IMG/VR virus record: IMGVR_UViG_3300033145_000191
Span: 1-63,965 of that record
Direction: 5' to 3' (one strand)
Length of the DNA: 63,965 nt
Source: a virus
In this document: in pieces, positions 1-63,965 of the stretch
Layout: the number at the start of each line of letters is the position of its first letter
How positions within the stretch are numbered: position 1 is the stretch's first letter
Notes under the pieces: model-generated
Databases searched by the model: none
What the model saw: only the letters and a program-made list of their open reading frames with translations
What the model was told of the DNA's origin: nothing
Position numbers and translations under genes: made by a program

Positions 1-114
1 TCATCAGTTGCAGCCTTGAGACCGGCGTGAATGGTTTCACGCTCCTTGACGCCTTGTGCACTTTGCTCTTTCGACAACTTATAGATTCCGATAAGACCAA
101 GATTCGGATTCCAG
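1..114. repeat. Direct terminal repeat (circular-contig overlap, left copy)
   Basis: Bases 1-114 are identical to 63852-63965. An exact repeat confined to the two contig ends is the usual signature of a circular or circularly permuted genome assembled as a line. The interrupted minus-strand gene reads cleanly through the join, which supports circular closure rather than a physical terminal repeat. Confidence 0.95.
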
Positions 115-254
115 CCATCGATAAGCGCCCCAGCGAGTTGCTTTCGGTCATTCGCGTCAGCGAATGGATTTCCAACACGCGACACATTGTCCGCGCTGAA
201 AGCATGCACGCGGGCCAGTTGCATCATCGGTAAGTTCGTAGAAGAACTGTCCAT
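1..254 (-). CDS. N-terminal part of a 338-aa protein of unknown function that spans the contig junction
   Basis: This is the 5' part of a minus-strand gene whose remainder lies at 63089-63851. The start ATG is at 254, preceded on the minus strand by AGGAG with 7 bases of spacing. Joined across the circle, the frame is 1,017 bases with no break. The N-terminus begins MDSSSTNLPMMQLARVHAFS and contains GNPFADANDRKQLAGALIDG. I recognise no family. Codon composition is distinctly GC-richer than in most of the genome, as in the capsid and ParB-like genes, which may mean high expression. Confidence 0.85.
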   Translation of the reverse strand, partial: MDSSSTNLPMMQLARVHAFSADNVSRVGNPFADANDRKQLAGALIDGWNPNLGLIGIYKLSKEQSAQGVKERETIHAGLKAATD

Positions 255-294
255 GATTTCGCTCCTGTCTACCCTAACGGGCACTAACTTGGGC

Positions 295-307
295 GACAAG
301 GCGGCAA
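295..307. repeat. 13-bp inverted repeat partner flanking the junction-spanning gene
   Basis: GACAAGGCGGCAA here is the exact reverse complement of TTGCCGCCTTGTC at 63051-63063. One copy lies upstream and one downstream of the 338-aa minus-strand gene. The function is unknown and chance is possible at this length. Confidence 0.5.
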
Positions 308-321
308 AGCGGGCCACGAAT

Positions 322-346
322 ATCAACACGCGGGACACTTGCGGCG
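322..346 (+). repeat. 25-bp inverted repeat, copy 1
   Basis: This 25-mer (ATCAACACGCGGGACACTTG followed by CGGCG) is the perfect reverse complement of 583-607. The pair brackets the 68-aa minus-strand gene at 360-566. A third, shorter copy with one mismatch in 19 lies at 62614-62632. In a transcript across the gene the two arms could pair around the whole reading frame. Confidence 0.9.
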
Positions 347-359
347 GTTAAGGTTTTGA

Positions 360-566
360 TTATCTTGGAGTGATAATGTCCTGGTAGTCACTCTCTAGCT
401 TGACTAGCACTCCTTCTACAGCGTGTAGTCTCTTGTGGGTTTTCATGTGCAGTTGTGCTATCTGAATGCGGGCACCAATGTTTATTTTTCCGCCCGATTC
501 CTGTTTCTGTAAGGCTATGAAGGCGTTCGTTGTCATGTGGTCGAGGTCTTTGAAGTAGTCAACCAT
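360..566 (-). CDS. Small protein of unknown function (68 aa)
   Basis: The reading frame starts MVDYFKDLDHMTTNAFIALQ and ends DIITPR. An in-frame upstream ATG at 590 exists, but the ATG at 566 has AGGAG 7 bases upstream and is chosen. The protein is predicted soluble and mostly helical, with a His/Lys-containing middle. No family is recognised. The gene sits between the two arms of a 25-bp inverted repeat and shares the minus orientation of the junction-spanning gene, with which it may be co-transcribed. Confidence 0.7.
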   Translation of the reverse strand: MVDYFKDLDHMTTNAFIALQKQESGGKINIGARIQIAQLHMKTHKRLHAVEGVLVKLESDYQDIITPR

Positions 567-582
567 ATAATACTCCTGTTCT

Positions 583-607
583 CGCCGCAAGTGTCCCGCG
601 TGTTGAT
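583..607 (-). repeat. 25-bp inverted repeat, copy 2
   Basis: This is the exact reverse complement of 322-346. On the minus strand it lies immediately upstream of the AGGAG site of the 360-566 gene, so it would be in that gene's 5' leader. Confidence 0.9.
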
Positions 608-941
608 CGTGGTGTGCAGACTCTACCTTTCCCGCGAGACTTCACATATAGAAGTCTTTATATCTTTATTAACTCGCGTTCAGTCTTATCGTCAACGTCA
701 CCCCATCCACATTACCTAAGACTAGCCCACTGTTTGAGCATGGTAATGTCCTGTCTCTAACGTCAACTATCACACCGTCATATTGTATTGACAGTCCGTC
801 CGCCGTATCGGCTAGACGGTAGTCCGTGTGAATGTTCTATGAACACCACACCACATGCTATTGGATTACTACTTCCATTCCTGCTACCTACTACTACGGA
901 AATAGATTTTCAAAAGTCAAATGACATAAACTGCTGCTACT

Positions 942-987
942 AAAGGACTTATGACATGCCTGTATGTATACGCGCCATAAGTCCTTT
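942..987. promoter_or_regulatory. Inverted repeat operator candidate, 12-bp arms
   Basis: AAAGGACTTATG at 942-953 and CATAAGTCCTTT at 976-987 are perfect reverse complements separated by 22 bases. The right arm continues as CATAAGTCCTTTGAC and is followed 7 bases later by ACTTATAG. The same arrangement occurs from 1112, and a near copy occurs on the minus strand at 35787-35758. It is probably a regulator binding site or part of a phage promoter. Confidence 0.65.
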
Positions 988-1078
988 GACAGTAACAACT
1001 TATAGCGGCGATATTTTTTTCAAGTATTTTGGATACTAAAATCATTCCGTGTATTGCCATAACCCGTTTCATACCAAC

Positions 1079-1118
1079 GACTTACGACGTTGCTACACAT
1101 CTAGCAACGTCGTAAGTC
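1079..1118. promoter_or_regulatory. Perfect 17-bp palindrome with 6-base loop, operator candidate
   Basis: GACTTACGACGTTGCTA at 1079-1095 is the exact reverse complement of 1102-1118, with loop CACATC. The right arm leads into CGTAAGTCCTTTGAC, then ACTTATAT 7 bases later, repeating the element at 976. It lies just upstream of the -35 box at 1145, a position suited to a repressor or activator. There is no T-tract, so a terminator is unlikely. Confidence 0.75.
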
Positions 1119-1144
1119 CTTTGACCATATAGACTTATATTTCG

Positions 1145-1173
1145 TGGACATGCTCCATTAATGATGTTATACT
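1145..1173 (+). promoter_or_regulatory. Sigma70-like promoter for the small early operon
   Basis: TGGACA (1145-1150), a 17-base spacer, then TATACT (1168-1173). Both hexamers are one base from consensus and the spacing is optimal. Transcription would begin near 1180 and run through the four small genes to the hairpin at 2168-2197. It should be readable by host RNA polymerase at the start of infection. Confidence 0.7.
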
Positions 1174-1277
1174 AAGGCCGGAATTGAGAACCGGATAGGG
1201 GCAGGGACACGATGTTAAATCTAGATATGAAAGGGTTGAAGATGTGTTACAGTCGTCTACTTTTAAGGAGTGTAGAA

Positions 1278-1421
1278 ATGAGTAAATGGTTAAGGTTAGG
1301 TTTGAGAATAGATAGAATTGAAAGATTGTATAATGTTGGAATTATCACACGTGTTGAACTGTGGTGGTATCGACTCAAGTGGATATGTCTAACAATACTT
1401 TGGAGAGGGAAAGGAGTGTAG
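1278..1421 (+). CDS. Small basic protein of unknown function (47 aa)
   Basis: Begins MSKWLRLGLRIDRIERLYNV and is rich in Trp, Leu and Arg. AAGGAG lies 7 bases before the ATG at 1278. The frame stays open back to an ATG at 1212, which has a weaker site and would add 22 residues. It is the first gene of an early-type operon, and the next gene starts 2 bases after its stop. Short basic first genes in phages are often host-takeover proteins, but nothing here proves that. Confidence 0.6.
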   Translation: MSKWLRLGLRIDRIERLYNVGIITRVELWWYRLKWICLTILWRGKGV

Positions 1422-1423
1422 AT

Positions 1424-1669
1424 ATGTTAGGATTAAGTGTTGAGCGTATGGAGTCATGTAATGACTATCGTGTTGGTGATCATGTAATGGTAACCAACGG
1501 TATAAGTGAGGATGTCCCCATATATGTAATTACAAAAGTGAGGACATTTAATGGTCACAATTCGTATTATCTAACATATGTATGTGCTAACGGGCAACGT
1601 TACTATCGATGGGTCGGTGGTAATGACATATATGCTAAGGTAACACTAATAGATAGTGAAAGGATATAG
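1424..1669 (+). CDS. Small protein of unknown function (81 aa)
   Basis: Starts MLGLSVERMESCNDYRVGDH. An AAAGGAG site overlaps the end of the preceding gene, so the two are probably coupled. The short beta-rich pattern (YRVGDHVMVTNG, VPIYVITKVR, YYLTYVCANGQRYYRW) resembles a small SH3-like barrel of about 60 residues. That is a reading of residue pattern only. No family assignment. Confidence 0.65.
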   Translation: MLGLSVERMESCNDYRVGDHVMVTNGISEDVPIYVITKVRTFNGHNSYYLTYVCANGQRYYRWVGGNDIYAKVTLIDSERI

Positions 1670-1671
1670 AT

Positions 1672-1893
1672 ATGAAAGTAATAACAGATGAATATGCGTG
1701 GTTAGATGACCCGATGAATCATGAATATGCAGATAAGTATGCAAGATACATCACTGAACATCTAAAACTGAAAGGAGGTATAAGTGAAGAACATCAGATG
1801 AATATACTTGTGAAGTATGCCAACAAAGTAACTAGGTTTGGACTTATCTCGATGCGTGCTCTGCCAATGAAAAAGGAGTATCAACATGCGTAA
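1672..1893 (+). CDS. Small protein of unknown function (73 aa)
   Basis: Starts MKVITDEYAWLDDPMNHEYA and follows the previous stop by 2 bases, with AAAGGA upstream. It is mixed acidic and basic and probably helical in its second half. It overlaps the next gene by 8 bases. Third gene of the early operon; no family recognised. Confidence 0.6.
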   Translation: MKVITDEYAWLDDPMNHEYADKYARYITEHLKLKGGISEEHQMNILVKYANKVTRFGLISMRALPMKKEYQHA

Positions 1894-2161
1894 GTATGAA
1901 CAAGCAAAAGGCGTTAGTCGAATACTCATGTCAGATATGGACACGGTAGCAAATCTCAGTCGCACATGGCGTGGACGAAAGGTGTTGCGTGCAATTAAAC
2001 ATAATTGGAAACGTAACAGAACTTCAAGTCTACCCGCGTCCATGCCACGGGTATCGTATCAAACTAGATATGTAGACTTCATCGATGCCGACGGAAAACG
2101 GATACGCGGTCGGTTCTACATATCAAGAGATAAACGATACATCCGAGCAAAACGTAGTTAA
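1886..2161 (+). CDS. Small very basic protein of unknown function (91 aa)
   Basis: Starts MRKYEQAKGVSRILMSDMDT, with AAAAAGGAG 7 bases upstream inside the preceding gene. The second half is strongly Arg/Lys-rich (RTWRGRKVLRAIKHNWKRNR and KRIRGRFYISRDKRYIRAKR), which suggests nucleic-acid binding. It is the last gene before the hairpin at 2168-2197. No family recognised. Confidence 0.65.
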   Translation: MRKYEQAKGVSRILMSDMDTVANLSRTWRGRKVLRAIKHNWKRNRTSSLPASMPRVSYQTRYVDFIDADGKRIRGRFYISRDKRYIRAKRS

Positions 2162-2167
2162 ATGTAG

Positions 2168-2197
2168 GATACTCCATCTGATGCTAGGTGGAGTATC
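2168..2197 (+). terminator. Hairpin after the early operon
   Basis: GATACTCCATC (2168-2178) pairs with GGTGGAGTATC (2187-2197), an 11-bp stem with one T-G wobble and an 8-base loop. It starts 6 bases after the last early gene's stop. Only a weak T-run follows, so termination may be partial or the hairpin may stabilise the mRNA 3' end. Confidence 0.6.
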
Positions 2198-2375
2198 TTA
2201 TGGTTATATACGTGGAGAGGTCTACACGGGTGGGTTATCTACATGAATGAAGATGAATATATGTGTAAGTATCGCTTTACCCTCGCTACTGTGTGAACTC
2301 TTAAAAAAAATTTATAGGGTGGGTTATTTAGACACTTGATTTCAAAATCTCGCCAAAAGAAATAATGATTTACTA

Positions 2376-2404
2376 CTTAAAAAATCATTAAAAATCCCGT
2401 AAAG
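2376..2404 (+). promoter_or_regulatory. Conserved two-part upstream element, copy 1 (before the virion operon)
   Basis: CTTAAAAAATCA, four variable bases, then AAATCCCGTAAAG. The same 25 defined bases with the same 4-base gap recur at 35930-35958, upstream of the ParB-like gene. Each is followed by a TTrTAT-like hexamer. The rest of the AT-rich 2198-2460 leader shows no gene. A phage-specific or sigma-factor-specific promoter is the likeliest reading. Confidence 0.65.
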
Positions 2405-2460
2405 GGTTGTATAGGAATTGTGTTTTTGATTAAAAAATCTGTCCAAATTCTGGAATCACC

Positions 2461-3033
2461 ATGAAAAATGACGCTAAAATTAAGAAGTGTGCAGAAGATT
2501 CTCCAAATCGCTGCCAACACACAAGACCCTTGTATGGGCAATGTCCAAATGAATCTGTCTGCCTCCCCAATGGACAGTATGGCACTAGGTGTCTTGCCCA
2601 TGGTGGCAACAGACAAATTGCGTCTGCTGAGCAAAAAGCCACACGGATTTATAACATCAGTATTGTTAAATACCAAAAACGACTTGAAGAACATTCAGCT
2701 AATAAGAATCTTAAATCCCTCCGCGAAGATATCGGTATCTTGCGTCTTTTACTTGAAACACGTTTGAATAGAATTAAAGATGATACCGATTTACTGATTC
2801 AATCCTCAGCAATTTCTGATCTTGTTTTGAAAATTGAAAGACTTGTTCTTTCTTGCAATAAGCTTGAAGGTAGTATGAAAAAGCTTGTCGACAAGGCTGC
2901 TATTATTCAATTTGCTAGTGAGATTATTGAAGTGATTGGCAACATCCTTGAAGGTAAAGAGGATTTGATAGAGAAAATTGCCGATGGTATTATCGGTGCA
3001 CTCGGAAGAATGGGAGATGATGAGGATATTTAA
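2461..3033 (+). CDS. Putative terminase small subunit (zinc-knuckle, HGG type)
   Basis: A 190-aa protein directly before the large terminase. The N-terminal third has spaced cysteines ending in TRCLAHGGNRQ. The CxxHGG signature is common in phage proteins encoded just before large terminases and annotated as small subunits. The remainder is helical and Leu/Ile/Lys-rich, as expected for an oligomerising domain. It would recognise DNA and dock the packaging ATPase. The start at 2461 lacks a strong ribosome binding site, so the exact start is less sure. The next gene begins 2 bases after the stop. Confidence 0.6.
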   Translation: MKNDAKIKKCAEDSPNRCQHTRPLYGQCPNESVCLPNGQYGTRCLAHGGNRQIASAEQKATRIYNISIVKYQKRLEEHSANKNLKSLREDIGILRLLLETRLNRIKDDTDLLIQSSAISDLVLKIERLVLSCNKLEGSMKKLVDKAAIIQFASEIIEVIGNILEGKEDLIEKIADGIIGALGRMGDDEDI

Positions 3034-3035
3034 TA

Positions 3036-4697
3036 ATGGAACACAAATTATTAACGGCACTTCGCGAGCGTGTCACTGCTGGTCTCAAACGTAAAACTAT
3101 AACAACTTGCAGCAAGTGGTCAAAAGCGTATCGTATTATGGGTAAACCGTTTCCTGGTCCGTGGACAAACAAGTGGCACCCATGGACTGATGAAATGATG
3201 GACTGTAAATCTGAACTAATGGTTGGTGAAAAGGCCGCTCAGATGGCCTATACTGAAGTTTGTTTGAATAAAACGTTCTTTAATATCGACGTAAAAGCGG
3301 AAAGTGTCTTATATGTGTTACCGGCATCTAAGCCGGATGCTCATGACTTTTCTACAGGGCGTTTTGATCCTGCACTTGAAGCTAGTCCTCATTTACAGCA
3401 GATGTTTACTGATGTTCAGAATATTGGACATAAACGTGCAGGTAACGCAAACCTTTATATTCGCGGGTCGCGCTCACGAAGTCAATTAAAGTCGATTCCC
3501 GTGCCTAATATGGTATTTGATGAAGTTGATGAAATGGCACAGGATAATATTCCACTTGCCTTTGAGCGTGCTGCAGGTCAAGTTAGTAAACAGATACTAA
3601 TGATTTCGACGCCTACTGTAGATAATTACGGTATCGATAAATATTATCAAAACACAACACAAGAGCACTTTTTCTTTAGATGTATGAAATGTGGAAAATT
3701 AACAGAGCTTATATTCCCTGAATGTCTTGTTATTACAGCTGAGGATATTACTGATAAAAATATTGCTAATTCTTATATTAAGTGTAAAGAGTGTGATGGT
3801 AAAATCCCACATACTGATAAGTGGAAATGGTTTGAAAGTGGTCTTTGGGTTCCGAAATATACTGATAGAGAATCAAGAGGATTTCATATCAACCAATTAT
3901 ATTCATCTGCTGTTGCGGGTCGCCCATCTGAACTTGCTAGGGGGTATTTAAAATCACTGACGAATCCAGCAGATGAACAAGAATTTTTTAATTCAAAACT
4001 TGGAGAAGTTCATATTGTAGATGGCGCAGCTGTCACTGATATTGAAATCGAAGAATGTATCGGTAATCATATCATGATAAATAGTAAGAAAGCTGTTAAG
4101 ATGGTTACAATAGGAATTGATGTTGGTAAGTGGCTTCATTATGAGATTGATGAGTGGACTATTACACCAATACCCGGTATTCCTGACCTTGCACTTAGTT
4201 CTACATGTAAGGTTCTAAAAGCCGGAAAAGTAATTACATTTAATGAAATCATTCAGCTTCTTAGAGTTTTTGAAATAACAGCAGGTGTTATTGATGCTAA
4301 TCCTGAGTATCGAAAAGCTTTGGAGCTTTGTCGGGCGTGTCAAGGAATGATGCGCATGTGTTATTACAGTTCAAGTAATACTAGTAAAAATATTGTTGTT
4401 CATGATGATAAAGAATTTACTATTACTGTAGATAGAACAGCATGGATGGATGTTGGACTTGGTAGATTTCATAATCGAACAATTACGCTGCCTATTAATA
4501 TTCCATTTGAGTATAAAAAGCACGTAAAAGCACCTATTCGAATTTATGAAAAAGATAAGAACGGAAATCCTATTGGTCGTTATGTGACAAAGGATAATGT
4601 GCAAGATCATCATGCACACGCTCGAACCTATGCTGAAATTGCCTTAGAAGTAGGTGCTAGCTTTGGTATGCATGAAGATTTATCAGGTATCATATAA
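3036..4697 (+). CDS. Terminase large subunit, GpA-like
   Basis: A 553-aa packaging motor. The N-terminal ATPase region has a degenerate phosphate-binding stretch near residue 65 (GEKAAQMAYTEV), a Walker B motif VFDEVDEM near 165 and a coupling motif ISTPT near 195. A CxxC...CxxC zinc ribbon (CMKCGK, CKECDG) follows at about 215-255. The C-terminal nuclease domain shows IGIDVGKW, VIDANPEY and a terminal DHHAHARTY, matching the metal-binding acids of the GpA-type nuclease. It cuts concatemers and drives DNA into the prohead with the small subunit and portal. Length is typical of the family. Confidence 0.88.
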   Translation: MEHKLLTALRERVTAGLKRKTITTCSKWSKAYRIMGKPFPGPWTNKWHPWTDEMMDCKSELMVGEKAAQMAYTEVCLNKTFFNIDVKAESVLYVLPASKPDAHDFSTGRFDPALEASPHLQQMFTDVQNIGHKRAGNANLYIRGSRSRSQLKSIPVPNMVFDEVDEMAQDNIPLAFERAAGQVSKQILMISTPTVDNYGIDKYYQNTTQEHFFFRCMKCGKLTELIFPECLVITAEDITDKNIANSYIKCKECDGKIPHTDKWKWFESGLWVPKYTDRESRGFHINQLYSSAVAGRPSELARGYLKSLTNPADEQEFFNSKLGEVHIVDGAAVTDIEIEECIGNHIMINSKKAVKMVTIGIDVGKWLHYEIDEWTITPIPGIPDLALSSTCKVLKAGKVITFNEIIQLLRVFEITAGVIDANPEYRKALELCRACQGMMRMCYYSSSNTSKNIVVHDDKEFTITVDRTAWMDVGLGRFHNRTITLPINIPFEYKKHVKAPIRIYEKDKNGNPIGRYVTKDNVQDHHAHARTYAEIALEVGASFGMHEDLSGII

Positions 4698-4716
4698 TTC
4701 AGAGAGGACTGTTTAG

Positions 4717-6411
4717 ATGAAAGTTAATGAAATTGTTCATCCGGATTATGATGCCATGTCTTCAAAGTGGACAAAGTATCGCTATACATTTGCTGGTGGA
4801 TCTGATTTTATCAACAAATATTTGAAAAGTTTAAGCACCCGAGAAGAAACTGCTGACTTTTCAACTCGTAAAGAAATTTCTTACTGTCCGGCCCATGCCA
4901 AATCATCGATTATGGAAATCAAAAATGCTATCTTTCAGCGGATGGTAGACATCACGCGTGAAGGTGGCTCAAAAACATATCAAGAGGCTATTCGAGGTAA
5001 TATGCGCGGTGTTGACCGCGCCGGTAACAATATGAATGGTTATATTGGACGGCTTATTTTGCCCGAACTACTTGCACTCGGTAAAATAGGTGTGTATATT
5101 GATCGTGCAGAAGGTATCGAGGATCTTACATTGGCTGATACTGTCGAGAAACATCCTTACCTTTATCGGTATCAGGCTGAAGCTATACGTGCATGGAGTT
5201 TTGATATTGAAAATAAGTTAGATTCATTGCTTTTACAGGACACTCGGGATGAAAAGGATGAAGATACCGGTCTTGTTGTTGGCACAGAGACTGTTTATCG
5301 TCTTTTGAAAAAGCAAGATGGTGTTGTAACTATTAAATTCTATGATGCTATAGGACAACCATTAATAGGTGAAGAATATACGCTTGGTATTTCTGAAATA
5401 CCATTTGTTATTTTTGAGATTTCCCAATCATTGCTAACAGATGTATCTGATTACCAAATTGCTCTTTTAAATCTTGCATCATCGGATATGAGTTATGCTT
5501 TGAAATCAAATTACCCGTTTTATACAGAACAATCTAGTCCATTAGCTAATCCATTCATTAAATCAGCTATGACCGGCGGCGTGAGCGGGTCTGAACCTGG
5601 TGAAGCGAGTGAAGCGGATACAGCTAAGCCTAAAGAGATAATTGTTGGGTCTACTGATGGGCGAAGTTATCCTAAAGGCACTGAACGCCCTGGGTTCATC
5701 CACCCGTCGCCGGAACCACTTCGTGTGAGTATGGAAAAACAGAAAGAATTGATTCAGGAAATCAGACAGCTTGTTAATCTTGCTGTTACTAACATTGTGC
5801 CGACCAGAGCATCTGCTGAGAGCAAGAAAATAGACATGGGCGGCCTTGAGGCGGGGCTTTCTTACATTGGTCTTGAACTTGAATATGGCGAACGTCAGAT
5901 TCAGGAAATCTGGTCAATGTATGAAGGAACTAGTGATATTGCAACAATCAATTACCCTGAACGTTATGATTTACGTTCAGATGAGGATCGACGAGTAGAA
6001 GCTGAAAAAGATTCAGAAATCATGGAAACTATTGCTTCTCCGACGTTTCAAAAGGTGATGGCTAAAAAGATTGTGAGAACAATGATTGGCCATCAAATAT
6101 CAAATGAAGAAATGGATAAAATTAATACTGAAATTGATTCTGCTCCATTTGTCGTTGTGCGCCGTAAAGATTATCTAGAGATTGACCTTGAAAATGGCCT
6201 TGTGAGTGCTGCTACTGCTAGTAGGGCTTGTGGTTATCCTGATGGGGAAGTAGAGATTGCTCAAAAAGAAAAGGCTAAAAGACTTGCAGTTATTAAAGAG
6301 TCTCAAGAATCTAGTGACCCTGCTTCCCGGGGTAATCCGGATGAGTCAGTAGATACACAAAGTGCTACTAATGAGAAAATTGTAAGTCAGGATGAAGATA
6401 ATAATGAGTAA
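4717..6411 (+). CDS. Portal protein (DUF4055-like)
   Basis: A 564-aa protein immediately after the terminase, the standard portal position and size. The N-terminal VHPDYDAMSSKWTKYRYTFA and the long mixed region resemble the DUF4055 portal family. The C-terminus is acidic and low-complexity. A dodecameric portal is the DNA channel and the docking site for terminase and head-completion proteins. GAGAGGACT precedes the ATG. Family identification is from general resemblance and order. Confidence 0.75.
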   Translation: MKVNEIVHPDYDAMSSKWTKYRYTFAGGSDFINKYLKSLSTREETADFSTRKEISYCPAHAKSSIMEIKNAIFQRMVDITREGGSKTYQEAIRGNMRGVDRAGNNMNGYIGRLILPELLALGKIGVYIDRAEGIEDLTLADTVEKHPYLYRYQAEAIRAWSFDIENKLDSLLLQDTRDEKDEDTGLVVGTETVYRLLKKQDGVVTIKFYDAIGQPLIGEEYTLGISEIPFVIFEISQSLLTDVSDYQIALLNLASSDMSYALKSNYPFYTEQSSPLANPFIKSAMTGGVSGSEPGEASEADTAKPKEIIVGSTDGRSYPKGTERPGFIHPSPEPLRVSMEKQKELIQEIRQLVNLAVTNIVPTRASAESKKIDMGGLEAGLSYIGLELEYGERQIQEIWSMYEGTSDIATINYPERYDLRSDEDRRVEAEKDSEIMETIASPTFQKVMAKKIVRTMIGHQISNEEMDKINTEIDSAPFVVVRRKDYLEIDLENGLVSAATASRACGYPDGEVEIAQKEKAKRLAVIKESQESSDPASRGNPDESVDTQSATNEKIVSQDEDNNE

Positions 6412-6472
6412 CAGTATTTATAGTCAAAAAAGCTGCATAAACACAGTTAGCGGCGGGGCAGGAGGTGGTTAA
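6404..6472 (+). CDS. Possible 22-aa peptide coupled to the next gene
   Basis: MSNSIYSQKSCINTVSGGAG plus GG, starting inside the portal gene's last codons. Its TAA overlaps the ATG of the next gene (TAATG), and the AGGAGG of that gene lies within its Gly tail. It could be a real micro-protein or a translational-coupling leader. Confidence 0.3.
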   Translation: MSNSIYSQKSCINTVSGGAGGG

Positions 6473-7191
6473 TGACCATTAGAAACTATTATTGGAATGG
6501 GTCAGCCGACAACGGGAACTGGATGGATGATACCAATTTCGAGCAAGAGGATGGTTCCCCTGTCGATGGTGACCCCACCTATGGCACAAATGATATGGGT
6601 CCGGGATGGGCATCTGGAGACCCAGCCGATCCGGGCAACACGGACAACGTCTTTTTCCTTGGAGCGAGGCTGTTAGGAACTAAGCTGGCAAACGGCCCCG
6701 CTGACAAGGAACGTAGGTGCCATGATTGCACGATGGACAAAGCATATGCCGACGCCGCAGGAACAAATCTTATTAATCCAAATAGTGGGTATGCTGTAGA
6801 GTATGCTGGCACGGTCATCGTTTATGGTGCGACGGACATCAAGGACGGCTTTATGAACGGGTGGGGAGATATTTACCTTCATGGCACAAGCAGTCTAAGT
6901 GTTGATGAGTCGTCAACAGTCGGTGATGTATACTTGTATGACGGAATACACAGTATTCCATATTCGTGTTCTGGTGCTTATGGCACAGTTTATTTGATGG
7001 ATGATGATGCGAAAGCCAATCCGCAAGGAGCGGCAGGTCTTCCTGACTACTGTATTGACTCGACGATTGTAATTCCGAGTGCTGGAAACGTAGCGATTGG
7101 ACAAGGGAATTATGGATTTGAGGCATCAATAGTTCCGACTCTTGATATTACAGCTGACAACCCACGCCGCAGTGGCGGTATTCCAATTTAA
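6472..7191 (+). CDS. Putative head decoration or fibre-like virion protein
   Basis: A 239-aa protein with an excellent AGGAGG site. It is Gly/Asp/Asn/Tyr-rich and beta-like, with repeated short strands (GTVIVYGATDIKDG, WGDIYLHGTSSLSVD, VGDVYLYDGIHSI), the pattern of a small beta-solenoid. It is more GC-rich than neighbouring genes, as the capsid gene is. Location between portal and scaffold suggests a capsid-associated or decoration protein, but no family is recognised. Confidence 0.55.
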   Translation: MTIRNYYWNGSADNGNWMDDTNFEQEDGSPVDGDPTYGTNDMGPGWASGDPADPGNTDNVFFLGARLLGTKLANGPADKERRCHDCTMDKAYADAAGTNLINPNSGYAVEYAGTVIVYGATDIKDGFMNGWGDIYLHGTSSLSVDESSTVGDVYLYDGIHSIPYSCSGAYGTVYLMDDDAKANPQGAAGLPDYCIDSTIVIPSAGNVAIGQGNYGFEASIVPTLDITADNPRRSGGIPI

Positions 7192-7201
7192 GGAGAAGCA
7201 A

Positions 7202-7501
7202 ATGGATATACCTTTTAGACCTATTGCAGAATGGGAAGAAGGTCGACACGATCTTGTAGATACTGCAGAAAGTCTTTTGACGTTTAATAATTCTCATCAA
7301 AGAATTGATTTATGGCTTGATACTGGTGGCACAACAATTCATGTAAGTATTAATCCATCGCTGTCATGTGATGATACAAAACCGAAACTTAGTGCTGACA
7401 TGGGTGTGCATCCTATTGTTAGTGGTGAAGGGATTGTTGCAATCAGGTTCTACTCGCCGAGTAACCTGACAGCTGAAGCAGTTAATTATAGGGCAAAATA
7501 G
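7202..7501 (+). CDS. Virion-module protein of unknown function (99 aa)
   Basis: Starts MDIPFRPIAEWEEGRHDLVD at the ATG behind TTAAGGAG. An upstream in-frame start at 7142 would overlap the previous gene and lacks such a site. The stop overlaps the GTG start of the next gene by one base, so the two are probably made together. Predicted compact and beta-rich. No family recognised. Confidence 0.6.
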   Translation: MDIPFRPIAEWEEGRHDLVDTAESLLTFNNSHQRIDLWLDTGGTTIHVSINPSLSCDDTKPKLSADMGVHPIVSGEGIVAIRFYSPSNLTAEAVNYRAK

Positions 7502-8682
7502 TGGCTGACAACATTAAATTACCAACTAAAGGTGATGAAGGTGCTGTTTCTCCAATTATAGCGACAACTGATGAAAGTAGTGTTCATTTTCAGCGAATTA
7601 TTCTTGCTGGTAGTAATGGTTCTTCTTTGATTAATGTAGATGTTCTTAATCGAAAGTTAAGAACCTTATCTTTACCTTATACTTATGGTATATCTAAAGA
7701 TATTATTTCTGGTCATGAACCTATAACTATAATGGGTTATAATGTTGATGTTGATTCAATTGAAGAAGATATTTGGGCTATTGGTGGTAGATACATTCCG
7801 CCAACAGCGGCTATGCAATTAGAGGTAACATCAGATAGTGCTGAAGATGATAGTGGCACTGTTACTTTTTCAGGGACGGCAGACACGGTAATTACCTCTG
7901 ATATTTCAAATAATGAAGGGATTATTACACTTACTGATGCATCTAAAGATTTTACTGCCGGTGGCGCACCAGTTGTTGCAGGTGATAAAATTCTTTTAAT
8001 GGATGATATAGTTCTAGCAACTGTTACAAATGTAACGGCTACTGTTCTTACTGCTAGCACAACTCATATTGATGATGTTGTTACACTATCGGCTATAGAT
8101 TATAACATCATTGATATTTCTGTAATGGGAACTGGCACAGGTGTTATTTGTTTACATTATCTTGATGAAAATTATGTAGAACATTCTGAGTATGTTATTC
8201 TTGATGGGACTAATGTTGTTACAACAACTGCAATTAATATTCTACGTGTTAATCATGTGCACAGTATTATAGTTGGAACTACAGGATTCTGTGTTGGTAA
8301 TATTGATGTAAGACACTTAACTAATACACCAATATACCGAAGAATGATAACTGGAACTAATTCAGATCAAGATTCATTTTATACTGTTCCAGCAGGAAAG
8401 ATATTGTATATTACAAATGTGCAAGTTTCTTCTGGTTATACAACGAATTTTAGATTAACATTAACTAAATTATTAGCTACTGTTTCTGTGGGGCATCATT
8501 ATAGGGCGCCAGGAATTTTTATGAGGCACAAATCAACAATGACACAGGATACAAATACAAATCTTCATTTTGAAATGCCACTTAAAATGCCAGCTAAAAC
8601 AGATATTAAGATGGCATCAAGATGCCCTGAGTCAAATGCAATTGTTAGTGTTAGTTATATAGGTTGGTTGGAGTTAGTATAA
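7501..8682 (+). CDS. Virion-module beta-rich protein (393 aa)
   Basis: Starts at GTG in an AGTGG overlap with the preceding stop. It is Thr/Val/Ile/Asp-rich throughout with few helices, typical of decoration, head-fibre or tail-spike-like virion proteins. Segments such as VTFSGTADTVITSDISNNEG and the TVPAGKILYITNVQVSSGYT region suggest two beta domains. No family is recognised, and its place before the head-tail genes argues for a structural role. Confidence 0.6.
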   Translation: MADNIKLPTKGDEGAVSPIIATTDESSVHFQRIILAGSNGSSLINVDVLNRKLRTLSLPYTYGISKDIISGHEPITIMGYNVDVDSIEEDIWAIGGRYIPPTAAMQLEVTSDSAEDDSGTVTFSGTADTVITSDISNNEGIITLTDASKDFTAGGAPVVAGDKILLMDDIVLATVTNVTATVLTASTTHIDDVVTLSAIDYNIIDISVMGTGTGVICLHYLDENYVEHSEYVILDGTNVVTTTAINILRVNHVHSIIVGTTGFCVGNIDVRHLTNTPIYRRMITGTNSDQDSFYTVPAGKILYITNVQVSSGYTTNFRLTLTKLLATVSVGHHYRAPGIFMRHKSTMTQDTNTNLHFEMPLKMPAKTDIKMASRCPESNAIVSVSYIGWLELV

Positions 8683-8798
8683 TGTCATTACTACTAATAT
8701 TTCAATCAAAGCAACGGAAACGGAAAAAGAAACAAGAAGTTTTAAAAGAGAATCGTGGCTACAAAGCTGGTAGTAGTAGTAAGAAATTAACAACTTAA
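8682..8798 (+). CDS. Small highly basic protein (38 aa)
   Basis: MSLLLIFQSKQRKRKKKQEV and 18 further residues. It starts at a TAATG overlap with the previous stop and ends 11 bases before the next gene. A short hydrophobic N-terminus leads into a dense Lys/Arg block. The tight fit between neighbours supports a real gene. It could bind DNA inside the head or the membrane; unproven. Confidence 0.5.
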   Translation: MSLLLIFQSKQRKRKKKQEVLKENRGYKAGSSSKKLTT

Positions 8799-8809
8799 AG
8801 GATAAGCTA

Positions 8810-9277
8810 ATGGCTATTGATTTAATAACTGACTCTTATGTAACTACTATTGCTCAAGGCGATACGTGGTTTGAGAGCAGGGTTGGCGCAGATGCGTGGG
8901 ATGATGCTTCTGATGCCGATCAAACAAAAGCATTAGCTCATGCTACGAAAATCATCGATTCACTTAACTTCTTGGGAGAGATGACTTCATCAACACAAAT
9001 ACATCAATTCCCAAGATACGAGGATACTAGTTATCCTGATGATATAATTAGTGCTTGTTGCGAAATAGCACTTGCACTACTTGATGATGTTGACATGGAA
9101 GCCGAAGTTGAAAACATGAGGATGATTTCACAAGGCTACGGAAGTGCCAGGTCTACCTACGACCCGACACTTGGGCCTGAGCATATTCGTGCAGGTGTGC
9201 CGAGTGCTACTGCTTGGCGCTATCTCCGACCCTATCTGCGCGACCCCCAGGCTATTAAACTAAGTAGGGGTTCGTAA
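8810..9277 (+). CDS. Head-tail connector-like protein (DnaT_2 family)
   Basis: A 155-aa protein containing the pattern A.A.IIDSL.FLGE......QFPR......P.DI..AC.E.A.ALLD, characteristic of the phage family annotated as DnaT-like (DnaT_2). By gene order and fold these usually behave as head-tail adaptors. AAAGGATAAGCTA precedes the ATG. Here it comes before the scaffold and capsid rather than after, a small departure from the commonest order. Confidence 0.65.
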   Translation: MAIDLITDSYVTTIAQGDTWFESRVGADAWDDASDADQTKALAHATKIIDSLNFLGEMTSSTQIHQFPRYEDTSYPDDIISACCEIALALLDDVDMEAEVENMRMISQGYGSARSTYDPTLGPEHIRAGVPSATAWRYLRPYLRDPQAIKLSRGS

Positions 9278-9287
9278 GGAGAGTATG

Positions 9288-10109
9288 ATGAGACAAATTA
9301 AATTGTTTGGAAAGTTGTGGACGCCTTCATATGAAGATAATTCTAATGCCGATGATGACGGTGGCAACAAAAATGATGGTGGTGGTAAAAGTGACAAAAA
9401 TGGAACTGGTGAAATAACATTTACTTCAGAACAACAAGAACATATTAATAAATTGTTAGCGGCTGAAAAACGTGAAGGTCAAGAAAAACTCAAAATTAAG
9501 ATTTCTGAAATTGAAACACTAACAAAGAAAACAAATCTCACAGTTAAAGAACGAAAACAACTTGAGGAACGATTAAAATCAGTTAAGACTGAACTTATGA
9601 CAAAAGAGGAATTAGATGATCAAGCACGAACCAAGATGGTTACAGAACATCGAGAAGAAGTTGAAACACTTACAACTGATAGAGATAGCTGGCGAACGAG
9701 ATATTCCGAAGCAACTATTAGTCGTTCACTTACAGACGCCGCTGTAACTAATGATGCAATCTCGCCCGAGCAGATTGTATCTATTGTGCGTCAAAATACT
9801 CGACTTGTCGAGGTCATAGATAAAGATGGAAAAACTACTGACACTTACAAGCCAGTTGTATCCATCAAAGTAACAAAAGATGGCGAGGAGAAAACCCTCG
9901 AACTCTCTCCGACAGAAGCAGTAAAGCAGATGAAAGAGGATGAGAGATTTTATAATCTGTTTAAAGGTGACGGAACCGGCGGTGTGAATAAAAATAATCG
10001 TGGTGCCCCATCTAACACAGATATTAAAGAACTTGCAAAGAATCCTGAGGCATATCGAAAGGCCCGGAATGAAGGAAAAATTACAGGACTCGTAAAACCG
10101 ACACATTAA
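9288..10109 (+). CDS. Scaffolding protein
   Basis: A 273-aa protein just before the major capsid gene. The N-terminus is followed by a Gly/Asp/Asn/Lys linker (residues 18-45), then a long Glu/Lys coiled coil (about 45-140). The C-terminus is basic and ends KITGLVKPTH. This is the usual architecture of phage scaffolds, which guide prohead assembly. The ATG at 9288 is 6 bases after AGGAG and is preferred to the ATG at 9285. The extreme N-terminus, MRQIKLFGKLWTPS, shares a W-x-P motif with the capsid and tail tube proteins. Confidence 0.75.
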   Translation: MRQIKLFGKLWTPSYEDNSNADDDGGNKNDGGGKSDKNGTGEITFTSEQQEHINKLLAAEKREGQEKLKIKISEIETLTKKTNLTVKERKQLEERLKSVKTELMTKEELDDQARTKMVTEHREEVETLTTDRDSWRTRYSEATISRSLTDAAVTNDAISPEQIVSIVRQNTRLVEVIDKDGKTTDTYKPVVSIKVTKDGEEKTLELSPTEAVKQMKEDERFYNLFKGDGTGGVNKNNRGAPSNTDIKELAKNPEAYRKARNEGKITGLVKPTH

Positions 10110-10123
10110 TTTAGGAGAGCATA

Positions 10124-11500
10124 ATGAAGTATAAGGTCTACCCAAGACTCTGGACGCCTGCAGGTGCAAATGACCTCGATGCATTTATTCCTGAGGTTTG
10201 GGCACAGGAGTCACTGATGATGCTCGAAAACGAGCTAGTTGCGGCGAACTTGGTTCACCGTGATTTTGAGGATGAGATTGCTGCTTATGGTGATGTTGTT
10301 AATACGCGACAGCCTGCAGCATTTGAAGCAAAGCGTAAGACAAATGCAGACGACGTTACTGTGCAGGATGCTGATGCAACAAACGTTGCTGTGAAGCTTG
10401 ATCAGCATCTGCATACGTCCTTTGTAATCAAGGATGGTGAGGAATCAAAAGGCTTCCAGAGTCTTCGAGACTTTTATCTGGTGCCGGCATTGCATTCTAT
10501 CGCTCAAGCGATTGACGAAATCGTGCTTTGCCAGATGCACTCATTCTTTACTAATGCTGTTGGTAAGCTTGGAACCGACCCAACAGTCTCGACTATTACT
10601 GATCTTCGTGCGCTTATGACAACTAATAAGGTTCCGCAGCAAGGTCGTAATCTTATTATCACGCCGAATGTGGAAAGCAAATTGTCTCAGATTGCTGCAT
10701 TCCATGAAGCAGATAAGATTGGTGATGATGGTTCTGCAATGCGTGAAGGTTCGCTTGGAAGGAAGTTTGGCTTCCAAATCAATATGGATCAGAATTGTCC
10801 GACTGTCAGTTCCGGTAATTCGACGCATACTGCGGCTATTAACTTATCTGCTGGTTATGCGAAGGGTAGCACGGCAGTTGTCTTTGATGCGCCTACCGGG
10901 ACGCCTGTTGTTGGTGAATTCTGCACAATTGCAGGCGACATGACACCGCAGCTTGTTACAGCAACTAATGGTTCGTCAACTATGACAGTCACACCAGGGC
11001 TTAAGTCTGCTGTTTTAAATAATGCTGTAATTACCTTCTACACGAAGGGCGCAATTAACTATTCGCCGGGACCATATGCGGCGGGTTACGCCAAGGAACT
11101 TGTCCTTGATGGCTTCTCGGTTGCTCCGCAGGTTGGACAGCCGATTGCTATAGCAGCTGCTACAGGCATCTATGGTGCATTATCAACTCCGACTACAACC
11201 AGCATATTGCTTAATCGTGCATTGGATGTAGAGGAAGCAAATAATGATGTTGTAGGAATTGGGCCTGTTGGTGAGTATTGCTTTGGGTTCCATAGAAATG
11301 CAATTTCACTTGTGAGTCGCCCGTTGGCAACTCCAGCTGCGGGAACAGGTGCATTGTCTTACGTGGCCAGCTATGAAGGTCTTGGTATTCGTGTGACAAT
11401 CACTTATGAAGGTCGCGGTCAGGGTCACCTTGTGACTGTTGACTTGCTACTTGGAACCAAGGTGCTTAATACTGATCTTGGCGCCTTGATGTATGGCTAA
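10124..11500 (+). CDS. Major capsid protein (P22 gp5-like fold group)
   Basis: A 458-aa protein with the segments IPEVWAQESLMMLENELVAA, LVHRDFEDEIAAYGDVVNTR and DQHLHTSFVIKDGEESKGF near the N-terminus, characteristic of the HK97-fold P22-type coat family. The middle (about 225-320) is Thr/Gly-rich and could be an inserted domain. Codon use is more GC-rich than in neighbours, as expected for the most abundant virion protein. AGGAG precedes the ATG, and a stable hairpin follows the stop. It begins KVYPRLWTPAG, matching the motif in the scaffold and tail tube N-termini. Confidence 0.88.
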   Translation: MKYKVYPRLWTPAGANDLDAFIPEVWAQESLMMLENELVAANLVHRDFEDEIAAYGDVVNTRQPAAFEAKRKTNADDVTVQDADATNVAVKLDQHLHTSFVIKDGEESKGFQSLRDFYLVPALHSIAQAIDEIVLCQMHSFFTNAVGKLGTDPTVSTITDLRALMTTNKVPQQGRNLIITPNVESKLSQIAAFHEADKIGDDGSAMREGSLGRKFGFQINMDQNCPTVSSGNSTHTAAINLSAGYAKGSTAVVFDAPTGTPVVGEFCTIAGDMTPQLVTATNGSSTMTVTPGLKSAVLNNAVITFYTKGAINYSPGPYAAGYAKELVLDGFSVAPQVGQPIAIAAATGIYGALSTPTTTSILLNRALDVEEANNDVVGIGPVGEYCFGFHRNAISLVSRPLATPAAGTGALSYVASYEGLGIRVTITYEGRGQGHLVTVDLLLGTKVLNTDLGALMYG

Positions 11501-11510
11501 CCGACATGTG

Positions 11511-11536
11511 TGGGGTGGATTTTGTAATCCACCCCA
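11511..11536 (+). terminator. Strong hairpin after the capsid gene
   Basis: TGGGGTGGATT and AATCCACCCCA form a perfect 11-bp stem with loop TTGT, 10 bases after the capsid stop. An outer CCGACA (11501-11506) can pair with the TGTCGG just past the hairpin. There is no T-tract, so it may be an attenuator or mRNA-stabilising element that raises capsid mRNA relative to downstream genes. Confidence 0.7.
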
Positions 11537-11563
11537 TACGGTCTTAACTTGTCGGGGATTATT

Positions 11564-11920
11564 ATGACATGGAATGGGACAGCGACCAAATGGTTTCAGT
11601 TTGGTGTTCAATTATTAGTAATTGCTGTTGCTGCTGTTATGGCCTTTGGTAGTCTTACTGGTGAAGTAAAGAGACTTGACGTTTGTGTAAAAAATATTGA
11701 AAAAGTAAACTTACGTCAATACAGTGAGATTAGATCTGAATTAATTCTATTGCGCAGTAAAGTTGATAAGACGCATGATGAAGTAATTAAGCTTAAAACG
11801 ATTATTGAATTCCAAAATAAAGGGCGAGTAAATGTCGAACGTGTTGCGGCAATTAAAGCAAATTCTCTACCGACTGAAAAGACAGTTTGGACAGACGATA
11901 GTTTATACGCGCAACACTAA
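11564..11920 (+). CDS. Single-pass membrane protein with coiled coil (118 aa)
   Basis: Starts at ATG 11564 after GGGGATTATT; an in-frame TTG at 11549 is less likely. Residues about 12-34 form one hydrophobic helix (LLVIAVAAVMAFG), followed by a charged coiled coil to about residue 85. It overlaps the next gene by 89 bases. Such proteins between capsid and tail genes are seen in some phages with no agreed function. Alternatives include a membrane-anchored assembly or lysis-timing protein. Confidence 0.55.
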   Translation: MTWNGTATKWFQFGVQLLVIAVAAVMAFGSLTGEVKRLDVCVKNIEKVNLRQYSEIRSELILLRSKVDKTHDEVIKLKTIIEFQNKGRVNVERVAAIKANSLPTEKTVWTDDSLYAQH

Positions 11921-12266
11921 GAATATTACCAATTATAAAACTGGAATAATTACAAGAGCCGGAACTAATGTAACAGTTAAACGGGCAATAGTGCTACCAG
12001 CAAGAATGATTCGAAGTTTTGAATATGATTTAACATACATTGCTGCTAATAAAAATTTTACATATGGGGGATTTTATGACGATTCGAGTAGATTAATTAT
12101 TCTTGATTATAAAGATCTTAAAAATAGTAAACTTACTCCACGCATAAATGATATTATTGTTTATAATAGTCGTGAGTGGCTTGTTAAACAGATAGTATCT
12201 CTCGATATTAATTATGGGTATGCACTTACTGTAACAGATAATTCACGCTTACCAGGTGCTTCTTAG
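11832..12266 (+). CDS. Putative head-closure protein
   Basis: A 144-aa protein with Tyr/Ile/Asn-rich beta strands and the ending NSREWLVKQIVSLDINYGYA, resembling head-closure or head-tail stopper proteins that sit below the connector. AAAGGGCGAGTAA precedes its ATG, inside the previous gene. Its place between capsid and tail tube supports this. The assignment is by size, order and general pattern. Confidence 0.5.
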   Translation: MSNVLRQLKQILYRLKRQFGQTIVYTRNTKNITNYKTGIITRAGTNVTVKRAIVLPARMIRSFEYDLTYIAANKNFTYGGFYDDSSRLIILDYKDLKNSKLTPRINDIIVYNSREWLVKQIVSLDINYGYALTVTDNSRLPGAS

Positions 12267-12276
12267 GAGTTTGGAT

Positions 12277-12753
12277 ATGGCGAATGACATGCAACACTGG
12301 CCAAGATGGGTTAGGGCCTCCTTGTCAGAGCACTTCAATAATGTAACTGGTAGCTTTGTTTTATTTGTTGAAGGAATGTATCGAGAAGAACAAACTGAGT
12401 CAGATGTTGTAGAAGTTCGAATCGATGGTCCTTATCTTACAGAAGTAAGTAAGGGTTACTGGAAAATTTTTTGTGAAGTTAGCTTATTACTACAAACTGC
12501 TATGTCTACTGACCTTTATCGTGAAGATCGTCTAGTTGGGATAATCACAAAGGCATGTAGTGCTGGTATTCAGGTATTTCGCTACGGGACTGGTATTGAC
12601 GATGATAATTCTTTCTTTGGATGTTTTCATGTTGTTGCTGATGCTCGGGGCAAAGAACGCATTCAAGTAAATAGATTTGGTCAAATCAAACCCAATGTGA
12701 GATTATTACAATCAACAGTCGAAGTGCATTTAGTAATGGAAATTACCGTTTAG
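12277..12753 (+). CDS. Putative tail completion / tail terminator protein
   Basis: 158 aa starting MANDMQHWPRWVRASLSEHF at the ATG 7 bases after AGGAG; the frame is open from a GTG at 12256 but without a site. A small alpha/beta protein between head-closure and tail tube genes is in the usual tail terminator position. It contains an YREEQTESDVVEVRIDGPYL segment and a strand-rich C-terminus. Function is inferred mainly from order. Confidence 0.55.
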   Translation: MANDMQHWPRWVRASLSEHFNNVTGSFVLFVEGMYREEQTESDVVEVRIDGPYLTEVSKGYWKIFCEVSLLLQTAMSTDLYREDRLVGIITKACSAGIQVFRYGTGIDDDNSFFGCFHVVADARGKERIQVNRFGQIKPNVRLLQSTVEVHLVMEITV

Positions 12754-12762
12754 GAGATAAAC

Positions 12763-13290
12763 ATGCATAGAAAAGCCTACGGTAATATCTGGATGCCGGC
12801 CGGTCGAAAGATCGACCTTAAAGATGTTACCTTCAAGATTAAGGATGGTGCAGCCAATGAGCTTACGGTAAAGATAGGTGAAGGAAACTTTACTTATACC
12901 CAAGCTCGTGCTCGTGAATATATTCTTGATAGAGGAACACTTGACGATGTTCGCGATGGTGATGAAACTCCTGTTGATGTCAGGTTTGACTTTGTTTGGG
13001 AGTATATTATTGCAGAAAGTTCTGGTGCAACACCATCTGTCGAGGAAGCCCTCGAAAACACAGGTGCAGCGGCTGATTGGACGTCTACGGATGCAGATAC
13101 ATGTCGGCCATATGCGGTCGATTTAGAAATTCTTAATGCACCGGGACCAAGTGGCTGTGGTGATAAAGAGACGTTGACATTTAGCGACTTCCGACATGAG
13201 AGTCTGGATCATGATCTTAGAGCCGGCACAGTAGCTTGTTCAGGCAAGTGTAATATTGTTAAGCCTACAACTGTAAGGGAGATACAGTAA
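12763..13290 (+). CDS. Major tail tube protein (putative)
   Basis: A 175-aa beta-rich protein after the terminator-like gene and before the G/GT chaperones, the standard tail tube slot. Strands such as DVTFKIKDGAANELTVKIGE and VDVRFDFVWEYIIAE fit a tube-forming beta sandwich. It begins HRKAYGNIWMPAG, sharing the W-x-P-A motif of the capsid. A very stable hairpin follows its stop, consistent with a highly expressed unit. No sheath gene follows, which argues for a siphovirus. Confidence 0.65.
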   Translation: MHRKAYGNIWMPAGRKIDLKDVTFKIKDGAANELTVKIGEGNFTYTQARAREYILDRGTLDDVRDGDETPVDVRFDFVWEYIIAESSGATPSVEEALENTGAAADWTSTDADTCRPYAVDLEILNAPGPSGCGDKETLTFSDFRHESLDHDLRAGTVACSGKCNIVKPTTVREIQ

Positions 13291-13297
13291 ATTTACC

Positions 13298-13330
13298 TGT
13301 AGTGGGGTCACATTGTGTGGCCCCACTACA
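13298..13330 (+). terminator. Strong hairpin after the tail tube gene
   Basis: TGTAGTGGGGTCACA pairs with TGTGGCCCCACTACA (15 bp including one T-G wobble, loop TTG). It lies 7 bases after the stop and is followed by CATTTATTAA. It is a partial terminator or processing site separating the tail tube from the chaperone genes. Confidence 0.75.
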
Positions 13331-13355
13331 CATTTATTAAATGGAGGTAGTAATT

Positions 13356-13853
13356 ATGAAATTGAACGGAAAAACATTAGATGCTCCAAATGATGTTATA
13401 ATCCCTATTCCAAGGGACTCCGGAGATATCATTTTGAAGGCTTCACCAGTTCTTAATGACGATGAGTTTTTGAAAATGTGTCCTGAACCGTTACCTATGG
13501 AAAAACTCCTTAAAGGTGGTATGCGAGAACTCATGACTGACGACCCTGAGTATCTTAAAAAGCGCGTTGAGTGGGCTGAACTTCGGACAGCTTGGATTTC
13601 TATTCAGTCACTTATGGCTACAGATGGTCTTGAATGGGAAGTTGTTAAGTTGGGTGATCCTACCACTTGGAGTAGTTGGAGAGATGAGCTTAAGTCTGGT
13701 GGCATAACAGACTTTGAAATGGGTCGAATTGTTAATGGTATTTTTACTGCTAATGGTTTTAATCAGGAAAAGATTGATGAGGCAATGGCCAATTTTTTAG
13801 CTGGTCGGGACAAGGAGCCCGAAAGCGAATCCTCCCTGAATACCGAACCATAA
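13356..13853 (+). CDS. Tail assembly chaperone, short form (G-like)
   Basis: 165 aa, starting at the ATG 8 bases after GGAGG. It is encoded between tail tube and tape measure, where G/GT chaperones that solubilise and deliver the tape measure are found. Near its end the zero-frame codons AAT TTT TTA (13791-13799) contain the heptamer T TTT TTA, a classic -1 slippery site. Without slippage, translation continues 17 codons past the heptamer to the TAA at 13853. Confidence 0.8.
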   Translation: MKLNGKTLDAPNDVIIPIPRDSGDIILKASPVLNDDEFLKMCPEPLPMEKLLKGGMRELMTDDPEYLKKRVEWAELRTAWISIQSLMATDGLEWEVVKLGDPTTWSSWRDELKSGGITDFEMGRIVNGIFTANGFNQEKIDEAMANFLAGRDKEPESESSLNTEP

Positions 13854-14038
13854 ATTATGCCATCTGGGAGTCTTGTGAAAGATTCGGAATCCTTCCACCT
13901 GGAGTAAATGTTCGAGAATGGGATAATTTAGATGTTTGGTCACAGTCAAAACTTATAGCTTATATGCAAATAAAAAGTTATGAGGCACAAGATCGAGATA
14001 ATCAGTTAGCGCAATTGTCGGCGGGGGCGGGCATATAG
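13356..14038 (+). CDS. Tail assembly chaperone, -1 frameshift fusion (GT-like): join 13356-13799, 13799-14038
   Basis: After a -1 slip at T_TTT_TTA (13793-13799) the new frame reads SWSGQGARKR... and stays open for 79 codons to the TAG at 14036-14038. It contains YAIWESCERFGILPPGVNVR, the W/C/F/P pattern typical of the T half of tail chaperone fusions. A small hairpin (TCGGG 13805-13809, CCCGA 13818-13822) begins 5 bases after the heptamer, as expected for a stimulator. The product would be 227 aa. The T part has no start of its own. Confidence 0.85.
13793..13799 (+). promoter_or_regulatory. -1 ribosomal frameshift heptamer TTTTTTA
   Basis: X_XXY_YYZ with X=T, Y=T, Z=A, in the correct phase for the upstream frame. 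A 5-bp hairpin lies 5 bases downstream. It sets the ratio of the short and fused tail chaperones. Confidence 0.85.
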
Positions 14039-14060
14039 CTCGCCCCCACAGGAGGAAATA

Positions 14061-14609
14061 ATGGCAGGTGGTTTAGTAATGCGGTTGCCAGTTGTAAATC
14101 CGAATGCATATAAACACATTGCTCGTAAAGCTAATTTACTTTGGGCGGATGCTATCGGTGCTTTTGTCGAAAGTCTTGCTAATGATAATAGAGTTCAAGT
14201 TGATACAGGAATGTCAAAAGCACAAATATTACCATTAGCTCGTGCTGTAAGGATGGTAGGAGCTGTAAGAGCAACAATTCATCCGAGAAGGGCTAGTCGT
14301 AAAGGTTATTCTGAATTAGGTGGCGGATGGGATGCTTCATCTGAAAGAAGCATGGAGCATGGAGAAGAACTCGGTCAAGATGCTTTTGTAATAACTTATG
14401 GGACTCCTGAAAATCCTATAATGTCATTTCAATTTCGCTTAACAGTATTTCAGTATTGGTTGCATGATAATGGATTAGGAAATCAAGCTGCTTGGGGTAG
14501 TGTTGAACGCGCTATAGCAGCGATGGAATCTTTCTTTGAGAGTCATAAAAAGGGTGCTAAATACCAATTAGCATCTACTGAACTTTTTTCTGTCTTTAAG
14601 ATAGGATAA
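14061..14609 (+). CDS. Tail-module protein of unknown function (182 aa)
   Basis: AGGAGG precedes the ATG, and the gene lies between the chaperones and the tape measure. It begins MAGGLVMRLPVVNPNAYKHI and has a helical N-terminal half with an Arg-rich patch (HPRRASRKGYSELGGGW). I recognise no family. A minor tail or tape-measure-associated role is inferred from location only. Confidence 0.55.
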   Translation: MAGGLVMRLPVVNPNAYKHIARKANLLWADAIGAFVESLANDNRVQVDTGMSKAQILPLARAVRMVGAVRATIHPRRASRKGYSELGGGWDASSERSMEHGEELGQDAFVITYGTPENPIMSFQFRLTVFQYWLHDNGLGNQAAWGSVERAIAAMESFFESHKKGAKYQLASTELFSVFKIG

Positions 14610-14613
14610 ATTA

Positions 14614-17600
14614 ATGTCCCCACCTTTCATGGACTTTGATAAAGCGTCCGAGGCTAGTTTTTCTTCTGCAATTATGCAAACGCGGTCACTTGCAGATGCT
14701 CTTAAGCTCGTAAAACTAGCTGGAATGACTGTTGATAAAGCCGTAAGTCAAATGGTTAATGGTATAGAGAGGTATACTGTTAATGTAAAGGCTTCGACAG
14801 CGGCAGGCAAAGAGGCCACTATTGTTATCAGAGGTTCTGCTGATGCCGCTGGACAATATCAGCGGGCTATTGATGAAGTTAATAGTTCTCTTGAAGCCCA
14901 AGCGGCATTAGAAGCTAAGAATGCTGCTGACTTACGACGAAAGATTCAACTTACTGCCCAGTATAGTGATGCCATGCGTAGGGCGGCTGTGTCTGCACTT
15001 CGACAATCACGCGAAGGTGGTTTTCGTGGTGTTTCGCATACTAAGACAACTGATGCTGAAACAGGGCAGCAAACGCGCATTATTAATCTTGAGCGGCCAT
15101 TAGCAGATGGCCGTAAAATGATTCGCACAATCCAAACATTAAATGGCGAATTGATTAGCACTAGAGATCGTGTTACAGCTATTAGTAGAGCAACGGCTAG
15201 AGTGCCAAAGCACATGCATGATATTGGTGATAAGACAGAGGAAGCTAATAAAAAAGTCCAAGAAATGAATATATCTTGGAAAAGTATGATTCGTCTTGTT
15301 GCTGTTCAGCTTGCTCACCGTGCTATTTCTGCAATGACACGTGGTTTTGCAGATGGCGTGCGTCAAATTATTGAACTTGAAAAACGAATTGCTGAAATCC
15401 AAACAATTTCACAAGATAAGCAACTTGCTTTTAGTGGGTGGCTTGAAGGTCTACGAGAAGTTTCAGATTTATGGGGTATTGGAATAGCAGACCAAGCCGA
15501 AGCTACTTATCAAGCTATCTCTAATCAGATAGCAAAAGGTAGTGAAGCTCTTGAATTTCTTGCTCAGGCTAATCAATTTGCAGTTACAGCTGTTACAAAA
15601 GCTACAAGTGCTGTGCAACTTGGAACAGCTGCTTTGAATGCTTATCATATGGAAGCTAGTCAAGCAGATCAAGTGTTTGCTCAATTTTTCAAGACTATTG
15701 AACTTGGTCGTGTTCGTGCATCAGAAATGGCAAACTCTTTTGGTGATGTTGCAGTTTTAGCTAGTCAAGCTGGTGTTCGACTATCTGAACTACAGGCCAT
15801 TACTGCTACATTGACAATTCAAGGTATTGCATGGAGTAAGGCTAATACACAAGTTCGTGGTATTCTTATCAAATTGTTGAAACCAACTAGTCAAATGAAA
15901 AAGTTACTAGCTTCTATAGGTGCTGAAAGTGGTGAAGCTGCTGTTAAAATGTATGGCTTTGGTGGTCTACTTAATATTTTGCAGGAGCGAACTAAAGGTA
16001 GTTCAACTGAACTTGCAAAGTTTATTAATAGGATTCGTGGAATCAGTGGTGCTCTTGCATTGACAGGATTAGGTTTTATAAAATATCAAGAAAATCTTGT
16101 CAAGATTGAAGATGCAAGTGCCTCTTATGAAGCCGCTACAGAACTTGTTATAAAAACTACTGGTAAGCGTCTTGAGATTGAATTTAATAAAATTAAAAAC
16201 TATTTTATTAAGGATGTAGGTAAAGAGTTACTTGAATGGGTTGATTTGCTTACATTTGGTTTTACGGCGATATCAGGTGCTGTTAAATATTTTGCTCAAG
16301 TTTTAACAAATGTGCTTGTCGGTTCTCTTGTGCTAGTAATGGCTAAATTTAAAATTCTTTGGGCGACGGCTACCAAGTTTATTGTAGCTAATCCATATCT
16401 TACTGGCCTTTTAGCTATTGCGGCCGCCGCAGCTGTTATTCAACGATTAATAAATGCTTATACAGAAGCAGAAATAGAACGAATTGATAAGCGGGAAGAG
16501 GCTCACAAAAATCACTATAAACAATTAATCAAAGAAGCTGAAAGACACTATGAAATTACTATCAATCTACTTAAAAGATATGAGCAAGTTCATTTAACAA
16601 CATTAGCTACAGTTCAAGGACATTATTCTCAATTGCAAGAAGTGGTCGCAGGAGTATATGAGACACAGCAAAAAGCTGTTAAGAAATATGCTTCTGTAAC
16701 TTCGTCAGCACTTAGTAAGATGATTACTAAGGCAACGAATAATATTAATAGACTTCAATCAAGTATCAATAAACAAACTGCTACTATCAAAGGACTTCAA
16801 GTAAGCCTTGGTGGTAAACTCTTTGATATAGATCTTGATACAACTAATCCTGAGAAAAAGATGTTGATGCTTAAAAATCGGATTGATTCGCTAATCAAGA
16901 AAGGTAGTGAAGCAGCAGTTGCGGGTGATGCTTCAGTAGTCACACAAATATGGACAGAAATTACTAATCGACAAACTGATCTTTATAATATATCATTAGC
17001 ACAGGGTAAGAAAACAGAAAAACAGACTAAAATGATTGCTAAACTTCAACGTCAGCAATTAGATGTCGAAATGAAATATAATATTGAGAGGGCAGCTGCA
17101 GAACGTCAATTAGCGCGATTTGCTAAAGATAGAAATTCTACTGAAGCCGAAATTCAAAATGCAAAGGATGCCATTAAGCGAATTGATAATGCTCGTTTTA
17201 AACAGATTCGTGAAATCTCTTTTAAATTAGAAGGAATTAAACTTCATCACCATGATATAGCAGCATCTAAAGCAAGATTCATTGAATTAAATAACAAACA
17301 GATTGAGCAACTCAAGAAGGTGCAAGCTGCTGAGGTGGACCGCCTTAAGAAAATGACTGCACAAAAAATACTTTCTGAAAAGCAGGTATTAGACTTTAAA
17401 AAGTATTATGAAGCCTATATTAAATTTGATTTAGGTAAAACACTTGCAGGCGGAGATTATGCTAAGGCACAAAAAGCAATTGAAGCACGACTTGTTAACT
17501 CACAAGCTATGCAAAAATTAATAAAAGATACTGGTGTTGGTGGTATTACTGATGTGCAGTTTGATAAAGATCGTGAGATACTAGTTAAGGCTTTGGATAA

Positions 17601-18615
17601 TCTTGCAAAGATAACTGAGGCTGCTGCTAAACATAAAGAAGCTGCTGATAAACGTGAAGAAATTGCAGGTGGTGTAAAGTATTATGCTGGCGAGATTAAA
17701 AAGACTGAAAAGCAAATGGCTAAAGCAGACCAACTACTTGGTGTGTTTCGGTCTACCGTTAAATTAGCGGCAGCTGAAGGTGATTGGTTATATCAATATA
17801 AAGCAGCGATTGCCCATAAACAATTTCATACGCCAGATGCTATTTCAGGTGAAGAACGAAATACTATTATTAAAGAAGCTGCTGCTGCAATGAAAGCATA
17901 TGATGAAGTAAAAACATATGAAACAGGAAAAGTTTTAGCAGAAAAAATTGATGTATTATTCAAGAACATATCCAAATTTTATCTTGGACAAGAAAAACCT
18001 GGTCATAGTAGAATTGAACAGGGTAGAGAATTTACTATGGGTATTCAGGCTGGTAAATTTGCTATGGATCAACTTTTACCTTTGGCGTCACAACTTGATA
18101 CAGAAAAAGCCGCAAAAAGAAAACTTATAATTACTATTCAAGAAATGGATGCAGTTGTTGAGAAAATTATTAAGAAAAAGACTGAAATTGAAGATGAATT
18201 TAATAAAGAAATCGCAAAAAAGACTCTTGCAAATTCAGACAAGATTAGGGATACATTTATTGCACTACATAAAGAGTTTGCTAAGTTTTCAGCAAAGATT
18301 AAGGCAATCGAAATTAAACCTACGAAAAAAGATGCACTTGGTGGTATGATATATCCTTATGGGTCTGATAGAGTCCCTGCGATGTTGACCCCAGGTGAAT
18401 TTGTTATTAATCCTGCACAAAGTAGACAATTTTATAGTCAATTAGTTGCAATGAATGGTGGTATGAGTCGTTTTGCTGGTGGCGGAGAAGTTACAAATAT
18501 TAATGGTGCTATGAACATCAGCGTCAATAGTAACGGGAATGCTAATACCGATGCAGTTGCTATCGGAAAAGCATTAAGGCGTGAAATCCGTAGAGGTCGA
18601 GTGAGGTTAAACTAA
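14614..18615 (+). CDS. Tape measure protein
   Basis: A 1,333-aa protein and the longest gene. The helical N-terminal half contains the conserved tape-measure core (VRLSELQAITATLTIQGIA and following, about 385-440). Hydrophobic segments lie around 550-625, with long Lys/Gln/Glu coiled coils from about 630 to 1270. The C-terminus GGMIYPYGSDRVPAMLTPGE, then FVINPAQSRQF and Gly-rich repeats, is typical of tape measures. It sets tail length: at about 0.15 nm per residue, a tail of roughly 200 nm is implied. The stop overlaps the next start by one base. Confidence 0.9.
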   Translation: MSPPFMDFDKASEASFSSAIMQTRSLADALKLVKLAGMTVDKAVSQMVNGIERYTVNVKASTAAGKEATIVIRGSADAAGQYQRAIDEVNSSLEAQAALEAKNAADLRRKIQLTAQYSDAMRRAAVSALRQSREGGFRGVSHTKTTDAETGQQTRIINLERPLADGRKMIRTIQTLNGELISTRDRVTAISRATARVPKHMHDIGDKTEEANKKVQEMNISWKSMIRLVAVQLAHRAISAMTRGFADGVRQIIELEKRIAEIQTISQDKQLAFSGWLEGLREVSDLWGIGIADQAEATYQAISNQIAKGSEALEFLAQANQFAVTAVTKATSAVQLGTAALNAYHMEASQADQVFAQFFKTIELGRVRASEMANSFGDVAVLASQAGVRLSELQAITATLTIQGIAWSKANTQVRGILIKLLKPTSQMKKLLASIGAESGEAAVKMYGFGGLLNILQERTKGSSTELAKFINRIRGISGALALTGLGFIKYQENLVKIEDASASYEAATELVIKTTGKRLEIEFNKIKNYFIKDVGKELLEWVDLLTFGFTAISGAVKYFAQVLTNVLVGSLVLVMAKFKILWATATKFIVANPYLTGLLAIAAAAAVIQRLINAYTEAEIERIDKREEAHKNHYKQLIKEAERHYEITINLLKRYEQVHLTTLATVQGHYSQLQEVVAGVYETQQKAVKKYASVTSSALSKMITKATNNINRLQSSINKQTATIKGLQVSLGGKLFDIDLDTTNPEKKMLMLKNRIDSLIKKGSEAAVAGDASVVTQIWTEITNRQTDLYNISLAQGKKTEKQTKMIAKLQRQQLDVEMKYNIERAAAERQLARFAKDRNSTEAEIQNAKDAIKRIDNARFKQIREISFKLEGIKLHHHDIAASKARFIELNNKQIEQLKKVQAAEVDRLKKMTAQKILSEKQVLDFKKYYEAYIKFDLGKTLAGGDYAKAQKAIEARLVNSQAMQKLIKDTGVGGITDVQFDKDREILVKALDNLAKITEAAAKHKEAADKREEIAGGVKYYAGEIKKTEKQMAKADQLLGVFRSTVKLAAAEGDWLYQYKAAIAHKQFHTPDAISGEERNTIIKEAAAAMKAYDEVKTYETGKVLAEKIDVLFKNISKFYLGQEKPGHSRIEQGREFTMGIQAGKFAMDQLLPLASQLDTEKAAKRKLIITIQEMDAVVEKIIKKKTEIEDEFNKEIAKKTLANSDKIRDTFIALHKEFAKFSAKIKAIEIKPTKKDALGGMIYPYGSDRVPAMLTPGEFVINPAQSRQFYSQLVAMNGGMSRFAGGGEVTNINGAMNISVNSNGNANTDAVAIGKALRREIRRGRVRLN

Positions 18616-19091
18616 TGAGTCTTATCCTTGCATATCCACCAGTTGCAAAAACGGATACGGTAACTTTACCGAATCCAGAGTATGGGGATACTCATCGTGT
18701 GGATACAAACGCTATCGTCCGCTCTACCCGTGGGGGTGAGACGGTAGCGTTCAAGGATGGAGATTGGCCAGACTTTGAGACATTTGTCTACCAATTCAAA
18801 CGTGTTCATTTAACAGTTATCAATGAATTAAAAACATTTCTTGAGGGTAATGCGGCATTAGAAATTAATATTGTCGATCATCTTGAGAACTCAAGAAATG
18901 GTTATATTTTAACACCAACCACAGAGATTATTACACTTCGTGATACTTGTTGGTATGATTTATCATTTGAATTTTTAATGACATTTGATAATGAAGATTT
19001 TTTTAAGGTAGCAACGGAAGGAACTTTAGGAGCTTCTGAGGCTATTGCAACTGAAACGCCTGAGGAATTAACACTGGAGAGTGCGCCATGA
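18615..19091 (+). CDS. Distal tail-like protein, paralog 1 (158 aa)
   Basis: Follows the tape measure in a TAATG overlap, the usual distal-tail slot. It contains VTLPNPEYGDTHRVDTNAI and later VAFKDGDWPDF and IVDHLENSRNGYIL. The next gene has the same sequence plan (LPNP..GD..R, F-K, DH...N..YGI), so the two are tandem duplicates. They probably form rings connecting tube and hub. Confidence 0.6.
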   Translation: MSLILAYPPVAKTDTVTLPNPEYGDTHRVDTNAIVRSTRGGETVAFKDGDWPDFETFVYQFKRVHLTVINELKTFLEGNAALEINIVDHLENSRNGYILTPTTEIITLRDTCWYDLSFEFLMTFDNEDFFKVATEGTLGASEAIATETPEELTLESAP

Positions 19092-19480
19092 GTGTAAGAT
19101 TTCAGACGCCATATAATAATCCGTTCATTACTATTACATTACCTAATCCAACATTAGGTGATTCAGATAGGCACAATAATAAAACACGATTGGCATTTGC
19201 CATGAGTGGGGATATTTATTCATTTAAACAGACACCAGCTACAAGAACACTATTATTGACTTTTAATAATATTGATGATTGTGGGGTTGATTTTTCTACA
19301 TATCCTGAGATTGTTGCATTCTTGAAAACTTACGCAGGATTAAAGTTACGATATATTGATCATATGGGAAATGCATGGTATGGTATTATATTAAATAACC
19401 CTGCTGAGTTTACAGCAAGAAATAAAACTTTTTATACCCTTACGATTCAATATGAGGGTTATATTGCAATCCCGGCTTAA
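19088..19480 (+). CDS. Distal tail-like protein, paralog 2 (130 aa)
   Basis: Starts in an ATGA overlap with paralog 1. ITLPNPTLGDSDRHNNKTRL aligns with VTLPNPEYGDTHRVDTNAIV of its neighbour, and YIDHMGNAWYGIIL aligns with IVDHLENSRNGYIL. It lacks the acidic C-terminal tail of paralog 1. Probably a second tail-tip ring component. Confidence 0.6.
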   Translation: MSVRFQTPYNNPFITITLPNPTLGDSDRHNNKTRLAFAMSGDIYSFKQTPATRTLLLTFNNIDDCGVDFSTYPEIVAFLKTYAGLKLRYIDHMGNAWYGIILNNPAEFTARNKTFYTLTIQYEGYIAIPA

Positions 19481-19498
19481 TTATTCTTGGAGTAAAAC

Positions 19499-22400
19499 AT
19501 GGCGCGTTCAATGACAGGCACGGCTCTTACGCAGAGTCTTGTAAAAGAAGCCCAAGAACCTATTCTGATTATTAAAATCGAATGGGACAGCGGCACAAAA
19601 TACTATTGCGATAAAACTTACACATTCGATGGGAATGTGTGCGCACCTATCATTTTATCAATAGGTAACTGTCAAGCAAGCGCCCCAATGTCTAATATTG
19701 GTGGAATTGCTACTATGTCATTAACTCTTGATGATACTGACGGGGCACTTAAGTCTATTACAAATTCAGATGAAATGGAGGGGGCTATTGTTACAGTCTA
19801 TCATCATTTTGCTAATTTGGCAGCAATTAATGCTGTTATATTGATGAAAGGTAAAATTGTTGCTGACATTGTTTGGGGTGAAGGTGACCGCACTTTGACG
19901 TTAAGTATTGAATCGGACATTACTTCTAAGCAGTTTGGTTTTGCTGCAACAACAGGTGATTGGGCAAATCTGCATGAGGATGCTGTCGGAAAACCTTGGC
20001 CTTTTGTTTTTGGTTCTCCAAGACTTGTGCCAGCTCTTAGAATTTATCGGCCAAATAGAAGTGTTCTTGCTGAACGTATTGATAATGGTAATGGTAGTTA
20101 TAAAATTAAAGATGGTGATAAGTTTCCTCAAGGTGAGAATATCACTATTGATATAGGTGGTATGCGTTATTATGGGACTTTTAGCGGTGATGTTTTTACA
20201 CCTACAGCCACAGGTATCAATATTAAAATTTATGGTGATGAATTAGTTATTGCAGCTAGAGAAGGTGAAAATACAGACCCTACTATAGCATGGATAGAAG
20301 ATGCTAATGGTGATCCTATTCCACTTGTGGGGCGTTTCTTAATGGCACACCATAATTTTGGTGATGGTAATCAAGAATTGTATAATCTTTGTATTGATCA
20401 ACAAGAAAAGAAATGTATTTTTGCAATTCCGATGAGGACATGGTCGTCTTTTGGTGGTGGTGAAATAGCACTAACGCCATCTGATAGTCTTGAAGAGGTT
20501 AGTGGATGGCCTCGTAGTGATTGGACATATACTTTTGCTACAGCTGTTGAACACAAAGTAATAGCTGATGGGGGTATTAAAACTTTATACTATTATTCTA
20601 CTGAAGCTATTTATCCATCAACATGGTCACATGATGCGGGGACGCGAGTGCTTGAAATAGCAAATCATGGTGATTTATATGTTTGTAATGCTAATTCATC
20701 AAGTGCTATACATGAAGTATGGGGTGTCCGAAAAGTTCGTGGCGCGTTTATTGGGTTGGATGAGATTCAACTTAAAGACGGCGTAACAATATGTAAGATT
20801 CCATCATCATATTACGATGAAAATTTAAGTCATAACCTTGGTGGTGATGTAATAAATGATGGTGATGGTAATGAACTCACACCAACAACTCTTGAATTTA
20901 CTACAGCACTTGAAGATTATGTTGGCGAAGGGTGGACAGGTGAAATTTATGTGACAGTTACCTCTACTATTTGTGCAAATAGCCAAAATACAGCTAATGC
21001 TATAAAACATATATTAGAGTATTGGACAAATTTAGATATTGATGCAACTTCATTTACAGCAGTAGCCTCAGACATTAATAATTTTCGGTCTGATTTTGTC
21101 TATCAAGATATAGGTGATGCCCTTGATGTATGTAATCAGATGGCTTGGGAAGCTCGTTGTGGATTGTATATTTCAGCGGGAAAAGTATTTATTACATATC
21201 TTTCTAATAATCCCTCGGTAACATTTAATGCTACTGAACCCACTACAGTTTTTAAGTCTCTCACAACAAGTTTTATTTCGACAGAAGATTTGATAACATG
21301 TATACACGCAAAATGTAAAAGAACTTATTTTCCAACAGATACTATTCATGAATTCAAATATATGAATAATGAAAATTTATATGGTCTTGTTCCTATGGAA
21401 CATGATTTTTTAATCTATTCGAATTTAACGTGTATGAGTATATCGACTGCTTTTTGGTGTTATCGATATTCTAATTCTTGGAGAACTCTTAATACTCAGC
21501 ACTTCATGAGTGCATTAATTCTTGAGCCGCGTGATTGTGTCAAATATGCTATTGAAGAATATTCTACTATTCAATTGAAAGGAGTAGTTACTGCTGTTTC
21601 ACATGACACAGGCCAGCATTTAATATCCATTCAATCGATCTTAGAATCAAAGACTGGTGATACTGCTGCTTTAGGCGGTCCTAGTAAAGATAGTAACTTT
21701 TGGGATGGGCCAGATGCTTGGGATGTTAACGCCTCTTATACAATTACTGATCCTTCAATAGGATTATCAGAATCAACTGAATATGTTGAGAAGGATATTA
21801 AGGATACTTTCTTTAATACAATACGCACTAAGTCGGATGCTATTACTGCTAAAGGTAGTTCGGAAAAAGGTGTTGTTGTTGATAGTATAGATGCTATTCC
21901 AAGGAAACGGACACTGGATGAAGTTGTTGTGATTCCTAAATCATTAGGGGATGCTGTTTACAATGATTCTGGTGAGGAGATACCAGCTTATTCTGCAATG
22001 GAAATAACTGGTAAGACGGCGAATAGTCAATGGGAAATAAAAAAACCTACAACAGATTCTTTATCTGCTGGCCTTGTATTATTTAATGGCGAAGTTGCTA
22101 TTGCTGATGGAGCTACAGGTATTGGATATAGCGCTTTTGATGATGAAGTAATTACTGAACATGCTGGTAACGCTCCAGATGTTGGTGATGTTGTTGGGAC
22201 TCAAGCTGATGATTATAATATTGCTGTTGGAAAGACAGGTTTTGTCGTATTAAATGCAGCAAATGGGAGGGTGGTGATAAGGCCGAAAAGCCCTTTTGAG
22301 TCTGTGGTGCGATATGCACAGAGTTGTATTCTTCTTAAAAATGATTCTAGCAATCCACAAGGTGAAGATGGACTGATTATAGATAACACAAGCACAGGTA

Positions 22401-22960
22401 AAGACTATATTGTTTATGTTACAGAAGCTTCAGAAGAGCGTCTATTAATTAAATTTGATAAGGCTATTGACATAGGTGACGGTTCTGAGTGGCGTATATT
22501 TATTCCTGGTTACCAGCTTATGGAATTTTATGATGATGCCGCTATACCTGTTAGTGGTGGTGGGTTTGGTGAAGTTGGTATTCATCCAGTTCATGTTGAT
22601 TTTGATTGTGCGACAGCTACTTGGGATTCACTTAATTGTGTATCAGGATACCTTACGACAGAGTGGCCATCATCAGATTGTTCAAATAATAATGAATTTT
22701 CACCTACGTCAGTGTATATGCGAATTATTAATCTTGATGATCCTTGGTATTTTTGGGGTGTTATAGATGATGGTGGTATGATTATTACACTTAATCAATC
22801 TACTTGTGTAGAAAATATAATCACTGGTGTAATGTTATTGATGAAACAATGGAATGGGTTACAAGGTGGTAATGCTAGTAATTTGTATGATTGCACGCAC
22901 AATTGGGACATTACTGCTTACAGAAACCAAATTATTGGTTATAAAACTGACGTAGTTTAA
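19499..22960 (+). CDS. Large tail hub / tip protein (1,153 aa)
   Basis: The first large gene after the distal-tail proteins. The N-terminal about 300 residues (LVKEAQEPILIIKIEWDSGT, MSLTLDDTDGALKSI, EGDRTLTLSIESD) look like the strand-rich base of a tail hub. Residues about 520-620 (YQDIGDALDVCNQMAWEARC, GLYISAGKVFITYL) resemble the hub ring domain. The C-terminal third is Asp/Gly/Asn/Thr-rich and may be the receptor-facing part. I see no separate long tail fibre gene nearby, so this protein probably carries host contact. Start ATG after GGAGTAAAAC. Confidence 0.65.
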   Translation: MARSMTGTALTQSLVKEAQEPILIIKIEWDSGTKYYCDKTYTFDGNVCAPIILSIGNCQASAPMSNIGGIATMSLTLDDTDGALKSITNSDEMEGAIVTVYHHFANLAAINAVILMKGKIVADIVWGEGDRTLTLSIESDITSKQFGFAATTGDWANLHEDAVGKPWPFVFGSPRLVPALRIYRPNRSVLAERIDNGNGSYKIKDGDKFPQGENITIDIGGMRYYGTFSGDVFTPTATGINIKIYGDELVIAAREGENTDPTIAWIEDANGDPIPLVGRFLMAHHNFGDGNQELYNLCIDQQEKKCIFAIPMRTWSSFGGGEIALTPSDSLEEVSGWPRSDWTYTFATAVEHKVIADGGIKTLYYYSTEAIYPSTWSHDAGTRVLEIANHGDLYVCNANSSSAIHEVWGVRKVRGAFIGLDEIQLKDGVTICKIPSSYYDENLSHNLGGDVINDGDGNELTPTTLEFTTALEDYVGEGWTGEIYVTVTSTICANSQNTANAIKHILEYWTNLDIDATSFTAVASDINNFRSDFVYQDIGDALDVCNQMAWEARCGLYISAGKVFITYLSNNPSVTFNATEPTTVFKSLTTSFISTEDLITCIHAKCKRTYFPTDTIHEFKYMNNENLYGLVPMEHDFLIYSNLTCMSISTAFWCYRYSNSWRTLNTQHFMSALILEPRDCVKYAIEEYSTIQLKGVVTAVSHDTGQHLISIQSILESKTGDTAALGGPSKDSNFWDGPDAWDVNASYTITDPSIGLSESTEYVEKDIKDTFFNTIRTKSDAITAKGSSEKGVVVDSIDAIPRKRTLDEVVVIPKSLGDAVYNDSGEEIPAYSAMEITGKTANSQWEIKKPTTDSLSAGLVLFNGEVAIADGATGIGYSAFDDEVITEHAGNAPDVGDVVGTQADDYNIAVGKTGFVVLNAANGRVVIRPKSPFESVVRYAQSCILLKNDSSNPQGEDGLIIDNTSTGKDYIVYVTEASEERLLIKFDKAIDIGDGSEWRIFIPGYQLMEFYDDAAIPVSGGGFGEVGIHPVHVDFDCATATWDSLNCVSGYLTTEWPSSDCSNNNEFSPTSVYMRIINLDDPWYFWGVIDDGGMIITLNQSTCVENIITGVMLLMKQWNGLQGGNASNLYDCTHNWDITAYRNQIIGYKTDVV

Positions 22961-22974
22961 TTAAGGAGTTTAGT

Positions 22975-23394
22975 ATGTGGATTATTGCACAAGTAGCAGA
23001 AAGTGTGTCCGATAGCACAAGTGTTGTAAGCGGCTGGTGGGTTCCAATAGTGGCCCTTGTCTTAACAGCTATAGCTTATCAGCTTGTTAGACTCATTAAG
23101 AAGGGGGGTCAGTGGCTTGAAAATAAGTTTGGGGCTACAGAAGCAGAGAAAGAAATGATGTTAAATCTGCAAGAAGGTATTGCATTTGCACAAGATGAAA
23201 TGGGACGGGAACTTAAGAAGGCAGCAAGTGATGGAAAAGTAACAAAAGAAGAAGCCGCACAACTTAAAGCACTGGCTATTAAACATGCAATGGATATTGG
23301 TAGAGGACCAGCATTTACTCTAATGAAAGAAGTTGGAGTAGGGCGTCTTGGTGCTTTAATTGAAATGTTACTGTCAAAATTCAAACCTAATTAG
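22975..23394 (+). CDS. Holin-like membrane protein
   Basis: 139 aa with one strong transmembrane segment at about 21-41 (WWVPIVALVLTAIAYQLVRL), followed by a charged amphipathic helical domain (WLENKFGATEAEKEMMLNLQ). This resembles the LLH-type phage holin architecture. AAGGAG precedes the ATG. It is the first gene after the tail hub and before spanin-like genes, the expected lysis position. It would assemble in the inner membrane to time lysis. A tail-associated membrane protein is the alternative. Confidence 0.55.
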   Translation: MWIIAQVAESVSDSTSVVSGWWVPIVALVLTAIAYQLVRLIKKGGQWLENKFGATEAEKEMMLNLQEGIAFAQDEMGRELKKAASDGKVTKEEAAQLKALAIKHAMDIGRGPAFTLMKEVGVGRLGALIEMLLSKFKPN

Positions 23395-23406
23395 AAAGGT
23401 ATAATT

Positions 23407-23541
23407 ATGGCTAGGCCAAAAGATGGTCGTGGAAAAGGTGCAGGTGGTGGCGGTGGGCGAAATACAGGAAAATGTGCCGCTGGTGGCCCAGGTTACGGGC
23501 GTGGAGGAGGTCGAGGCAGCGGACGTAATCGGAAAGGTTAA
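23407..23541 (+). CDS. Glycine/arginine-rich small protein (44 aa)
   Basis: Begins MARPKDGRGKGAGGGGGRNT and ends GRGGGRGSGRNRKG. AAAGG precedes the ATG 8 bases upstream. Gly/Arg-rich proteins of this type occur near lysis genes in other phages; their role is unknown to me. It starts 12 bases after the holin-like gene, in the same direction. Confidence 0.6.
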   Translation: MARPKDGRGKGAGGGGGRNTGKCAAGGPGYGRGGGRGSGRNRKG

Positions 23542-23544
23542 GCT

Positions 23545-23712
23545 ATGAAACAGATTATTAGCTTCCTTGTGCAACTTTTAGCGGAGGTTATATCTGATGC
23601 ACTCAAAGTATTCAAATCAACAAAAGTTGAAAGCGCCGAGTCTACTCTTGGCCTTTCTGCTACTCCTGTTGATGAGCTTATCAATAGGTATGGCAGGCTG
23701 TTCAGGGACTAG
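23545..23712 (+). CDS. Small lysis-region protein overlapping the lipoprotein gene (55 aa)
   Basis: Begins MKQIISFLVQLLAEVISDAL, an amphipathic hydrophobic helix, and ends VDELINRYGRLFRD. It starts 3 bases after the previous stop with AAAGG upstream. Its last 116 bases overlap, in another frame, the lipoprotein gene starting at 23597. This out-of-frame nesting recalls Rz/Rz1 spanin pairs. The protein is short for an inner-membrane spanin, so the analogy is tentative. Confidence 0.5.
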   Translation: MKQIISFLVQLLAEVISDALKVFKSTKVESAESTLGLSATPVDELINRYGRLFRD

Positions 23713-23920
23713 GATTGTCTATGCTGGTTTTGCTCGACAACCCGAAGAAGCTCAAGGTGCTATTCGAATTGCTACAAATAGTCCGATACAAGTAACAGTT
23801 GTAGGAGTAGACGATTTTACTACCAAAATGGATTTGGGTGGTAAATATATTATTAGTGGGCCTGATTTGAAAGGGCTTATTGGTGCTGCACGTAAAGTTT
23901 CGGATGCTTCCATCAGGTAG
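23597..23920 (+). CDS. Lipoprotein, outer-membrane spanin-like candidate (107 aa)
   Basis: A basic N-terminus, a very hydrophobic stretch at 15-30 and a lipobox M-A-G-C with Cys35 mark a signal-peptidase II lipoprotein. GGAGG sits 9 bases upstream, inside the 55-aa gene read in another frame. The mature part, about 72 residues, is beta-like (IQVTVVGVDDF, GGKYIISGPDL) rather than Pro-rich. A lipoprotein nested in a lysis cassette suggests an o-spanin and therefore an outer-membrane host. Superinfection exclusion is another possibility. Confidence 0.6.
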   Translation: MHSKYSNQQKLKAPSLLLAFLLLLLMSLSIGMAGCSGTRIVYAGFARQPEEAQGAIRIATNSPIQVTVVGVDDFTTKMDLGGKYIISGPDLKGLIGAARKVSDASIR

Positions 23921-24242
23921 TATATTTGCCCCACAGCGGGGCAATCCGCCAGATTGTCCCGCTGGTTATATTCGTGATGCTAGTAATGCATGGATATTTC
24001 ATCCAGTTGTAAATGATTGCGAATTTCGTAAGGAAGAAGAATATTACCTCCAATGTGGGAAAAAACGTATTAGAAGTATCTGCACGATACTAAAATCACA
24101 TGTGTTACCCGGCACTTGTAAATTATGTCAGGAGGATGAACATTGGCTTTCGGAGTGTTTAAAGAAGTTTGGCTTGCTGGAAAAGGACCAAGTCTCGATA
24201 CCTTTGACTGGTCAAAAGCTGGACCATCTAGAATCGCAATAA
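23904..24242 (+). CDS. Small cysteine-rich protein of unknown function
   Basis: The frame from ATG 23904 begins MLPSGSIFAPQRGNPPDCPA and carries scattered cysteines (C-P-A-G-Y, V-N-D-C, L-Q-C-G, C-K-L-C, S-E-C), as in small zinc-binding proteins. It overlaps the lipoprotein gene at its 5' end and the GKGPS gene at its 3' end (24143-24242). No clear ribosome binding site is seen, so the start is uncertain. The last 33 residues lie opposite another frame and may be less constrained. Confidence 0.45.
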   Translation: MLPSGSIFAPQRGNPPDCPAGYIRDASNAWIFHPVVNDCEFRKEEEYYLQCGKKRIRSICTILKSHVLPGTCKLCQEDEHWLSECLKKFGLLEKDQVSIPLTGQKLDHLESQ

Positions 24243-24691
24243 ATGAGACAGTTTTTATAGTCCCTAAAGTTCGTGCTGTTTTTTATATTGATTATAATGT
24301 TGCAGACAAATTACGAAATCAAGAAACTGGCGAATTGTTTATCGACCCATCAATAATAATATTTAAGAAAAAAACACATTATGCTTATAAATTTGAGAAT
24401 GAATATCTATACTATGATGAAGTTAAAGATTGGCAAGGCACAGCTACAATTGCTGTTCAAGTATTATATAGTTTAGGAATGCGTAAATTGCATCTAATTG
24501 GATTTGATTCATTAGCTGGTAATGCTAGTTATGCCAATTCTATTAAAGGTATCCAGAGTGAAGGTAATACTTCTGATAATTATCGTAGATTGAATAAATC
24601 CTTACTTCATGTTATTAAGGATTTGAAAATCGAAGCTATATTGGAGATTAATAATGAGAGCAAGTCTATTGGTGACAACTTTTTGTCGTAA
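24143..24691 (+). CDS. GKGPSLD-type glycosyltransferase-like protein 1 (182 aa)
   Basis: Starts at TTG, 7 bases after a perfect AGGAGG. It contains VWLAGKGPSLDTFDWS near the N-terminus, the G-x-GPSL nucleotide-sugar loop shared by CST-I-type sialyltransferases and DUF115/MptE-like proteins, then RIAINETVFIVPKVRAVFYI. The ending includes LGMRKLHLIGFDS, also typical. It is the first gene of a roughly 6.5-kb glycosyltransferase cassette and resembles the cassette's last gene (29873-30682). At 182 aa it is short for the fold, so it may be a minimal version. Confidence 0.65.
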   Translation: MAFGVFKEVWLAGKGPSLDTFDWSKAGPSRIAINETVFIVPKVRAVFYIDYNVADKLRNQETGELFIDPSIIIFKKKTHYAYKFENEYLYYDEVKDWQGTATIAVQVLYSLGMRKLHLIGFDSLAGNASYANSIKGIQSEGNTSDNYRRLNKSLLHVIKDLKIEAILEINNESKSIGDNFLS

Positions 24692-25394
24692 TGAGCTTCT
24701 TGAATTTGGTCTTGACTCTATGCAAGTTCCAAATGATATAGAAGTAATTGTTCTTGACGACGGTTTACTAAATGATGCAAAAGAAATTACAAATAAACAC
24801 GGGTTTTCATATCTTCATACAGGTCACGATACAGAATTACATTGGCGCATCCCTGGCTACGCGCTAAACATCGGAGCAAAACGGGCAAAAGGTGATGTTA
24901 TAATCATTACTTGTGCTGAAATGTATCATGTTAATAATTGTATTGACTTGATACTTAAACCTTTTGAAAATGATAAATACTGTTTGACAATCCCAAATGG
25001 GGCTCAAGATTATCAGGGAGCATACCTTAACAATTTAAAAAATGGTAAAGGCCACAGTCAACTTATTTTTGAACAAAAGTGTTGTAAACTTAAAAATGAA
25101 TTACCCTTTTTCTTAGGTGTTAATCGTAATATTTTCTTAGCAATTGGCGGATATGATGAAGATTTCATTGGTCAAGCTTTTGATGATAACGATATTGTCG
25201 AGCGTCTTATTAATTATGGTTGCTATTATCAAAAGACACAAGCTCAAATAGTTCATCTTCACCATAATCGGTCATTTCCCGGTAGGAGTATAGATGGAAA
25301 TCGTCGATGGAACTATAATAGGGTTCTCTATGAAGGGCGATTGGGAACCATTATCAGAAACGAAAATCGAGAATGGGGAGTATTAAATGGTTAA
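24654..25394 (+). CDS. Family 2-like (GT-A) glycosyltransferase
   Basis: 246 aa starting MRASLLVTTFCRNELLEFGL. The N-terminal Rossmann part has VIVLDDGLLNDAKEI (D-D nucleotide binding), then YALNIGAKRAKGDVIIITCA, where DxD-type metal binding is expected. The C-terminal acceptor domain has LGVNRNIFLAIGGYDEDFIG and FDDNDIVERLINYG, the ED-type catalytic region of GT2/GT27-like enzymes. It overlaps the upstream gene by 38 bases and the downstream gene by 8. It transfers a sugar to an unknown acceptor. Confidence 0.75.
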   Translation: MRASLLVTTFCRNELLEFGLDSMQVPNDIEVIVLDDGLLNDAKEITNKHGFSYLHTGHDTELHWRIPGYALNIGAKRAKGDVIIITCAEMYHVNNCIDLILKPFENDKYCLTIPNGAQDYQGAYLNNLKNGKGHSQLIFEQKCCKLKNELPFFLGVNRNIFLAIGGYDEDFIGQAFDDNDIVERLINYGCYYQKTQAQIVHLHHNRSFPGRSIDGNRRWNYNRVLYEGRLGTIIRNENREWGVLNG

Positions 25395-26334
25395 GAAAGG
25401 ATATACTGCGGCACTTGAATTTCCTGGGAAACTTTTACAGTGTAATGATGCTGTAGTAGATGGTAAAATCAGACCATATCATATTCAATTTTCACCTACA
25501 AATAGGTGTAATGGTAATTGTCCATGGTGCTCTTGTAGAGATGTTGATCGGTCACTTGAAATGCCTATAGCAGAGTGTCTTAATATGCTTGAGTATTTCA
25601 AAAAACTTGGAACTAAAGCAATTACTATTACTGGTGGAGGTGAACCTACAATCCATCCAGGAATTTATAACATTATTCTACATGCAAAAGCTTGCGGAAT
25701 AGATGTTGGAATCGTTACTAATGGTTTGAAATGGGGTGCTGATAGTGAACATGTTCCAGTAGAGGTTCAGGCTGCCATAACATGGATGCGTGTATCAATT
25801 ATTGATACTGAAGGTGAGTATGATACAGAACGTATTGCACGTATTGCAGCAAAATTCACGACTGTTGATATTGGAATCAGTTTCACAACAACACCCAATG
25901 TTAATGTGAAAACAGCCATTGAACTTAGTAAAATTGCAAATCGTTTTAAGAATATTACACATATTCGATTCGTTCAAGATGTTCTTAATACGGATGATTC
26001 TGGTGTCACGGCAGTTAAAGAGGCTTGTGAATCTTTAACTGACAAGTCAATTTTTCAGTATCGTAATAAACATGGTTGGGGCGCAAGTAAATGTTGGTTG
26101 AGCCGATTAAAACCATTTATTGCACCTAATGGTATTGTTTATCCCTGTTGCGGAGTGCAATATGCAACTGATATTACTCGGAAGCTTCCTTTTCAATTTC
26201 GAATGGGTCATTGGAGAGATTTTGCAAGCCTTCATGTTTTTGATGGGAGTCGTTGTAAACGCTGCCATTATCAAAAATATAATGATATTCTCAACGTCTT
26301 GACTGATCAATATGAACATGGGAGATTCATCTAA
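25387..26334 (+). CDS. Radical SAM protein with SPASM-like cysteine tail
   Basis: 315 aa. Cys41-x3-Cys45-x2-Cys48 (NRCNGNCPWCSC) is the canonical 4Fe-4S/SAM motif, followed by ITITGGGEPTIHPG (the GGEP-type SAM loop) and VTNGLKW. The C-terminal part has KCWLSRL, YPCCGVQYA and SRCKRCHYQ, spaced like auxiliary-cluster SPASM cysteines. Radical SAM enzymes do hard radical chemistry such as epimerisation, dehydrogenation or crosslinking. Inside a glycosyltransferase cassette it may modify a sugar or a peptide acceptor. Overlaps both neighbours by a few bases. Confidence 0.85.
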   Translation: MVKKGYTAALEFPGKLLQCNDAVVDGKIRPYHIQFSPTNRCNGNCPWCSCRDVDRSLEMPIAECLNMLEYFKKLGTKAITITGGGEPTIHPGIYNIILHAKACGIDVGIVTNGLKWGADSEHVPVEVQAAITWMRVSIIDTEGEYDTERIARIAAKFTTVDIGISFTTTPNVNVKTAIELSKIANRFKNITHIRFVQDVLNTDDSGVTAVKEACESLTDKSIFQYRNKHGWGASKCWLSRLKPFIAPNGIVYPCCGVQYATDITRKLPFQFRMGHWRDFASLHVFDGSRCKRCHYQKYNDILNVLTDQYEHGRFI

Positions 26335-27152
26335 TGCAAATAGTATTTCCTGAAAGATGTAATCCACAAAAATATTATAAGTTGCATGTTCAATATATGA
26401 TTAATTCTGCTAGAGCGGCCGGCCATATTGTGTCTATAGACAAAAATGCAATACCATTACCAGATGGCCAAGAGTGTCGTTTAATTATTCTTGTAGACGG
26501 TAAAAAGCTTATGGTAGACTATTGTGATTTTCCAATCGTAACTGAATTTGAACTAGAACATAAAAACATCTTAAAGTTTCATAAATTTAAAAACTCACTC
26601 AAGTATATTAATCCATTCCCACCAATCAGTTTCTATGACTGGTCGCAATATGCTGAGTTGGCAAATGAAATAACATATACCGCTCAAGGTGAAATAATTA
26701 GCAGTCGTCAGTCATTTACACAGCATCAGAAGTCTGCCGCAACACGTCGGCATGTCCAAAAGACTATGGCTGATAAATATGGCGACATTGTGAAATATGG
26801 GCGTATTGAACAGGTTGACTTTTGGAAAGAGATAAGTCACAGTTTAGTTAGCGTCTGTGTTCCCGGTGCTTGCAGTTCTATTCTCGACCGTGGCCAGTTA
26901 CAGTGGATGGGTTTTGGCGGTTGCACTATCTCGCCGCACATCGACACGATACTGCCTTGGAACCGAGAACTTGTCAGTGGTGTTCATTACCTTGAGTGCA
27001 AGAATGATTTCAGTAATCTGTTTGCACTTATCGACTGGTGTAAGGACAATCGCGACAAGTGTGTTGAGATTGGTCAAAACGCCAAACAGTTATTCATGGA
27101 AACCTGCCACCCGATTAAGGCATGGGAGTGGGTTCAGGAGTGTATATCGTGA
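26334..27152 (+). CDS. Glycosyltransferase-like protein (GT-B / exostosin-like C-terminus)
   Basis: 272 aa. The C-terminal half has VSVCVPGACSSILDRGQLQW, MGFGGCTISPHIDT and HYLECKNDFSNLFALIDWCK, the pattern of GT-B enzymes with a nucleotide-sugar site and a trailing helix. The N-terminal half is less conserved. It overlaps the radical SAM gene by 1 base and the next gene by 4. From about 26740 the DNA becomes noticeably GC-richer within the gene. Confidence 0.6.
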   Translation: MQIVFPERCNPQKYYKLHVQYMINSARAAGHIVSIDKNAIPLPDGQECRLIILVDGKKLMVDYCDFPIVTEFELEHKNILKFHKFKNSLKYINPFPPISFYDWSQYAELANEITYTAQGEIISSRQSFTQHQKSAATRRHVQKTMADKYGDIVKYGRIEQVDFWKEISHSLVSVCVPGACSSILDRGQLQWMGFGGCTISPHIDTILPWNRELVSGVHYLECKNDFSNLFALIDWCKDNRDKCVEIGQNAKQLFMETCHPIKAWEWVQECIS

Positions 27153-27877
27153 AAGTAACTGTATTTACTTGTTCACATAATCATGGATGCTATCTTGAAC
27201 AATGCATTCGTAGTGTTCTTAGTCAGACACACACTGACTTTGAATACTTACTATATGCTGATGTTCCAATAGATAATACTATTGAGGTTATGCAAAAGTT
27301 TGCTAAACAAGATTCAAGAATCAAAGTCTTTTATCCTGAACTTCATAGTGAGATAAATATATCAAGACTTGTTAACCAAAGTATCAAGGACATGACTACT
27401 GACTATTGGATATGGGCTCCTGCAGATGATTACTTTCTCCCTAGACTTATTGAAAAGAAACTAGAGTGGATTAATATTTTCAAAGGTATTCATCCTGATG
27501 CAGTTATCTATGATGATGCTTGCATCATACATGAACGTGAAGAATTTAAAGTTCAACACGATTGTAAATTTTCGCCATATACGCCTAAAGAATTTTCTAA
27601 GATTGTATGGGAAGGCATAAGTATCGGTTTCACAGGGATACTGATTCCAAAATCAGTCTTTGAAATTGTAGGTGGTTTTGATGTAGATGTCTTATGGAGC
27701 GACGACTTTGAATGGATGGTGCGGGCTGCTGGTATTCATAAGATACCATTCCTACATCTTCCTGAGATTCTACACATTAAACGTAAGAATAAGAAGTCTA
27801 CGTCCTCTGACACACTAATAAAAAAAATTCGGGCAAATGCCCCGAAGATTATTAAAAAACTAAGGGGTCAATTATGA
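27149..27877 (+). CDS. Family 2 glycosyltransferase
   Basis: 242 aa starting at GTG 27149, 8 bases after AGGAG in a GTGA overlap. VTVFTCSHNHGCYLEQCIRS, VLSQTHTDFEYLLYADVPID and WIWAPADDYFLPRLIEKKLE follow the GT2 plan: nucleotide-binding strand, then the DD region. VGGFDVDVLWSDDFEWMVRA supplies the ED-type catalytic segment. Its stop overlaps the next start (ATGA). Confidence 0.8.
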   Translation: MKVTVFTCSHNHGCYLEQCIRSVLSQTHTDFEYLLYADVPIDNTIEVMQKFAKQDSRIKVFYPELHSEINISRLVNQSIKDMTTDYWIWAPADDYFLPRLIEKKLEWINIFKGIHPDAVIYDDACIIHEREEFKVQHDCKFSPYTPKEFSKIVWEGISIGFTGILIPKSVFEIVGGFDVDVLWSDDFEWMVRAAGIHKIPFLHLPEILHIKRKNKKSTSSDTLIKKIRANAPKIIKKLRGQL

Positions 27878-28521
27878 AATATTTATTTTGGGTATCTGTC
27901 GATGATATTCTTAAAGATTTTATAATCGGCAATAAGATGCTTCAATATGTCTCAAAAATATTTCCATTTGTAGCAGTTTGTTCTGGTGAAGAATCCCATA
28001 AGTGGATATCTAGATATTATGGCGGTTCATTTCATACTGGATTACCAAATGATCTTCAAATAAAAGGTTATACGATTATACGCCTGATACAAGGTAGTAG
28101 TGACACATTTGATTACATTGTGCGTATAGATATGGATGCTATAATCATGAATCCGATTTGGCTAATTAAACGTATTGAAGACAATGTTAATCGACACCAC
28201 CGTATTATAGCCGGGAATCCTGCCATTTTTAATCACGAGTCGCATATAAGAGGCGGGTGTAATGTTACAACAGGTAGAGCATTAGAAAATTTTCAATTGC
28301 ACCCTTATGGAAATCCAATGGCTTTTGATGAAATTTATACCAGGCAACTGGTAGCTAACGGTGTTATAAAACAAGAGCTTGAGATTTTTGAAATTAATAA
28401 TTATTATACAGGCAAATGCCCTGTTTGGCATCCAGACAAGTCACCATATATTAACGACCCTGTTGAATATTTGGCCGCTAGGTTTGAGATTTTTGAATCA
28501 CAAATGGAGAGATTGAAATGA
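27874..28521 (+). CDS. Putative GT-A glycosyltransferase with DMD motif
   Basis: 215 aa. FDYIVRIDMDAIIMNPIWLI contains a D-x-D motif in the hydrophobic setting of GT-A metal-binding sites. Further on are RGGCNVTTGRALENF and KCPVWHPDKSPYINDPVEY. It overlaps both neighbours by 4 bases. Family is unassigned beyond the fold. Confidence 0.6.
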   Translation: MKYLFWVSVDDILKDFIIGNKMLQYVSKIFPFVAVCSGEESHKWISRYYGGSFHTGLPNDLQIKGYTIIRLIQGSSDTFDYIVRIDMDAIIMNPIWLIKRIEDNVNRHHRIIAGNPAIFNHESHIRGGCNVTTGRALENFQLHPYGNPMAFDEIYTRQLVANGVIKQELEIFEINNYYTGKCPVWHPDKSPYINDPVEYLAARFEIFESQMERLK

Positions 28522-29324
28522 TTCCAAAACGTATGATCTTTTGTTGGGGCGCCGGTGACAAGATGTCCTGGATGAGATTCATGACACTAAAGTCATTTCG
28601 GATTATGAATCCTGATTGGGAAATGTGCCTCTATATTATTAGACATGATGCAACTACCAAGACATGGGATTCTCTAGAGGAACAGGACTTCTTTAAATAT
28701 GGGGGAGAGGATTATTTTGAACGTATTCATCAATTAGGCATCACTTTTGTCCCATGGAAAGCTCGCGGGATTCTTGTTGGTGCAGGGCCACAGCATCTTA
28801 GTAATTTTCTAAAGTGGGATGAAATGGCAACCAGTGGTGGTTTCTATTCTGATATGGATATACTATGGACACAGCCATTTGATAAATTCTATAATATTGT
28901 TAAAGAGTATAATACTGTATTGTGCCGGGATAGATGGTGGTCAATAGGGCTATTAGGTTCTACACCTAATAATGATTTCTTTTTTGATCTTCATCAAAAT
29001 GCTATGCAGTATTTTACATTATCACAGTATCAATGTGCAGGTGTTAAGACGTTAGCTCGATTAGGAATCAAAACTGAACGCGACATTGAGGAACGGTATC
29101 CTGGCAATCGTGTTTATAATTTTGGAATGAATCTTGTATATCGATGGGATTACAATGCTCTTGATAAAATATTCAAGACTATTGTGCCTATCCCTGATTC
29201 GACAATCGGTATCCATTGGTATGGTGGACACCCGACGTCTCAGGCAATGAACAACAAACTATGTGAAGGAAATTATAAGGAGTTTCCTTGCACCTTCACC
29301 ACAGCCGTGGGGGGGATCTATTAA
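28518..29324 (+). CDS. GT32-type glycosyltransferase (DXD sugar-binding region)
   Basis: 268 aa. It begins MIPKRMIFCWGAGDKMSWMR, the usual IPKxIH-like opening of the GT32 group, and has GGFYSDMDILWTQPFDKF, the classic DXD block. It closes with IGIHWYGGHPTSQAM, the HW-G-S ending typical of the family. Starts in an ATGA overlap with the preceding gene; the next ATG follows the stop directly. Confidence 0.8.
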   Translation: MIPKRMIFCWGAGDKMSWMRFMTLKSFRIMNPDWEMCLYIIRHDATTKTWDSLEEQDFFKYGGEDYFERIHQLGITFVPWKARGILVGAGPQHLSNFLKWDEMATSGGFYSDMDILWTQPFDKFYNIVKEYNTVLCRDRWWSIGLLGSTPNNDFFFDLHQNAMQYFTLSQYQCAGVKTLARLGIKTERDIEERYPGNRVYNFGMNLVYRWDYNALDKIFKTIVPIPDSTIGIHWYGGHPTSQAMNNKLCEGNYKEFPCTFTTAVGGIY

Positions 29325-29876
29325 ATGAAGCCTTGGAAGATATGTGCATATTACACGAAAGGCACACCATACGAAGATATGGTAGATGGATTTCGAAAAT
29401 CATGTCTTGCGAATGGGGTATTGCACCCTCACATCGAAGGATTGCCGGATAAAAATTCTTGGAGAAATAACACTGGTATGAAACCTAGTTTTATATTAAA
29501 TTGCATGGATAGATTCCACAAGTGGAATATTATTTATGTTGATATTGACGCCAAAATCAGAGCGTATCCGGTGTGGTTTGATACAGTCGTCGAGGATTTT
29601 GCTGCAAATACTCAAGCAAGAAAAGAATTATTAAGTGGCACACTTTACTTTGCAAATAATCCAAGAGTTCGTGCCATTGTGGTAAAATGGGTCGAGAAGC
29701 AAGAACGACTTATGCACGTCTTTGATCAGAAGAATCTAGAGAATGTTATCAAAGACGACGAGACCATTACAGTAGCGGAATTACCACCAGCATATGTTCA
29801 AATATTTGACTTGATGGCTCATCATGGTGAGCCAGTCATTGAACACTTCCAAGCTAGTAGGAGATTCAGAAAATGA
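29325..29876 (+). CDS. Putative nucleotide-diphospho-sugar transferase (183 aa)
   Basis: WNIIYVDIDAKIRAYPVWFD provides a D-I-D metal motif in a GT-A-like strand, and KPSFILNCMDRF and LSGTLYFANNPRVRAIVVKW resemble GT77/DUF nucleotide-sugar transferases. It is shorter than most members. It begins directly after the GT32-like gene and overlaps the next by 4 bases. Confidence 0.6.
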   Translation: MKPWKICAYYTKGTPYEDMVDGFRKSCLANGVLHPHIEGLPDKNSWRNNTGMKPSFILNCMDRFHKWNIIYVDIDAKIRAYPVWFDTVVEDFAANTQARKELLSGTLYFANNPRVRAIVVKWVEKQERLMHVFDQKNLENVIKDDETITVAELPPAYVQIFDLMAHHGEPVIEHFQASRRFRK

Positions 29877-30682
29877 AAAAATTTCCAAAAAATGTAAACA
29901 ACGTGCGCGTCCGTAAGCTAGTGGACGGCTCATTTATGCTCCCTCGATGTAATAAGCAAGCTGCCATAGAACTTGATAAAAATTTTATTCGGTGCAGTGG
30001 AGAATTTCGTTGGTTTGAAAAACCTGAACAGTTGATAACGCTCGAAACATTACGAGTTATTTTTGAGGGTAGACGGTGTTACATTGTTGGAAAAGGCCCG
30101 AGTCTTGATAATCTTAAAGCTTCTGATATTGAATTGCCAAATTCACCTGTGGTATGTATCAATGAATCTATTCATAAAGTCGAGTCTTTAAGATTACCAA
30201 ATCCGATTTTTGCAATCCAACAAGATGCTAAATTAGGTATTACTTGTTATCCGGCAAATGGTATTATTTTAATATCAACACAAGCGGCAAATGTATATAG
30301 GCAACTTAATAGAAAATACATCTTTAATCCAAGAACTTATAAAATGACGCCAGGAGCCTTGACTGTGGAGATAGCGGTAGCCCTCTGTAAAGAATTAGGG
30401 ACATCAAGTTTTTCAATGATTAGTTTTGATGCTCATGAAAATGGTTCGACAGATTACGCGAAAGTAATCGGTTATCTGCCGAACCAAGGTGGGAGTGTTG
30501 GAAGATTTTTAAAGCACGCTAAAATTCTAGATAAAATTTTAACAAGTTATTCAGTAGAATATATTACGCCAACAGACCGGTCTTCAACATCTCTCGATAC
30601 ACTTGAGCAGCCACATGAGCATCCGCCACAGCATCATGAGCATTCTCATGAGGAACATGTAAAAGATTCGCAAGATACGTGA
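29873..30682 (+). CDS. GKGPSLD-type glycosyltransferase-like protein 2, with His-rich tail
   Basis: 269 aa. CYIVGKGPSLDNLKASDIEL carries the same motif as the first cassette gene, followed by VVCINESIHKVESLRLPNPI and LGTSSFSMISFDAHE. The last 38 residues (PHEHPPQHHEHSHEEHVKDS included) are encoded antisense to the 3' end of the minus-strand exonuclease gene. The His-rich tail is therefore probably a by-product of overlap rather than a separate domain. It is the final gene of the plus-strand virion/glycosylation operon. Confidence 0.7.
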   Translation: MKKFPKNVNNVRVRKLVDGSFMLPRCNKQAAIELDKNFIRCSGEFRWFEKPEQLITLETLRVIFEGRRCYIVGKGPSLDNLKASDIELPNSPVVCINESIHKVESLRLPNPIFAIQQDAKLGITCYPANGIILISTQAANVYRQLNRKYIFNPRTYKMTPGALTVEIAVALCKELGTSSFSMISFDAHENGSTDYAKVIGYLPNQGGSVGRFLKHAKILDKILTSYSVEYITPTDRSSTSLDTLEQPHEHPPQHHEHSHEEHVKDSQDT

Positions 30683-31193
30683 GGCTCGTTTTAGGAAATG
30701 GAACTTTTTCAGCGTGCCAAGCAGCTCTATCATTAAGAAAAGCTGATGTGCACATTGTATCTTTATAATGATAATGAAAAAGTTCATCATATTCATCATG
30801 ACCAATCCAATGTTGTATGAAACCTTTATCAAAACAATAATTTTGTCCTAGTGGTATGAGTCTTTTTTGTCGACCACTTGGAGTAAATGGAAGTTTAAGT
30901 TTTTTAAACCAGTCGCGGAGCAGGTCTTTAGCAGTTTCTTTGCTAAAGCCATGCTCTGCGGCGTGAACAAGTTTCTTTCTATTCATTTTTCGAGCTTTAC
31001 CTTGACACCTTTCAAGATGTTCACATTGCATATATACAGCAAATGGAATAATATCTGTGCGTGGAATAAAATTTGAATCAAGTGGGATAATAGCAATTTG
31101 AATAATCTCATGCCACCCGGATTCAAGACCAGTTGTTTCACAATCAATAGCAGCACATTGATCACCATTCCAGTGTTCCATAGAATTGCTCAT
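30564..31193 (-). CDS. DnaQ-type DEDDh 3'-5' exonuclease
   Basis: 209 aa, starting at MSNSMEHWNGDQ, whose ATG is 6 bases after AGGAG on the minus strand. Exo I is AAIDCETTGL (D and E), an Asp lies in GQNYCFDKGF, and Exo III is HENAHDAVADAHVA (H and D). It degrades or proofreads DNA or RNA 3' ends. It is the last gene of the minus-strand replication block, overlaps the Dam gene by 4 bases, and shares 119 bases with the convergent plus-strand gene. Confidence 0.85.
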   Translation of the reverse strand: MSNSMEHWNGDQCAAIDCETTGLESGWHEIIQIAIIPLDSNFIPRTDIIPFAVYMQCEHLERCQGKARKMNRKKLVHAAEHGFSKETAKDLLRDWFKKLKLPFTPSGRQKRLIPLGQNYCFDKGFIQHWIGHDEYDELFHYHYKDTMCTSAFLNDRAAWHAEKVPFPKTSLTYLANLLHVPHENAHDAVADAHVAAQVYREMLKTGLLA

Positions 31194-32077
31194 TTTGCTC
31201 TCCTTATCCAAAGTATTTCTTGTGCGTGAACACGTTTATTGATGCCTTCAACATTAGCTTTTTGATTAGACTCTTTGAAGGCCATAGCTTGAAGGGATAC
31301 AAAAGCGTCCCACTCATAACGCTCGTCCCATTTAATAGTATCTTCATATATAGGATTAGAATATCCAGATACAGCAAAGAAACCTATACTATTGTTAATT
31401 GTTTCAAGTAGTCTACGATGTGCTGCATGTGTCATAATATGTGTATAGGCTCCTGCATATGAATCAATATATGGTGGGTCTACATAGAATATTGCGTCTG
31501 GTGCATCGTAGTCGATTATACAATCAATGCCATCTTGATTCTCGACTTGAACATGCTCGAAACGTTCATGGATAAGTGGAAACATTTTTAATTTCTTGCG
31601 TAAGGATGCAAGAATCGCTTTCGGTGATGTTGATCGACCAAAGTTACGACCCATTGTCCCAAATGAATACTGTGTCATATAATACCATCGTGCTGCTCGC
31701 TCGACGTCACTGTGAGTATTTTCCCAAGTGTCTCTACATAATAGAAATTCTTCACGAGAATGAACTGTGAGTTCAAGCCAGTCGCACAATTGACGCATCT
31801 TATTATGATTCTTGATGCATCTGTAGAATGATGTTACTCCTGCGTATCGATCATTGAACACTTCGAGTCTTGAGGGTTTTCGTGCCAATAGTAAGGCGGC
31901 TGATCCGCCATAAGGTTCGATATATCGTTTCTCATATGGTAAGTGCCCAAGAATCTGTTTAACAGACTTGGATTTACCGCCAGGATAACCAAAAGGAGGT
32001 TTGAGAATTTCTTCACGCGTTCTTTTAGTTTCATGTGCATCAAGTTCTTCAAATGGATTCCATTTGGCATTAGGCAT
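31190..32077 (-). CDS. D12-class DNA adenine-N6 methyltransferase (Dam-like)
   Basis: 295 aa. FGYPGGKSKSVKQILGHL holds the FxGGK SAM site, YIEPYGGSAALLL is motif I-like, and IFYVDPPYIDSYAG is the DPPY catalytic motif. Together these identify a Dam-type enzyme making N6-methyladenine, probably protecting phage DNA from restriction or marking replicated DNA. The target site cannot be deduced. GGAG lies 5 bases before the ATG. Confidence 0.88.
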   Translation of the reverse strand: MPNAKWNPFEELDAHETKRTREEILKPPFGYPGGKSKSVKQILGHLPYEKRYIEPYGGSAALLLARKPSRLEVFNDRYAGVTSFYRCIKNHNKMRQLCDWLELTVHSREEFLLCRDTWENTHSDVERAARWYYMTQYSFGTMGRNFGRSTSPKAILASLRKKLKMFPLIHERFEHVQVENQDGIDCIIDYDAPDAIFYVDPPYIDSYAGAYTHIMTHAAHRRLLETINNSIGFFAVSGYSNPIYEDTIKWDERYEWDAFVSLQAMAFKESNQKANVEGINKRVHAQEILWIRRAK

Positions 32078-32122
32078 AGCATCTCCAATTTAATAGGGTT
32101 GGAATTCAGCATCAGTATTACA

Positions 32123-32560
32123 TCAAACAATATTTTCACAAAAGATTAATTTACCCTTCTTCCATGCAGCTCGATCTTTCTTGATTCGCATAATCAAGCT
32201 TTTTGGACAACGATGTTTGTTTGCTAAGCTCATTGGCAATTTACCTTCAACTATTCGCTTATAGGTCCAGCGGAAGCCAAAGATATTCCATGCAGCTGCC
32301 ATTTCATGTGACTCATCATCCCAACCCCAAAAGGCTTTTGCCGAATGTCGACGATTAGAATCGTAATATTTGTGTAGAGGAATACCTTTTTCCCAATTAC
32401 GAGGAAGGTATTTCTCTGCGCCCGCTTCATAATGTATAGCTAATTCCATTTCAATATCAAAGGGCACAAGATGAAATGCACCTTTCATACTACCACTAGC
32501 GTCTCGAACTGCACCAGTAGAAAATACTTCTCGCCTACCAGAGTCTTTGATTTTAATCAT
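32123..32560 (-). CDS. dATP/dGTP diphosphohydrolase-like protein (DUF5664 type)
   Basis: 145 aa. GAEKYLPRNWEKGIPLHKYY, SNRRHSAKAFWGWDDESHEM and AAAWNIFGFR follow the pattern of the phage family annotated as dATP/dGTP diphosphohydrolase (an all-helical, MazG-related fold). It would hydrolyse dNTPs to dNMPs to reshape the pool, which fits the MazG, deoxynucleotidase and dCMP deaminase genes elsewhere here. It overlaps the upstream gene by 8 bases. Confidence 0.7.
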   Translation of the reverse strand: MIKIKDSGRREVFSTGAVRDASGSMKGAFHLVPFDIEMELAIHYEAGAEKYLPRNWEKGIPLHKYYDSNRRHSAKAFWGWDDESHEMAAAWNIFGFRWTYKRIVEGKLPMSLANKHRCPKSLIMRIKKDRAAWKKGKLIFCENIV

Positions 32561-32756
32561 CAGTCACCGCCTCTTGTAAAGTGATTGCGACTTCTGTTGC
32601 TGTATTCAAATGACTAAATCCAGAGAATAAGGCAACAAGATTCTTTGGATTATGTAAGTGTGTTGTGGGTGTTCCTTTTGGTTGAACAGCCATGATGGTA
32701 AATCCATCAGGGTATTCAGCTTCGAGAAACTCTAATACATTTTCACGTAGTGCCAT
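32553..32756 (-). CDS. Small protein of unknown function (67 aa)
   Basis: Begins MALRENVLEFLEAEYPDGFT; AGGAG lies upstream with good spacing. It sits between two replication-module genes with an overlap of 8 bases at its 3' end. No family recognised; small alpha/beta pattern. Confidence 0.6.
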   Translation of the reverse strand: MALRENVLEFLEAEYPDGFTIMAVQPKGTPTTHLHNPKNLVALFSGFSHLNTATEVAITLQEAVTDD

Positions 32757-32757
32757 A

Positions 32758-32955
32758 CTATACTCCTAATTTTAGTTGGCCATAAGTCCACAGGCCAACG
32801 GATTCTAAAATTACTAAGCTAGAACTTTGCACGACATTAACACCGATGAACTTGTGTTCTGGAAGCTTGATGATTAAAGTATCTCCTTGTTCAAAGGCAC
32901 ATCGTAAGGCTTCTCTAGAGCCATCTGACAATTTATCCAGGGTTTGACGTATCAT
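32758..32955 (-). CDS. Small protein of unknown function (65 aa)
   Basis: Begins MIRQTLDKLSDGSREALRCA and overlaps the 3' end of the primase-helicase gene by 23 bases. The second half is strand-rich (DTLIIKLPEHKFIGVNVVQS). No family recognised. Translational coupling to the primase gene is likely. Confidence 0.55.
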   Translation of the reverse strand: MIRQTLDKLSDGSREALRCAFEQGDTLIIKLPEHKFIGVNVVQSSSLVILESVGLWTYGQLKLGV

Positions 32956-35647
32956 CTTTAACCCTTTCTAAATAGTTAGCCCTAGCTACAAATTTAGTTC
33001 CAATATGTTCTTCATCAATAGCATTACCGTGCCATGTTATATTACCGATGTAAAATTGACCGTCTGCATGAATTCTTGCTTTGGGATATTGTGGTGGTAA
33101 TTCTCTACCAACACGAATCTTAGTCCATTTTGGAACGTCATTAACATCAAGCCATTTAAGAAATTCAGTATGAAAATCACTGAATTTAATAGATATACCA
33201 TTATAATATTCACATTTTTCGCTAATGAAAAGTTCTAATTGTGTTTGATTAAATTGTTGTGCTGTTACTTTATCCTCAGTCTCAATTACTGGAACATTAA
33301 GCCTGTCATTTGATCTTGGAATTTCAAGTTTTAAGATGTCACCAAGTAAATGTGGGGCTTCTTTTTCAAGCAATGGGATAATATCTTTTTTAGGTATTTG
33401 TGTCAAAGGGTCAAGTAGTTCGACATAAGACATGGTGATTCTAGTATCACCTGTAAATATTGGACATGCTTGATGATTATTAGCGCATTGAATCCAGTGT
33501 GTTGTATTGGGTATATGGTAAGGTGTTTTACCTTTACAATGAATAAGAAGGTCGCGTGATGTGACCCAATCTTTAATTCTATCATAAGCTGAACTAGATT
33601 TTGCTAAATTCGTTTCCTCAACAACACAGATGATTGCACCCTCAAGTTCGCCATTGAATCCGGCCTGTGAAATAAGAGCAGCATCTGCTCGCTTATATCC
33701 TTTTGTAAGCAATAATGATAAAGCTTCATGGAAAATAGACTTACCACTATTCTGTGGGCCATAGAAGAAAAGATATGGCAAAGGTTCAGTTGGCTCTTGG
33801 AATAATGACGCTACCCAAATCTTCAAATAGTCAGCACCATTCAAGACACCATTAGCTTTGGCCCAACCATTATTAATGATTGCGTCATCAAGACCCTTAC
33901 CGCAATGTTGAAATATCTTATCCCATGTGGGATAGATATAAGTATCAAGGTGTCTTTCTGGTAGAAACTTTAATTGTGCAGCATTCCTATTCCATTCACG
34001 GTCACCAGGATATTCTGGTTGAAATGGCTTGTTGACAACTCGCCAAGCCTTAAAGACACTAGAACCAAGAATACCGATTGTTTCTTTATTAGTATAGCCA
34101 AGACTTTGTAGTGCAATCTTCAAGTGTGTAAGTGGTTCAAGACGCCATTTGTTATCTGATTTTAACATCCAACCATAATCCTCATTAGACTCTGTAACTA
34201 GATGTCTAACGAGGTCGTCATAATTTCCTAAATCTGTTTCTGTGGGTGTGGATACTTGAGCATTGAAGATACGTGTCCATTTATCTTTTTTAATTAACCA
34301 TCCCTGCATTTCATCTGCAGAGTCATGACCGTCATACATAACTTCAATTATTAATCGACCATCCTTATGTTGCTTAAGAATACATCGTCTACTGCGGAGT
34401 GCAGTTGCGACTTTCATTGTAACACCTAAGAGTGCCGCTGCCTTAATAGCTATCTCGGCCTCACGAAATACAAAACCGCCGGATGGATCTTCTAATCCGC
34501 CGAAAGCACGGCATGCTGTGGAGATATCTGGCTCCCGATTAAGGAAGCATCGCGTCCACCCCGCGCCGTCTTGCTCCCAAGACGCATGTTCAGACACACC
34601 CGGCGTATAACGACGAATTGCCCATGCACCTTTACGCATAGGAAATGCAAAACAATTCTGTTCATTAACCATTGTAGCCGGTGAAGAAGTTTCAAAATAA
34701 CCTTTGTAGCCAAGTTCCTTGTGTGCAGCCTGTAAGTGTGTTGTGTGAGTAACAAGCATGTGGTGGTCAGTGTCCCACCACCATAATACATTGGAGTCTT
34801 TTAAGAACTCAATTAATTTTTTATGTTCATCATCTAATTGCACATGAACATATTGTCCGCATAATTCTTCAAAAACATCCATGCTATTTTTATCTTTTAG
34901 GTTCTGTGGAAGATTTTTACGTCGTTTGCCAGTAATAACTTTAACATGGTCTCTCCAATTTGGTGGAATTGATTTAAGAATCCCACCTTGTTTCACTAAT
35001 ATAAGACCATCTGTGCCACGCATCCTACGTGCCCATACCCACATATTACCACCACAAATATCTACTTTACTCTGGAAATTGTAACCAGTTAAAGCAGTCA
35101 TGGTTCCAAGTATCGAGCGTGCGAGTGCTGCGTGTTCATTGTGATTAGCTGTATGCACATCATCAAGCATCACGTATAGGTGTAAACCCTTGCCAGAAGT
35201 TGATTTACGAATCGTTATCCATTCTATTTTAACAGCAGCAGTTTTTACATCTTCAAGTTCTTCATTTGTCAATTTATTTTCATTCTTATCAGAATGACCA
35301 ATTATTGCATCAAAATCAAATGCAACCCATTGGCTACATCGTTTCTGCCAATTCCACCCAGTCATTCCAATAGCTTCTACATGGGCCGCTAAGTCAAACC
35401 TGATTATGGAATCTTCAAATTCAGGGTCAGAGAATGCTTTGTATGGAATTCTAAAAGATTTCCATGTCGTCTGACCATCTGACCAACCATGCCATTTACG
35501 ACCTTGATATGTGCCATCTATACGCTCACCCGCGTCTTGTGCGACATTAACCTGACACTCCATACCAAGATGGTATAATCGTGCCAGATCCGAATGGGTG
35601 CTTGCGATTAAGAATCGTTCAATAGCTTTTGTTTTAGTTGGTTGCAT
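32933..35647 (-). CDS. Primase-helicase: AEP primase-polymerase plus SF3 helicase
   Basis: 904 aa. The N-terminal AEP primase domain has WVAFDFDAIIGH (first two Asp, near 108), KSTSGKGLHLYV (the S-x-H-type motif, near 150) and SKVDICGG (third Asp). The C-terminal helicase has LFFYGPQNSGKS (Walker A, near 620), GAIICVVEETN (Walker B) and THWIQCANNHQ (motif C). It primes and unwinds DNA at the replication fork. The ATG at 35647 has GGAG 6 bases upstream; a TTG at 35659 is in frame but less likely. First gene of the minus-strand operon. Confidence 0.88.
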   Translation of the reverse strand: MQPTKTKAIERFLIASTHSDLARLYHLGMECQVNVAQDAGERIDGTYQGRKWHGWSDGQTTWKSFRIPYKAFSDPEFEDSIIRFDLAAHVEAIGMTGWNWQKRCSQWVAFDFDAIIGHSDKNENKLTNEELEDVKTAAVKIEWITIRKSTSGKGLHLYVMLDDVHTANHNEHAALARSILGTMTALTGYNFQSKVDICGGNMWVWARRMRGTDGLILVKQGGILKSIPPNWRDHVKVITGKRRKNLPQNLKDKNSMDVFEELCGQYVHVQLDDEHKKLIEFLKDSNVLWWWDTDHHMLVTHTTHLQAAHKELGYKGYFETSSPATMVNEQNCFAFPMRKGAWAIRRYTPGVSEHASWEQDGAGWTRCFLNREPDISTACRAFGGLEDPSGGFVFREAEIAIKAAALLGVTMKVATALRSRRCILKQHKDGRLIIEVMYDGHDSADEMQGWLIKKDKWTRIFNAQVSTPTETDLGNYDDLVRHLVTESNEDYGWMLKSDNKWRLEPLTHLKIALQSLGYTNKETIGILGSSVFKAWRVVNKPFQPEYPGDREWNRNAAQLKFLPERHLDTYIYPTWDKIFQHCGKGLDDAIINNGWAKANGVLNGADYLKIWVASLFQEPTEPLPYLFFYGPQNSGKSIFHEALSLLLTKGYKRADAALISQAGFNGELEGAIICVVEETNLAKSSSAYDRIKDWVTSRDLLIHCKGKTPYHIPNTTHWIQCANNHQACPIFTGDTRITMSYVELLDPLTQIPKKDIIPLLEKEAPHLLGDILKLEIPRSNDRLNVPVIETEDKVTAQQFNQTQLELFISEKCEYYNGISIKFSDFHTEFLKWLDVNDVPKWTKIRVGRELPPQYPKARIHADGQFYIGNITWHGNAIDEEHIGTKFVARANYLERVKDDTSNPG

Positions 35648-36073
35648 ATGATTCTCCAAATCTCATAGATTCGATTAAAATCAAATCATTTTTAAGTATT
35701 GGCTAAATTATCCCGTCAATACTCTTTACGTGATATACAAGAAACTTTTAAGACAATTTTTAAGTCGTTTTGTGGCAAAGACTTACGACAATTCATACTG
35801 TCTTATTCTCAGTTTGCAGCATAGAATGACAGATAAAAAATAGAAAACTACACAGCGAATTAGACTCGAAATAGTCAGTAAAACGGTATCCATTAATACA
35901 CTATACGCCGAAAATATATTTATTTTCTTCTTAAAAAATCACCCCAAATCCCGTAAAGACTTATATCGTGCCGACATTCATTTCGGGTGCGGCAAGGCCG
36001 AATGATAATCGAATCGCTCGTTGATTTGATTATTTCGGCGATTTCAAATCTTTTTATGGAAAGGGGTATGCGT
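35648..36073. promoter_or_regulatory. Divergent control region between primase and ParB-like operons
   Basis: About 425 AT-rich bases without a convincing gene. On the minus strand at 35787-35758 lies CGTAAGTCTTTGCC followed 8 bases on by ACTTAAAA, a near copy of the elements at 976 and 1112. The plus-strand element at 35930-35958 matches the one before the virion operon. AATCAAATCATTT at 35679 recurs at 48169, upstream of another operon. Likely promoters in both directions with shared regulation. Confidence 0.65.
35930..35958 (+). promoter_or_regulatory. Conserved two-part upstream element, copy 2 (before the ParB-like operon)
   Basis: CTTAAAAAATCA, four bases, AAATCCCGTAAAG, then ACTTATAT. 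It is identical in its 25 defined bases and spacing to 2376-2404, and lies 115 bases before the ParB-like start. Confidence 0.65.
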
Positions 36074-37138
36074 ATGTCAGAGGCATCGACAGAAGAAGCA
36101 GTAGTCGAGCAGGAAAAAGTCCAGTTGGGACTCCAAACGGTTTCGATTTCGGAAATCAGGGAGAACCCGGTGGCACTTCGCACAGTGAACACTGAGTCTG
36201 AGAGTTATCTCGGAATCGTGGCATCCATTCGTGAGAAGGGATTTATGGGGGCTATCTGCGTTCGACCGCAGGTTGCTGAAGATGGCAGCCGTTACTTCGA
36301 GCTTGTTGATGGTCTCCATCGTTTTGCTGCGGCTAAAGATGCCGGGCTGACGGAAATCAACGTGGATGTCAAGAATCTGAACGATGATCAGACGCTTGAG
36401 GCACAGATTATGGCCAACATCCACAAGGTCGAGACAAAGCCGGTTGAGTATTCGCAACAGTTGAAGCGAATCCTGATTCGGAATCCTCTCATGGCTGAAG
36501 GTGAACTCGCCAAGAAGCTCGGCAAGTCTCCGCAGTGGATTAAGGAGCGTCTCGGTCTCAATCGTATCGACAATGAAGTTATTGTCGAGCTTATCAATGA
36601 GGGCCAAATCAATCTCACGAATGCTTATGCCCTCGCCAAGCTTCCGGCGGAAGAAATGGCAGATTTCTCCGACCGCGCTATGACACTTGACCCCAAGGAG
36701 TTTGTCCCGCAGGTCAATGCCCGCGCAAAGGAAATCCGCGATGCAAAACGTGCTGGTAAGGATGCCGGTCCCGCCGAGTTTGTGCCTGTTGCATTTATGC
36801 AGAAGATTGGCGCAATCAAGGACGAGCTTGAGAATGGTAGTATTGCAGAAGTTCTAATTCCTGAATCCGGAGCCAAAACGGCCGCAGACGGATTCAAGTT
36901 GGCCATTAATTGGATTCTTCATCTTGACCCAAAGTCGGTAGAAGCACAGAAGGCCAAGGATGAGGAACGTCAGGCACAGCGTAAGGCCGCAAAGAAGATC
37001 AGAACTGTCGAGAAAGCAGAGAAGAAGGCTGCCGACGACAAGGCAAAGGCTGAAAAGTCAGCAAAACTTGCCGAGGAAGCAAAGGAAGCTGCTGCAAAAG
37101 AAGCTTCTGAAGGAGATACACCTCCGGCTGCCGAGTAG
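36074..37138 (+). CDS. ParB/Srx-domain DNA-binding protein 1
   Basis: 354 aa from ATG 36074, 7 bases after AAGGGG; the frame is open further upstream without a site. The N-terminal ParB-like domain has SISEIRENPVALR, ELVDGLHRFAAAKDAGL and ANIHKVETKPVEYS. A helix-turn-helix follows (GELAKKLGKSPQWIKERLGL). The C-terminal about 70 residues are a Lys/Ala/Glu coil. Such phage proteins act in partition, replication or transcription control. Codons are GC-rich (33 G/C of 60 bases at 36121-36180), suggesting high expression. Confidence 0.8.
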   Translation: MSEASTEEAVVEQEKVQLGLQTVSISEIRENPVALRTVNTESESYLGIVASIREKGFMGAICVRPQVAEDGSRYFELVDGLHRFAAAKDAGLTEINVDVKNLNDDQTLEAQIMANIHKVETKPVEYSQQLKRILIRNPLMAEGELAKKLGKSPQWIKERLGLNRIDNEVIVELINEGQINLTNAYALAKLPAEEMADFSDRAMTLDPKEFVPQVNARAKEIRDAKRAGKDAGPAEFVPVAFMQKIGAIKDELENGSIAEVLIPESGAKTAADGFKLAINWILHLDPKSVEAQKAKDEERQAQRKAAKKIRTVEKAEKKAADDKAKAEKSAKLAEEAKEAAAKEASEGDTPPAAE

Positions 37139-37165
37139 ATTTTAATAATCTGCTCACCAACCAAA

Positions 37166-37298
37166 GGTCCGGGCTAAACGGTAGAGCTTACTGACTGTCT
37201 AAAGCTGATACTAATTAATAATTTTTATTAGGTAATAGGAAATAGGTAAGGCGTTAGCCGATTTAATCGGGACTATACGATATTCCGTGGCCCGGACC
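37166..37298 (+). ncRNA. Candidate structured RNA between the ParB-like gene and the next gene
   Basis: GGTCCGGGC (37166-37174) pairs perfectly with GCCCGGACC (37290-37298). Just inside, ACGG can pair with CCGT. The interior has smaller hairpins (AGCTT/AAGCT, TAATAA/TTATTA, CCGAT/ATCGG). Together these make a closed, multi-branched fold of 133 bases. It lies in a 190-base intergenic gap and ends about 30 bases before the next ATG, so it may be a leader element or a processed RNA. Confidence 0.5.
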
Positions 37299-37328
37299 AT
37301 TTTACTAACATGAATAGAGAGGACAAAC

Positions 37329-38036
37329 ATGACAGAAGATAAGAATCTTCCAACGACCACAGAGAGTTTCGTGCCAGCAACTATTGACCAGCTTAGCGAG
37401 GCATTACCCGCATCGATACATGACGACAGTGAGTTTACTGCTGCAGTAGCTACTGGTGACTTTCTTCCTCGTCTCCAGCTTATGACAGCCAATTCCGAGA
37501 AATGCAGTGATGGTTCATTTCCAATTAATCATTATGCTTTGGTTAGTGGTCAGAATCATGATGATCTTGGAGATTCTGTTGTTGTGGCTGTTCTTGACTG
37601 GTCTCCGAAAGCCATCGAAATGGGTGGTGATGTTGTTATCACAGTCTACAAACAGGATGATCCTGAGTTCGAGCGTATAGCAGCAAAATCAACTCAGAAA
37701 GATTCCGGCTGCATGTTTGGAATCGAATTCCTTGTATGGATTCCAGAAACTGGTATCCAGCGATTTGCTACTTTCTTCATGGGTAGTAAGTCGTCCCGTC
37801 GTGAAGCTCCTAATGTTAAGGCGCAGATGCATAAGTTGTGTAAGTTGGTAGCTCAGAAAATTGAGACACGAAAATACACATGGTTTGCGCCGAAGGCAGA
37901 ACAGTGTTCCGATGAAGTAGTATTGCCCCCGATTACCGAAATCCAGAAGCAGGTTGAGAAATTCCGCAACCCGCCGAAGCCGGAAATCGAAGTTGCACCC
38001 GAAGCTGATGCCGAAGAAGAAGGACGTGCACGGTAG
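37329..38036 (+). CDS. Abundant-type replication-module protein, possible ssDNA-binding protein (235 aa)
   Basis: Begins MTEDKNLPTTTESFVPATID. The core FLPRLQLMTANSEKCSDGSF, VVVAVLDWSPKAIEMGGDVV and FLVWIPETGIQRFATFFMGS is beta-rich, and the end is Pro-rich then acidic (EVAPEADAEEEGRAR). An OB-like core with an acidic tail directly after a ParB-like gene would suit a phage SSB, but no signature proves it. Expression is probably high given its own strong hairpin terminator. Confidence 0.5.
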   Translation: MTEDKNLPTTTESFVPATIDQLSEALPASIHDDSEFTAAVATGDFLPRLQLMTANSEKCSDGSFPINHYALVSGQNHDDLGDSVVVAVLDWSPKAIEMGGDVVITVYKQDDPEFERIAAKSTQKDSGCMFGIEFLVWIPETGIQRFATFFMGSKSSRREAPNVKAQMHKLCKLVAQKIETRKYTWFAPKAEQCSDEVVLPPITEIQKQVEKFRNPPKPEIEVAPEADAEEEGRAR

Positions 38037-38052
38037 CAACGTAGAGGTTGTG

Positions 38053-38097
38053 GGGTGGGTGAGTCGCAAGTGTGCGGCCACCCACCCGTCTTATCTA
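38053..38097 (+). terminator. Branched hairpin terminator
   Basis: GGGTGGGTG (38053-38061) pairs with CACCCACCC (38089-38097), with an inner CGCA/TGCG stem. It starts 17 bases after the preceding stop and is followed by GTCTTATCT. Partial or intrinsic terminator. Confidence 0.7.
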
Positions 38098-38110
38098 TTA
38101 GGGGGTAGTT

Positions 38111-38620
38111 ATGCAATTTGCAGTAGCACCAATCTCAATGACAAAGCCAGACTGGACACAATACCAACGATTATATCGTGAAGTGTGTGATGAAAGTCCA
38201 ACTGGGGGCTTAGATAGTCACAATATGAGTCTTGATGCACCAGCTGCATTTCTCTCGACGCTTGATTTTAAAAATCAACCACATAGTAATATGCGGAATC
38301 CTAATAAGTCTTTTGGGCATGTTCATATTGGATTTGGTATTGTATGTGATAGAGATTTTCTAATTAACTTTATAAAATATACAGACATTAATACATTAAT
38401 AAAAGAACAAGGTCGTTTAGTATTTATTATTGCTACAGGGAATATGGAGCAATGGCGCAAGTATGTTGTGTCTGCGTGTGCACGAAATAGTAATAAGGAT
38501 TCACGCGCTATGGGTTCTATAATTTATCAATATTTAACTCGTGGCGGGTTTAAAGATTTATGGTATCAATATACAATAAAAACACAATCTGATAAGACAA
38601 TTATACTGGAGAGAAAATGA
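38111..38620 (+). CDS. Protein of unknown function (169 aa)
   Basis: Begins MQFAVAPISMTKPDWTQYQR after TAGGGGG. It is an alpha/beta protein with SFGHVHIGFGIVCDRDFLIN and GRLVFIIATGNMEQWRKYVV. I recognise no family. It overlaps the helicase gene by 4 bases, so the two are co-translated. Confidence 0.6.
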   Translation: MQFAVAPISMTKPDWTQYQRLYREVCDESPTGGLDSHNMSLDAPAAFLSTLDFKNQPHSNMRNPNKSFGHVHIGFGIVCDRDFLINFIKYTDINTLIKEQGRLVFIIATGNMEQWRKYVVSACARNSNKDSRAMGSIIYQYLTRGGFKDLWYQYTIKTQSDKTIILERK

Positions 38621-40605
38621 TAGAACCCCGTAAAATAAAAGTCAAAGTGGGCAGATGGTTAGTGCCATTAACTTTAATTCCAGATAAGCCTGGAACCCTC
38701 GTTGCAAAGTTTCCATTCAATAGGCCGCTGATGGCAGAAATCAAGTCAATGCAAGGTGCTCATTGGCATGGTTACGACGATGAGAACCCTCGTAAGATTT
38801 GGACAATCAGTGACTCACCGCGTAATGATTTTCAATTGCAGTATCTTGAAGGTAAAAATCCATATGCTCATTATGAGCAACCTCTAATTGAAGTAACAAC
38901 TAACAGGCCGTTAAGAGAACATCAACTTGAAATGAAAGCCACCATTCTAACATATAGGCAATGCTTATGTGCCTATGAAATGGGAACTGGAAAAACACTT
39001 GCGGCTTTTGAAGCAATGGAAGATGCAGGAATTGATAATCCAACTGACTTGTGGTATGTGGGTCCAAGAGCCGGTGTAATAGCAGTAGCACGGGAAATTG
39101 TGAAATGGGATTTGAAAATCAGACCGCAGATGTTTACTTATGAAGCATTAAAAAAGCGGATGAGGAATTGGCCAGAAGATAATATTATTCCTAAAGCCGT
39201 TATTTTTGATGAATCTTCTAAAATTAAAACACCAACGTCACAAAGGTCTCAAGCGGCAATGAAATTAGCGAACGAGATACGTGAAGCTTACGGATTAAAA
39301 GGTTATATTATAGAAATGACAGGAACGCCAGCACCTAGAACGCCTGAGGATTGGTGGAATCAATGTGAGATAGCGTGTCCTGGATTTCTGAAAGAGGGAA
39401 CACTTGGTAAATTCAAGAGCCGATTATGTATCATTGAGCAGCGTTCATCTATTACTGGTGGTATTTATCCTCATATTGTAACATGGAAGGATGATATACG
39501 CAAGTGTAATGTGTGTGGTATGTTTGCTGATGATGATAATCATAATGTCCAAAAGATGGTAGAGCAAGAAATATATAATAAGCAGATAACTGACAAAGAT
39601 TTGAAGCAGACAGTTTATCATAAGTTTGTGGAATCTAAAGATGAAATCTCTTATCTATTTGAAAGAATGAGGGGATTAGTCAGTGTTAAATTTAAGAAAG
39701 ATTGTCTGGACTTGCCTGAAAAACAGTGGGAGGAAGTCTACTGTGTGCCGACACCAGACATTATCCATGCTGCCAAACTTATTAATGCTCGCTCGACACG
39801 AGCGATTGAGGCTCTTACCCTCTTACGTGAATTGTCAGACGGCTTTCAATATACTAGTGAACCAGTCGGCAAAGAACCGTGTCCTGCTTGCCACGGCACA
39901 GGCACAATGGTCGTTCAAGTGCCTAAATACCCTGTTAACATGTTGGCACCAAATACAGAGATTTCGGAATCGGACTTTGAGGAAAAGGAGGTAGAGTGCG
40001 GATATTGCGGCGGTGAAAAAACAGTTACTAAATTCGCTAGAGGAACAGAGTTTATTAACTGCCCTAAAGACCAACTACTTATTGACGATCTCGATGAACA
40101 CAATGATATTGGAAGGTTTGTCGTGTGGGGTGCATTTACAGCAACTATCGATAGACTTACTTCTATTGTCAATCGACAAGGGTGGTATGTCCTCAGAATT
40201 GATGGGCGAGGGTATCATGGAACGTCTCCAGAAGGCCATGAAACTGATTCAGATGAACTTCTGGACGCAATGGATAAGTCGCATCCAAGATTTGAAGAAC
40301 TTCGAGAAACGTATCCAAGAGTTTGTGTCGTTGGACACCCAGGCTCAGGCGGGATGGCACTTACGTTTACTGCTGCCCCTACTCAAGCCTACTTTTCCAA
40401 TTCATTTAGTGGTGAAGATAGGATGCAGTCGGCTGATCGTGGGCATAGGATGGGGATGGATTTAAATCGTGGCTATACATTAAGAGATTATATCCACTTG
40501 CCATCAGACAAACTTGTCAAGGATAATCTTGACAATAAAATCAGGTTGCAGAACATGTCAATGGGACAAGTTCATGATGCATTCACAAAGCTATTTACGG
40601 AGTAA
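38617..40605 (+). CDS. SNF2/DEAD-like superfamily 2 helicase with zinc knuckles
   Basis: 662 aa. LREHQLEMKATILTY is the Q-like opening, CAYEMGTGKTLAAFEAMED is Walker A (near 125), AVIFDESSKIKTPTSQR is the DEAD-box equivalent (DESS), and IEMTGTPAPRTPEDW is motif III. The second RecA lobe ends with SGEDRMQSADRGHRMG (motif VI). Zinc-binding pairs include CNVCGM (near 292) and a DnaJ-like CPACHGTG...CGYCGGEK (near 425-470). It is an ATP-driven DNA translocase for replication, repair or recombination. Confidence 0.85.
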   Translation: MIEPRKIKVKVGRWLVPLTLIPDKPGTLVAKFPFNRPLMAEIKSMQGAHWHGYDDENPRKIWTISDSPRNDFQLQYLEGKNPYAHYEQPLIEVTTNRPLREHQLEMKATILTYRQCLCAYEMGTGKTLAAFEAMEDAGIDNPTDLWYVGPRAGVIAVAREIVKWDLKIRPQMFTYEALKKRMRNWPEDNIIPKAVIFDESSKIKTPTSQRSQAAMKLANEIREAYGLKGYIIEMTGTPAPRTPEDWWNQCEIACPGFLKEGTLGKFKSRLCIIEQRSSITGGIYPHIVTWKDDIRKCNVCGMFADDDNHNVQKMVEQEIYNKQITDKDLKQTVYHKFVESKDEISYLFERMRGLVSVKFKKDCLDLPEKQWEEVYCVPTPDIIHAAKLINARSTRAIEALTLLRELSDGFQYTSEPVGKEPCPACHGTGTMVVQVPKYPVNMLAPNTEISESDFEEKEVECGYCGGEKTVTKFARGTEFINCPKDQLLIDDLDEHNDIGRFVVWGAFTATIDRLTSIVNRQGWYVLRIDGRGYHGTSPEGHETDSDELLDAMDKSHPRFEELRETYPRVCVVGHPGSGGMALTFTAAPTQAYFSNSFSGEDRMQSADRGHRMGMDLNRGYTLRDYIHLPSDKLVKDNLDNKIRLQNMSMGQVHDAFTKLFTE

Positions 40606-40628
40606 TAATTATTTTGAAAGGGATATAA

Positions 40629-41489
40629 ATGTCACAGGACGAAGCTAGACAACTTACGAATATTCTGCTTGATGATATTCACGCAGATGCAGAGTTCAAT
40701 AGTCGAGGAACTATAGCACCTATTGATGTTGTGGACTTAGCAAAAGATATTGACATTAATGGATTATTACAACCTGTAGTTGTGCGCCCATATAATGAAG
40801 TGGAACAGGCAGAAACAGGTAAAAAGTACCTGCTTATCATGGGTTATCGGCGGCATATGTCATTTCATGTGCTTGGTAGAGAAACGATTCCGGCAATCAT
40901 TCGTGAAGATATTCATGATGAATTAAAGGCTCGTGTTTTGAATCTTTCTGAAAATCTCAAACGGAAAGACCTTACACTGTGGCAGGAAGCAAAAGCATTA
41001 TCAGCATTACATGATCTTGGATTAACGGAACAATCAGTATCAGAAGAAATTGGCATGTCTCGTGGATGGGTGCAGGTAAGATTTATGGTTTTGCGATTAC
41101 CACAGGCTGTGCAGGATGAAGTCAAAGCTGGATTAATTATACAGGCAGATATTCGAGATCTTTATACAGTCTTCAGAAATAATGGTAAAGATGACTGCTT
41201 TGAGGCTGTAAGAAAATTGAAAGAGGCAAAGGCTTCCGGACGAAAAATCAATATTAAGAAGGGCAAGCCTATGAGCAAGCGTGTTCGTAGCCGACCAGAA
41301 ATGTTTGAAATGCAAGAGCATCTGGTTAAGACATTCAAGAAAAATACTGTTGCAACTCGTGTATTGGCATGGTCAGCAGGGGAAATATCAACTTATGAAT
41401 TTTACATTACCGTTCGGTTATATTGTGAAGAACACAATATACCTTATGTTATTCCACAAGGTGCGGAGGATAATAATGAATATATTTGA
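40629..41489 (+). CDS. ParB-like DNA-binding protein 2
   Basis: 286 aa. The ParB N-domain has INGLLQPVVVRPYNEV, LLIMGYRRHMSFHVLG (GxRRxxA-type) and LSENLKRKDLTLWQEA (ENxxRxDL-type). The helix-turn-helix is LTEQSVSEEIGMSRGWVQVR. It is closer to canonical ParB than the protein at 36074. It may bind the repeated palindromes near 62 kb or act as a transcription factor. AAAGGGATATAA precedes the ATG, and its stop is just after the next start. Confidence 0.8.
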   Translation: MSQDEARQLTNILLDDIHADAEFNSRGTIAPIDVVDLAKDIDINGLLQPVVVRPYNEVEQAETGKKYLLIMGYRRHMSFHVLGRETIPAIIREDIHDELKARVLNLSENLKRKDLTLWQEAKALSALHDLGLTEQSVSEEIGMSRGWVQVRFMVLRLPQAVQDEVKAGLIIQADIRDLYTVFRNNGKDDCFEAVRKLKEAKASGRKINIKKGKPMSKRVRSRPEMFEMQEHLVKTFKKNTVATRVLAWSAGEISTYEFYITVRLYCEEHNIPYVIPQGAEDNNEYI

Positions 41490-41844
41490 AAAATTCAAGA
41501 ATATGGTGGCTAAATTAATAAAGTCACCACAGGAAATTCACAAGACACTGACAGATTCACAAATCAATCTGCTGCATTGTGCTATGGGTATTGCCACAGA
41601 AGCAGGAGAGATTGTTACAATCATTAAAGAGCATACCATATATGGCAAGCCTCTTGATACAGTTGAACTTGTAAAGGAATGTGGCGATGAATTATGGTAT
41701 CTGCAAGGAGTTCTCAATGAAATTAAAGTATCCATTGAGACCGCCATGGAACATAATATGGTGAAGTTAGCAGAACGTTATGGTCAGAATTATGAATACA
41801 CTGACCAAAAGGCCACTGATAAGGTTGATCAATCAGGAGAGTGA
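41476..41844 (+). CDS. MazG-like NTP pyrophosphohydrolase
   Basis: 122 aa starting MNIFEKFKNMVAKLIKSPQE at the ATG 6 bases after GGAGG. GIATEAGEIVTIIKEHTIYG then LVKECGDELWYLQGV matches the ExxE...ExxD metal-binding helices of all-alpha NTP pyrophosphatases. It would hydrolyse NTPs or dNTPs, or lower alarmone levels, during infection. Overlaps the ParB-like gene by 14 bases. Confidence 0.75.
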   Translation: MNIFEKFKNMVAKLIKSPQEIHKTLTDSQINLLHCAMGIATEAGEIVTIIKEHTIYGKPLDTVELVKECGDELWYLQGVLNEIKVSIETAMEHNMVKLAERYGQNYEYTDQKATDKVDQSGE

Positions 41845-41847
41845 TTA

Positions 41848-42984
41848 ATGAAGAAGATTACAGACTTGCCGGCGCTTAGTAGCGCTTACGACTTAGCTTC
41901 AACAGACTTATTTATAGTCGTTGAGGATGCTGTAGGAACACCAATTACTGAGTCTATGACATTAACACAATTGGCAAGTGCATTGTGGCCACGTCATGCA
42001 GTAGCAGGAGCCATAACACCTGTAAATGATGATGTATTTACTTTTGGTGATAATTCTGATAGTAATCGTCAAAAGACTGTGACATTCCAGAATTTGGATA
42101 CAGCGTTTTGGCAAAAAGTAATAGATTTATCGCCAATAACACCCGCCCCTGGAGATTATGTTGTTTTATCAGATGTATCGAATTCAGATGCCCATGCAAA
42201 GGCAAGTTTAGCCCAGTGTATGATTAAAGGGTATCCTGTGCTTGCCGATCAAGCAGCAGTAACACCTGTAACCGGAGATATTTTTCCATTCAATGATATA
42301 TCGGATAGTAATAATCCAAAAGTAGTCACATTAACTGATCTAGCAACTGCTATTAGAAATGAGATGACTAATACTGGTTGGAAATTTATTGACCCAAGTA
42401 AATACACCGCTATACCACATGACGATGATGAAATCACGATGTCTGATACTAGCGATATGTTTGTGGGAGCCCCAATAAAATTTACATATAATGGTGACAC
42501 TCGACGCAATATTATTAGAACAGTTACTACAGATAGTGACATTGAAATTGATGGACCTAATATAGAGTTCTCAAAAGAAATCACTAAACTATATGTTGGT
42601 TCAACAGAAAAGATAGGTAGACTCCAATGGGGATTTCCAGGAATATGGGATACAGGCACGGGGGACTATCTTCTTGCAGATACTATGGGGATGGGATATA
42701 TTCATCTTGGTGCACCTATCTACCCAATTCGTGTTTCTTATAAGACAGGAAAAGCCGACACAGGCACACCAGCAATAGTCGATATGCGGATTAATGGTGC
42801 TGATGCAACTAGATCATGGGACGACATGAATCCAACCACGTCTTGGCAAAAGACCGATAGAGGAATTGAGCCTAATAATTTTACACTTGATGATGGAGAA
42901 TTGCTTGATTTTTATATTACGACACAAGGGACAAATCAAGATGCAGAGGACTTAATTCTTATTCTTGAATACATAAAGGATTAA
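41848..42984 (+). CDS. Fibre-like protein with N-terminal tandem repeats (378 aa)
   Basis: Four repeats of roughly 40-50 residues cover about 1-170. ITPVNDDVFTFGDNSDSNRQ, ITPAPGDYVVLSDVSNSDAH and VTPVTGDIFPFNDISDSNNP share a TP-x3-D...F.D.SDS plan, each followed by a TL/SL..L..A helix. The C-terminal half is a beta-rich jelly-roll-like domain. This is typical of a phage receptor-binding or fibre protein. Its place between MazG and DNA polymerase, far from the tail genes, is odd. It starts 3 bases after the MazG stop and ends 1 base before the polymerase start. Confidence 0.6.
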   Translation: MKKITDLPALSSAYDLASTDLFIVVEDAVGTPITESMTLTQLASALWPRHAVAGAITPVNDDVFTFGDNSDSNRQKTVTFQNLDTAFWQKVIDLSPITPAPGDYVVLSDVSNSDAHAKASLAQCMIKGYPVLADQAAVTPVTGDIFPFNDISDSNNPKVVTLTDLATAIRNEMTNTGWKFIDPSKYTAIPHDDDEITMSDTSDMFVGAPIKFTYNGDTRRNIIRTVTTDSDIEIDGPNIEFSKEITKLYVGSTEKIGRLQWGFPGIWDTGTGDYLLADTMGMGYIHLGAPIYPIRVSYKTGKADTGTPAIVDMRINGADATRSWDDMNPTTSWQKTDRGIEPNNFTLDDGELLDFYITTQGTNQDAEDLILILEYIKD

Positions 42985-42985
42985 C

Positions 42986-45328
42986 ATGATTACGTTTGAC
43001 ACAGAAACATGTGGGTTACATGGACCGATAACTCTTATTCAATACGCACGGGACGATGGGGAAATCTTTCTTCATAGTGTATGGAATGAGCCTATCAAAG
43101 ACACCATTGATCTTATACATGATTTCTGTGATGATGCTGATGGTGTGGTGGGATTTAATCTAGCGTTCGACTGGTTCCATATTTGTCAACTTTATACCAC
43201 TTTGCAATTATTACCAAAGCGCACTGCCACACCGTCAGAGTTTATTAAAGAATATGCCCTAGCCGAGCCGCAAGCGCGTTTCGGCTTGTGTGTAAAACCG
43301 AAGTCGGCTATGGATGTTATGCTCCATGCACGAAAAGGCCCATACCAATCTACGATGGATCGTAATGATATTAAAATTAAACGAGTTCCAACCGTATTAG
43401 CTTGGCAAATAGCAGCAGAGCTTGATGCTAGAATCCCTTTGAAAGATGTTTACTTTGCAAGACGTAAAGATAGTTCAGTCCGGTGGCAAGTGCAAGATGT
43501 GTTTGATGATTTTGGTGACGTGATCCCGGAATTTAAAGACATCGTCTTAAAATTCATGCCTTCGAGCGCACTTAAAGCACTAGCAGCAGATGCACTAGGT
43601 ATTGATACTGAAAAAATAAAACTATTTGCAGATGTTGAACCTAATTGGAAACCTACAGAACTTGGATATGCACCATTTGCCATGGCCGTCGCCATGTATC
43701 ATAATGGAGTGCATAAAAAAGAATTTGATGGTCGATGGGAAAATTCTTGGCCTGTGGGTATTACTGGTCACATTAGTCATTGGTCATATAATACACTTGC
43801 TCGTAAATATGCAAGTGATGATGTAGATTATACACGTCGCCTATATGAGTATTTTGAAAAGCCTTCGATGGGTGACACTGACTCGATTCTTGCGTGTATG
43901 GTTGGTGCTAATAGATGGCGCGGATATGCAATTGATATTCCGAAACTGACGGCCTTAAAAAAGAAAGCACAAAAAGCTATACAAGATTCAAAAATCAATT
44001 TTCAATCTGTAGATGTTTGTCGTAAATACCTTTACCAAGTAATGAGCGAAACAGAAAAACTTGTCATGCGTGTAAATGACAAAATAACTACAAAGGCTAT
44101 TGTTCTTGAAGAAGTATCCAAGTGGGTGGACTCAGAAGTTCATAAAGAGTGTAATGGATTTGGCTGTGATGGTTGTAAAGGGGGACTTATAGATACAGAT
44201 AAACCGCATCCAGCAGCCATTAGAGCAAGGGAGATTCTTGATGCTCGACATGCTAAAAAAGAAATTGAAAATTACGATAAGCTTATTGTTGCTGGTCGTT
44301 TTCATGCCTCTTTTACTATTATTGGCGCTCTTAGCAACCGTATGTCTGGTGGCGGTGGTGGACTCAATGCCCAAGGAATCAAACGAGCGAACTACGTCAG
44401 ACAATGCTTTCCTCTTGCCGATGAGGGTCTTGTTTTATGTGGTGGAGACTTTGATGGATTTGAAGTATGTATCATGGACGCAGCGTATGGAGACCCGGTC
44501 CTACACGCGGAATTAACTAGCGGTAAAAAGATTCATGGATTGTTTGGAATAGAATTATTTCCACATATGACGTATGATGAAATACTAGCAACTAAAGGGC
44601 TTGCAGATGAACATGATATTTATACCCGTTCTAAAAATGGGGTATTCGCCATTTGTTATGGTGGCGAAGCATTTACACTCACACACCGTGTAGGTGTTCC
44701 AATTGAAGTTGCAGAGGTTGCTTATGCTTCTTGGTGTAAAAAACATCAAGTATGGGGACAAAAACGATTACAGTATGCTAACATGTTTTGTAGTATGCGA
44801 CAACCTGGGGGTATTGGAACAAACGTTGAATGGCATGAGCCAGCACCTTATATTGAAAGCATGTTTGGCTTTCGTCGTTATTACACCTTAGAAAATCAGA
44901 TTGTTAAAGCACTTTATGAGCTTGCTACTCATCCGCCAGAAGATTGGGTCAAAAGATATAGAATCAAAGTCATGCGACGGGATCGAGAACAAACTGCAAG
45001 TGGAGCTTGTCGCTCTGCACTGTATGCTGCGGCTTTTGCTGTGCAATCATCTAATATGCGTTCCGCTGGGAATCATGTTATTCAATCTACTGGTGCAACT
45101 GTTACTAAAGAGCTTCAAGCAAAGATTTGGGAAATCCAACCAACAGGAATACATAGATGGCGTGTGCAGCCTATGAATGTGCATGATGAAATTAATACGC
45201 CTACACATCCAGACTATGTAAAGTCGGTTACAAAAATTGTCAAATCATTCATTGAAGGTATGAAGTCTAAGATACCGCTTATTTCAATGACGTGGAAAAC
45301 TAAACTCAAAACGTGGGCAGACAAATGA
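42986..45328 (+). CDS. DNA polymerase, family A with 3'-5' exonuclease domain
   Basis: 780 aa. The exonuclease domain opens with MITFDTETCGL (Exo I, D4/E6), then GFNLAFDWFHI (Exo II) and YASDDVDYTRRLY (Exo III). The polymerase core has motif A CGGDFDGFEVCIMDAAYGD, motif B RSKNGVFAICYGGEAF and motif C MNVHDEINTP. An inserted CNGFGCDGCKGG knuckle (near 390) lies between exonuclease and palm. It is the phage replicative enzyme. No 5'-3' exonuclease domain is present, as is normal for phage members. The stop overlaps the next start. Confidence 0.9.
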   Translation: MITFDTETCGLHGPITLIQYARDDGEIFLHSVWNEPIKDTIDLIHDFCDDADGVVGFNLAFDWFHICQLYTTLQLLPKRTATPSEFIKEYALAEPQARFGLCVKPKSAMDVMLHARKGPYQSTMDRNDIKIKRVPTVLAWQIAAELDARIPLKDVYFARRKDSSVRWQVQDVFDDFGDVIPEFKDIVLKFMPSSALKALAADALGIDTEKIKLFADVEPNWKPTELGYAPFAMAVAMYHNGVHKKEFDGRWENSWPVGITGHISHWSYNTLARKYASDDVDYTRRLYEYFEKPSMGDTDSILACMVGANRWRGYAIDIPKLTALKKKAQKAIQDSKINFQSVDVCRKYLYQVMSETEKLVMRVNDKITTKAIVLEEVSKWVDSEVHKECNGFGCDGCKGGLIDTDKPHPAAIRAREILDARHAKKEIENYDKLIVAGRFHASFTIIGALSNRMSGGGGGLNAQGIKRANYVRQCFPLADEGLVLCGGDFDGFEVCIMDAAYGDPVLHAELTSGKKIHGLFGIELFPHMTYDEILATKGLADEHDIYTRSKNGVFAICYGGEAFTLTHRVGVPIEVAEVAYASWCKKHQVWGQKRLQYANMFCSMRQPGGIGTNVEWHEPAPYIESMFGFRRYYTLENQIVKALYELATHPPEDWVKRYRIKVMRRDREQTASGACRSALYAAAFAVQSSNMRSAGNHVIQSTGATVTKELQAKIWEIQPTGIHRWRVQPMNVHDEINTPTHPDYVKSVTKIVKSFIEGMKSKIPLISMTWKTKLKTWADK

Positions 45329-45597
45329 CATATGAAGAAGAATGTTTCAAAATACATCTTGCTCATGAGGGACAGATGCGTGCATTTATGCACAGTGTTG
45401 TTATTGGACTGTTAAGTAAGTCTAATAATAAAATCCCATTGACGAAAGAAGAAATTCTTACGTATGATGAATTAATACGATTCTTTGGTCAAGAAGCAAG
45501 AACTCGACGACTAATAGCTGAATCTACTACACAGGAAGCACAAGAAAAACTTGAAAGGGGAAATGCCAATGACAATGATGTTGACAAAGATTCGTGA
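45325..45597 (+). CDS. Small protein of unknown function (90 aa)
   Basis: Begins MTYEEECFKIHLAHEGQMRA in an ATGA overlap with the polymerase stop; an in-frame GTG at 45313 is less likely. Helical, with an Asn/Asp-rich tail. No family recognised. Coupling suggests a polymerase-associated role. Confidence 0.55.
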   Translation: MTYEEECFKIHLAHEGQMRAFMHSVVIGLLSKSNNKIPLTKEEILTYDELIRFFGQEARTRRLIAESTTQEAQEKLERGNANDNDVDKDS

Positions 45598-45958
45598 GAA
45601 GCAGCGTCAGAAAGTGCTCCTTTATAGGAGTATTGAACGGCTAATCAATAAACCGATTTTCGGAATCTTGTGGGAAGAATCTGATTTCTTAATACAGTGG
45701 ATAGTAGCGGATTTTATTAATGACGGTGATAAAGATGAAATAATTAATTGGATTACAAATCATAAGTCACTTAGCTATGAGGATAGAAACATTTCCCACT
45801 TGAAAAGTATAGCAAGAAAATTGCAAATTAAAAATTGGTCTCGGTTATCCAAGTATGAGTTAATCCGAGCTATTCAACAAAAGGAGTTAGGTAATGAGAA
45901 AACTGGACATGGTGACGGAAATGCTGGAAATGATAAAGGAAATGGAATTTCTAGCTGA
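45569..45958 (+). CDS. Small protein with Rho_N/SAP-like helical domain (129 aa)
   Basis: Starts at ATG 45569 (MTMMLTKIREKQ), 8 bases after AAAGGGG; other in-frame starts are just upstream. LKSIARKLQIKNWSRLSKYE then LIRAIQQKEL matches the L..LA..L.I....L.K.ELI.AI pattern of Rho N-terminal/SAP-like nucleic-acid-binding helices. The last about 20 residues are Gly/Asn-rich and overlap the next gene in another frame. Confidence 0.55.
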   Translation: MTMMLTKIREKQRQKVLLYRSIERLINKPIFGILWEESDFLIQWIVADFINDGDKDEIINWITNHKSLSYEDRNISHLKSIARKLQIKNWSRLSKYELIRAIQQKELGNEKTGHGDGNAGNDKGNGISS

Positions 45959-46325
45959 AAAAGCCGGGGTTCCCATTAACCGACTAGATATAACCCAAGA
46001 TGCTATTAAATTTAAATATGATACTATTAGTGACGGTCACCGTTGGGTATTTATGATATATAAAGGTGAATGGCTAGGAGCATCACGGGCCCGTGCATTG
46101 TGCACTGAAGATATTTGGAATAGTATGGAAATGTTTGAGGAAGATTTCAAGAATCATCGTGAAGTAAAAATATTAACCAAGGCATTATTGGAATTGAAAA
46201 AGGCTCTATGTAGTCGATTACGACCGGACTTATTTAAGAAAGGAAAGAGAAATGTCTGGCTCAAAAAGATACAGAGAAATTCAAAAGCAAAGGAGAAAGC
46301 TAAGAGCCGCAAGAAGAAAGAGTAA
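45894..46325 (+). CDS. Protein of unknown function with basic tail (143 aa)
   Basis: Begins MRKLDMVTEMLEMIKEMEFL; AAGGAG precedes the ATG inside the upstream gene. The N-terminal half is acidic and helical. The end is strongly Lys/Arg-rich (SKAKEKAKSRKKKE) and overlaps the next gene. No family recognised. Confidence 0.55.
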   Translation: MRKLDMVTEMLEMIKEMEFLAEKAGVPINRLDITQDAIKFKYDTISDGHRWVFMIYKGEWLGASRARALCTEDIWNSMEMFEEDFKNHREVKILTKALLELKKALCSRLRPDLFKKGKRNVWLKKIQRNSKAKEKAKSRKKKE

Positions 46326-46704
46326 GTCGCTCCCAGCAATTTGGAAAGCATTGTCAACATTGTCTGGTGGGCAGGAGAATATCACTAAGATTTTAGGTCA
46401 GTCCATCATGGTTATGGAAATTCTTATTGAGAAAGGAATTATTACCAATGGCGAAATTGAAGCCAAAGTGCAAGCCTACGCTGCTAAGTATATCGATAAT
46501 TCGAAAAGTATTTCGAAGAATGGTATTCAACCCGAAAAAAGCAGGTCCGATGAAAGTAATAGCGGATGTAGGAAATCCGGATTACTATCAACGGAGAGCG
46601 ATGGAAGAAATGAGCCACGTTCTGGCAACTCCACAAAAATCATTAAAGGTAGCGGGTATGACGAAGGCCATACGAATGATGGTTCTAGCAATTGCAACTT
46701 TTGA
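46252..46704 (+). CDS. Basic helical protein of unknown function (150 aa, C-terminus uncertain)
   Basis: Begins MSGSKRYREIQKQRRKLRAA, with AAAGGAAAGAA upstream. Residues 1-80 look protein-like (ILGQSIMVMEILIEKGIITN). After residue 82 the sequence becomes Ser/Asn/Gly-rich and low-complexity, while another frame (46520-46717) looks more protein-like. The tail may be overprinted, or a frame change may occur here. Confidence 0.5.
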   Translation: MSGSKRYREIQKQRRKLRAARRKSKSLPAIWKALSTLSGGQENITKILGQSIMVMEILIEKGIITNGEIEAKVQAYAAKYIDNSKSISKNGIQPEKSRSDESNSGCRKSGLLSTESDGRNEPRSGNSTKIIKGSGYDEGHTNDGSSNCNF

Positions 46705-46717
46705 AAAGGATAACTGA
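46520..46717 (+). CDS. Small protein overlapping in another frame (65 aa)
   Basis: MVFNPKKAGPMKVIADVGNP and then YYQRRAMEEMSHVLATPQKS. A second start at 46550 gives 55 aa. The stop overlaps the next ATG (TGATG), as usual in this operon, and the residue pattern is more natural than in the competing frame. One of the two overlapping frames is probably the main product. Confidence 0.45.
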   Translation: MVFNPKKAGPMKVIADVGNPDYYQRRAMEEMSHVLATPQKSLKVAGMTKAIRMMVLAIATFEKDN

Positions 46718-47058
46718 TGAATTATCGCAAAAAGGGGAAGAACCGACCCGAAGCTAAAATCCAACAGGCCATTAAAGATATGCTAACTCTTAAAGGTTGG
46801 TATGTTATGGTTACTCACGGTAATATGTTTCAGTCGGGCTTCCCTGATTTGTATGCAACCCATTCTAAATATGGGGCAAGGTGGATTGAAGTTAAGAATC
46901 CAGGTAAATATGCTTTTACACCTGCACAATTAGAACATTTTCCAAAACTAGTTGCAAACGGGACAGGTGTATGGATTTTAATCGGTGGCACAGAAAATGA
47001 ATACCAGAAATTGTTTAAATCCCCTAACTGGTATCAATATCTTAATATCATGAAATAG
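46717..47058 (+). CDS. VRR-NUC domain nuclease
   Basis: 113 aa. RPEAKIQQAIKDML provides the N-terminal Glu. SGFPDLYATHSKYGARWIEV then KNP is the GxPDL...E-x-K core of the virus-type replication-repair nuclease, a PD-(D/E)XK fold that acts on branched or structured DNA. It could resolve junctions before packaging. ATG in a TGATG overlap. Confidence 0.85.
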   Translation: MNYRKKGKNRPEAKIQQAIKDMLTLKGWYVMVTHGNMFQSGFPDLYATHSKYGARWIEVKNPGKYAFTPAQLEHFPKLVANGTGVWILIGGTENEYQKLFKSPNWYQYLNIMK

Positions 47059-47068
47059 GAGAAGTATT

Positions 47069-47581
47069 ATGAGTAAACGCATAGGGGTATTTGTTGATGT
47101 TTCAAATTTGTATTATTGTCTTGGTAAGCGATTTAAAAATCATAAGTTGGACTACCAGAAGTATATCGAATTTGTCGAAGATTTAGGAACCATTACACAG
47201 TTAATAGCATATGGTGCACAGATTAAGAACAAAGCCGGTAGTTTTATTCATTGTCTTAGGAAGCTTGGATTCAAGACAAAATACAAACAACCTAAAACAT
47301 TTAATAATCCTGACAAAATAAGACGAAAAGCAGATTGGGATGTTGGAATCGCTATTGATATTGTCCAGCAAATAGACCGTCTTGATATGATTGTTCTTGG
47401 AACAGCAGATGGTGATTTAGAACCACTCGTTAAATGGGCAGTTGATAAAGGCGTAGATGTTATCATATTAGCGTGTGGTATCTCACGTGACTTAAAAGAA
47501 TCAGCTACAGATTATTTTGAGATTATGGGATCTATGCTCGAACAGGAGAGTGATGATGAAATTATTGACTCAAGTGGGTGA
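47069..47581 (+). CDS. NYN-domain (LabA/PIN-like) protein
   Basis: 170 aa. IGVFVDVSNLYYCLGKRF (first Asp and Asn), KADWDVGIAIDIV (D-x-x-I) and VLGTADGDLEPLVKWAVDKG (D-G-D) are the acidic positions of NYN/PIN-like ribonucleases. It may process RNA, or act in defence or counter-defence. GGAGAAGTATT precedes the ATG. It overlaps the next gene by 26 bases. Confidence 0.8.
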   Translation: MSKRIGVFVDVSNLYYCLGKRFKNHKLDYQKYIEFVEDLGTITQLIAYGAQIKNKAGSFIHCLRKLGFKTKYKQPKTFNNPDKIRRKADWDVGIAIDIVQQIDRLDMIVLGTADGDLEPLVKWAVDKGVDVIILACGISRDLKESATDYFEIMGSMLEQESDDEIIDSSG

Positions 47582-48065
47582 AACTTGTATGTTATATTCT
47601 GCAGCTATGCTTCTTGATATTACTACCGAAATGGTAATTAAAGAAATAGGTCATGATGGGTCAGAGATTTTGTGGCCAAAAAATGATAAACATCTTGATA
47701 TGTGTGCTGCATATCATATCCAAGAGATACAAGATATATGCATGGGACGAGGATATGCACTCGCATCTATAGAGGTGTGGCCTATTTACGGTCCGAATAT
47801 GGATGAGTTTCTAGAAGTATACCATAAACAAAATGACGATTTAACTGTCGAACGATTCTTTAACTGTATTAAAAATCGTAAAGCTTTACTTATACTTGAA
47901 TGCAATGAAGATACTAAGAATGAAAATCGCACACATGCATGTGCATGGGATGGTAAAAACATATATGATCCAAATGGAAGTATCTACCCACCAGAGGATT
48001 TGGAATCAGTTTATGAGGCCGACTGGAATATTAGAGAGGCTTGGATATTAACTAAATTGATTTAA
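47556..48065 (+). CDS. Papain-fold / C39-like cysteine peptidase candidate
   Basis: Starts MKLLTQVGETCMLYSAAMLL, 7 bases after AGGAG. The Q-x4-C box gives Gln6/Cys11, and NRTHACAWDGKNIYDPNG near 130 has the His and the following Asp/Asn. This matches the bacteriocin-peptidase (C39)-like layout: Cys on an N-terminal helix, then H...W.G...YDPN. Nothing shows the substrate. It is unusual among replication genes. Predicted about 169 aa, no signal peptide. Confidence 0.65.
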   Translation: MKLLTQVGETCMLYSAAMLLDITTEMVIKEIGHDGSEILWPKNDKHLDMCAAYHIQEIQDICMGRGYALASIEVWPIYGPNMDEFLEVYHKQNDDLTVERFFNCIKNRKALLILECNEDTKNENRTHACAWDGKNIYDPNGSIYPPEDLESVYEADWNIREAWILTKLI

Positions 48066-48117
48066 AAATCTGTAATCAAATCAAAATAAAATATCTGAAA
48101 ATCTTTCCAGAATCCTC

Positions 48118-48146
48118 TTGCAATTTTCTTGCGTATATGCTATAAT
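48118..48146 (+). promoter_or_regulatory. Strong sigma70-like promoter
   Basis: TTGCAA, a 17-base spacer, then a perfect TATAAT (48141-48146), in the 156-base gap before the gene at 48222. AATCAAATCATTT at 48169-48181, just downstream, repeats a sequence of the 35.7-kb control region. It drives the sigma-like factor and nucleotide-metabolism genes. Confidence 0.8.
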
Positions 48147-48221
48147 GAATTGAGCGAAGTCTGTTCATAATCAAATCATTTAAGGCATCGGATTTTCAAA
48201 TCGAAATAGGAAAGGAATAAG

Positions 48222-48602
48222 ATGTTTAATCTAGATGAAGCCATCGACCATGCTAATCTTTTACCTTCAAATACAGATGAATGGCAATTGTGGAATACTA
48301 AATTACGAGAACGTGGACTGTTACCTGGTGATCGTATTAGCGGTATGGACCCTACTGATTTTGAATCGGCAAGAGTATCGCGCTCTGAGTCAGGTGGTAT
48401 TATTGTCAAAGCTATATTCTCTGATTTAATTGCTGATGAGCATGGTAAGATATACACACCAGGAATGTGTCTTGTTACTCGTGATTGGTGTTATCGTGGA
48501 TTAGTTTGCTTCCTAAAGGATTACGATAGTAGTAAGCCAATACACGCAATACGAGTTTTGAAATGTAATAAAAAATCAATTATCGCAATAGCTTGTGATT
48601 AA
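48222..48602 (+). CDS. Protein of unknown function (126 aa)
   Basis: First gene after the strong promoter; AAAGGAATAAG precedes the ATG. It begins MFNLDEAIDHANLLPSNTDE and has a beta-rich middle (GGIIVKAIFSDLIADEHGKI). No family recognised. Its position implies early, host-polymerase-driven expression with the sigma-like gene that follows 8 bases later. Confidence 0.6.
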   Translation: MFNLDEAIDHANLLPSNTDEWQLWNTKLRERGLLPGDRISGMDPTDFESARVSRSESGGIIVKAIFSDLIADEHGKIYTPGMCLVTRDWCYRGLVCFLKDYDSSKPIHAIRVLKCNKKSIIAIACD

Positions 48603-48610
48603 GGAAAGGC

Positions 48611-49282
48611 ATGATGATGGGGGACGCTAAACAAGAAAACATCAAAGGCGTTACAGAAATAATGGTTCAAGATGTTCGTAATGGTCATAAACAAGCAGCA
48701 AATCAAATTATCCTACTCCATTTACCAATGGCCAAACGGATTAGCAAATCAATTGCAAGACACCACATGCCAAGTAGAAAACCAGGAATAGAAGGTGCGG
48801 GTTTGCTTGGTGTGGTTGTAGCAGTTAAGCGGGCACCAATGGTTATGTATAACAATATTATATCACCATACATAGCCACACATGTCCGCAAAGAAATACA
48901 AGAGTTTTTGGAACATGATCATTTAGTTCATATTCCAAGAGGTGAGTTTAAGAAACTAATTGAAAAACATGAGAATATAAACTTTATCCCATTGTATTAT
49001 AGAAGCACACCTGCATATGTTGATGATTCAGGAGAATATCGTGGTGGAGATTTTGAGCATTTAGCAAAATGTTCAGTTACTCAATACCATGACGATGTTG
49101 AAATCGCTGACACACTACAAGCAATAAAAGCAACAGAATACGAGAAGAAAATAGTCATGCTCCGATTAAAGAACTACACACTTGAAGAAATTGGAAATCG
49201 TCTTGGAACATCAGCAGTAACAATACACAATTATCTTATTCAATTACAAAAGAAATGGAGACACTGCTCATGCGTCCAATAA
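48611..49282 (+). CDS. Sigma-70-like factor 1
   Basis: 223 aa. The N-terminal region-2-like part is ILLHLPMAKRISKSIARHHM, then GAGLLGVVVAVKRAP, and PYIATHVRKEIQEFLEHDHL follows. Region 4 is YEKKIVMLRLKNYTLEEIGN then RLGTSAVTIHNYLIQLQKKW, a clear helix-turn-helix. It probably redirects host RNA polymerase to phage promoters. It overlaps the deoxynucleotidase gene. Confidence 0.8.
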   Translation: MMMGDAKQENIKGVTEIMVQDVRNGHKQAANQIILLHLPMAKRISKSIARHHMPSRKPGIEGAGLLGVVVAVKRAPMVMYNNIISPYIATHVRKEIQEFLEHDHLVHIPRGEFKKLIEKHENINFIPLYYRSTPAYVDDSGEYRGGDFEHLAKCSVTQYHDDVEIADTLQAIKATEYEKKIVMLRLKNYTLEEIGNRLGTSAVTIHNYLIQLQKKWRHCSCVQ

Positions 49283-49827
49283 TCTTTGTTGATATGGATG
49301 ATGTCATTGTTAATTTTCATGATGCGTGTATGGCAGTTCATGGGAAAACAAAACCAACTCAAGAGGAATGGCCAAAGGGCAATTATGATATGCCCACAGT
49401 TCTGAATATAACCAATGCTCAATTCAAGAAACCTCTGAATGAGCTTTTTTATACTGCTTTGCCTATAGCACCATACGCAAAGTTGTTACTCGAAATGCTT
49501 GAGACTAAAGGTAATGTATGCATACTCACAAGCCTATACAAATACGATACACCTAAAGGTAAGTTACTATGGCTTAATAACTATTTGCCATGGTATCTTG
49601 ACCGTAACAAAATCGTCATGGCATATGATAAAAGTTATTGTGCATCACCCCATGCAATACTTATTGATGATTGCGATAATCATGTTAAAGGATTTTTAGA
49701 GGCCGGCGGATTAGGTATTACTTTTCCTCAGCCTTGGAATCATAACCATAAAATAGTAAGTGATGGTGCAAAATGTTGTTATGTAATAGAACAAGTTAAC
49801 TCGATTATTGAATCCATGATAGAATAA
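49270..49827 (+). CDS. 5'(3')-deoxyribonucleotidase (HAD superfamily)
   Basis: 185 aa from ATG 49270, 9 bases after GGAGA. IIFVDMDDVIVNFHDACM is the catalytic DxDxV motif, VCILTSLYKYD supplies the motif II Ser/Thr, and AILIDDCDNHVKGFLEAGG is motif IV. It dephosphorylates dNMPs, in line with the other pool-modifying enzymes here. Overlaps the sigma-like gene by 13 bases. Confidence 0.82.
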   Translation: MRPIIFVDMDDVIVNFHDACMAVHGKTKPTQEEWPKGNYDMPTVLNITNAQFKKPLNELFYTALPIAPYAKLLLEMLETKGNVCILTSLYKYDTPKGKLLWLNNYLPWYLDRNKIVMAYDKSYCASPHAILIDDCDNHVKGFLEAGGLGITFPQPWNHNHKIVSDGAKCCYVIEQVNSIIESMIE

Positions 49828-49836
49828 TCTTCGGTA

Positions 49837-49902
49837 AGTAGGCAGCAGCGAGCGACAAAGGTATTTGCGAATAACCCAAGTTGCCATGACCTGCTGCCTA
49901 CT
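49837..49902 (+). ncRNA. Structured intergenic RNA element C (12-bp closing stem)
   Basis: AGTAGGCAGCAG (49837-49848) pairs perfectly with CTGCTGCCTACT (49891-49902). Inside is a hairpin GGTATT-TGCG-AATAACC with one bulged A. It starts 9 bases after the deoxynucleotidase stop. No T-tract follows, but a strong AAGGAGG site does, so this is more likely a leader or processing element than a terminator. Confidence 0.55.
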
Positions 49903-49928
49903 GCCACTATTATAAAAGGAGGTGCAGA

Positions 49929-49943
49929 ATGCGGAAGCGTTAA
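49929..49943 (+). other. Minimal reading frame MRKR behind a perfect ribosome binding site
   Basis: AAAAGGAGGTGCAGA then ATGCGGAAGCGTTAA: a five-codon frame (Met-Arg-Lys-Arg-stop), between structured elements C and D. It could be a regulatory leader peptide or a degraded gene start. Confidence 0.4.
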
Positions 49944-49964
49944 AAACACGAGTAGCCGGCCAGT

Positions 49965-50005
49965 GTAGGATGGCGGTCATGCTTGGTGCATGACCGTCGG
50001 CCTAC
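49965..50005 (+). ncRNA. Structured intergenic RNA element D
   Basis: Outer stem GTAGG/CCTAC and inner stem GGCGGTCATGC/GCATGACCGTC (11 bp, one G-T wobble) with loop TTGGT. It ends 25 bases before the next ATG. No T-tract. Leader hairpin or mRNA-stabilising element. Confidence 0.55.
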
Positions 50006-50030
50006 CCAACATTAACATTAAGGAAAAGAC

Positions 50031-50273
50031 ATGGAATACACTAGAATAACAATAAGCAATGCAAAAGTCATCAAGACGGTAGCCGGTATAGATGCGCCTG
50101 ATGCAGAACCAACCGTAACATTAGAGATTTTTGGAATCACTAACAATGTGCTGAAGCGAGAAACTTATGAAGATATTCATAAAAAGCTTGGTGACGTAGC
50201 TTTTATAGTAGACGAAGCTATTGAGAACGCGTCAATAATCAATTTACTTCGGGGTCGCATTACCAGAAAATGA
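50031..50273 (+). CDS. Small protein of unknown function (80 aa)
   Basis: Begins MEYTRITISNAKVIKTVAGI; the leader TTAAGGAAAAGAC directly before the ATG is nearly repeated before the gene at 50388. A beta-rich N-terminus is followed by helices. It is flanked by structured RNA elements on both sides. No family recognised. Confidence 0.6.
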   Translation: MEYTRITISNAKVIKTVAGIDAPDAEPTVTLEIFGITNNVLKRETYEDIHKKLGDVAFIVDEAIENASIINLLRGRITRK

Positions 50274-50281
50274 TTAACTTT

Positions 50282-50365
50282 ATAATTGTGTAGCTACGTG
50301 GGCGGGAGAAATGCTCCCTATGGCCTACAAAATAGGCAACTAGAATCCGGTAGCTACACAATTAT
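50282..50365 (+). ncRNA. Structured intergenic RNA element A (three-way junction, 16-bp closing stem)
   Basis: ATAATTGTGTAGCTAC (50282-50297) pairs perfectly with 50350-50365. Inside are two hairpins: GGGAG/CTCCC (50304-50318) and GCCTA/TAGGC (50323-50337). This makes a clean three-way junction of 84 bases filling the gap between two genes. A tiny frame MLPMAYKIGN (50311-50343) lies inside. There is no match to purine-riboswitch junction sequences. It ends 22 bases before the next ATG. Confidence 0.65.
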
Positions 50366-50387
50366 TATTAAATATAAAGGAAAAGAC

Positions 50388-50885
50388 ATGAGTAATACAA
50401 AATGGGAAAGATATGCAGGTGTAAAGGCTGTTGAGGATTTACGCCGGTTTATTTTTCCTGGCTTCCGAGTAGAAGTGGCAGGATCATTGCGGCGAGAATG
50501 TAAGACGATTCATGATATCGATTTAGTAATCATGGGTAATAGCAGGGACATAGCTGCTTGTCTACAAGATGTTCATATTAATCAAATTGGAGATAGACGT
50601 ATCAGATTCGAGTATCTTAGCATCCCGATTGATGTGTGTTGTGTGTCGTTTGAGTGGGAATGGGACCCAATGCTCTTACATCACACAGGTTCATGTGAGT
50701 TCAACATCTTCATGAGGGCAATTGCAAAAGCTAAAGGGTATAAGTTAAATGAGTATGGCCTTGAGGTTAATAAAAATTGTGGTATTACAGCAGAAGAGCA
50801 TATTTTCAGCGCTCTTGGTGTTAAGTATATTAGACCAATACTTCGATCAGTTCAAAATAGCTTTGCATGGGAGAGAATATCATGA
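50388..50885 (+). CDS. DNA polymerase X/beta-like nucleotidyltransferase
   Basis: 165 aa. VEVAGSLRRECKTIHDIDLV contains GS-x-RR and D-I-D, the nucleotide-binding and metal-binding core of pol-beta-type transferases. It is only the palm with a short N-terminal helical part, much shorter than cellular pol X (over 300 aa), so a minimal gap-filling or transferase enzyme is likely. With the nearby DNA ligase it could seal gaps or breaks. Starts after AAAGGAAAAGAC. Confidence 0.75.
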   Translation: MSNTKWERYAGVKAVEDLRRFIFPGFRVEVAGSLRRECKTIHDIDLVIMGNSRDIAACLQDVHINQIGDRRIRFEYLSIPIDVCCVSFEWEWDPMLLHHTGSCEFNIFMRAIAKAKGYKLNEYGLEVNKNCGITAEEHIFSALGVKYIRPILRSVQNSFAWERIS

Positions 50886-51193
50886 GCAAGGATCTTTTGA
50901 ATGACATGTTTGATGTTATAGATCGCCAAGTAGCAGAACGTAAAACACGAATAGTGGAATATAATCAAGCATTACGTTCGCCAGATAGTCTATGGCGTGA
51001 GCAAGTAGATGGCAAAATCTACACGTTTGGATTCTGGCATATGCCTGGCGGGATAGTAAAATCACCCCGCCATAAGAATGGTTTTCATCCATACGATTAT
51101 ACAATTATTACTGATGATGAAATCAAAATATTAACTAAAGTAGCATACAACACACCCAAGCCACTGAGAGGAGAGGATGATGTCCAAACGTGA
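50882..51193 (+). CDS. Protein of unknown function (103 aa)
   Basis: Begins MSKDLLNDMFDVIDRQVAER at ATG 50882 in an ATGA overlap, with GGGAGAG upstream. Between the polymerase X-like and ligase genes, overlapping both. No family recognised; possibly an accessory to end joining, by position only. Confidence 0.55.
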   Translation: MSKDLLNDMFDVIDRQVAERKTRIVEYNQALRSPDSLWREQVDGKIYTFGFWHMPGGIVKSPRHKNGFHPYDYTIITDDEIKILTKVAYNTPKPLRGEDDVQT

Positions 51194-52292
51194 ATTTCTG
51201 ATGCTAGCCCATACCTATAAAAAAGGTAAACATAGATTGGGCGGGCACTATATCTCAGAGAAGTGTGATGGTCACCGTATACTGTGGGATGGTGGAATCA
51301 CTCGGGGGTTATTGAAATATAAGATTCCTTGGGCAAACAACGATAAAGATGAAAGACTCAGAGAGTTTCAAATAGCAACAGGTCTATGGTCACGTTACGG
51401 TAATGTGATACACGCACCAGACTGGTGGCTTGATTCCTTACCCAAAATCATGCTGGATGGTGAAGGCTTTACGCGGCGAGGCCCGGGCGGTAGGCAAGAA
51501 GCTGCGTCTATCATGAAACAGCATCAACCTGACTTTCGATGGAGAGGGCTTAAATTCAAAGTGTTTGATATGCCGCCATTAGAGACAGTATTTGCTGATG
51601 GGTATATCACTGATACGAATTACCAAAAGATGTTTTATAATATTCCGAAGTGGGTAGAAAAACGGATGGCTGAAATCAAATTTGAGTTTGACTACCGGGT
51701 TCAACCAACTATCAAATTCTTTACAGTCTATAAGTTGTTACAAAAGTGGCTTAAAGGTAATCAGGTAGCTATTGCTCATAAACAAACACAATTGCCATAC
51801 CCGCAGGATGAAGCATATGAAAGAGCACTGGAAATATGCACACAGATCACAGACATGAAGGGTGAGGGTTGTATAATTCGTAATCCTGATATGCCTTATA
51901 CTTGTGAACGTGTTCATCATATGCTGAAACTCAAGCCATACGATGATGCTGAAGGTGTTGTAGTTGGTTACACTACCGGGCGTATGACTGATAAAGGCAG
52001 TCGCCTAATGGGTATGATGGGTGCCCTGATTCTTCGACTCAAAGGCGGCATAAGATTAGAAATTAGTGGATTCACAGATCAAGAACGGATATTAACAGGT
52101 CAAGCAAATTGGGACAATACCACATTAACAGCAAAAGAATGGGCAGTATGCCACCCCGGTTACGAAGTTCCTAACTCGATAGAGGCATTACATTTCCCGC
52201 GCGGGACGTCTGTAACGTTCCGGTATCGTGGTTTATCAGACACCGATATCCCACAAGAGGCGCGTTACTGGAGAAAAAGGGAGAATCTATGA
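51180..52292 (+). CDS. ATP-dependent DNA ligase
   Basis: 370 aa from ATG 51180, 6 bases after AGGAG. Motif I is SEKCDGHRILW with the nucleotidyl-accepting Lys28. Motif III/IIIa-like is IMLDGEGFTRR, motif IV GEGCIIRN, and motif V LKLKPYDDAEGVVVGY. An OB-fold domain follows (MGALILRLKGGIRLEIS). It seals nicks for Okazaki fragments or repair, using ATP. No zinc or BRCT extension, as in small phage ligases. Confidence 0.88.
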   Translation: MSKREFLMLAHTYKKGKHRLGGHYISEKCDGHRILWDGGITRGLLKYKIPWANNDKDERLREFQIATGLWSRYGNVIHAPDWWLDSLPKIMLDGEGFTRRGPGGRQEAASIMKQHQPDFRWRGLKFKVFDMPPLETVFADGYITDTNYQKMFYNIPKWVEKRMAEIKFEFDYRVQPTIKFFTVYKLLQKWLKGNQVAIAHKQTQLPYPQDEAYERALEICTQITDMKGEGCIIRNPDMPYTCERVHHMLKLKPYDDAEGVVVGYTTGRMTDKGSRLMGMMGALILRLKGGIRLEISGFTDQERILTGQANWDNTTLTAKEWAVCHPGYEVPNSIEALHFPRGTSVTFRYRGLSDTDIPQEARYWRKRENL

Positions 52293-52729
52293 AAGGAACC
52301 CTACTAGATTTATTTGGCTGGTTAGGGAATCTATTCGTAAAGGAACTGAATATGGAAGAAGTTCTTATGCAAAAGATACCTATGTGTGACTTTTGCAAAA
52401 CAACACTGGCGAAATATGATGCGCCAACAGCTCATAATGGTAGCTTTGCATACATGTGTGAAAATTGCGCGCATATCCATAGCACAAAAACCCGGCTCGA
52501 ATTGGGCAAGTCACTTAAACAACGCACATCTGCAGAGCCTAACTTGGAGGGCCCTATTTATCAAGCGATTGAAAAATCATCAATAGAAGAACGGCTTCTT
52601 GGTGACCGTTTTGTTGCGTGTCCACAATGTGGAGAAGAAAGATTTGTAGAACCAGACGCAGACTACGTTTATACTTGTGAAGGGTGTGGCGTAAGAGTGC
52701 GTTGCACTGATCCCATGTTTACAGTATAG
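52289..52729 (+). CDS. Zinc-finger protein of unknown function (146 aa)
   Basis: Two zinc-ribbon-like pairs: MCDFCKTTL with MCENCAH (about 32-62), and ACPQCGEER with TCEGCGV (about 110-137). A hydrophobic, possibly amphipathic N-terminal 20 residues precede them. AAGGGAG lies before the ATG, which overlaps the ligase stop. It likely binds nucleic acid or a polymerase subunit. Confidence 0.6.
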   Translation: MKGTLLDLFGWLGNLFVKELNMEEVLMQKIPMCDFCKTTLAKYDAPTAHNGSFAYMCENCAHIHSTKTRLELGKSLKQRTSAEPNLEGPIYQAIEKSSIEERLLGDRFVACPQCGEERFVEPDADYVYTCEGCGVRVRCTDPMFTV

Positions 52730-52807
52730 TAATCCTGTTATTGGGTGAACAGTTTAATAACTGCTCGGGCCGTGTTAGTATTGGGTGGGACTCACGGAGC
52801 AGGATTA
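52730..52807 (+). ncRNA. Structured intergenic RNA element B (three-way junction)
   Basis: TAATCCTG (52730-52737) pairs with CAGGATTA (52800-52807). Inside are CAGTT-TAAT-AACTG (52750-52763, extended by GA/TC) and CCGTG/CACGG (52770-52797). Its topology is the same as element A at 50282, with different sequence. It starts directly after the zinc-finger gene's stop and ends 31 bases before the next ATG. Confidence 0.6.
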
Positions 52808-52838
52808 TAGAAAAGGCAATCAGAAAAGGGCGTGAAGA

Positions 52839-53015
52839 ATGTTTACAATAATTAGTAGCTGTGGGGGATACAAAAGAAGTGGTTTTCTTACGAAGGCCGA
52901 TGCCGAAACATGGAAGCAGACTAACATTCGCGCCTATGCAGCCCAAAAAAGAAAAGCAGAACAGATGCTAGAATCTCTTAATAATAGTATTATTAAAAAG
53001 GAGGAAAACGTATGA
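52839..53015 (+). CDS. Small basic protein (58 aa)
   Basis: Begins MFTIISSCGGYKRSGFLTKA and continues as a Lys/Gln/Ala-rich helix (RAYAAQKRKAEQMLESLNNS). It ends in an ATGA overlap with the nuclease gene, whose AAAGGAGG site lies within it. This coupling supports a real gene. Confidence 0.55.
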   Translation: MFTIISSCGGYKRSGFLTKADAETWKQTNIRAYAAQKRKAEQMLESLNNSIIKKEENV

Positions 53016-54028
53016 GGAAGCCGACGTATTTGTCACCTACATCCATTATGCAATGGCAAAAAGATAGAGATGAATTTATAAAAAGCCGTCTCGGAGATGT
53101 GAGGCCACCACGATTACCACAAACACAACCAATGTCTATAGGTTCAGCGTTCGATGCTTATGTTAAGAACTATTTAGTTACAAAACTAAGAGGTAAAACG
53201 CCTCAGGAATTTGAACTTAAGAACATTATTACGGCACAAGTTGAGCCTCATAATCGTGCATGGGCTATTGTTCATGGAAAGCATGCGTTCGAATCATACA
53301 AGTATTCAGGTGCGCTTGCCGACCTGATGCTTGAACTTGACCAGGCTGACGGTGAAGTGCAATTTGAATTCACAGTTGAAAATCGTGTTGTGCATGAAAG
53401 TTGCGTCGGGGGTGTGCCCCTACTTGGCAAACCTGATACATTCTTTAAGACTCTCAAAGGTGCTCATGCTATTCTTGATTACAAGGTGAATGGCTATTGT
53501 TCTGCATCAAACACCAGTCCTGCAAAAGGCTACATGAAGATACGGGATGGATGGACACAAGATGTAGCACCACCATCACGCGGTGTTGGCAATATGCATA
53601 AAGATTGCCAACCAATGATGCATGACGGTTTGACTATCAACATCGGACACAACTTTGAAGACGTTAATCGTGATTTCGCAATTCAGTTGTGTATTTATGC
53701 TTGGGTCTTGGGCGAGCCTGTTGGTTCAGACTTTGTGATAGGAATCGAGCAGCTTGTGTGTAAGGGTAATCCAAAATCAGGATTTCCACTTATTCGTGTT
53801 GCATCACATAGGGGTATGGTTTCCAAGCAATTCCAATTCGATCTGTATAAACAGATTCATGAAATTTGGTATGCAATTCAAAATGACCACATCTTTAGTG
53901 ATGTTAGTAAACAAGAGTCACAGGATCAAGTTGGTTTTCTATTGGATTCTAACAATGCATTCAAACCTGACAGTGACGACCCGAAAGAAAAATGGTTCAT
54001 TGATACTTTTAGACAACATCAATGGTAG
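53012..54028 (+). CDS. RecB/Cas4-like PD-(D/E)XK exonuclease
   Basis: 338 aa with an AAAGGAGG site. LSPTSIMQWQKDRDEFIKSR opens like RecB-family nucleases, and MSIGSAFDAYVKNYL carries the GxxxH/D-like helix. PLLGKPDTFFKTLKGAHAIL then DYKVNGY is the D...D-x-K core. A C-terminal region follows (DFAIQLCIYAWVLGEPVG, the usual Q-x3-Y helix). Likely a DNA end-processing or recombination exonuclease. Confidence 0.75.
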   Translation: MRKPTYLSPTSIMQWQKDRDEFIKSRLGDVRPPRLPQTQPMSIGSAFDAYVKNYLVTKLRGKTPQEFELKNIITAQVEPHNRAWAIVHGKHAFESYKYSGALADLMLELDQADGEVQFEFTVENRVVHESCVGGVPLLGKPDTFFKTLKGAHAILDYKVNGYCSASNTSPAKGYMKIRDGWTQDVAPPSRGVGNMHKDCQPMMHDGLTINIGHNFEDVNRDFAIQLCIYAWVLGEPVGSDFVIGIEQLVCKGNPKSGFPLIRVASHRGMVSKQFQFDLYKQIHEIWYAIQNDHIFSDVSKQESQDQVGFLLDSNNAFKPDSDDPKEKWFIDTFRQHQW

Positions 54029-54041
54029 AAAGGGGTGACTT

Positions 54042-54191
54042 TTGAAGAAGTCTATTTGCAAAGTAGCTCATGATGAATTCATAAAAGAAATGTTTGACAA
54101 TCCAAGACATAAGATTTTTTGTGGCCGTTTAGTGAAATCTTCACATAGTAAAATTACTAATTGGCTCAGTAAAAGGAAAAAAAGAAAATAG
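54042..54191 (+). CDS. Small very basic protein (49 aa, TTG start)
   Basis: TTG at 54042 behind AAAGGGGTGACT. The protein begins MKKSICKVAHDEFIKEMFDN and ends in a Lys/Arg block. It lies between the exonuclease and the tRNA. No family recognised. Confidence 0.5.
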   Translation: MKKSICKVAHDEFIKEMFDNPRHKIFCGRLVKSSHSKITNWLSKRKKRK

Positions 54192-54206
54192 TTATTGGTA
54201 TCTCTA

Positions 54207-54293
54207 GCGCAAATGGCGGAATAGGCATACGCAACGGACTTAAAATCCGTTGATCTTTAGATCATGAGGGTTCGAGTCCCTCTTTGCGCACCA
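54207..54293 (+). tRNA. tRNA-Leu, anticodon UAA
   Basis: Acceptor GCGCAAA/TTTGCGC with encoded CCA. Anticodon stem ACGGA/TCCGT with loop CTTAAAA, giving anticodon TAA at 54241-54243. A long class II variable arm (TGATC-TTTA-GATCA) and a T-arm with GGTTCGAGTCC are present. It reads TTA, a codon common in this AT-rich genome. The CCA is part of the sequence, so the tRNA is likely functional. Confidence 0.95.
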
Positions 54294-54311
54294 CTATTTG
54301 GAGAAAAGAAA

Positions 54312-54548
54312 ATGATTATTGACATCACACTTGCTGAAACACGAATATTCGAAGCTATAATTAAATTTGATACAGATGAGGACGCCATGTCATTTGGTGA
54401 AGTTGCCTCATTATGGAAAGGTGAATTTGAATACTTGTTCACGGATCAAAAAACAGTGTGTCTTAATATCGAAGCTTCTAATGAATTAGATGCAGCAGAG
54501 CGTCTGACCACTAGCATAAAAGGGGGAGGCTTTGAAATCAGAGAATGA
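54312..54548 (+). CDS. Small protein of unknown function (78 aa)
   Basis: Begins MIIDITLAETRIFEAIIKFD, 19 bases after the tRNA, with GGAGAAAAG upstream. A ferredoxin-like strand/helix alternation is possible. Acidic. No family recognised. Confidence 0.55.
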   Translation: MIIDITLAETRIFEAIIKFDTDEDAMSFGEVASLWKGEFEYLFTDQKTVCLNIEASNELDAAERLTTSIKGGGFEIRE

Positions 54549-54602
54549 GAAGAATATTCATTTTACGATGGTGAATTAGGTATCTCTTGGAAGGAGAATG
54601 CA

Positions 54603-55142
54603 ATGGAATTCATAGTAGATGATGTTATTGAAATTAATGACAATGGCACCCTAGGATTCCTCTTGGATATTAACACCAACTCATTAGCACATCATACTAT
54701 TGAAGGTGGACTTTATGAGGTCTCGATGATAGCGAAAGGTGTGGTAACATTATTCCCCGTCAAGGAAAATATTCTCCTAGTGGATAGGACGGATATAGTG
54801 GCCACGATACCACTTCCTGACGACCGCATCATTATCGCTGGCATCAATGATTTGTCAATCCTCAAAATATTTCGTGCTGAGTCGGAAGCTCATGAATGGA
54901 AGCAAGTGTATCCTGAACCAAAGCGTTACGTTCGTTGTGGCAGGGGTATGATGGTCTATGAAGTTATTAGAGTCTCAGGTGATAAAACAAGAGTTAAGAC
55001 AGTGACAAATGGCAGAAGGTATTGGCTTGATAATGCTTCAATCGTTGAACATGTTCAGCCAAAGACGATTTCTGGAATCGAAAACAACAATTGGATTATT
55101 CCAAAGATGTTTGGTGGGGAAGGTCTGTGGTTCACAAAATAA
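54603..55142 (+). CDS. Protein of unknown function (179 aa)
   Basis: Begins MEFIVDDVIEINDNGTLGFL; AAGGAG precedes the ATG. It is beta-rich, with a possible SH3-like segment near 115-155 (VRCGRGMMVYEVIRVSGDKT) resembling the small early protein at 1424. No family assignment. Confidence 0.6.
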   Translation: MEFIVDDVIEINDNGTLGFLLDINTNSLAHHTIEGGLYEVSMIAKGVVTLFPVKENILLVDRTDIVATIPLPDDRIIIAGINDLSILKIFRAESEAHEWKQVYPEPKRYVRCGRGMMVYEVIRVSGDKTRVKTVTNGRRYWLDNASIVEHVQPKTISGIENNNWIIPKMFGGEGLWFTK

Positions 55143-55171
55143 TTTACCATTTTTACAAGAAGGAGTATACG

Positions 55172-55306
55172 ATGAGGAAAACTAACTTTATTGAAGCTAA
55201 GAGTTGTATGGATGCCATTAGTAAAGTAATGGCAAAACATCTTGAAGATGATTCCACAACAAAAATAATAAGCGTCAATCATCAAGGAACAGTATTCGTC
55301 GATTAA
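55172..55306 (+). CDS. Small protein of unknown function (44 aa)
   Basis: Begins MRKTNFIEAKSCMDAISKVM at ATG 55172, 6 bases after AAGGAG. A short helix is followed by two strands. In line with its neighbours. Confidence 0.5.
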   Translation: MRKTNFIEAKSCMDAISKVMAKHLEDDSTTKIISVNHQGTVFVD

Positions 55307-55327
55307 TTCACCGGTAAAGGAGGTAGG

Positions 55328-55501
55328 ATGCTACTTCTGTTTTGGATTGACTATCCGGTTGCAACCAGACCAGCGGTCACTGGACTGGCCATAGTCATGG
55401 AAAACGTCAATCCCGAGTCAATCTTAGAGAGCCAACCTAATGAGAAAAAGTCAGTGATGCTACGGCTCAAACCATGTAGCACCACGAGGGGGTTTGGCTG
55501 A
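55328..55501 (+). CDS. Small protein of unknown function (57 aa)
   Basis: Begins MLLLFWIDYPVATRPAVTGL with an excellent AAAGGAGG 4 bases before the ATG, and ends STTRGFG. The DNA also has inverted repeats (GGTTGCAACC; GCTAC/GTAGC), so an RNA function is possible, but the ribosome binding site favours a protein. Confidence 0.45.
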   Translation: MLLLFWIDYPVATRPAVTGLAIVMENVNPESILESQPNEKKSVMLRLKPCSTTRGFG

Positions 55502-55549
55502 CTTTAGCGGGGTGACCGCCCCGTAAAAAAAATAATGTATACTGCGTAT

Positions 55550-55598
55550 GAGGAGTTGTCGGTGGGTAATGAGTTGCTAACGAAGTTGACAACTCCTC
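55550..55598 (+). terminator. Hairpin E with T-run (11-bp stem)
   Basis: GAGGAGTTGTC (55550-55560) pairs perfectly with GACAACTCCTC (55588-55598), followed by AGTTTTAATT. The 27-base loop is long for a terminator. An upstream CGGGG/CCCCG hairpin at 55508-55523 is followed by A8 rather than T. It ends 39 bases before the next ATG. Terminator or structured leader, related in style to elements A-D. Confidence 0.5.
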
Positions 55599-55637
55599 AG
55601 TTTTAATTAATGTTGACATCTAAGACAAGGAGTGCTA

Positions 55638-55985
55638 ATGAGACATGGCCTAATGGTATTTGATTGGAACACCAAAAGTTCCAATATAGATAAATTTTTT
55701 ATGTGTGCTTATCGACGATTAGTTAAAACAGGCGTGTTGTGGTTACGAGTTCAACCAAAATATGGATTTGTAATCGTTGCACTCAAGCACTCTAAGAATT
55801 ATCTAATAGCAACTGACAAACCCTTATTCTGTTTCAAGGCACCTAAGACTATTATACCTACACTTGTTCATGAGCAGAATGACATAGACCCATACACAGC
55901 AAGTATGATTTGTGAAATCTTCCGGCGGCTATTCAAAAATGGCTACACACCCTTCTTTAATTTTAACACAGGGAGACCCTGCTGA
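55638..55985 (+). CDS. Protein of unknown function (115 aa)
   Basis: Begins MRHGLMVFDWNTKSSNIDKF at ATG 55638, 5 bases after AAGGAG. Aromatic- and Lys-rich alpha/beta. The stop overlaps the next ATG (TGATG). No family recognised. Confidence 0.55.
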   Translation: MRHGLMVFDWNTKSSNIDKFFMCAYRRLVKTGVLWLRVQPKYGFVIVALKHSKNYLIATDKPLFCFKAPKTIIPTLVHEQNDIDPYTASMICEIFRRLFKNGYTPFFNFNTGRPC

Positions 55986-56191
55986 TGGGCGTAATTGAGA
56001 TAATCAATTACAATTACACAACGTGGGAATTGACTATTGTATACGGTAGTAGCCGCCAATATGTTTATCAGCGGGTGTCACTGTATTGGTATAGGAAATT
56101 GCGCTATTGGTGCGAAAAACAAAACTTTCGTGCTGTAGCTAACTTCTTACATGAATTAGCCATTTGTAATCAAACAGAGGTGAAAATATAA
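55985..56191 (+). CDS. Small KTSC-like protein (68 aa)
   Basis: TWELTIVYGSSRQYVYQRVS then LYWYRKLRYWCEKQNFRAVA follows the short strand-strand-helix plan of KTSC domains (Y-x-Y-x-x-V...F). This is a weak resemblance. It overlaps both neighbours by one base. Confidence 0.45.
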   Translation: MGVIEIINYNYTTWELTIVYGSSRQYVYQRVSLYWYRKLRYWCEKQNFRAVANFLHELAICNQTEVKI

Positions 56192-57177
56192 TGCGGAAAT
56201 TAATTTTGATGCTTGTAAGTGCATTAGTAATAGGGTGCAATGATGTGGTTCTTGAACCTGTAGGAAAATCACCCGTAAAGATTCTTGTGTGTGGTGGCAT
56301 GAACCTGAGGCTGGGTGATATTCAAAAAAGTTGGCCCGGTGGAGAATTACAATGTTTACGTGCCATGAATACTGATTTGAAAATCATGGGCGCCACACAT
56401 AGAACTGTAGGTGATAAAACAGTATTGATTGAAATCATTGAAATGCATAAAGTAGGACTACGTGCGGTTCCATTCTTAATACATTGGTCCTATGGAGAAA
56501 CTTTAGATAATGTTGTTCATAATATGAATAGGTCATGGGCATGGGTAGATGGATTACGAGCAGTTGGGCTACTTGATGATATTGATATGATTTGGGTAGC
56601 AGATGATGTCAAAGACGATGGACGCGGTTCAAATCAAGGACCAAGGATGCGGGCACACTTAAAGAAACTAATGCCTAATATTTCTTTAATGGTTAGCCCG
56701 ACTTCTGGTTCAAGTGCCACCTATGGGGAAACGATGCTGGAACCTAAGCCTGATATTGTGCTACGGCAAATCTACCCATTTCATGCACACTATAATCCAG
56801 ACCACAAGGTGGATGAAGAACAATATGAGGCTTTTGTTTCTGCTCTGCTTACAGCGTCTCGCCCTCAAGATGGATTCTGGTTTCCTGCTTTTGGACACCC
56901 TAATTGGAATGAGGATTTATCAGAACTCTCATGGGGTCACTGTTACTATGCACCACCACCAGGCCGATTGTATAAACTATTGCGCCGTGTATGGGATGAG
57001 GGTCACCGTGGCCCATATGGACTCTTTGTCTTGAATTGGGAAAATGATTCCCACATCGGATTATATGATCGGAAGATGCTTCTTGAACAACACAATTGGA
57101 AAGAAGCAAGAACATACCTATGGTATGAAGTTCAGAAATTTGTTCAGGAGATTATCCTTGAAACATTAAAAGAATAA
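56191..57177 (+). CDS. Phage-encoded lipoprotein with TIM-barrel-like domain (328 aa)
   Basis: Begins MRKLILMLVSALVIGCND: a short signal with lipobox V-I-G-C and Cys16. The mature part has strand-end motifs of a barrel hydrolase (PFLIHWSYGETLDN, DIDMIWVADDVKDD, IVLRQIYPFHAHYN, FWFPAFGHPNW, YGLFVLNWENDSH). Acids and Trp at strand ends suggest glycoside-hydrolase ancestry. It would be exported and anchored in the envelope during infection, so surface modification, superinfection exclusion or cell-wall attack are possible. Lies among small replication-region genes. Confidence 0.6.
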   Translation: MRKLILMLVSALVIGCNDVVLEPVGKSPVKILVCGGMNLRLGDIQKSWPGGELQCLRAMNTDLKIMGATHRTVGDKTVLIEIIEMHKVGLRAVPFLIHWSYGETLDNVVHNMNRSWAWVDGLRAVGLLDDIDMIWVADDVKDDGRGSNQGPRMRAHLKKLMPNISLMVSPTSGSSATYGETMLEPKPDIVLRQIYPFHAHYNPDHKVDEEQYEAFVSALLTASRPQDGFWFPAFGHPNWNEDLSELSWGHCYYAPPPGRLYKLLRRVWDEGHRGPYGLFVLNWENDSHIGLYDRKMLLEQHNWKEARTYLWYEVQKFVQEIILETLKE

Positions 57178-57255
57178 ACATAAATGGTCTATTGTTGAGA
57201 TCTCGAAGTATATTCAAGAAGCAACATGTATGGCCAAAATCTAGGAGGAAATCAG

Positions 57256-57480
57256 ATGAGTGAGAAAAACATGAAAATAGAAATAAGCACAACATTTTTC
57301 ATCTTAGCACTTATCATAATTATAATAATAACCTCTGCATTGGGTCATTATTATCTTTCTACTGTCCGATATTCTGAACCAAAAGAACGACCACTGACTG
57401 AAAGTGAACTAGCAGACTGGAACAAATTGCAAGCTGAAAAACTATATGAAAAATTAAAAGACGAACATGGGTGGGAATAA
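57256..57480 (+). CDS. Small single-pass membrane protein (74 aa)
   Basis: Begins MSEKNMKIEISTTFFILALI; the ATG is 7 bases after AGGAGG. One transmembrane helix (about 10-33) and a charged C-terminal helix. It directly follows the lipoprotein gene and could be its partner or a second holin-type protein. Confidence 0.6.
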   Translation: MSEKNMKIEISTTFFILALIIIIIITSALGHYYLSTVRYSEPKERPLTESELADWNKLQAEKLYEKLKDEHGWE

Positions 57481-57512
57481 GCATAAAAATTTATTTTGAT
57501 TAGGAGAATCGG

Positions 57513-57749
57513 GTGAATAATTATACTGTGACATTCTACAGCACAGGTATCGGACAACGACATATTGTGGTCAAGGCTTTCAATGCTGAAGATGCTAAAA
57601 TTAAAGCACGTAAAGCATTAGAAGAAACTTATGGTCAGGAGAAAGCAGGACTATGGCTAATTTCAAAAATAAAGACTGGAATCCGTCTGCCACCCGATTC
57701 GAAATTTCAAAAGTTGCATTTCCAAGAGATAGATGGCAAATCCGGATGA
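57513..57749 (+). CDS. Small protein of unknown function (78 aa, GTG start)
   Basis: GTG at 57513, 6 bases after AGGAG. MNNYTVTFYSTGIGQRHIVV then KAFNAEDAKIKARKALEETY is a strand-strand-helix fold pattern common in small phage proteins. Overlaps the next gene by 97 bases. Confidence 0.6.
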   Translation: MNNYTVTFYSTGIGQRHIVVKAFNAEDAKIKARKALEETYGQEKAGLWLISKIKTGIRLPPDSKFQKLHFQEIDGKSG

Positions 57750-57991
57750 AAGCTTCATTTGCACGTTATTCTGTGCAAATAGGTCAAGTAACAGGCAGTC
57801 CGGAATTAGCTGTTGGTGAATTAACAAGATTCCTGCGGTATCTGATACAATCTGAACAGTATGCTGGCAACCGATTCAAACATCAGTTCTATTATTTTCG
57901 TGTGACCATGTGTAGTGATGCTAAATTTAATGGTCATGAACGCTTCTGGATACAAATAGAGCGCGGCAAACGCAATAGGAGTAAGACATGA
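57653..57991 (+). CDS. Protein of unknown function (112 aa)
   Basis: Begins MANFKNKDWNPSATRFEISK within the previous gene, with CAGGAC before the ATG. Basic, with a helical centre (AVGELTRFLRYLIQSEQY). The long overlap makes the N-terminus less certain. Ends in an ATGA overlap. Confidence 0.5.
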   Translation: MANFKNKDWNPSATRFEISKVAFPRDRWQIRMKASFARYSVQIGQVTGSPELAVGELTRFLRYLIQSEQYAGNRFKHQFYYFRVTMCSDAKFNGHERFWIQIERGKRNRSKT

Positions 57992-58206
57992 TTTTCAAAA
58001 TCTGTAAGTCTTGTGCCGAGCAGCTTGGTGGCAGTTATTTAACAAAAGTTAAGCACAATTGGACTTGGGGGTGGTGTGAAGTGTGCGGACACAGGAAGCA
58101 AGTTATTAATCCGATTCACTACCAATGGCCCAAAAGGAAAATTACCAAAGGAATTAGTATGAAGAAACCAATAACCCCAAAACATTCTCCAAGAAGATGT
58201 CGATAA
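57988..58206 (+). CDS. Small zinc-ribbon protein (72 aa)
   Basis: ICKSCAEQLGG and WCEVCGHRKQV supply two CxxC pairs about 22 residues apart, a one-zinc ribbon. The tail is basic. AGGAG precedes the ATG. Probable nucleic-acid-binding protein. Confidence 0.6.
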   Translation: MIFKICKSCAEQLGGSYLTKVKHNWTWGWCEVCGHRKQVINPIHYQWPKRKITKGISMKKPITPKHSPRRCR

Positions 58207-58334
58207 TTGCAGAATGCAATGATATAGAACATCGACATGTTGTGGCAGATGAATTAATGTGTGAACTATTAACAACACTTGGCTATACAGCAGGTGTCAA
58301 GAAATTTAAACGTATGGAAATTTACTACGCTTAA
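58197..58334 (+). CDS. Small protein of unknown function (45 aa)
   Basis: Begins MSIIAECNDIEHRHVVADEL and overlaps the previous gene by 10 bases, with AGAAG before the ATG. A single helical domain seems likely. Confidence 0.4.
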   Translation: MSIIAECNDIEHRHVVADELMCELLTTLGYTAGVKKFKRMEIYYA

Positions 58335-58416
58335 GGAGAATATTATAATGCCGCTATAAACTTATAATCAGTCCGCTAACTATTAGTTTTGAGTTTTGGA
58401 AGGGGGAAGTAAAGAA

Positions 58417-59061
58417 ATGACTGTCATTGAACTTTGGGCTCATTACTTCAAATATCATGATAATAGGTCTTTTAATGACCTAATTAAAATATACCTTGCT
58501 GCGGGCGTGAGGTTTGTTTGTAGTAAAATCGAAGGACCGATTAGAGATTACAATTGGATAGAGTCAAAAGTCCTACAAGGTGTTCAGAGGGCGGTTAAGA
58601 CTTATGATCCAAAAATGTCGCCTAATTTTAAGTCCTGGCTAGTAACTGTGCTTTGGTATATTCCAGTTAAATATTTTCAAAGAGGAGAGTATACAGCACG
58701 ACCTAAACATTTAGCTTTAAGTGAATATCTTAATGACGAACACACTGATATAGTGGATGCTATAGATAATCATTCACCTGCTGATGCTATGTTAAGGGCA
58801 GAATTCTGGTTTCATATTAAACAATATTTAAGTCCTGTAGAATGGGTAGTTATAAAATGGTATTACCAAGAAGGTATATCAATGCCCACAATTGGAAAAT
58901 TCTTTAATTTTTCAAGTCAAGCTGCTTTATTCCGTATGAAAAAAGCCTTAGCAAAACTCAAGAGGCGATTACATATAACGGAAGTCCCTTCAACTAATTT
59001 TAGTGAACGGATTAGGGTAAGAACAAGTATTCCACCATCAATAGTGGCAAGGAGAAAGTAA
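58417..59061 (+). CDS. Sigma-70-like factor 2
   Basis: 214 aa from ATG 58417 behind AAGGGGG. The region-2-like part is LQGVQRAVKTYDPKMSPNFK then SWLVTVLWYIPVKYFQRGEY. Region 4 is LSPVEWVVIKWYYQEGISMP then TIGKFFNFSSQAALFRMKKA, a clear helix-turn-helix. It differs in sequence from the factor at 48611, so the phage has two. The stop overlaps the next start. Confidence 0.72.
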   Translation: MTVIELWAHYFKYHDNRSFNDLIKIYLAAGVRFVCSKIEGPIRDYNWIESKVLQGVQRAVKTYDPKMSPNFKSWLVTVLWYIPVKYFQRGEYTARPKHLALSEYLNDEHTDIVDAIDNHSPADAMLRAEFWFHIKQYLSPVEWVVIKWYYQEGISMPTIGKFFNFSSQAALFRMKKALAKLKRRLHITEVPSTNFSERIRVRTSIPPSIVARRK

Positions 59062-59522
59062 TGACACGACCAACGTGGGATGAATATTTCATAAATATGG
59101 TGAAATTAATTTCAACACGTAGCAAGGATGAGAATACTAAAATTGGATGTGTAATCGTCGGGCCTCATCATGAAGTGCGTTCAACAGGATATAATGGATT
59201 TCCACGGGGTATTAATGACAATGATCCCGAAAGACAGAGACGCCCGCAAAAGTATTATTACTTCGAGCATGCTGAGCGTAATGCAATCTACAATGCAGTG
59301 CGGCATGGTGTTGCTCTTGAAGGTTGTATACTATATTGTAAAGCAATGCCATGTGCTGACTGTGCTCGTGGGATTATCCAATCAGGTATTTTACAAGTGG
59401 TGCTTTCAACTTTTCAATTGGAGGGGCGGTGGGGTGATAGTTGTCAAGCAGGCTGGACAATGATGTGTGAATCAGGTATCATTGTTAGGTATATCGGGGA
59501 GAATACTGATGAGTCGGTCTAA
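59061..59522 (+). CDS. dCMP deaminase
   Basis: 153 aa. The catalytic zinc site is H70-A-E72 (EHAERNAI) with P97-C98-A-D-C101 (MPCADCARGI). It converts dCMP to dUMP for dTTP synthesis, or helps with modified pyrimidines. There is no thymidylate synthase in the window, so it relies on the host for the next step. Length is typical of phage enzymes. Confidence 0.88.
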   Translation: MTRPTWDEYFINMVKLISTRSKDENTKIGCVIVGPHHEVRSTGYNGFPRGINDNDPERQRRPQKYYYFEHAERNAIYNAVRHGVALEGCILYCKAMPCADCARGIIQSGILQVVLSTFQLEGRWGDSCQAGWTMMCESGIIVRYIGENTDESV

Positions 59523-59619
59523 GAAAGATTATCATGCTTGCAATAAAATGCGTAATCCTAATAAAGGGCGGAATCGTGAGCGTAAAAAAGTTAAACGCAG
59601 ATTACGGGGATCGCTATGA
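59509..59619 (+). CDS. Small very basic protein (36 aa)
   Basis: Begins MSRSKKDYHACNKMRNPNKG, then a dense Arg/Lys tail. GGGGAG lies before the ATG, inside the deaminase gene. Its TGA overlaps the next ATG. Likely nucleic-acid binding. Confidence 0.45.
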   Translation: MSRSKKDYHACNKMRNPNKGRNRERKKVKRRLRGSL

Positions 59620-59938
59620 AAAAAAAACTATTAAAATCTTCGAATGGCATTGTGCGAGAAGTAAGTGGCCCACAAAGTGAGATTAAGAACACAAACCTGT
59701 TAAAGCTATACGGTATACGGCAAGACTCAAGTGTGTTATTGCCAAGTGGCTAAAAGCAAGAGGTTGCTTTTATGCCTTTAGAAAAGGAAGATTGTTTATC
59801 GATACTAATACTAGCTACCGTGAACTTGTGGAAGAGGGCGAATGGATAGTTAAGCAACCTTTTGATCGTTGGCAGATAATAACTAACGCCGTATTTCGAA
59901 AAATATATGATGGGCCAATCTATACTAAGAAAGGATAG
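59616..59938 (+). pseudogene. Probable frameshifted gene (or two overlapping short frames)
   Basis: ATG 59616 opens MKKKLLKSSNGIVREVSGPQ and stops at 59753 (45 aa). A second frame, open from about 59686 to the TAG at 59936-59938, reads like protein (TARLKCVIAKWLKARGCFYA, ELVEEGEWIVKQPFDRW) but has no usable start until a TTG within it. A single indel near 59690-59750 would join them into about 107 aa. No slippery heptamer is visible. Either a sequencing error or a decayed gene. Confidence 0.5.
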
Positions 59939-59940
59939 TC

Positions 59941-60627
59941 ATGAACGGCGTAAAACTTCTTACTGATAATTTGAGGGCTTGGGGTGGTTTTCAATATGAG
60001 TTTGGTAAAACTTATACAATACCTCGAGCAGAACAATGGGAAACTAGACTATTATGTTCTAGTGGATGGTATCATTTTTATGATTCCATCATCAAGTCAA
60101 TACTATTCAATGGTGGTGATGATCCACATTTTCAACGTTTGTTTCGTGTGGCTACTGGGGGTATTCACAGGACTAGTATACTGAGACTTGGTGTTATTGA
60201 AAAAGTAGGCTGCACCAGGATAAGATTAGTAGAAGAACTCCCAATCATTAGTCAAAGTATGTTTGAGATAGTTCAAACGATTCTAAGAATCAAATTCTTT
60301 AAGTATTTTAGTGGATGTCAGCAAGTAGTAAGGGCTGTTAAGTGGCCAATTACTTTGAAAAAGTTAGATGCTGTTAAAGTATTTGGCTATACTTCTAGGT
60401 ATACTTGGCCTGAAATGATTGCACGCATGTTCCACTCTATCTACAAGAATCAAGATTACCTTGCACGTTGTGCTTTTTCAGATATCTGTTTTCAGTGGTG
60501 TAAATTAGGTCTACCACTAAGTGCCTTTTCAAGAGTCTTGCGTCGGGTGTGTGGTGATGCATGGCCTAAAGAATATGATACTAATTACAAATATCTATAT
60601 CAGGGAAATTGTTATGAGTATAGTTAA
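59941..60627 (+). CDS. DUF7666-like protein (228 aa)
   Basis: LLTDNLRAWGGFQYEFGKTY and LLCSSGWYHFYDSIIKSIL resemble the short domain seen in phage proteins (a gxFQYe-G-xxy...C..GwH pattern). The C-terminal half is helical, with an aromatic-rich YFSGCQQVVRAVKWPITLKK and a Cys-containing stretch. AAAGGATAGTC precedes the ATG. Function unknown. Confidence 0.5.
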   Translation: MNGVKLLTDNLRAWGGFQYEFGKTYTIPRAEQWETRLLCSSGWYHFYDSIIKSILFNGGDDPHFQRLFRVATGGIHRTSILRLGVIEKVGCTRIRLVEELPIISQSMFEIVQTILRIKFFKYFSGCQQVVRAVKWPITLKKLDAVKVFGYTSRYTWPEMIARMFHSIYKNQDYLARCAFSDICFQWCKLGLPLSAFSRVLRRVCGDAWPKEYDTNYKYLYQGNCYEYS

Positions 60628-60817
60628 TAAATACGGGGTAAAAGTTGTATTGCCAAAAGTTGATATTGAAAGGCCAATAGCTCTTAGAGAATTTCGTTCT
60701 TGGGGTATGAAACTTTTGTATTATCGTGTTGGTCTTAGTCTTAATGATATTGGTAAGATTTTTGGAATCGGACATCAAGCTGTTAGTTACCATATCAATA
60801 AATTAAAGGAAAACTGA
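60614..60817 (+). CDS. Small helix-turn-helix protein (67 aa)
   Basis: MSIVNKYGVKVVLPKVDIER, then REFRSWGMKLLYYRVGLSLN and DIGKIFGIGHQAVSYHINKL. The latter reads as a DnaA domain IV/sigma region 4-type helix-turn-helix (S...IG..FG...-.V..H). It may regulate transcription or bind the adjacent repeat region. AGGG precedes the ATG; stop/start overlap with the next gene. Confidence 0.65.
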   Translation: MSIVNKYGVKVVLPKVDIERPIALREFRSWGMKLLYYRVGLSLNDIGKIFGIGHQAVSYHINKLKEN

Positions 60818-61032
60818 TGGCAAAAATCAACACAGTAAATAGTCAAGGTGTAGGTCTACATGGTATTGAAGTTGTAATCATGATACCTAAATCAAAAGAG
60901 GAAGCCTTACGGCATGCGGCTTATCTGGTAGCGATAGCCAGCATGATTAATGATAAGTGCCCAACATTCGAAGATATATTGGAGGCGGTTGAAAACAATA
61001 CTCTTAGGACCAATATTCAAATCACAGGGTGA
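60817..61032 (+). CDS. Small protein of unknown function (71 aa)
   Basis: Begins MAKINTVNSQGVGLHGIEVV in a TGATGG overlap, with AAAGGA upstream. A strand is followed by two helices. No family recognised. Confidence 0.55.
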   Translation: MAKINTVNSQGVGLHGIEVVIMIPKSKEEALRHAAYLVAIASMINDKCPTFEDILEAVENNTLRTNIQITG

Positions 61033-61048
61033 ATACACATGGAAAGAA

Positions 61049-61150
61049 ATGAATGCTGAAGGAGAAACTGGATTTGCTGATTTGTGTAGTAATCCCACTG
61101 AAGCTAATTCTGTTCGTCGAAACATAGCACGATTGTATGGCGGCTTATGA
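61049..61150 (+). CDS. Possible 33-aa protein
   Basis: MNAEGETGFADLCSNPTEAN and 13 more residues, after GGAAAGAA. Its TGA overlaps the next tiny frame's ATG. Weak evidence by itself, but the start/stop overlaps follow the operon's style. Confidence 0.35.
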   Translation: MNAEGETGFADLCSNPTEANSVRRNIARLYGGL

Positions 61151-61227
61151 AAGGAAATGATTTCGATCGGTTTGTTAAATTCTATAAGCTGATTAAGAAA
61201 CATGTAGGAGAATGTTATGAATCGTAA
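61147..61227 (+). CDS. Possible 26-aa protein
   Basis: MKGNDFDRFVKFYKLIKKHV and 6 more residues, in an ATGA overlap. The AGGAG of the following frame lies inside it. Confidence 0.3.
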   Translation: MKGNDFDRFVKFYKLIKKHVGECYES

Positions 61228-61438
61228 TTGTGGGCGTCTTGTGCCTCAGTATATTCTGAGGGTAAATGGTATACATTTACCACAATCTAATTCAAAAGGG
61301 CCCGGTTTAAGTGTGAGGTGTGTTGCGTGTTGCGTGTTGCGTGTTGCGTGTTGCGTGTTGCGTGTTGCGTGTTGCGTGTTGCGTGTTGCGTGTTGCGTGT
61401 TGCGTGTTGCGTGTTGCGTGAGCAACGTTTACGAATAG
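61217..61438 (+). CDS. Reading frame entering the heptamer array (73 aa)
   Basis: ATG 61217 behind AGGAG. The first 30 residues (MNRNCGRLVPQYILRVNGIH and following) look ordinary. The frame then reads through the GTTGCGT array as a Cys/Val/Leu/Arg/Ala heptapeptide repeat (CCVLRVA units). It may be a real short gene whose 3' end was replaced or extended by repeat expansion. Confidence 0.4.
   Translation: MNRNCGRLVPQYILRVNGIHLPQSNSKGPGLSVRCVACCVLRVACCVLRVACCVLRVACCVLRVACCVSNVYE
61319..61420 (+). repeat. Heptamer array 1 (GTGTTGC)n, about 14 units
   Basis: About 102 bases of near-perfect 7-base tandem repeat. Period 7 gives open frames in all phases (a 7-residue repeat per 21 bases). It ends in GCGTGAGCAACG. 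Same unit as array 2. Confidence 0.95.
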
Positions 61439-61785
61439 TAAATATTGGAGTAATATACTAGTATTTCAAGTAAAAGCAAAGACTCTAAAAGGCGATTGGT
61501 TGGATGCAACCAAGGATGTTGATTTTATGCGTTGTGATGTTTAAAATCAATGGAATTTCAATAGTCCGAGGCATGATTCTAAAAAATGGACAAAAAAAGT
61601 TGTGTGTTTTAATAGTATCGCCTAACTAGTTTACTAACTAGCCGGGGGCCATGTTTAGGCTCCATATTTTCTTATTATCTTTTTTCATTTGATGATGTTT
61701 AAAGTGAGATTAAGATAGTTAGTGATGTAGTCAGTTGCCGAGAAATTGAAATCATGAATGGTGATTTGATGCAACTAATCAATAC

Positions 61786-61800
61786 CTGCCATAATGGCAG
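61786..61800. promoter_or_regulatory. CTGCCATWWTGGCAG palindrome, copy 1
   Basis: CTGCCATAATGGCAG, a palindrome apart from the central base. Recurs as CTGCCATTTTGGCAG at 62190-62204, CTGCCATTATGGCAG at 62221-62235, and with two changes at 62154-62168. Likely a binding site for one dimeric protein. Confidence 0.7.
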
Positions 61801-61898
61801 TCGGCTTATGTCTTGACTGCAGTCATTAATTAGTAGCCATATAAATTTAATAAGACCATTGATTGTAATAATCAGCATTTTGATGGTATACCATCGAA

Positions 61899-61952
61899 AT
61901 TAAATAAGTCTACTGGATTAAACAAGTCTATTGGATTAAACAAGTCTACTGG
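61899..61952 (+). repeat. Three tandem 18-bp repeats
   Basis: ATTAAATAAGTCTACTGG, ATTAAACAAGTCTATTGG and ATTAAACAAGTCTACTGG, head to tail, ending directly at heptamer array 2. AT-rich iteron-like units of one and a half to two helical turns. Confidence 0.9.
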
Positions 61953-62145
61953 GTGTTGTGTGTTGCGTGTTGCGTGTTGCGTGTTGCGTGTTGCGTGTTG
62001 CGTGTTGCGTGTTGCGTGTTGCGTGTTGCGTGTTGCGTGTTGCGTGTTGCGTGTTGCGTGTTGCGTGTTGCGTTTGCGTGTTGCGTGTTGCGTGTTGCGT
62101 GTTGCGTGTTGCGTGTTGCGTGTTGCGTGTTGCGTGTTGCGTGTT
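61953..62145 (+). repeat. Heptamer array 2 (GTGTTGC)n, about 27 units
   Basis: About 190 bases of the same 7-mer as array 1, with one unit lacking a base near 62072 that resets the phase. Frames are open on both strands only because of the repeat; I do not call them genes. Confidence 0.95.
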
Positions 62146-62153
62146 TACAAGGA

Positions 62154-62235
62154 TTGTCATTTTGGCAGGATTATGGTCTCTCAGTCAACCTGCCATTTTG
62201 GCAGTCTACTTATACCTCAACTGCCATTATGGCAG
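62154..62235. promoter_or_regulatory. Cluster of three CTGCCAT-type palindromes
   Basis: Sites at 62154-62168 (13 of 15 matching), 62190-62204 and 62221-62235. Start-to-start spacings are 36 and 31 bases, close to three turns of DNA, so bound proteins could sit on one face. The cluster lies between array 2 and the 14-mer array. Confidence 0.7.
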
Positions 62236-62332
62236 CCTCTAAAAGTAGTATGATTTTATTAATCTAATACAACCCTTAAGGAGTTTTGTGGGTGACCTCG
62301 CCTTATTGCAAATCGCCACTTTGAGGTTTAAT

Positions 62333-62474
62333 CAACACACCTTGCACAACACACCTTGCACAACACACCTTGCACAACACACCTTGCACAACACACCTTG
62401 CACAACACACCTTGCACAACACACCTTGCACAACACACCTTGCACAACCTTGCACAACACCTTGCACAACACAC
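62333..62474 (-). repeat. 14-mer array (CAACACACCTTGCA)n, about 9 units
   Basis: Nine full 14-base units plus shortened ones at the right end (CAACCTTGCA, CAACACCTTGCA). Its reverse complement, GTGTGTTGTGCAAG, is GT-rich like the heptamer arrays, so GT-rich strand polarity flips across the palindrome cluster. No CRISPR-like spacers. Confidence 0.95.
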
Positions 62475-62613
62475 TTAAAGTGATTTCGGAAATCGTCATG
62501 CGGCAAGCGTTTTATACAAGCGGCAAGCGTGTTGTGTGTTGATTAATAATCAAGATTGTGAATCGGAAAGTGTTGACACAATTCCCCATATGTAATCTCA
62601 CCAGATGCAACAA

Positions 62614-62632
62614 CAACACGCGGGACATTTGC
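62614..62632 (+). repeat. Third copy of the inverted-repeat sequence
   Basis: CAACACGCGGGACATTTGC matches 18 of 19 bases of 324-342. It abuts the 3' end of the minus-strand gene at 62632-62880, as copy 1 lies just past the 3' end of the 360-566 gene. Confidence 0.85.
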
Positions 62633-62880
62633 TACTCGGTTGCTTGGTCGATAAGGTAGATTCCGAGATCGTTCAGTTGCTCATTGGTGGAATCCATGAA
62701 AGATTTATGTTTCACCTCTACTTGAATATCGAAATCAGTAGGCATTACCTCAACAACATAACCTTCGTTAACAGCAACTTGCACCAGAGCAAGTCCTTCG
62801 GTATCCCAATCAGGATTTGGGACATTGATTAAGAACGTGCGCTCCTTGTTTTCAACTATTCCTACTTTTGAAACAAACAT
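62632..62880 (-). CDS. Small protein of unknown function (82 aa)
   Basis: Begins MFVSKVGIVENKERTFLINV; AGGAG lies 9 bases before the ATG on the minus strand. Beta-rich (GLALVQVAVNEGYVVEVMPT) with a helical C-terminus. Same orientation as the junction-spanning gene upstream, with about 208 bases between, so possibly in one transcript. Confidence 0.65.
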   Translation of the reverse strand: MFVSKVGIVENKERTFLINVPNPDWDTEGLALVQVAVNEGYVVEVMPTDFDIQVEVKHKSFMDSTNEQLNDLGIYLIDQATE

Positions 62881-63088
62881 GATTTAAATCTCCTAATACC
62901 CATTTGTCATTCGACTCTCATGATAAACAGATGCACGACATTCTCCTTTCAGAAAAGCGAGGATGGTCGGCCCCGTAGCCGGCCTTTAACATTTCGGTCG
63001 TGGGTCATTCCGACCACCCTCTGGATTGATTTTCGTATCCATGACCCGCATTGCCGCCTTGTCACCATTTCATAGTCTCACGATGAGA

Positions 63089-63965
63089 CTACTTCTTTGC
63101 AGGTGCCGGCGAGATTACAGCTTCCACAGCGGCATTGAGTTCCTCACGAACCTCGATGAGGGGATTCAAGCTTTCCAGCTTGTCCTCCAGGACGGCAGTC
63201 AACACCTGCGCGACGAGCTTGATCGGGAACTGCTTTGCGCAGGTCACGATTTTGCTCTTGGCAGCCATTTTCTGCTCGTTCTTCTTCTCTTTCGGATTCT
63301 TGAGGTAGGCGTCCACTGCTTTCGCCTCGGCTCCTTCTTCCTGCAGCTTGCGCATTTTCTCCTTGTCAAGGGGACCGAAGTCCAGTTCGCCCTTGACGAC
63401 TCGCTCAATCACCTTGAGCGAATTGTGGTTGCGGTCAAGCTGGCACAGAGCGTAGAGCTTCTGCCCGGTTCCATCCTTGAACACGTAGCGCATTCTTGAC
63501 TGCGTGCAACCCTCGAAGAACATCTTCTGAGCTGCTGACACGCGATCGACATTGGAGAGCGCACGTGTGCCATAATTCTTGTGCGTATTCTCCACAATAC
63601 AGTCCTCGAAGCGTTCCAGCTCATTCTCATACGTCTTGAGCAGGTAGGGGATTTCAGCAATCGCTGTCAGCCCCAGCTTGCGACGAACCGCATTGACTTC
63701 GGGAAGAAGCAGCATTCTGCGGAAACCAAAGACCTGGCCATACTCAGGTGATTTGACCTTGCCCTTGGCATTGCAGAACAAATCTTCCCACTCACGAAGA
63801 CAGTCTGAAGCAGACACAGTTATCTGCTTCCCTTCGTGGGCTACCGCGACATCATCAGTTGCAGCCTTGAGACCGGCGTGAATGGTTTCACGCTCCTTGA
63901 CGCCTTGTGCACTTTGCTCTTTCGACAACTTATAGATTCCGATAAGACCAAGATTCGGATTCCAG
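63089..63965 (-). CDS. C-terminal part of the 338-aa protein of unknown function that spans the contig junction
   Basis: Continues from 1-254 (63852-63965 duplicates 1-114). Conspicuous stretches are LREWEDLFCNAKGKVKSPEY, FGFRRMLLLPEVNAVRRKLG and RMRYVFKDGTGQKLYALCQL; the last 70 residues are a Lys/Glu/Ala helical tail. Phages often have such a GC-rich, probably abundant, early protein near a control region, but I cannot assign a family. A 7-bp hairpin (TAGTCTC/GAGACTA, 63075-63093) overlaps its stop codon. Confidence 0.8.
   Translation of the reverse strand, partial: WNPNLGLIGIYKLSKEQSAQGVKERETIHAGLKAATDDVAVAHEGKQITVSASDCLREWEDLFCNAKGKVKSPEYGQVFGFRRMLLLPEVNAVRRKLGLTAIAEIPYLLKTYENELERFEDCIVENTHKNYGTRALSNVDRVSAAQKMFFEGCTQSRMRYVFKDGTGQKLYALCQLDRNHNSLKVIERVVKGELDFGPLDKEKMRKLQEEGAEAKAVDAYLKNPKEKKNEQKMAAKSKIVTCAKQFPIKLVAQVLTAVLEDKLESLNPLIEVREELNAAVEAVISPAPAKK
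63852..63965. repeat. Direct terminal repeat (circular-contig overlap, right copy)
   Basis: Identical to bases 1-114. The genome closes into a circle of 63,851 bp. Confidence 0.95.

Follow-up and report, generated by a model that had tools for sequence, protein, structure and literature searches.

The window analysed here, the full 63,965 nt of record IMGVR_UViG_3300033145_000191, belongs to an uncultivated tailed phage (a bacterial virus) and carries nine intact, close-packed ORFs at 24143-30682, all on the plus strand (gp1 to gp9), between lysis-type genes on the left and a convergent exonuclease gene on the right. The initial annotation had described nine tightly packed genes with overlaps of 1-8 bases and one of 38, and both ORFs and junctions were borne out at the coordinates it gave: the overlaps are 38 nt (gp1/gp2), 8 nt (gp2/gp3), 1 nt (gp3/gp4) and 4 nt (gp5/gp6, gp6/gp7 and gp8/gp9), gp4 and gp5 overlap by 4 nt if gp5 starts at the GTG at 27149 and not at the ATG at 27122, and gp7 and gp8 abut without overlap. 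A GGAG/AGGAGG-like site precedes most of these starts. Since homologues at E ≤ 1e-26 exist elsewhere for every one of the nine proteins, we consider all of them to be real genes. The cassette region gave no match in an Rfam search, its promoter-like and terminator-like sites were at chance level only, and a tRNA-Ile call at 29497-29581, which falls within gp8, was rejected as false.

Upstream on the same strand lie a holin-like small membrane protein with one hydrophobic segment (22975..23394; 46% identical to its counterpart in locus L014), a 44-aa Gly-rich peptide with one Cys (23407..23541; homologue in L014 only), which we did not count in the cassette, and an Rz/Rz1-like nested pair (23545..23920) made of ORFs 23545-23712 and 23597-23920. 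In the second of these ORFs the sequence reads LSIGMAGC at one point, which resembles a lipobox. The cassette had been placed directly after the lysis-type genes. This holds for the neighbourhood only, as a small Cys-rich ORF (23880..24242, plus strand) comes between the Rz-like gene and gp1; its family was found in 48 loci, cassette present or not, and forms the conserved left border of the site. This ORF overlaps gp1 by 100 nt and its true start may be downstream of 23880. The right border is an RNase_T/DnaQ-like exonuclease gene on the minus strand (30564..31211; PF00929, 2.2e-12), whose family occurs in 78 loci. It is followed on that strand by genes for a D12 class adenine DNA methyltransferase (31190..32077; PF02086, 1.2e-19) and a primase-like protein (32933..35659; phrog_1156, 8e-16), the latter being the marker of the scan by which lineage relatives were gathered. 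The same phage also has dCMP deaminase and NT5C genes.

Glycosyltransferase-type genes and a twitch-type radical SAM enzyme

Direct Pfam searches gave matches above cut-off to GT2 for gp2 and gp5 and to Radical_SAM for gp3; gp1, gp4, gp6, gp7 and gp9 stayed under cut-off and gp8 had no match. The core member gp2 (24654..25394; 6e-12) is a GT2 glycosyltransferase of a type that sits upstream of the radical SAM gene in lineage-A radical SAM cassettes, and gp5 (27149..27877 from its GTG start; 2.7e-14) is a second GT2 enzyme with blastp homologues in 22 loci, L211 among them. Other members could be placed in transferase families through their homologues. First, gp7 (28518..29324) is a GT32-like transferase, its family matching PF04488 via L039 (51.6 bits vs a cut-off of 23). 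Second, gp8 (29325..29876), also a core member, is a predicted GT-A nucleotide-diphospho-sugar transferase, PF03407 being matched above cut-off via L030 and L058. Third, gp1 (24143..24691; TTG start with AGGAGG upstream; blastp homologues in 10 loci) and its homologue gp9 (29873..30682; core member; 40% identical to its relative in L011) appear to share an MptE/GT42-like domain. Weak matches to MptE-like (Pfam, 0.013 for gp1), phrog_4603 (0.0017 for gp1) and CstII may hint at GT42/Maf-like nonulosonic-acid transferases, and within the gp1/gp9 family a protein from lineage B matched phrog_4603, 'alpha-2,3-sialyltransferase', at 3.9e-21. In most relatives gp8 and gp9 are one fused protein, as seen in 11 distinct relatives whose intervals are complete, where gp9 follows gp8 at the C-terminal side; the best fold matches of this fusion were GT6 galactosyltransferases and the PBCV-1 capsid glycosyltransferase 2p72, and the gp9 profile found no relative in the PDB.

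Two assignments stay tentative. For gp4 (26334..27152), a GT90-like transferase is suggested by a Pfam match under cut-off (GT90, 0.0033), and its single homologue, in L048, lies outside the cassette of that locus. For gp6 (27874..28521), a GT-A transferase is suggested by a DMD motif and a weak Galactosyl_T match; fusion proteins of 825-897 aa contain a segment homologous to it alongside gp7-like domains. Hence, of the eight nucleotide-sugar transferase-like genes annotated initially, six are retained, two by direct matches and four via homologues, with gp4 and gp6 as candidates. Single-protein scans of viral contigs with gp3 or gp5 returned no relatives and comparison of gp7 and gp1 with annotated phages no match; lineage alignments, used next, were successful.

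The third core member, gp3 (25387..26334, plus strand; Radical_SAM, 3.9e-14; AF2 pLDDT 95.2), has a CX3CX2C motif (C41, C45, C48) and a GGGEP motif that are invariant in 66 homologues. Toward the C-terminus, C236-X12-G249-X4-C254 and C290-X2-C293 match the twitch pattern of CX9-15GX4C followed by a C-terminal CX2C; the full seven-Cys SPASM motif (CX2CX5CX3C) is absent, the C-terminus having CX2C only. By these motifs gp3 is a twitch-type radical SAM enzyme with one predicted auxiliary cluster, so that radical SAM stands in the former label "radical SAM/SPASM-like" and a four-Cys twitch motif takes the place of full SPASM. In a PHROGs scan, gp3 homologues hit generic radical SAM families and nothing more specific. 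Fold matches include DesII, BlsE, SpeY and BtrN, whose substrates are sugars, cyclitols or sugar nucleosides, while matches to the peptide-modifying SuiB, SkfB and EpeE are about as good; PqqE is also among them. Cellular gp3 homologues sit with Wzz, Wzx-type flippase, WecG, Wzt or DegT genes, that is in polysaccharide loci.

Peptide maturases among the best gp3 matches raise the idea of a RiPP-like product, in which gp3 would act on a short peptide (the Gly-rich Cys peptide at 23407-23541 is a candidate) that is then glycosylated. This peptide lies upstream, and L014, which holds its homologue, also has a radical SAM gene. Nevertheless, L186, L187 and L189 have the radical SAM gene and no such peptide there, and the polysaccharide context of the cellular homologues argues against this scenario too, to which we give very little credence. 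A role of the Gly-rich peptide as a conserved radical SAM substrate was not supported, since, of the loci compared, the window and L014 alone have it, and a search that covered the Gly-rich peptide and, in part, other short ORFs revealed no conserved precursor next to the radical SAM gene. The radical step proposed before, with epimerisation or peptide crosslinking as examples, keeps indirect support as a step on a glycan; its crosslinking variant is disfavoured for lack of such a precursor.

A hypervariable site and a recurrent core

Across 45 intervals of relatives (42 contigs), the hub-exonuclease interval ranged from 317 bp to 10.2 kb. The locus is therefore a hypervariable cassette site, whose content varies at a fixed position among related phages. 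A core made of a GT2 gene, the radical SAM gene and a fused gp8/gp9 gene recurs there, for instance in L186. Some glycosyltransferase cassettes at the same site have no radical SAM gene, and other cassettes carry sulfotransferase, PIG-L deacetylase and methyltransferase genes, which are typical glycan decorations. In a second phage lineage (lineage B), a gp3-family radical SAM gene stands beside GT2, GT42-like and GT32-like genes between the major capsid and neck/tail genes, for instance in L211, and in most of these loci the major capsid gene is 1.3-2.4 kb away. The operon contains a GT2 gene in 67 of 81 radical SAM loci. Glycosyltransferase-family ORFs are concentrated near the radical SAM gene, making up 147 of 588 ORFs within 3 kb vs 12 of 447 beyond 5 kb (odds ratio 12, p = 1e-26). 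We had previously noted no standard phage module of this composition: our searches turned up no characterised one, yet the core recurs across many related and unrelated uncultivated phages.

Two further explanations were weighed. First, gp3 might modify the side chain of a residue in a virion protein, for instance by oxidation or epimerisation, creating the attachment site for the glycosyltransferases. Proteins or peptides are frequent substrates of SPASM/twitch enzymes (PqqE, SuiB and EpeE are among the fold matches) and the gp3 family is constantly partnered with glycosyltransferases. However, a protein acceptor is less likely in the cellular polysaccharide loci where this family also occurs, and some glycosyltransferase cassettes at the same site do without the radical enzyme, making this explanation unlikely. 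Second, the enzymes might glycosylate modified phage DNA bases against restriction, a known role of phage glycosyltransferases (PMC7029224) with which the dCMP deaminase and NT5C genes would agree. We set this aside as quite improbable because no thymidylate-synthase-like hydroxymethylase, TET/JBP or base-kinase match was found among the window proteins scanned, a set that covers part of the small ORFs of a possibly incomplete record; moreover, the many differing glycosyltransferases lie by virion rather than replication genes.

A proposed soluble enzyme set for a virion glycan

We propose, with a probability of roughly 45%, that the cassette encodes soluble enzymes that use host nucleotide sugars to assemble a short glycan, the most likely carrier being a capsid or tail protein of the virion. 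The glycosyltransferase and radical SAM assignments, the lack of any hydrophobic segment above threshold in gp1-gp9, the capsid-neck/tail position in lineage B, the enrichment of glycosyltransferase genes, the fold likeness of gp8 to GT6 enzymes and to the PBCV-1 major-capsid glycosyltransferase, that of gp3 to sugar and cyclitol enzymes, the glycan-decoration genes of other cassettes and the virion glycosylation reported for mycobacteriophages suggest this. Nine soluble cytoplasmic enzymes would be produced alongside the virion proteins. The gp8 and gp9 proteins, a single protein in relatives, would form the basic transferase set with gp2; gp3 would oxidise or epimerise a sugar by hydrogen abstraction, acting either on the glycan as it grows or on its nucleotide-sugar donor, and gp1, gp4, gp5, gp6 and gp7 would attach further residues. 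With a fast turnover of gene content, related phages would bear different glycan coats. The radical step on the glycan is supported indirectly, by co-occurrence with glycosyltransferase genes and by the cellular homologues in polysaccharide loci. That the cassette builds or alters a glycan, as annotated initially, is supported by its glycosyltransferase families and operon; that it forms a complete pathway for one glycan found no such support, since no nucleotide-sugar synthesis gene was found and genes come and go freely among relatives, a pattern that suggests a modular set more than a fixed pathway.

Several observations weigh against this proposal. The late-operon position tells timing and not target, soluble glycosyltransferases also make lipid-linked O-antigen at the inner membrane face, cellular homologues lie in polysaccharide loci, gp3 resembles peptide enzymes in fold about as well as sugar enzymes, and gp4 and gp6 are weakly assigned. 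The main rival is that a host surface glycan (O-antigen or capsule) is altered from the cytoplasmic side via lipid-linked intermediates, so that lysed cells would not trap progeny or competing phages could not adsorb; DNA modification and a peptide product have weaker support. The Wzz/Wzx/Wzt context of cellular gp3 homologues would fit such a role, and in pelagimyophages the glycosyltransferases of hypervariable islands with radical SAM cassettes, the host-recognition cluster, were read by the authors as O-chain modification (PMC7029224). Yet flippases, polyprenyl-phosphate transferases and other membrane proteins are all missing from the cassette, and its place in virion operons of both lineages, which in lineage B comes right behind the capsid gene, would leave little time to change the surface. 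We regard host-glycan alteration as somewhat less likely than virion decoration.

More broadly, and with doubts that outweigh our confidence, the virion reading may extend to a widespread uncharacterised viral module, swapped among unrelated phages, whose radical SAM enzyme would produce an unusual sugar in the particle glycan, the first radical step in virion glycosylation. If so, many uncultivated phages would wear chemically unusual glycans made by a radical enzyme, and relatives would swap the genes that set their coat. This would bear on phage escape from recognition and adsorption traps and offer a source of novel enzymes that modify sugars. With a GT2, a radical SAM and a fused gp8-gp9 protein, the core is small enough to put the question to a direct test.

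Comparison with known systems

GtrABC O-antigen conversion cassettes of temperate phages likewise bring glycan-alteration genes, including a GT2 enzyme. GtrABC requires membrane proteins including a flippase and membrane-bound glycosyltransferases, unlike gp1-gp9. The pelagimyophage cluster (HTVC008M, L009; PMC7029224) resembles the site in being a hypervariable island that combines glycosyltransferases with radical SAM cassettes, and HTVC008M has a distant gp3 homologue (22-23% identity); however, these are large T4-like phages with sugar-biosynthesis genes nearby, and the HTVC008M stretch showed no gp8-gp9 fusion. The podophage ctQWt234 (MW202801) carries a distant gp3 homologue (25.5% over half its length) and two glycosyltransferase genes between capsid and tail genes, but with PhyH, NodB-like and methyltransferase partners and without gp8-gp9.

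Among characterised enzymes, BtrN, SpeY, DesII and BlsE share the radical SAM fold with gp3, and BtrN and SpeY a twitch domain, at only 12-17% identity and TM scores of 0.41-0.59 by query length. For gp8, the PBCV-1 enzyme 2p72 has the same GT-A fold (TM 0.67 by target length), although it comes from an algal virus, is 15% identical, and likeness in fold does not show the same acceptor. Finally, the relevant passage on mycobacteriophages Che8, Corndog and Myrna (PMC12363180, citing Freeman et al. 2023) mentions no radical SAM enzyme, and the likeness drawn here is one of description; there, phage-encoded glycosyltransferases are reported to decorate capsid and tail-tube proteins, the kind of acceptor that was reported in those phages and that we propose here.

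Layout of the cassette and assignment of its transferases

The window, an IMG/VR virus record of 63,965 bases, belongs to a tailed phage, as its genes for terminase, portal, tape-measure and major head protein show. Our ORF scan placed the nine-gene cassette (gp1-gp9) at 24143-30682 on the + strand. Taking GTG 27149 as the gp5 start, consecutive genes overlap by 38, 8, 1, 4, 4, 4, 0 and 4 nt, and a GGAG-type site precedes most of their starts. On the left the cassette is bordered by a Cys-rich ORF (23880-24242) that follows holin-like and Rz-like genes, and on the right by a convergent RNase_T/DnaQ-like exonuclease gene. Between the holin-like and Rz-like genes, 23407-23541 encodes a basic, Gly-rich peptide of 44 aa that has one Cys and whose homologue was found, among the loci compared, in L014 only. 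Elsewhere in the window, 32123-32560 matches the dATP/dGTP diphosphohydrolase N-terminal domain (PF18909) and adjoins an adenine methyltransferase gene; there are also two differing ParB-like genes (35987-37138 and 40629-41489) and two weak sigma-70-like genes, possibly encoding phage sigma factors (48611-49282 and 58396-59061).

In Pfam searches, gp2 and gp5 (both GT2) and gp3 (Radical_SAM) scored above cut-off, gp1, gp4, gp6, gp7 and gp9 matched transferase or MptE-like models, all below cut-off, and gp8 alone gave no match. Several assignments could be settled because homologues match families: the gp7 family scored 51.6 bits against PF04488, and the gp8 family matched PF03407 just over cut-off. 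In L211, a locus of a second phage lineage, a gp1/gp9-family protein forms a fusion with a phrog_1962 glycosyltransferase and matched phrog_4603, annotated as alpha-2,3-sialyltransferase, at 3.9e-21. Judged by sequence, gp1 and gp9 are homologous, since both profiles retrieve the same proteins and gp1 resembles the gp9 portion of the L014 fusion (27%). The assignments of gp4 and gp6, with one and three blastp homologues respectively, are tentative. We also modelled the gp8-gp9 fusion of L048 (pLDDT 92.2), for which a pTM of 0.58 leaves the domain arrangement unsure. Its best PDB matches were GT6 galactosyltransferases and the PBCV-1 capsid glycosyltransferase, and a viral library returned glycosyltransferases and one MptE-like phage protein. 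ARAGORN called a tRNA-Ile (TAT anticodon) within the gp8 coding region (29497-29581), probably falsely.

The radical SAM enzyme gp3 and its family

Across 66 gp3 homologues, K15, C41, C45, C48, GGGEP, W133, R135, S137, R194, C236, C254, C255, C290, C293, N299 and H311 are invariant. Because this set comprises the SAM cluster motif, CX12GX4C and CX2C, we classify gp3 as a twitch-motif enzyme with one predicted auxiliary cluster, not full SPASM. By analogy with radical epimerases, C255, adjoining C254, could be a hydrogen donor. The gp3 model was confident (pLDDT 95.2, pTM 0.92) and matched DesII and BlsE first, then peptide maturases, viperins, SpeY, EpeE and BtrN. With these matches at TM ~0.41-0.60 by query length, the fold alone cannot choose between a sugar and a peptide substrate.

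The gp3-family alignment covered 70 viral loci as well as cellular contigs, and 67 of 81 loci carry a GT2 gene in the operon of the radical SAM gene. In viral loci, glycosyltransferase-family ORFs made up 147/588 at up to 3 kb from that gene vs 12/447 at distances over 5 kb (odds ratio 12). The Fisher p-value, 1e-26, is optimistic since ORFs of one contig are not independent. L211-type head genes occur in 20 loci, in most of which 1.3-2.4 kb separate the radical SAM and major capsid genes. In L211 itself, a major-head-like gene and neck/major-tail genes flank the order GT42-like/GT fusion, radical SAM, GT2, GT32-like, GT2 and a gene that we read from its sequence as sulfotransferase-like. Of the cellular homologues, the one in L108 shares its locus with genes for Wzz, WecG and a Wzx-type flippase, that in L112 with an ABC transporter ATPase gene, and those in L117 and L110 with Wzt and DegT genes, respectively. 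These gene neighbourhoods tie the radical SAM family to glycan assembly. Two archaeal contigs (L109, Diapherotrites; L114, Archaeoglobaceae) carry a gp3 homologue, glycosyltransferase genes and similar small genes upstream, and are possibly proviruses with a similar module.

A variable cassette site in the lineage

Aligning the primase yielded 80 loci from the window's lineage, and a gp9 alignment added more. Between the hub and the exonuclease gene, 45 complete intervals spanned 317 bp to 10,248 bp; removing duplicate pairs by hand (L058/L192, L017/L030 and L019/L065) left 42 distinct contigs. Glycosyltransferase-family genes were present in 15, the gp8-gp9 fusion in 11 and a radical SAM gene in 8, proportions biased because gp9 or gp3 served to collect some of the loci. 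L186 and L187 have the smallest radical SAM cassettes, made up of GT2, radical SAM and fused gp8/gp9. In the L048/L189 cassette, gp1, gp2, gp3 and gp5 are joined by a sulfotransferase gene, two copies of gp7 and the fusion. L014 keeps the order gp2, radical SAM, gp5, gp7, gp7, fusion. Its radical SAM protein is 26% identical to gp3 vs mostly 37-43% for the other cassette genes (30% for the second gp7 copy), and fell outside the lineage clade in a quick tree, on a long branch. Identity and tree position together suggest a replacement of this gene, although long branches can mislead. The L014 primase (14157-17891) has 1244 aa vs 908 aa in the window, and the ~317-aa insert splitting its two matching parts is possibly an intein.

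Proposed function and known systems

No hydrophobic segment above threshold was found in gp1-gp9, so a GtrABC-like membrane system is absent, and the window proteins scanned gave no match to a DNA hydroxymethylase, TET or base kinase. We favour a soluble glycosylation system produced together with the virion proteins, its most likely acceptors, in which gp3 would alter a sugar; we infer acceptor, donor sugars and radical reaction alike. Its main rival is modification of the host surface by the cassette.

Our literature search, limited to an open-access library, found no study of this module. For mycobacteriophages, glycosylation of capsid and tail-tube proteins by phage-encoded glycosyltransferases is reported (PMC12363180). 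Pelagimyophages carry hypervariable islands with glycosyltransferases and 'radical SAM' cassettes (PMC7029224), and one of them, HTVC008M, has a distant gp3 homologue. Another distant homologue, the Fe-S oxidoreductase gene of podophage MW202801, sits with glycosyltransferase, PhyH, methyltransferase and NodB genes in the capsid-tail interval.

Follow-up and report, generated by a model that had tools for sequence, protein, structure and literature searches.

Two conserved structured RNAs with strong compensatory change and no match in Rfam are found directly upstream of replication genes in a group of related uncultivated phages. The window that was analysed is a tailed-phage (virus) record of 63,965 bases, in which a preliminary description had proposed two intergenic RNAs, here called A and B, built on one three-way-junction plan. 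Element A proved to be a real structured RNA, folded far beyond chance, and B is indistinguishable from shuffled sequence on the coding strand. For the phage group, the two RNA families R1 and R2, which covary, bear out the general idea of branched RNAs that fill operon gaps. This result outweighs A, which taken alone is an ordinary stable intercistronic RNA of a phage operon.

The window encodes a tailed-phage gene set (terminase, DNA polymerase, helicase-like, sigma-like, 5'-nucleotidase, DNA polymerase X, ATP-dependent DNA ligase and exonuclease-like proteins), and between 36 and 61 kb all called genes are on the + strand. A DNA search of an annotated phage collection found no near relative of the window, and a scan of genome contigs for the host returned MAG contigs from several phyla and no firm host. 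Searching IMG/VR with the DNA polymerase of the window gave 15 related loci, 40-63% identical, and a ligase profile gave 80 loci, which partly share contigs with the DNA polymerase loci. Gene order is mostly preserved among the related loci, but the genes flanking A and B are not preserved, and a scan with polX, the gene downstream of A, detected one distant relative only (31%).

Covarying RNA families upstream of replication genes

R1 emerged when 506 gaps of the group were folded and those in which a long closing helix surrounds several hairpins were listed. It is a branched RNA of approximately 136 nt, located in the gap before the DNA polymerase gene or before a small gene that precedes it, and its unpaired stretches are strongly conserved. 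A MAFFT alignment alone shows compensatory change in 24 of the 36 predicted pairs. Among 21 matches, 19 of them distinct, 33 of the 36 pairs have changed on both sides and 92% of cells pair in an alignment that is fitted to the model; when the partner is slid by one column, pairing falls to approximately 39%. The matches comprise L055 (1732-1868) and 20 more (L080, L056, L104, L097, L102, L050, L047, L052, L068, L089, L088, L082, L087, L035, L091, L106, L098, L099, L066 and L074).

R2 is a branched RNA of approximately 124 nt that is usually present in the gap before the small gene that precedes the exonuclease-like gene, and in other phages is upstream of a P-loop gene or other genes. In its 12 distinct members 17 of 23 pairs have changed on both sides, and pairing collapses likewise on sliding. 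Members are encoded at L075 12210-12332 and L040 9960-10083, in L046, L047, L048, L051, L052, L056, L089, L091 and L097, and at L163 1153-1254, a divergent 102-nt copy that was detected after the model had been built. A further candidate at L007 13509 was discarded because the called gene that contains it seems to encode a zinc-finger protein. Six contigs encode both R1 and R2, and neither family matches Rfam 15 or the annotated phage collection. Most copies of either RNA start at most approximately 20 nt from a stop codon, and the distance from their end to the following start codon is usually 6-28 nt; A and B are placed in their gaps in the same way. With these two families it becomes possible to test whether phage replication genes are controlled at the RNA level outside the T4 group, and binding, cleavage and ligand assays can be applied to them directly.

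Intergenic structure is common in the phage group, with 12% of the 506 folded gaps having z below -3, while the sequences are not shared. Very stable simple hairpins without a T run follow structural genes of the window at 11501-11563 and 13291-13355, and are approximately as strongly folded and as significant as A. Together with A and the neighboring elements C and D, they point to a genome in which intercistronic RNA structure is widely used.

Other features were seen in these sequences. Long arrays of short tandem repeats with GTGTTGC-like units occupy 61299-62267, near the end of the window record. The sequence AATCAAATCA occurs four times in the window, where 0.7 occurrences are expected, at 35679, 36022 (minus strand), 48074 and 48169; three of these sites are inside the gaps 35648-36001 and 48066-48221 and one is at most 30 bases from a gap edge. 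In some relatives (L005, L006, L008 and L024) it is present as inverted pairs, and it is likely to be an operator or promoter element. Divergent gene boundaries contain, or lie near, very long inverted repeats at L008 4452-4782, L011 3546-3893 and L002 2984-3091, which are possibly origins or operators. The gap pair L004 6405-6901 and L015 6034-6707 contains tmRNA-like sequence, a resemblance noted by eye at its ends. Another group of gaps, in L009, L010 and L012, was rejected as RNA and reads as a missed coding gene.

Element A and its neighbors

Element A (50282..50365, + strand) has the long perfect closing stem and two inner hairpins that had been described for it. The arms of the stem (50282-50297 and 50350-50365) form 16 bp, are 100% complementary and have 52 nt between them. 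The first hairpin, GGGAG/CUCCC (50304-50318), forms with a pairing probability of about 1.0, and the second, GCCUA/UAGGC (50323-50337), with a probability of 0.62. GCCUA is alternatively paired with an upstream UGGGC (0.38), which excludes pairing with UAGGC, and both states result in a three-way junction. The minimum free energy of A is -38.0 kcal/mol, whereas its shuffles average -18.2 (z -6.7), and none of 200 was as stable. When the whole 114-nt gap was shuffled, none of 1000 sequences folded equally well and none of 1000 contained a 16-bp Watson-Crick stem.

The gap is nearly filled by A, as the preliminary description also stated: there are 8 nt between a stop codon and its start, and 22 nt between its end and the ATG at 50388 of polX (50388..50885, + strand), which encodes a DNA polymerase beta palm/thumb protein (PF14791, 8e-18). 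We regard A as a genuine cis RNA candidate. An A-rich leader, ribosome-binding site and ATG (AAAGGAAAAGACATG, 50376..50390, + strand) follow, the ribosome-binding site AAAGGAAAAGA starting approximately 10 nt after A. The unpaired probability of this site is 0.70 with A and 0.57 without A, and no complement to it was found within A.

The gap preceding that of A, before the ORF at 50031, contains two further elements that cluster with A. Element C (49837..49902, + strand) is a 12-bp perfect stem with stacked upper stems and internal loops (z -5.1), and element D (49965..50005, + strand), just upstream of the ORF, is a long near-perfect hairpin (z -5.4). Between them, an AAGGAGG ribosome-binding site precedes a four-codon open frame, MRKR* (49929..49943, + strand), which is possibly a leader peptide. 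A copy of the polX A-rich leader, with one mismatch, follows D at 50019-50033. Neither A, B, C nor D has a + strand intrinsic terminator consisting of a stem-loop and T run. ARAGORN identified tRNAs in the window only at 29497 and 54207, and A and B are neither tRNA nor tmRNA. At the gathering score, Rfam 15 found only a single tRNA in the window and no family at A or B; up to an E value of 10 it added two chance snoRNA matches (E 5-9), neither of them at A or B.

We tentatively favor, at somewhat less than even confidence, a role for A as a lineage-specific cis-acting processing or stability element in the polycistronic RNA of a DNA-metabolism operon. Transcription would pass through the gap, and the long double-stranded stem would be cut by a host RNase III-type double-strand endonuclease, or would block exonucleases. 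The polX-ligase segment would thereby become an mRNA of its own, with an A-rich leader left open and with altered expression, and C and D probably do the same job in the preceding gap. The far-beyond-chance fold of A, the strength of C and D, the stable hairpins and folded gaps elsewhere, the + strand orientation of the genes, the absence of a terminator-like site, the ribosome-binding site being more open with A than without it, and the precedent of T7 argue for processing, and A, like an RNase III signal, places a 16-bp perfect stem between co-directional genes, which are presumably cotranscribed. The branched interior of A counts against processing, since plain RNase III signals need none, as does the alternative pairing of GCCUA, which could hint at regulation.

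That alternative pairing, a three-way junction with two mutually exclusive inner states, is what might be expected of a known type of metabolite-sensing riboswitch or self-cleaving ribozyme, and metabolite sensing had been suggested for A. We consider such a role very improbable. No Rfam 15 family matches A, even at E values up to 10, and there is no terminator. A metabolite sensor is unlikely because the 16-bp stem, too stable to switch, is not a plausible switch and because the ribosome-binding site is mostly unpaired and has no pairing partner. A processing or stability role would fit A better than metabolite sensing.

A different regulatory role is suggested by the phage group itself, in which gap-filling branched leaders occur and R1, with 33 of 36 pairs covarying and strongly conserved unpaired residues, is upstream of DNA polymerase or of a small gene before it. 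By analogy with gp43 of T4, a phage DNA-metabolism protein might bind A as a translational operator and repress or tune polX and the genes behind it. This is unlikely for A, which does not overlap the ribosome-binding site and does not match R1. Although A is the top match to the R1 covariance model in 36-61 kb, the match is insignificant (9.5 bits, E 0.74); in a sequence-only comparison the two share no residues beyond chance, and 94 of 100 randomized structures score equally well.

The 16-bp inverted repeat might alternatively act as DNA, either as a protein-binding or cruciform site or as the remnant of a small mobile insertion. The minus strand of A folds nearly as well as the + strand, and the stem arms contain a self-complementary octamer, GTAGCTAC, with one other site in the window. 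Against this, A has no second copy in approximately 100 related loci or among the repeats listed for the replication region of the window, no target-site duplication is visible, and the octamer is not scattered across other gaps, all of which leaves a DNA-level role quite doubtful. The idea of a repeated operator based on GTAGCTAC and TATTGGGTG was dropped; these sequences are not dispersed.

In approximately 100 related loci, no sequence homologs of A, B, C or D were found beyond a 14-nt chance match; A and B produced just short low-complexity or E 0.1 matches in the phage collection, and an exact-pattern search for A in IMG/VR produced no match. The refutation test of the preliminary description, which asked whether relatives lack the stems, gave a largely negative result. 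Where polX is kept (L003, L009 and L010), it begins before the preceding gene has ended, hence there is no gap and no stem, and where the zinc-ribbon gene upstream of B is kept (L018 and L025), only approximately 10 nt follow it, again leaving no such gap and no stem. Within the available sample, A and B thus appear to be lineage-specific, and because A has no homologs, compensatory change cannot demonstrate that its structure is under selection.

Element B and the R2 position

Element B (52730..52807, + strand) has an ambiguous interior and does not fold above chance on the + strand. The closing stem attributed to it is present, with 8 Watson-Crick pairs, or 10 if one U-G and one U-A are counted. 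The proposed two-hairpin interior is not unique: it is one of several within 0.5-1 kcal/mol, and the probability of CCGUG/CACGG is 0.27. On the coding strand the element has z -1.6, with 11 of 200 shuffles as stable, and its gap has z -0.3, with 345 of 1000 as stable. An 8-bp Watson-Crick stem occurs in 10 of 1000 shuffles of the gap, and the window has approximately 25 such gaps. The reverse strand scores better against its own shuffles (0 of 200 for the element, 7 of 1000 for the gap) because the + strand is G/U-rich and its shuffles fold well too. B is a weak candidate and is not established as an element.

Pairing A and B as a single type of element finds no support either. In approximately 5% of shuffled gaps, two or more hairpins are enclosed by a helix of at least 8 pairs, and the plan that they share is consequently weak evidence of kinship; it is not evidence for a common origin or function.

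The gene position of B is that of R2, a gap followed by one small gene, the 58-aa ORF at 52839..53015 (+ strand), and then by the exonuclease-like gene at 53012..54028 (+ strand), which is named so here with no Pfam match and is conserved throughout the group. The R2 model aligns to B over its full length and in register, matching the outer stem, GGGUG and the first hairpin, and in a sequence-only R2 profile test B outscores 95-99% of random sequences that preserve the structure. B could then be a strongly diverged member of R2 at the equivalent gene position, which we nevertheless regard as improbable. Its match to the R2 model is insignificant (7.7 bits, E 2.7 in 25 kb), as is that to a broader model, R3, over the whole window (8.1 bits, E 5.4), and the invariant UUUCGGU loop and GUA-CC end of R2 are missing. 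B is also moderately high against the unrelated R1 profile, so composition explains part of its score, and the copies of R2 upstream of different genes weaken the positional argument. Assignment of B to R2 was therefore rejected on its insignificant model scores and the absence of the most conserved R2 residues.

A wider scenario would make R1 and R2 the conserved members of a class of branched gap-filling RNAs that controls DNA-replication genes, with A, and possibly B, as fast-evolving members, perhaps binding phage replication proteins or cleaving mRNA. We consider this scenario rather unlikely.

Comparison with known systems

R1 and R2 resemble A in being branched and gap-filling; in contrast to A, which matches neither family, they covary and have conserved residues, and B matches them only insignificantly. 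The manA and wcaG motifs of cyanophages are phage-borne structured leaders known from comparative genomics (PMC2864571). They differ from the RNAs described here in their structures and target genes, and neither was found in Rfam 15 scans of the window and of the R1 and R2 loci.

Phage T7 produces an early polycistronic RNA of roughly 7,000 nt, in the maturation of which RNase III is involved (PMC4858673). The RNase III signals of T7 early mRNA are, like A, intercistronic long double-stranded stems in a polycistronic phage transcript and have no terminator tail. Unlike them, A is branched inside, and its perfect stem is longer; cleavage of A is something that we infer.

The translational operator of gene 43 in T4 and RB69 is a structured RNA that precedes a phage DNA-metabolism gene by a few tens of bases (PMC3014915), and so is A. 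The T4 operator is a small hairpin with a site that runs into the ribosome-binding site, whereas A is large and leaves 22 nt between itself and the start codon. An operator resembling that of T4 gene 43 is the main rival explanation for A, and it would fit R1 better than A.
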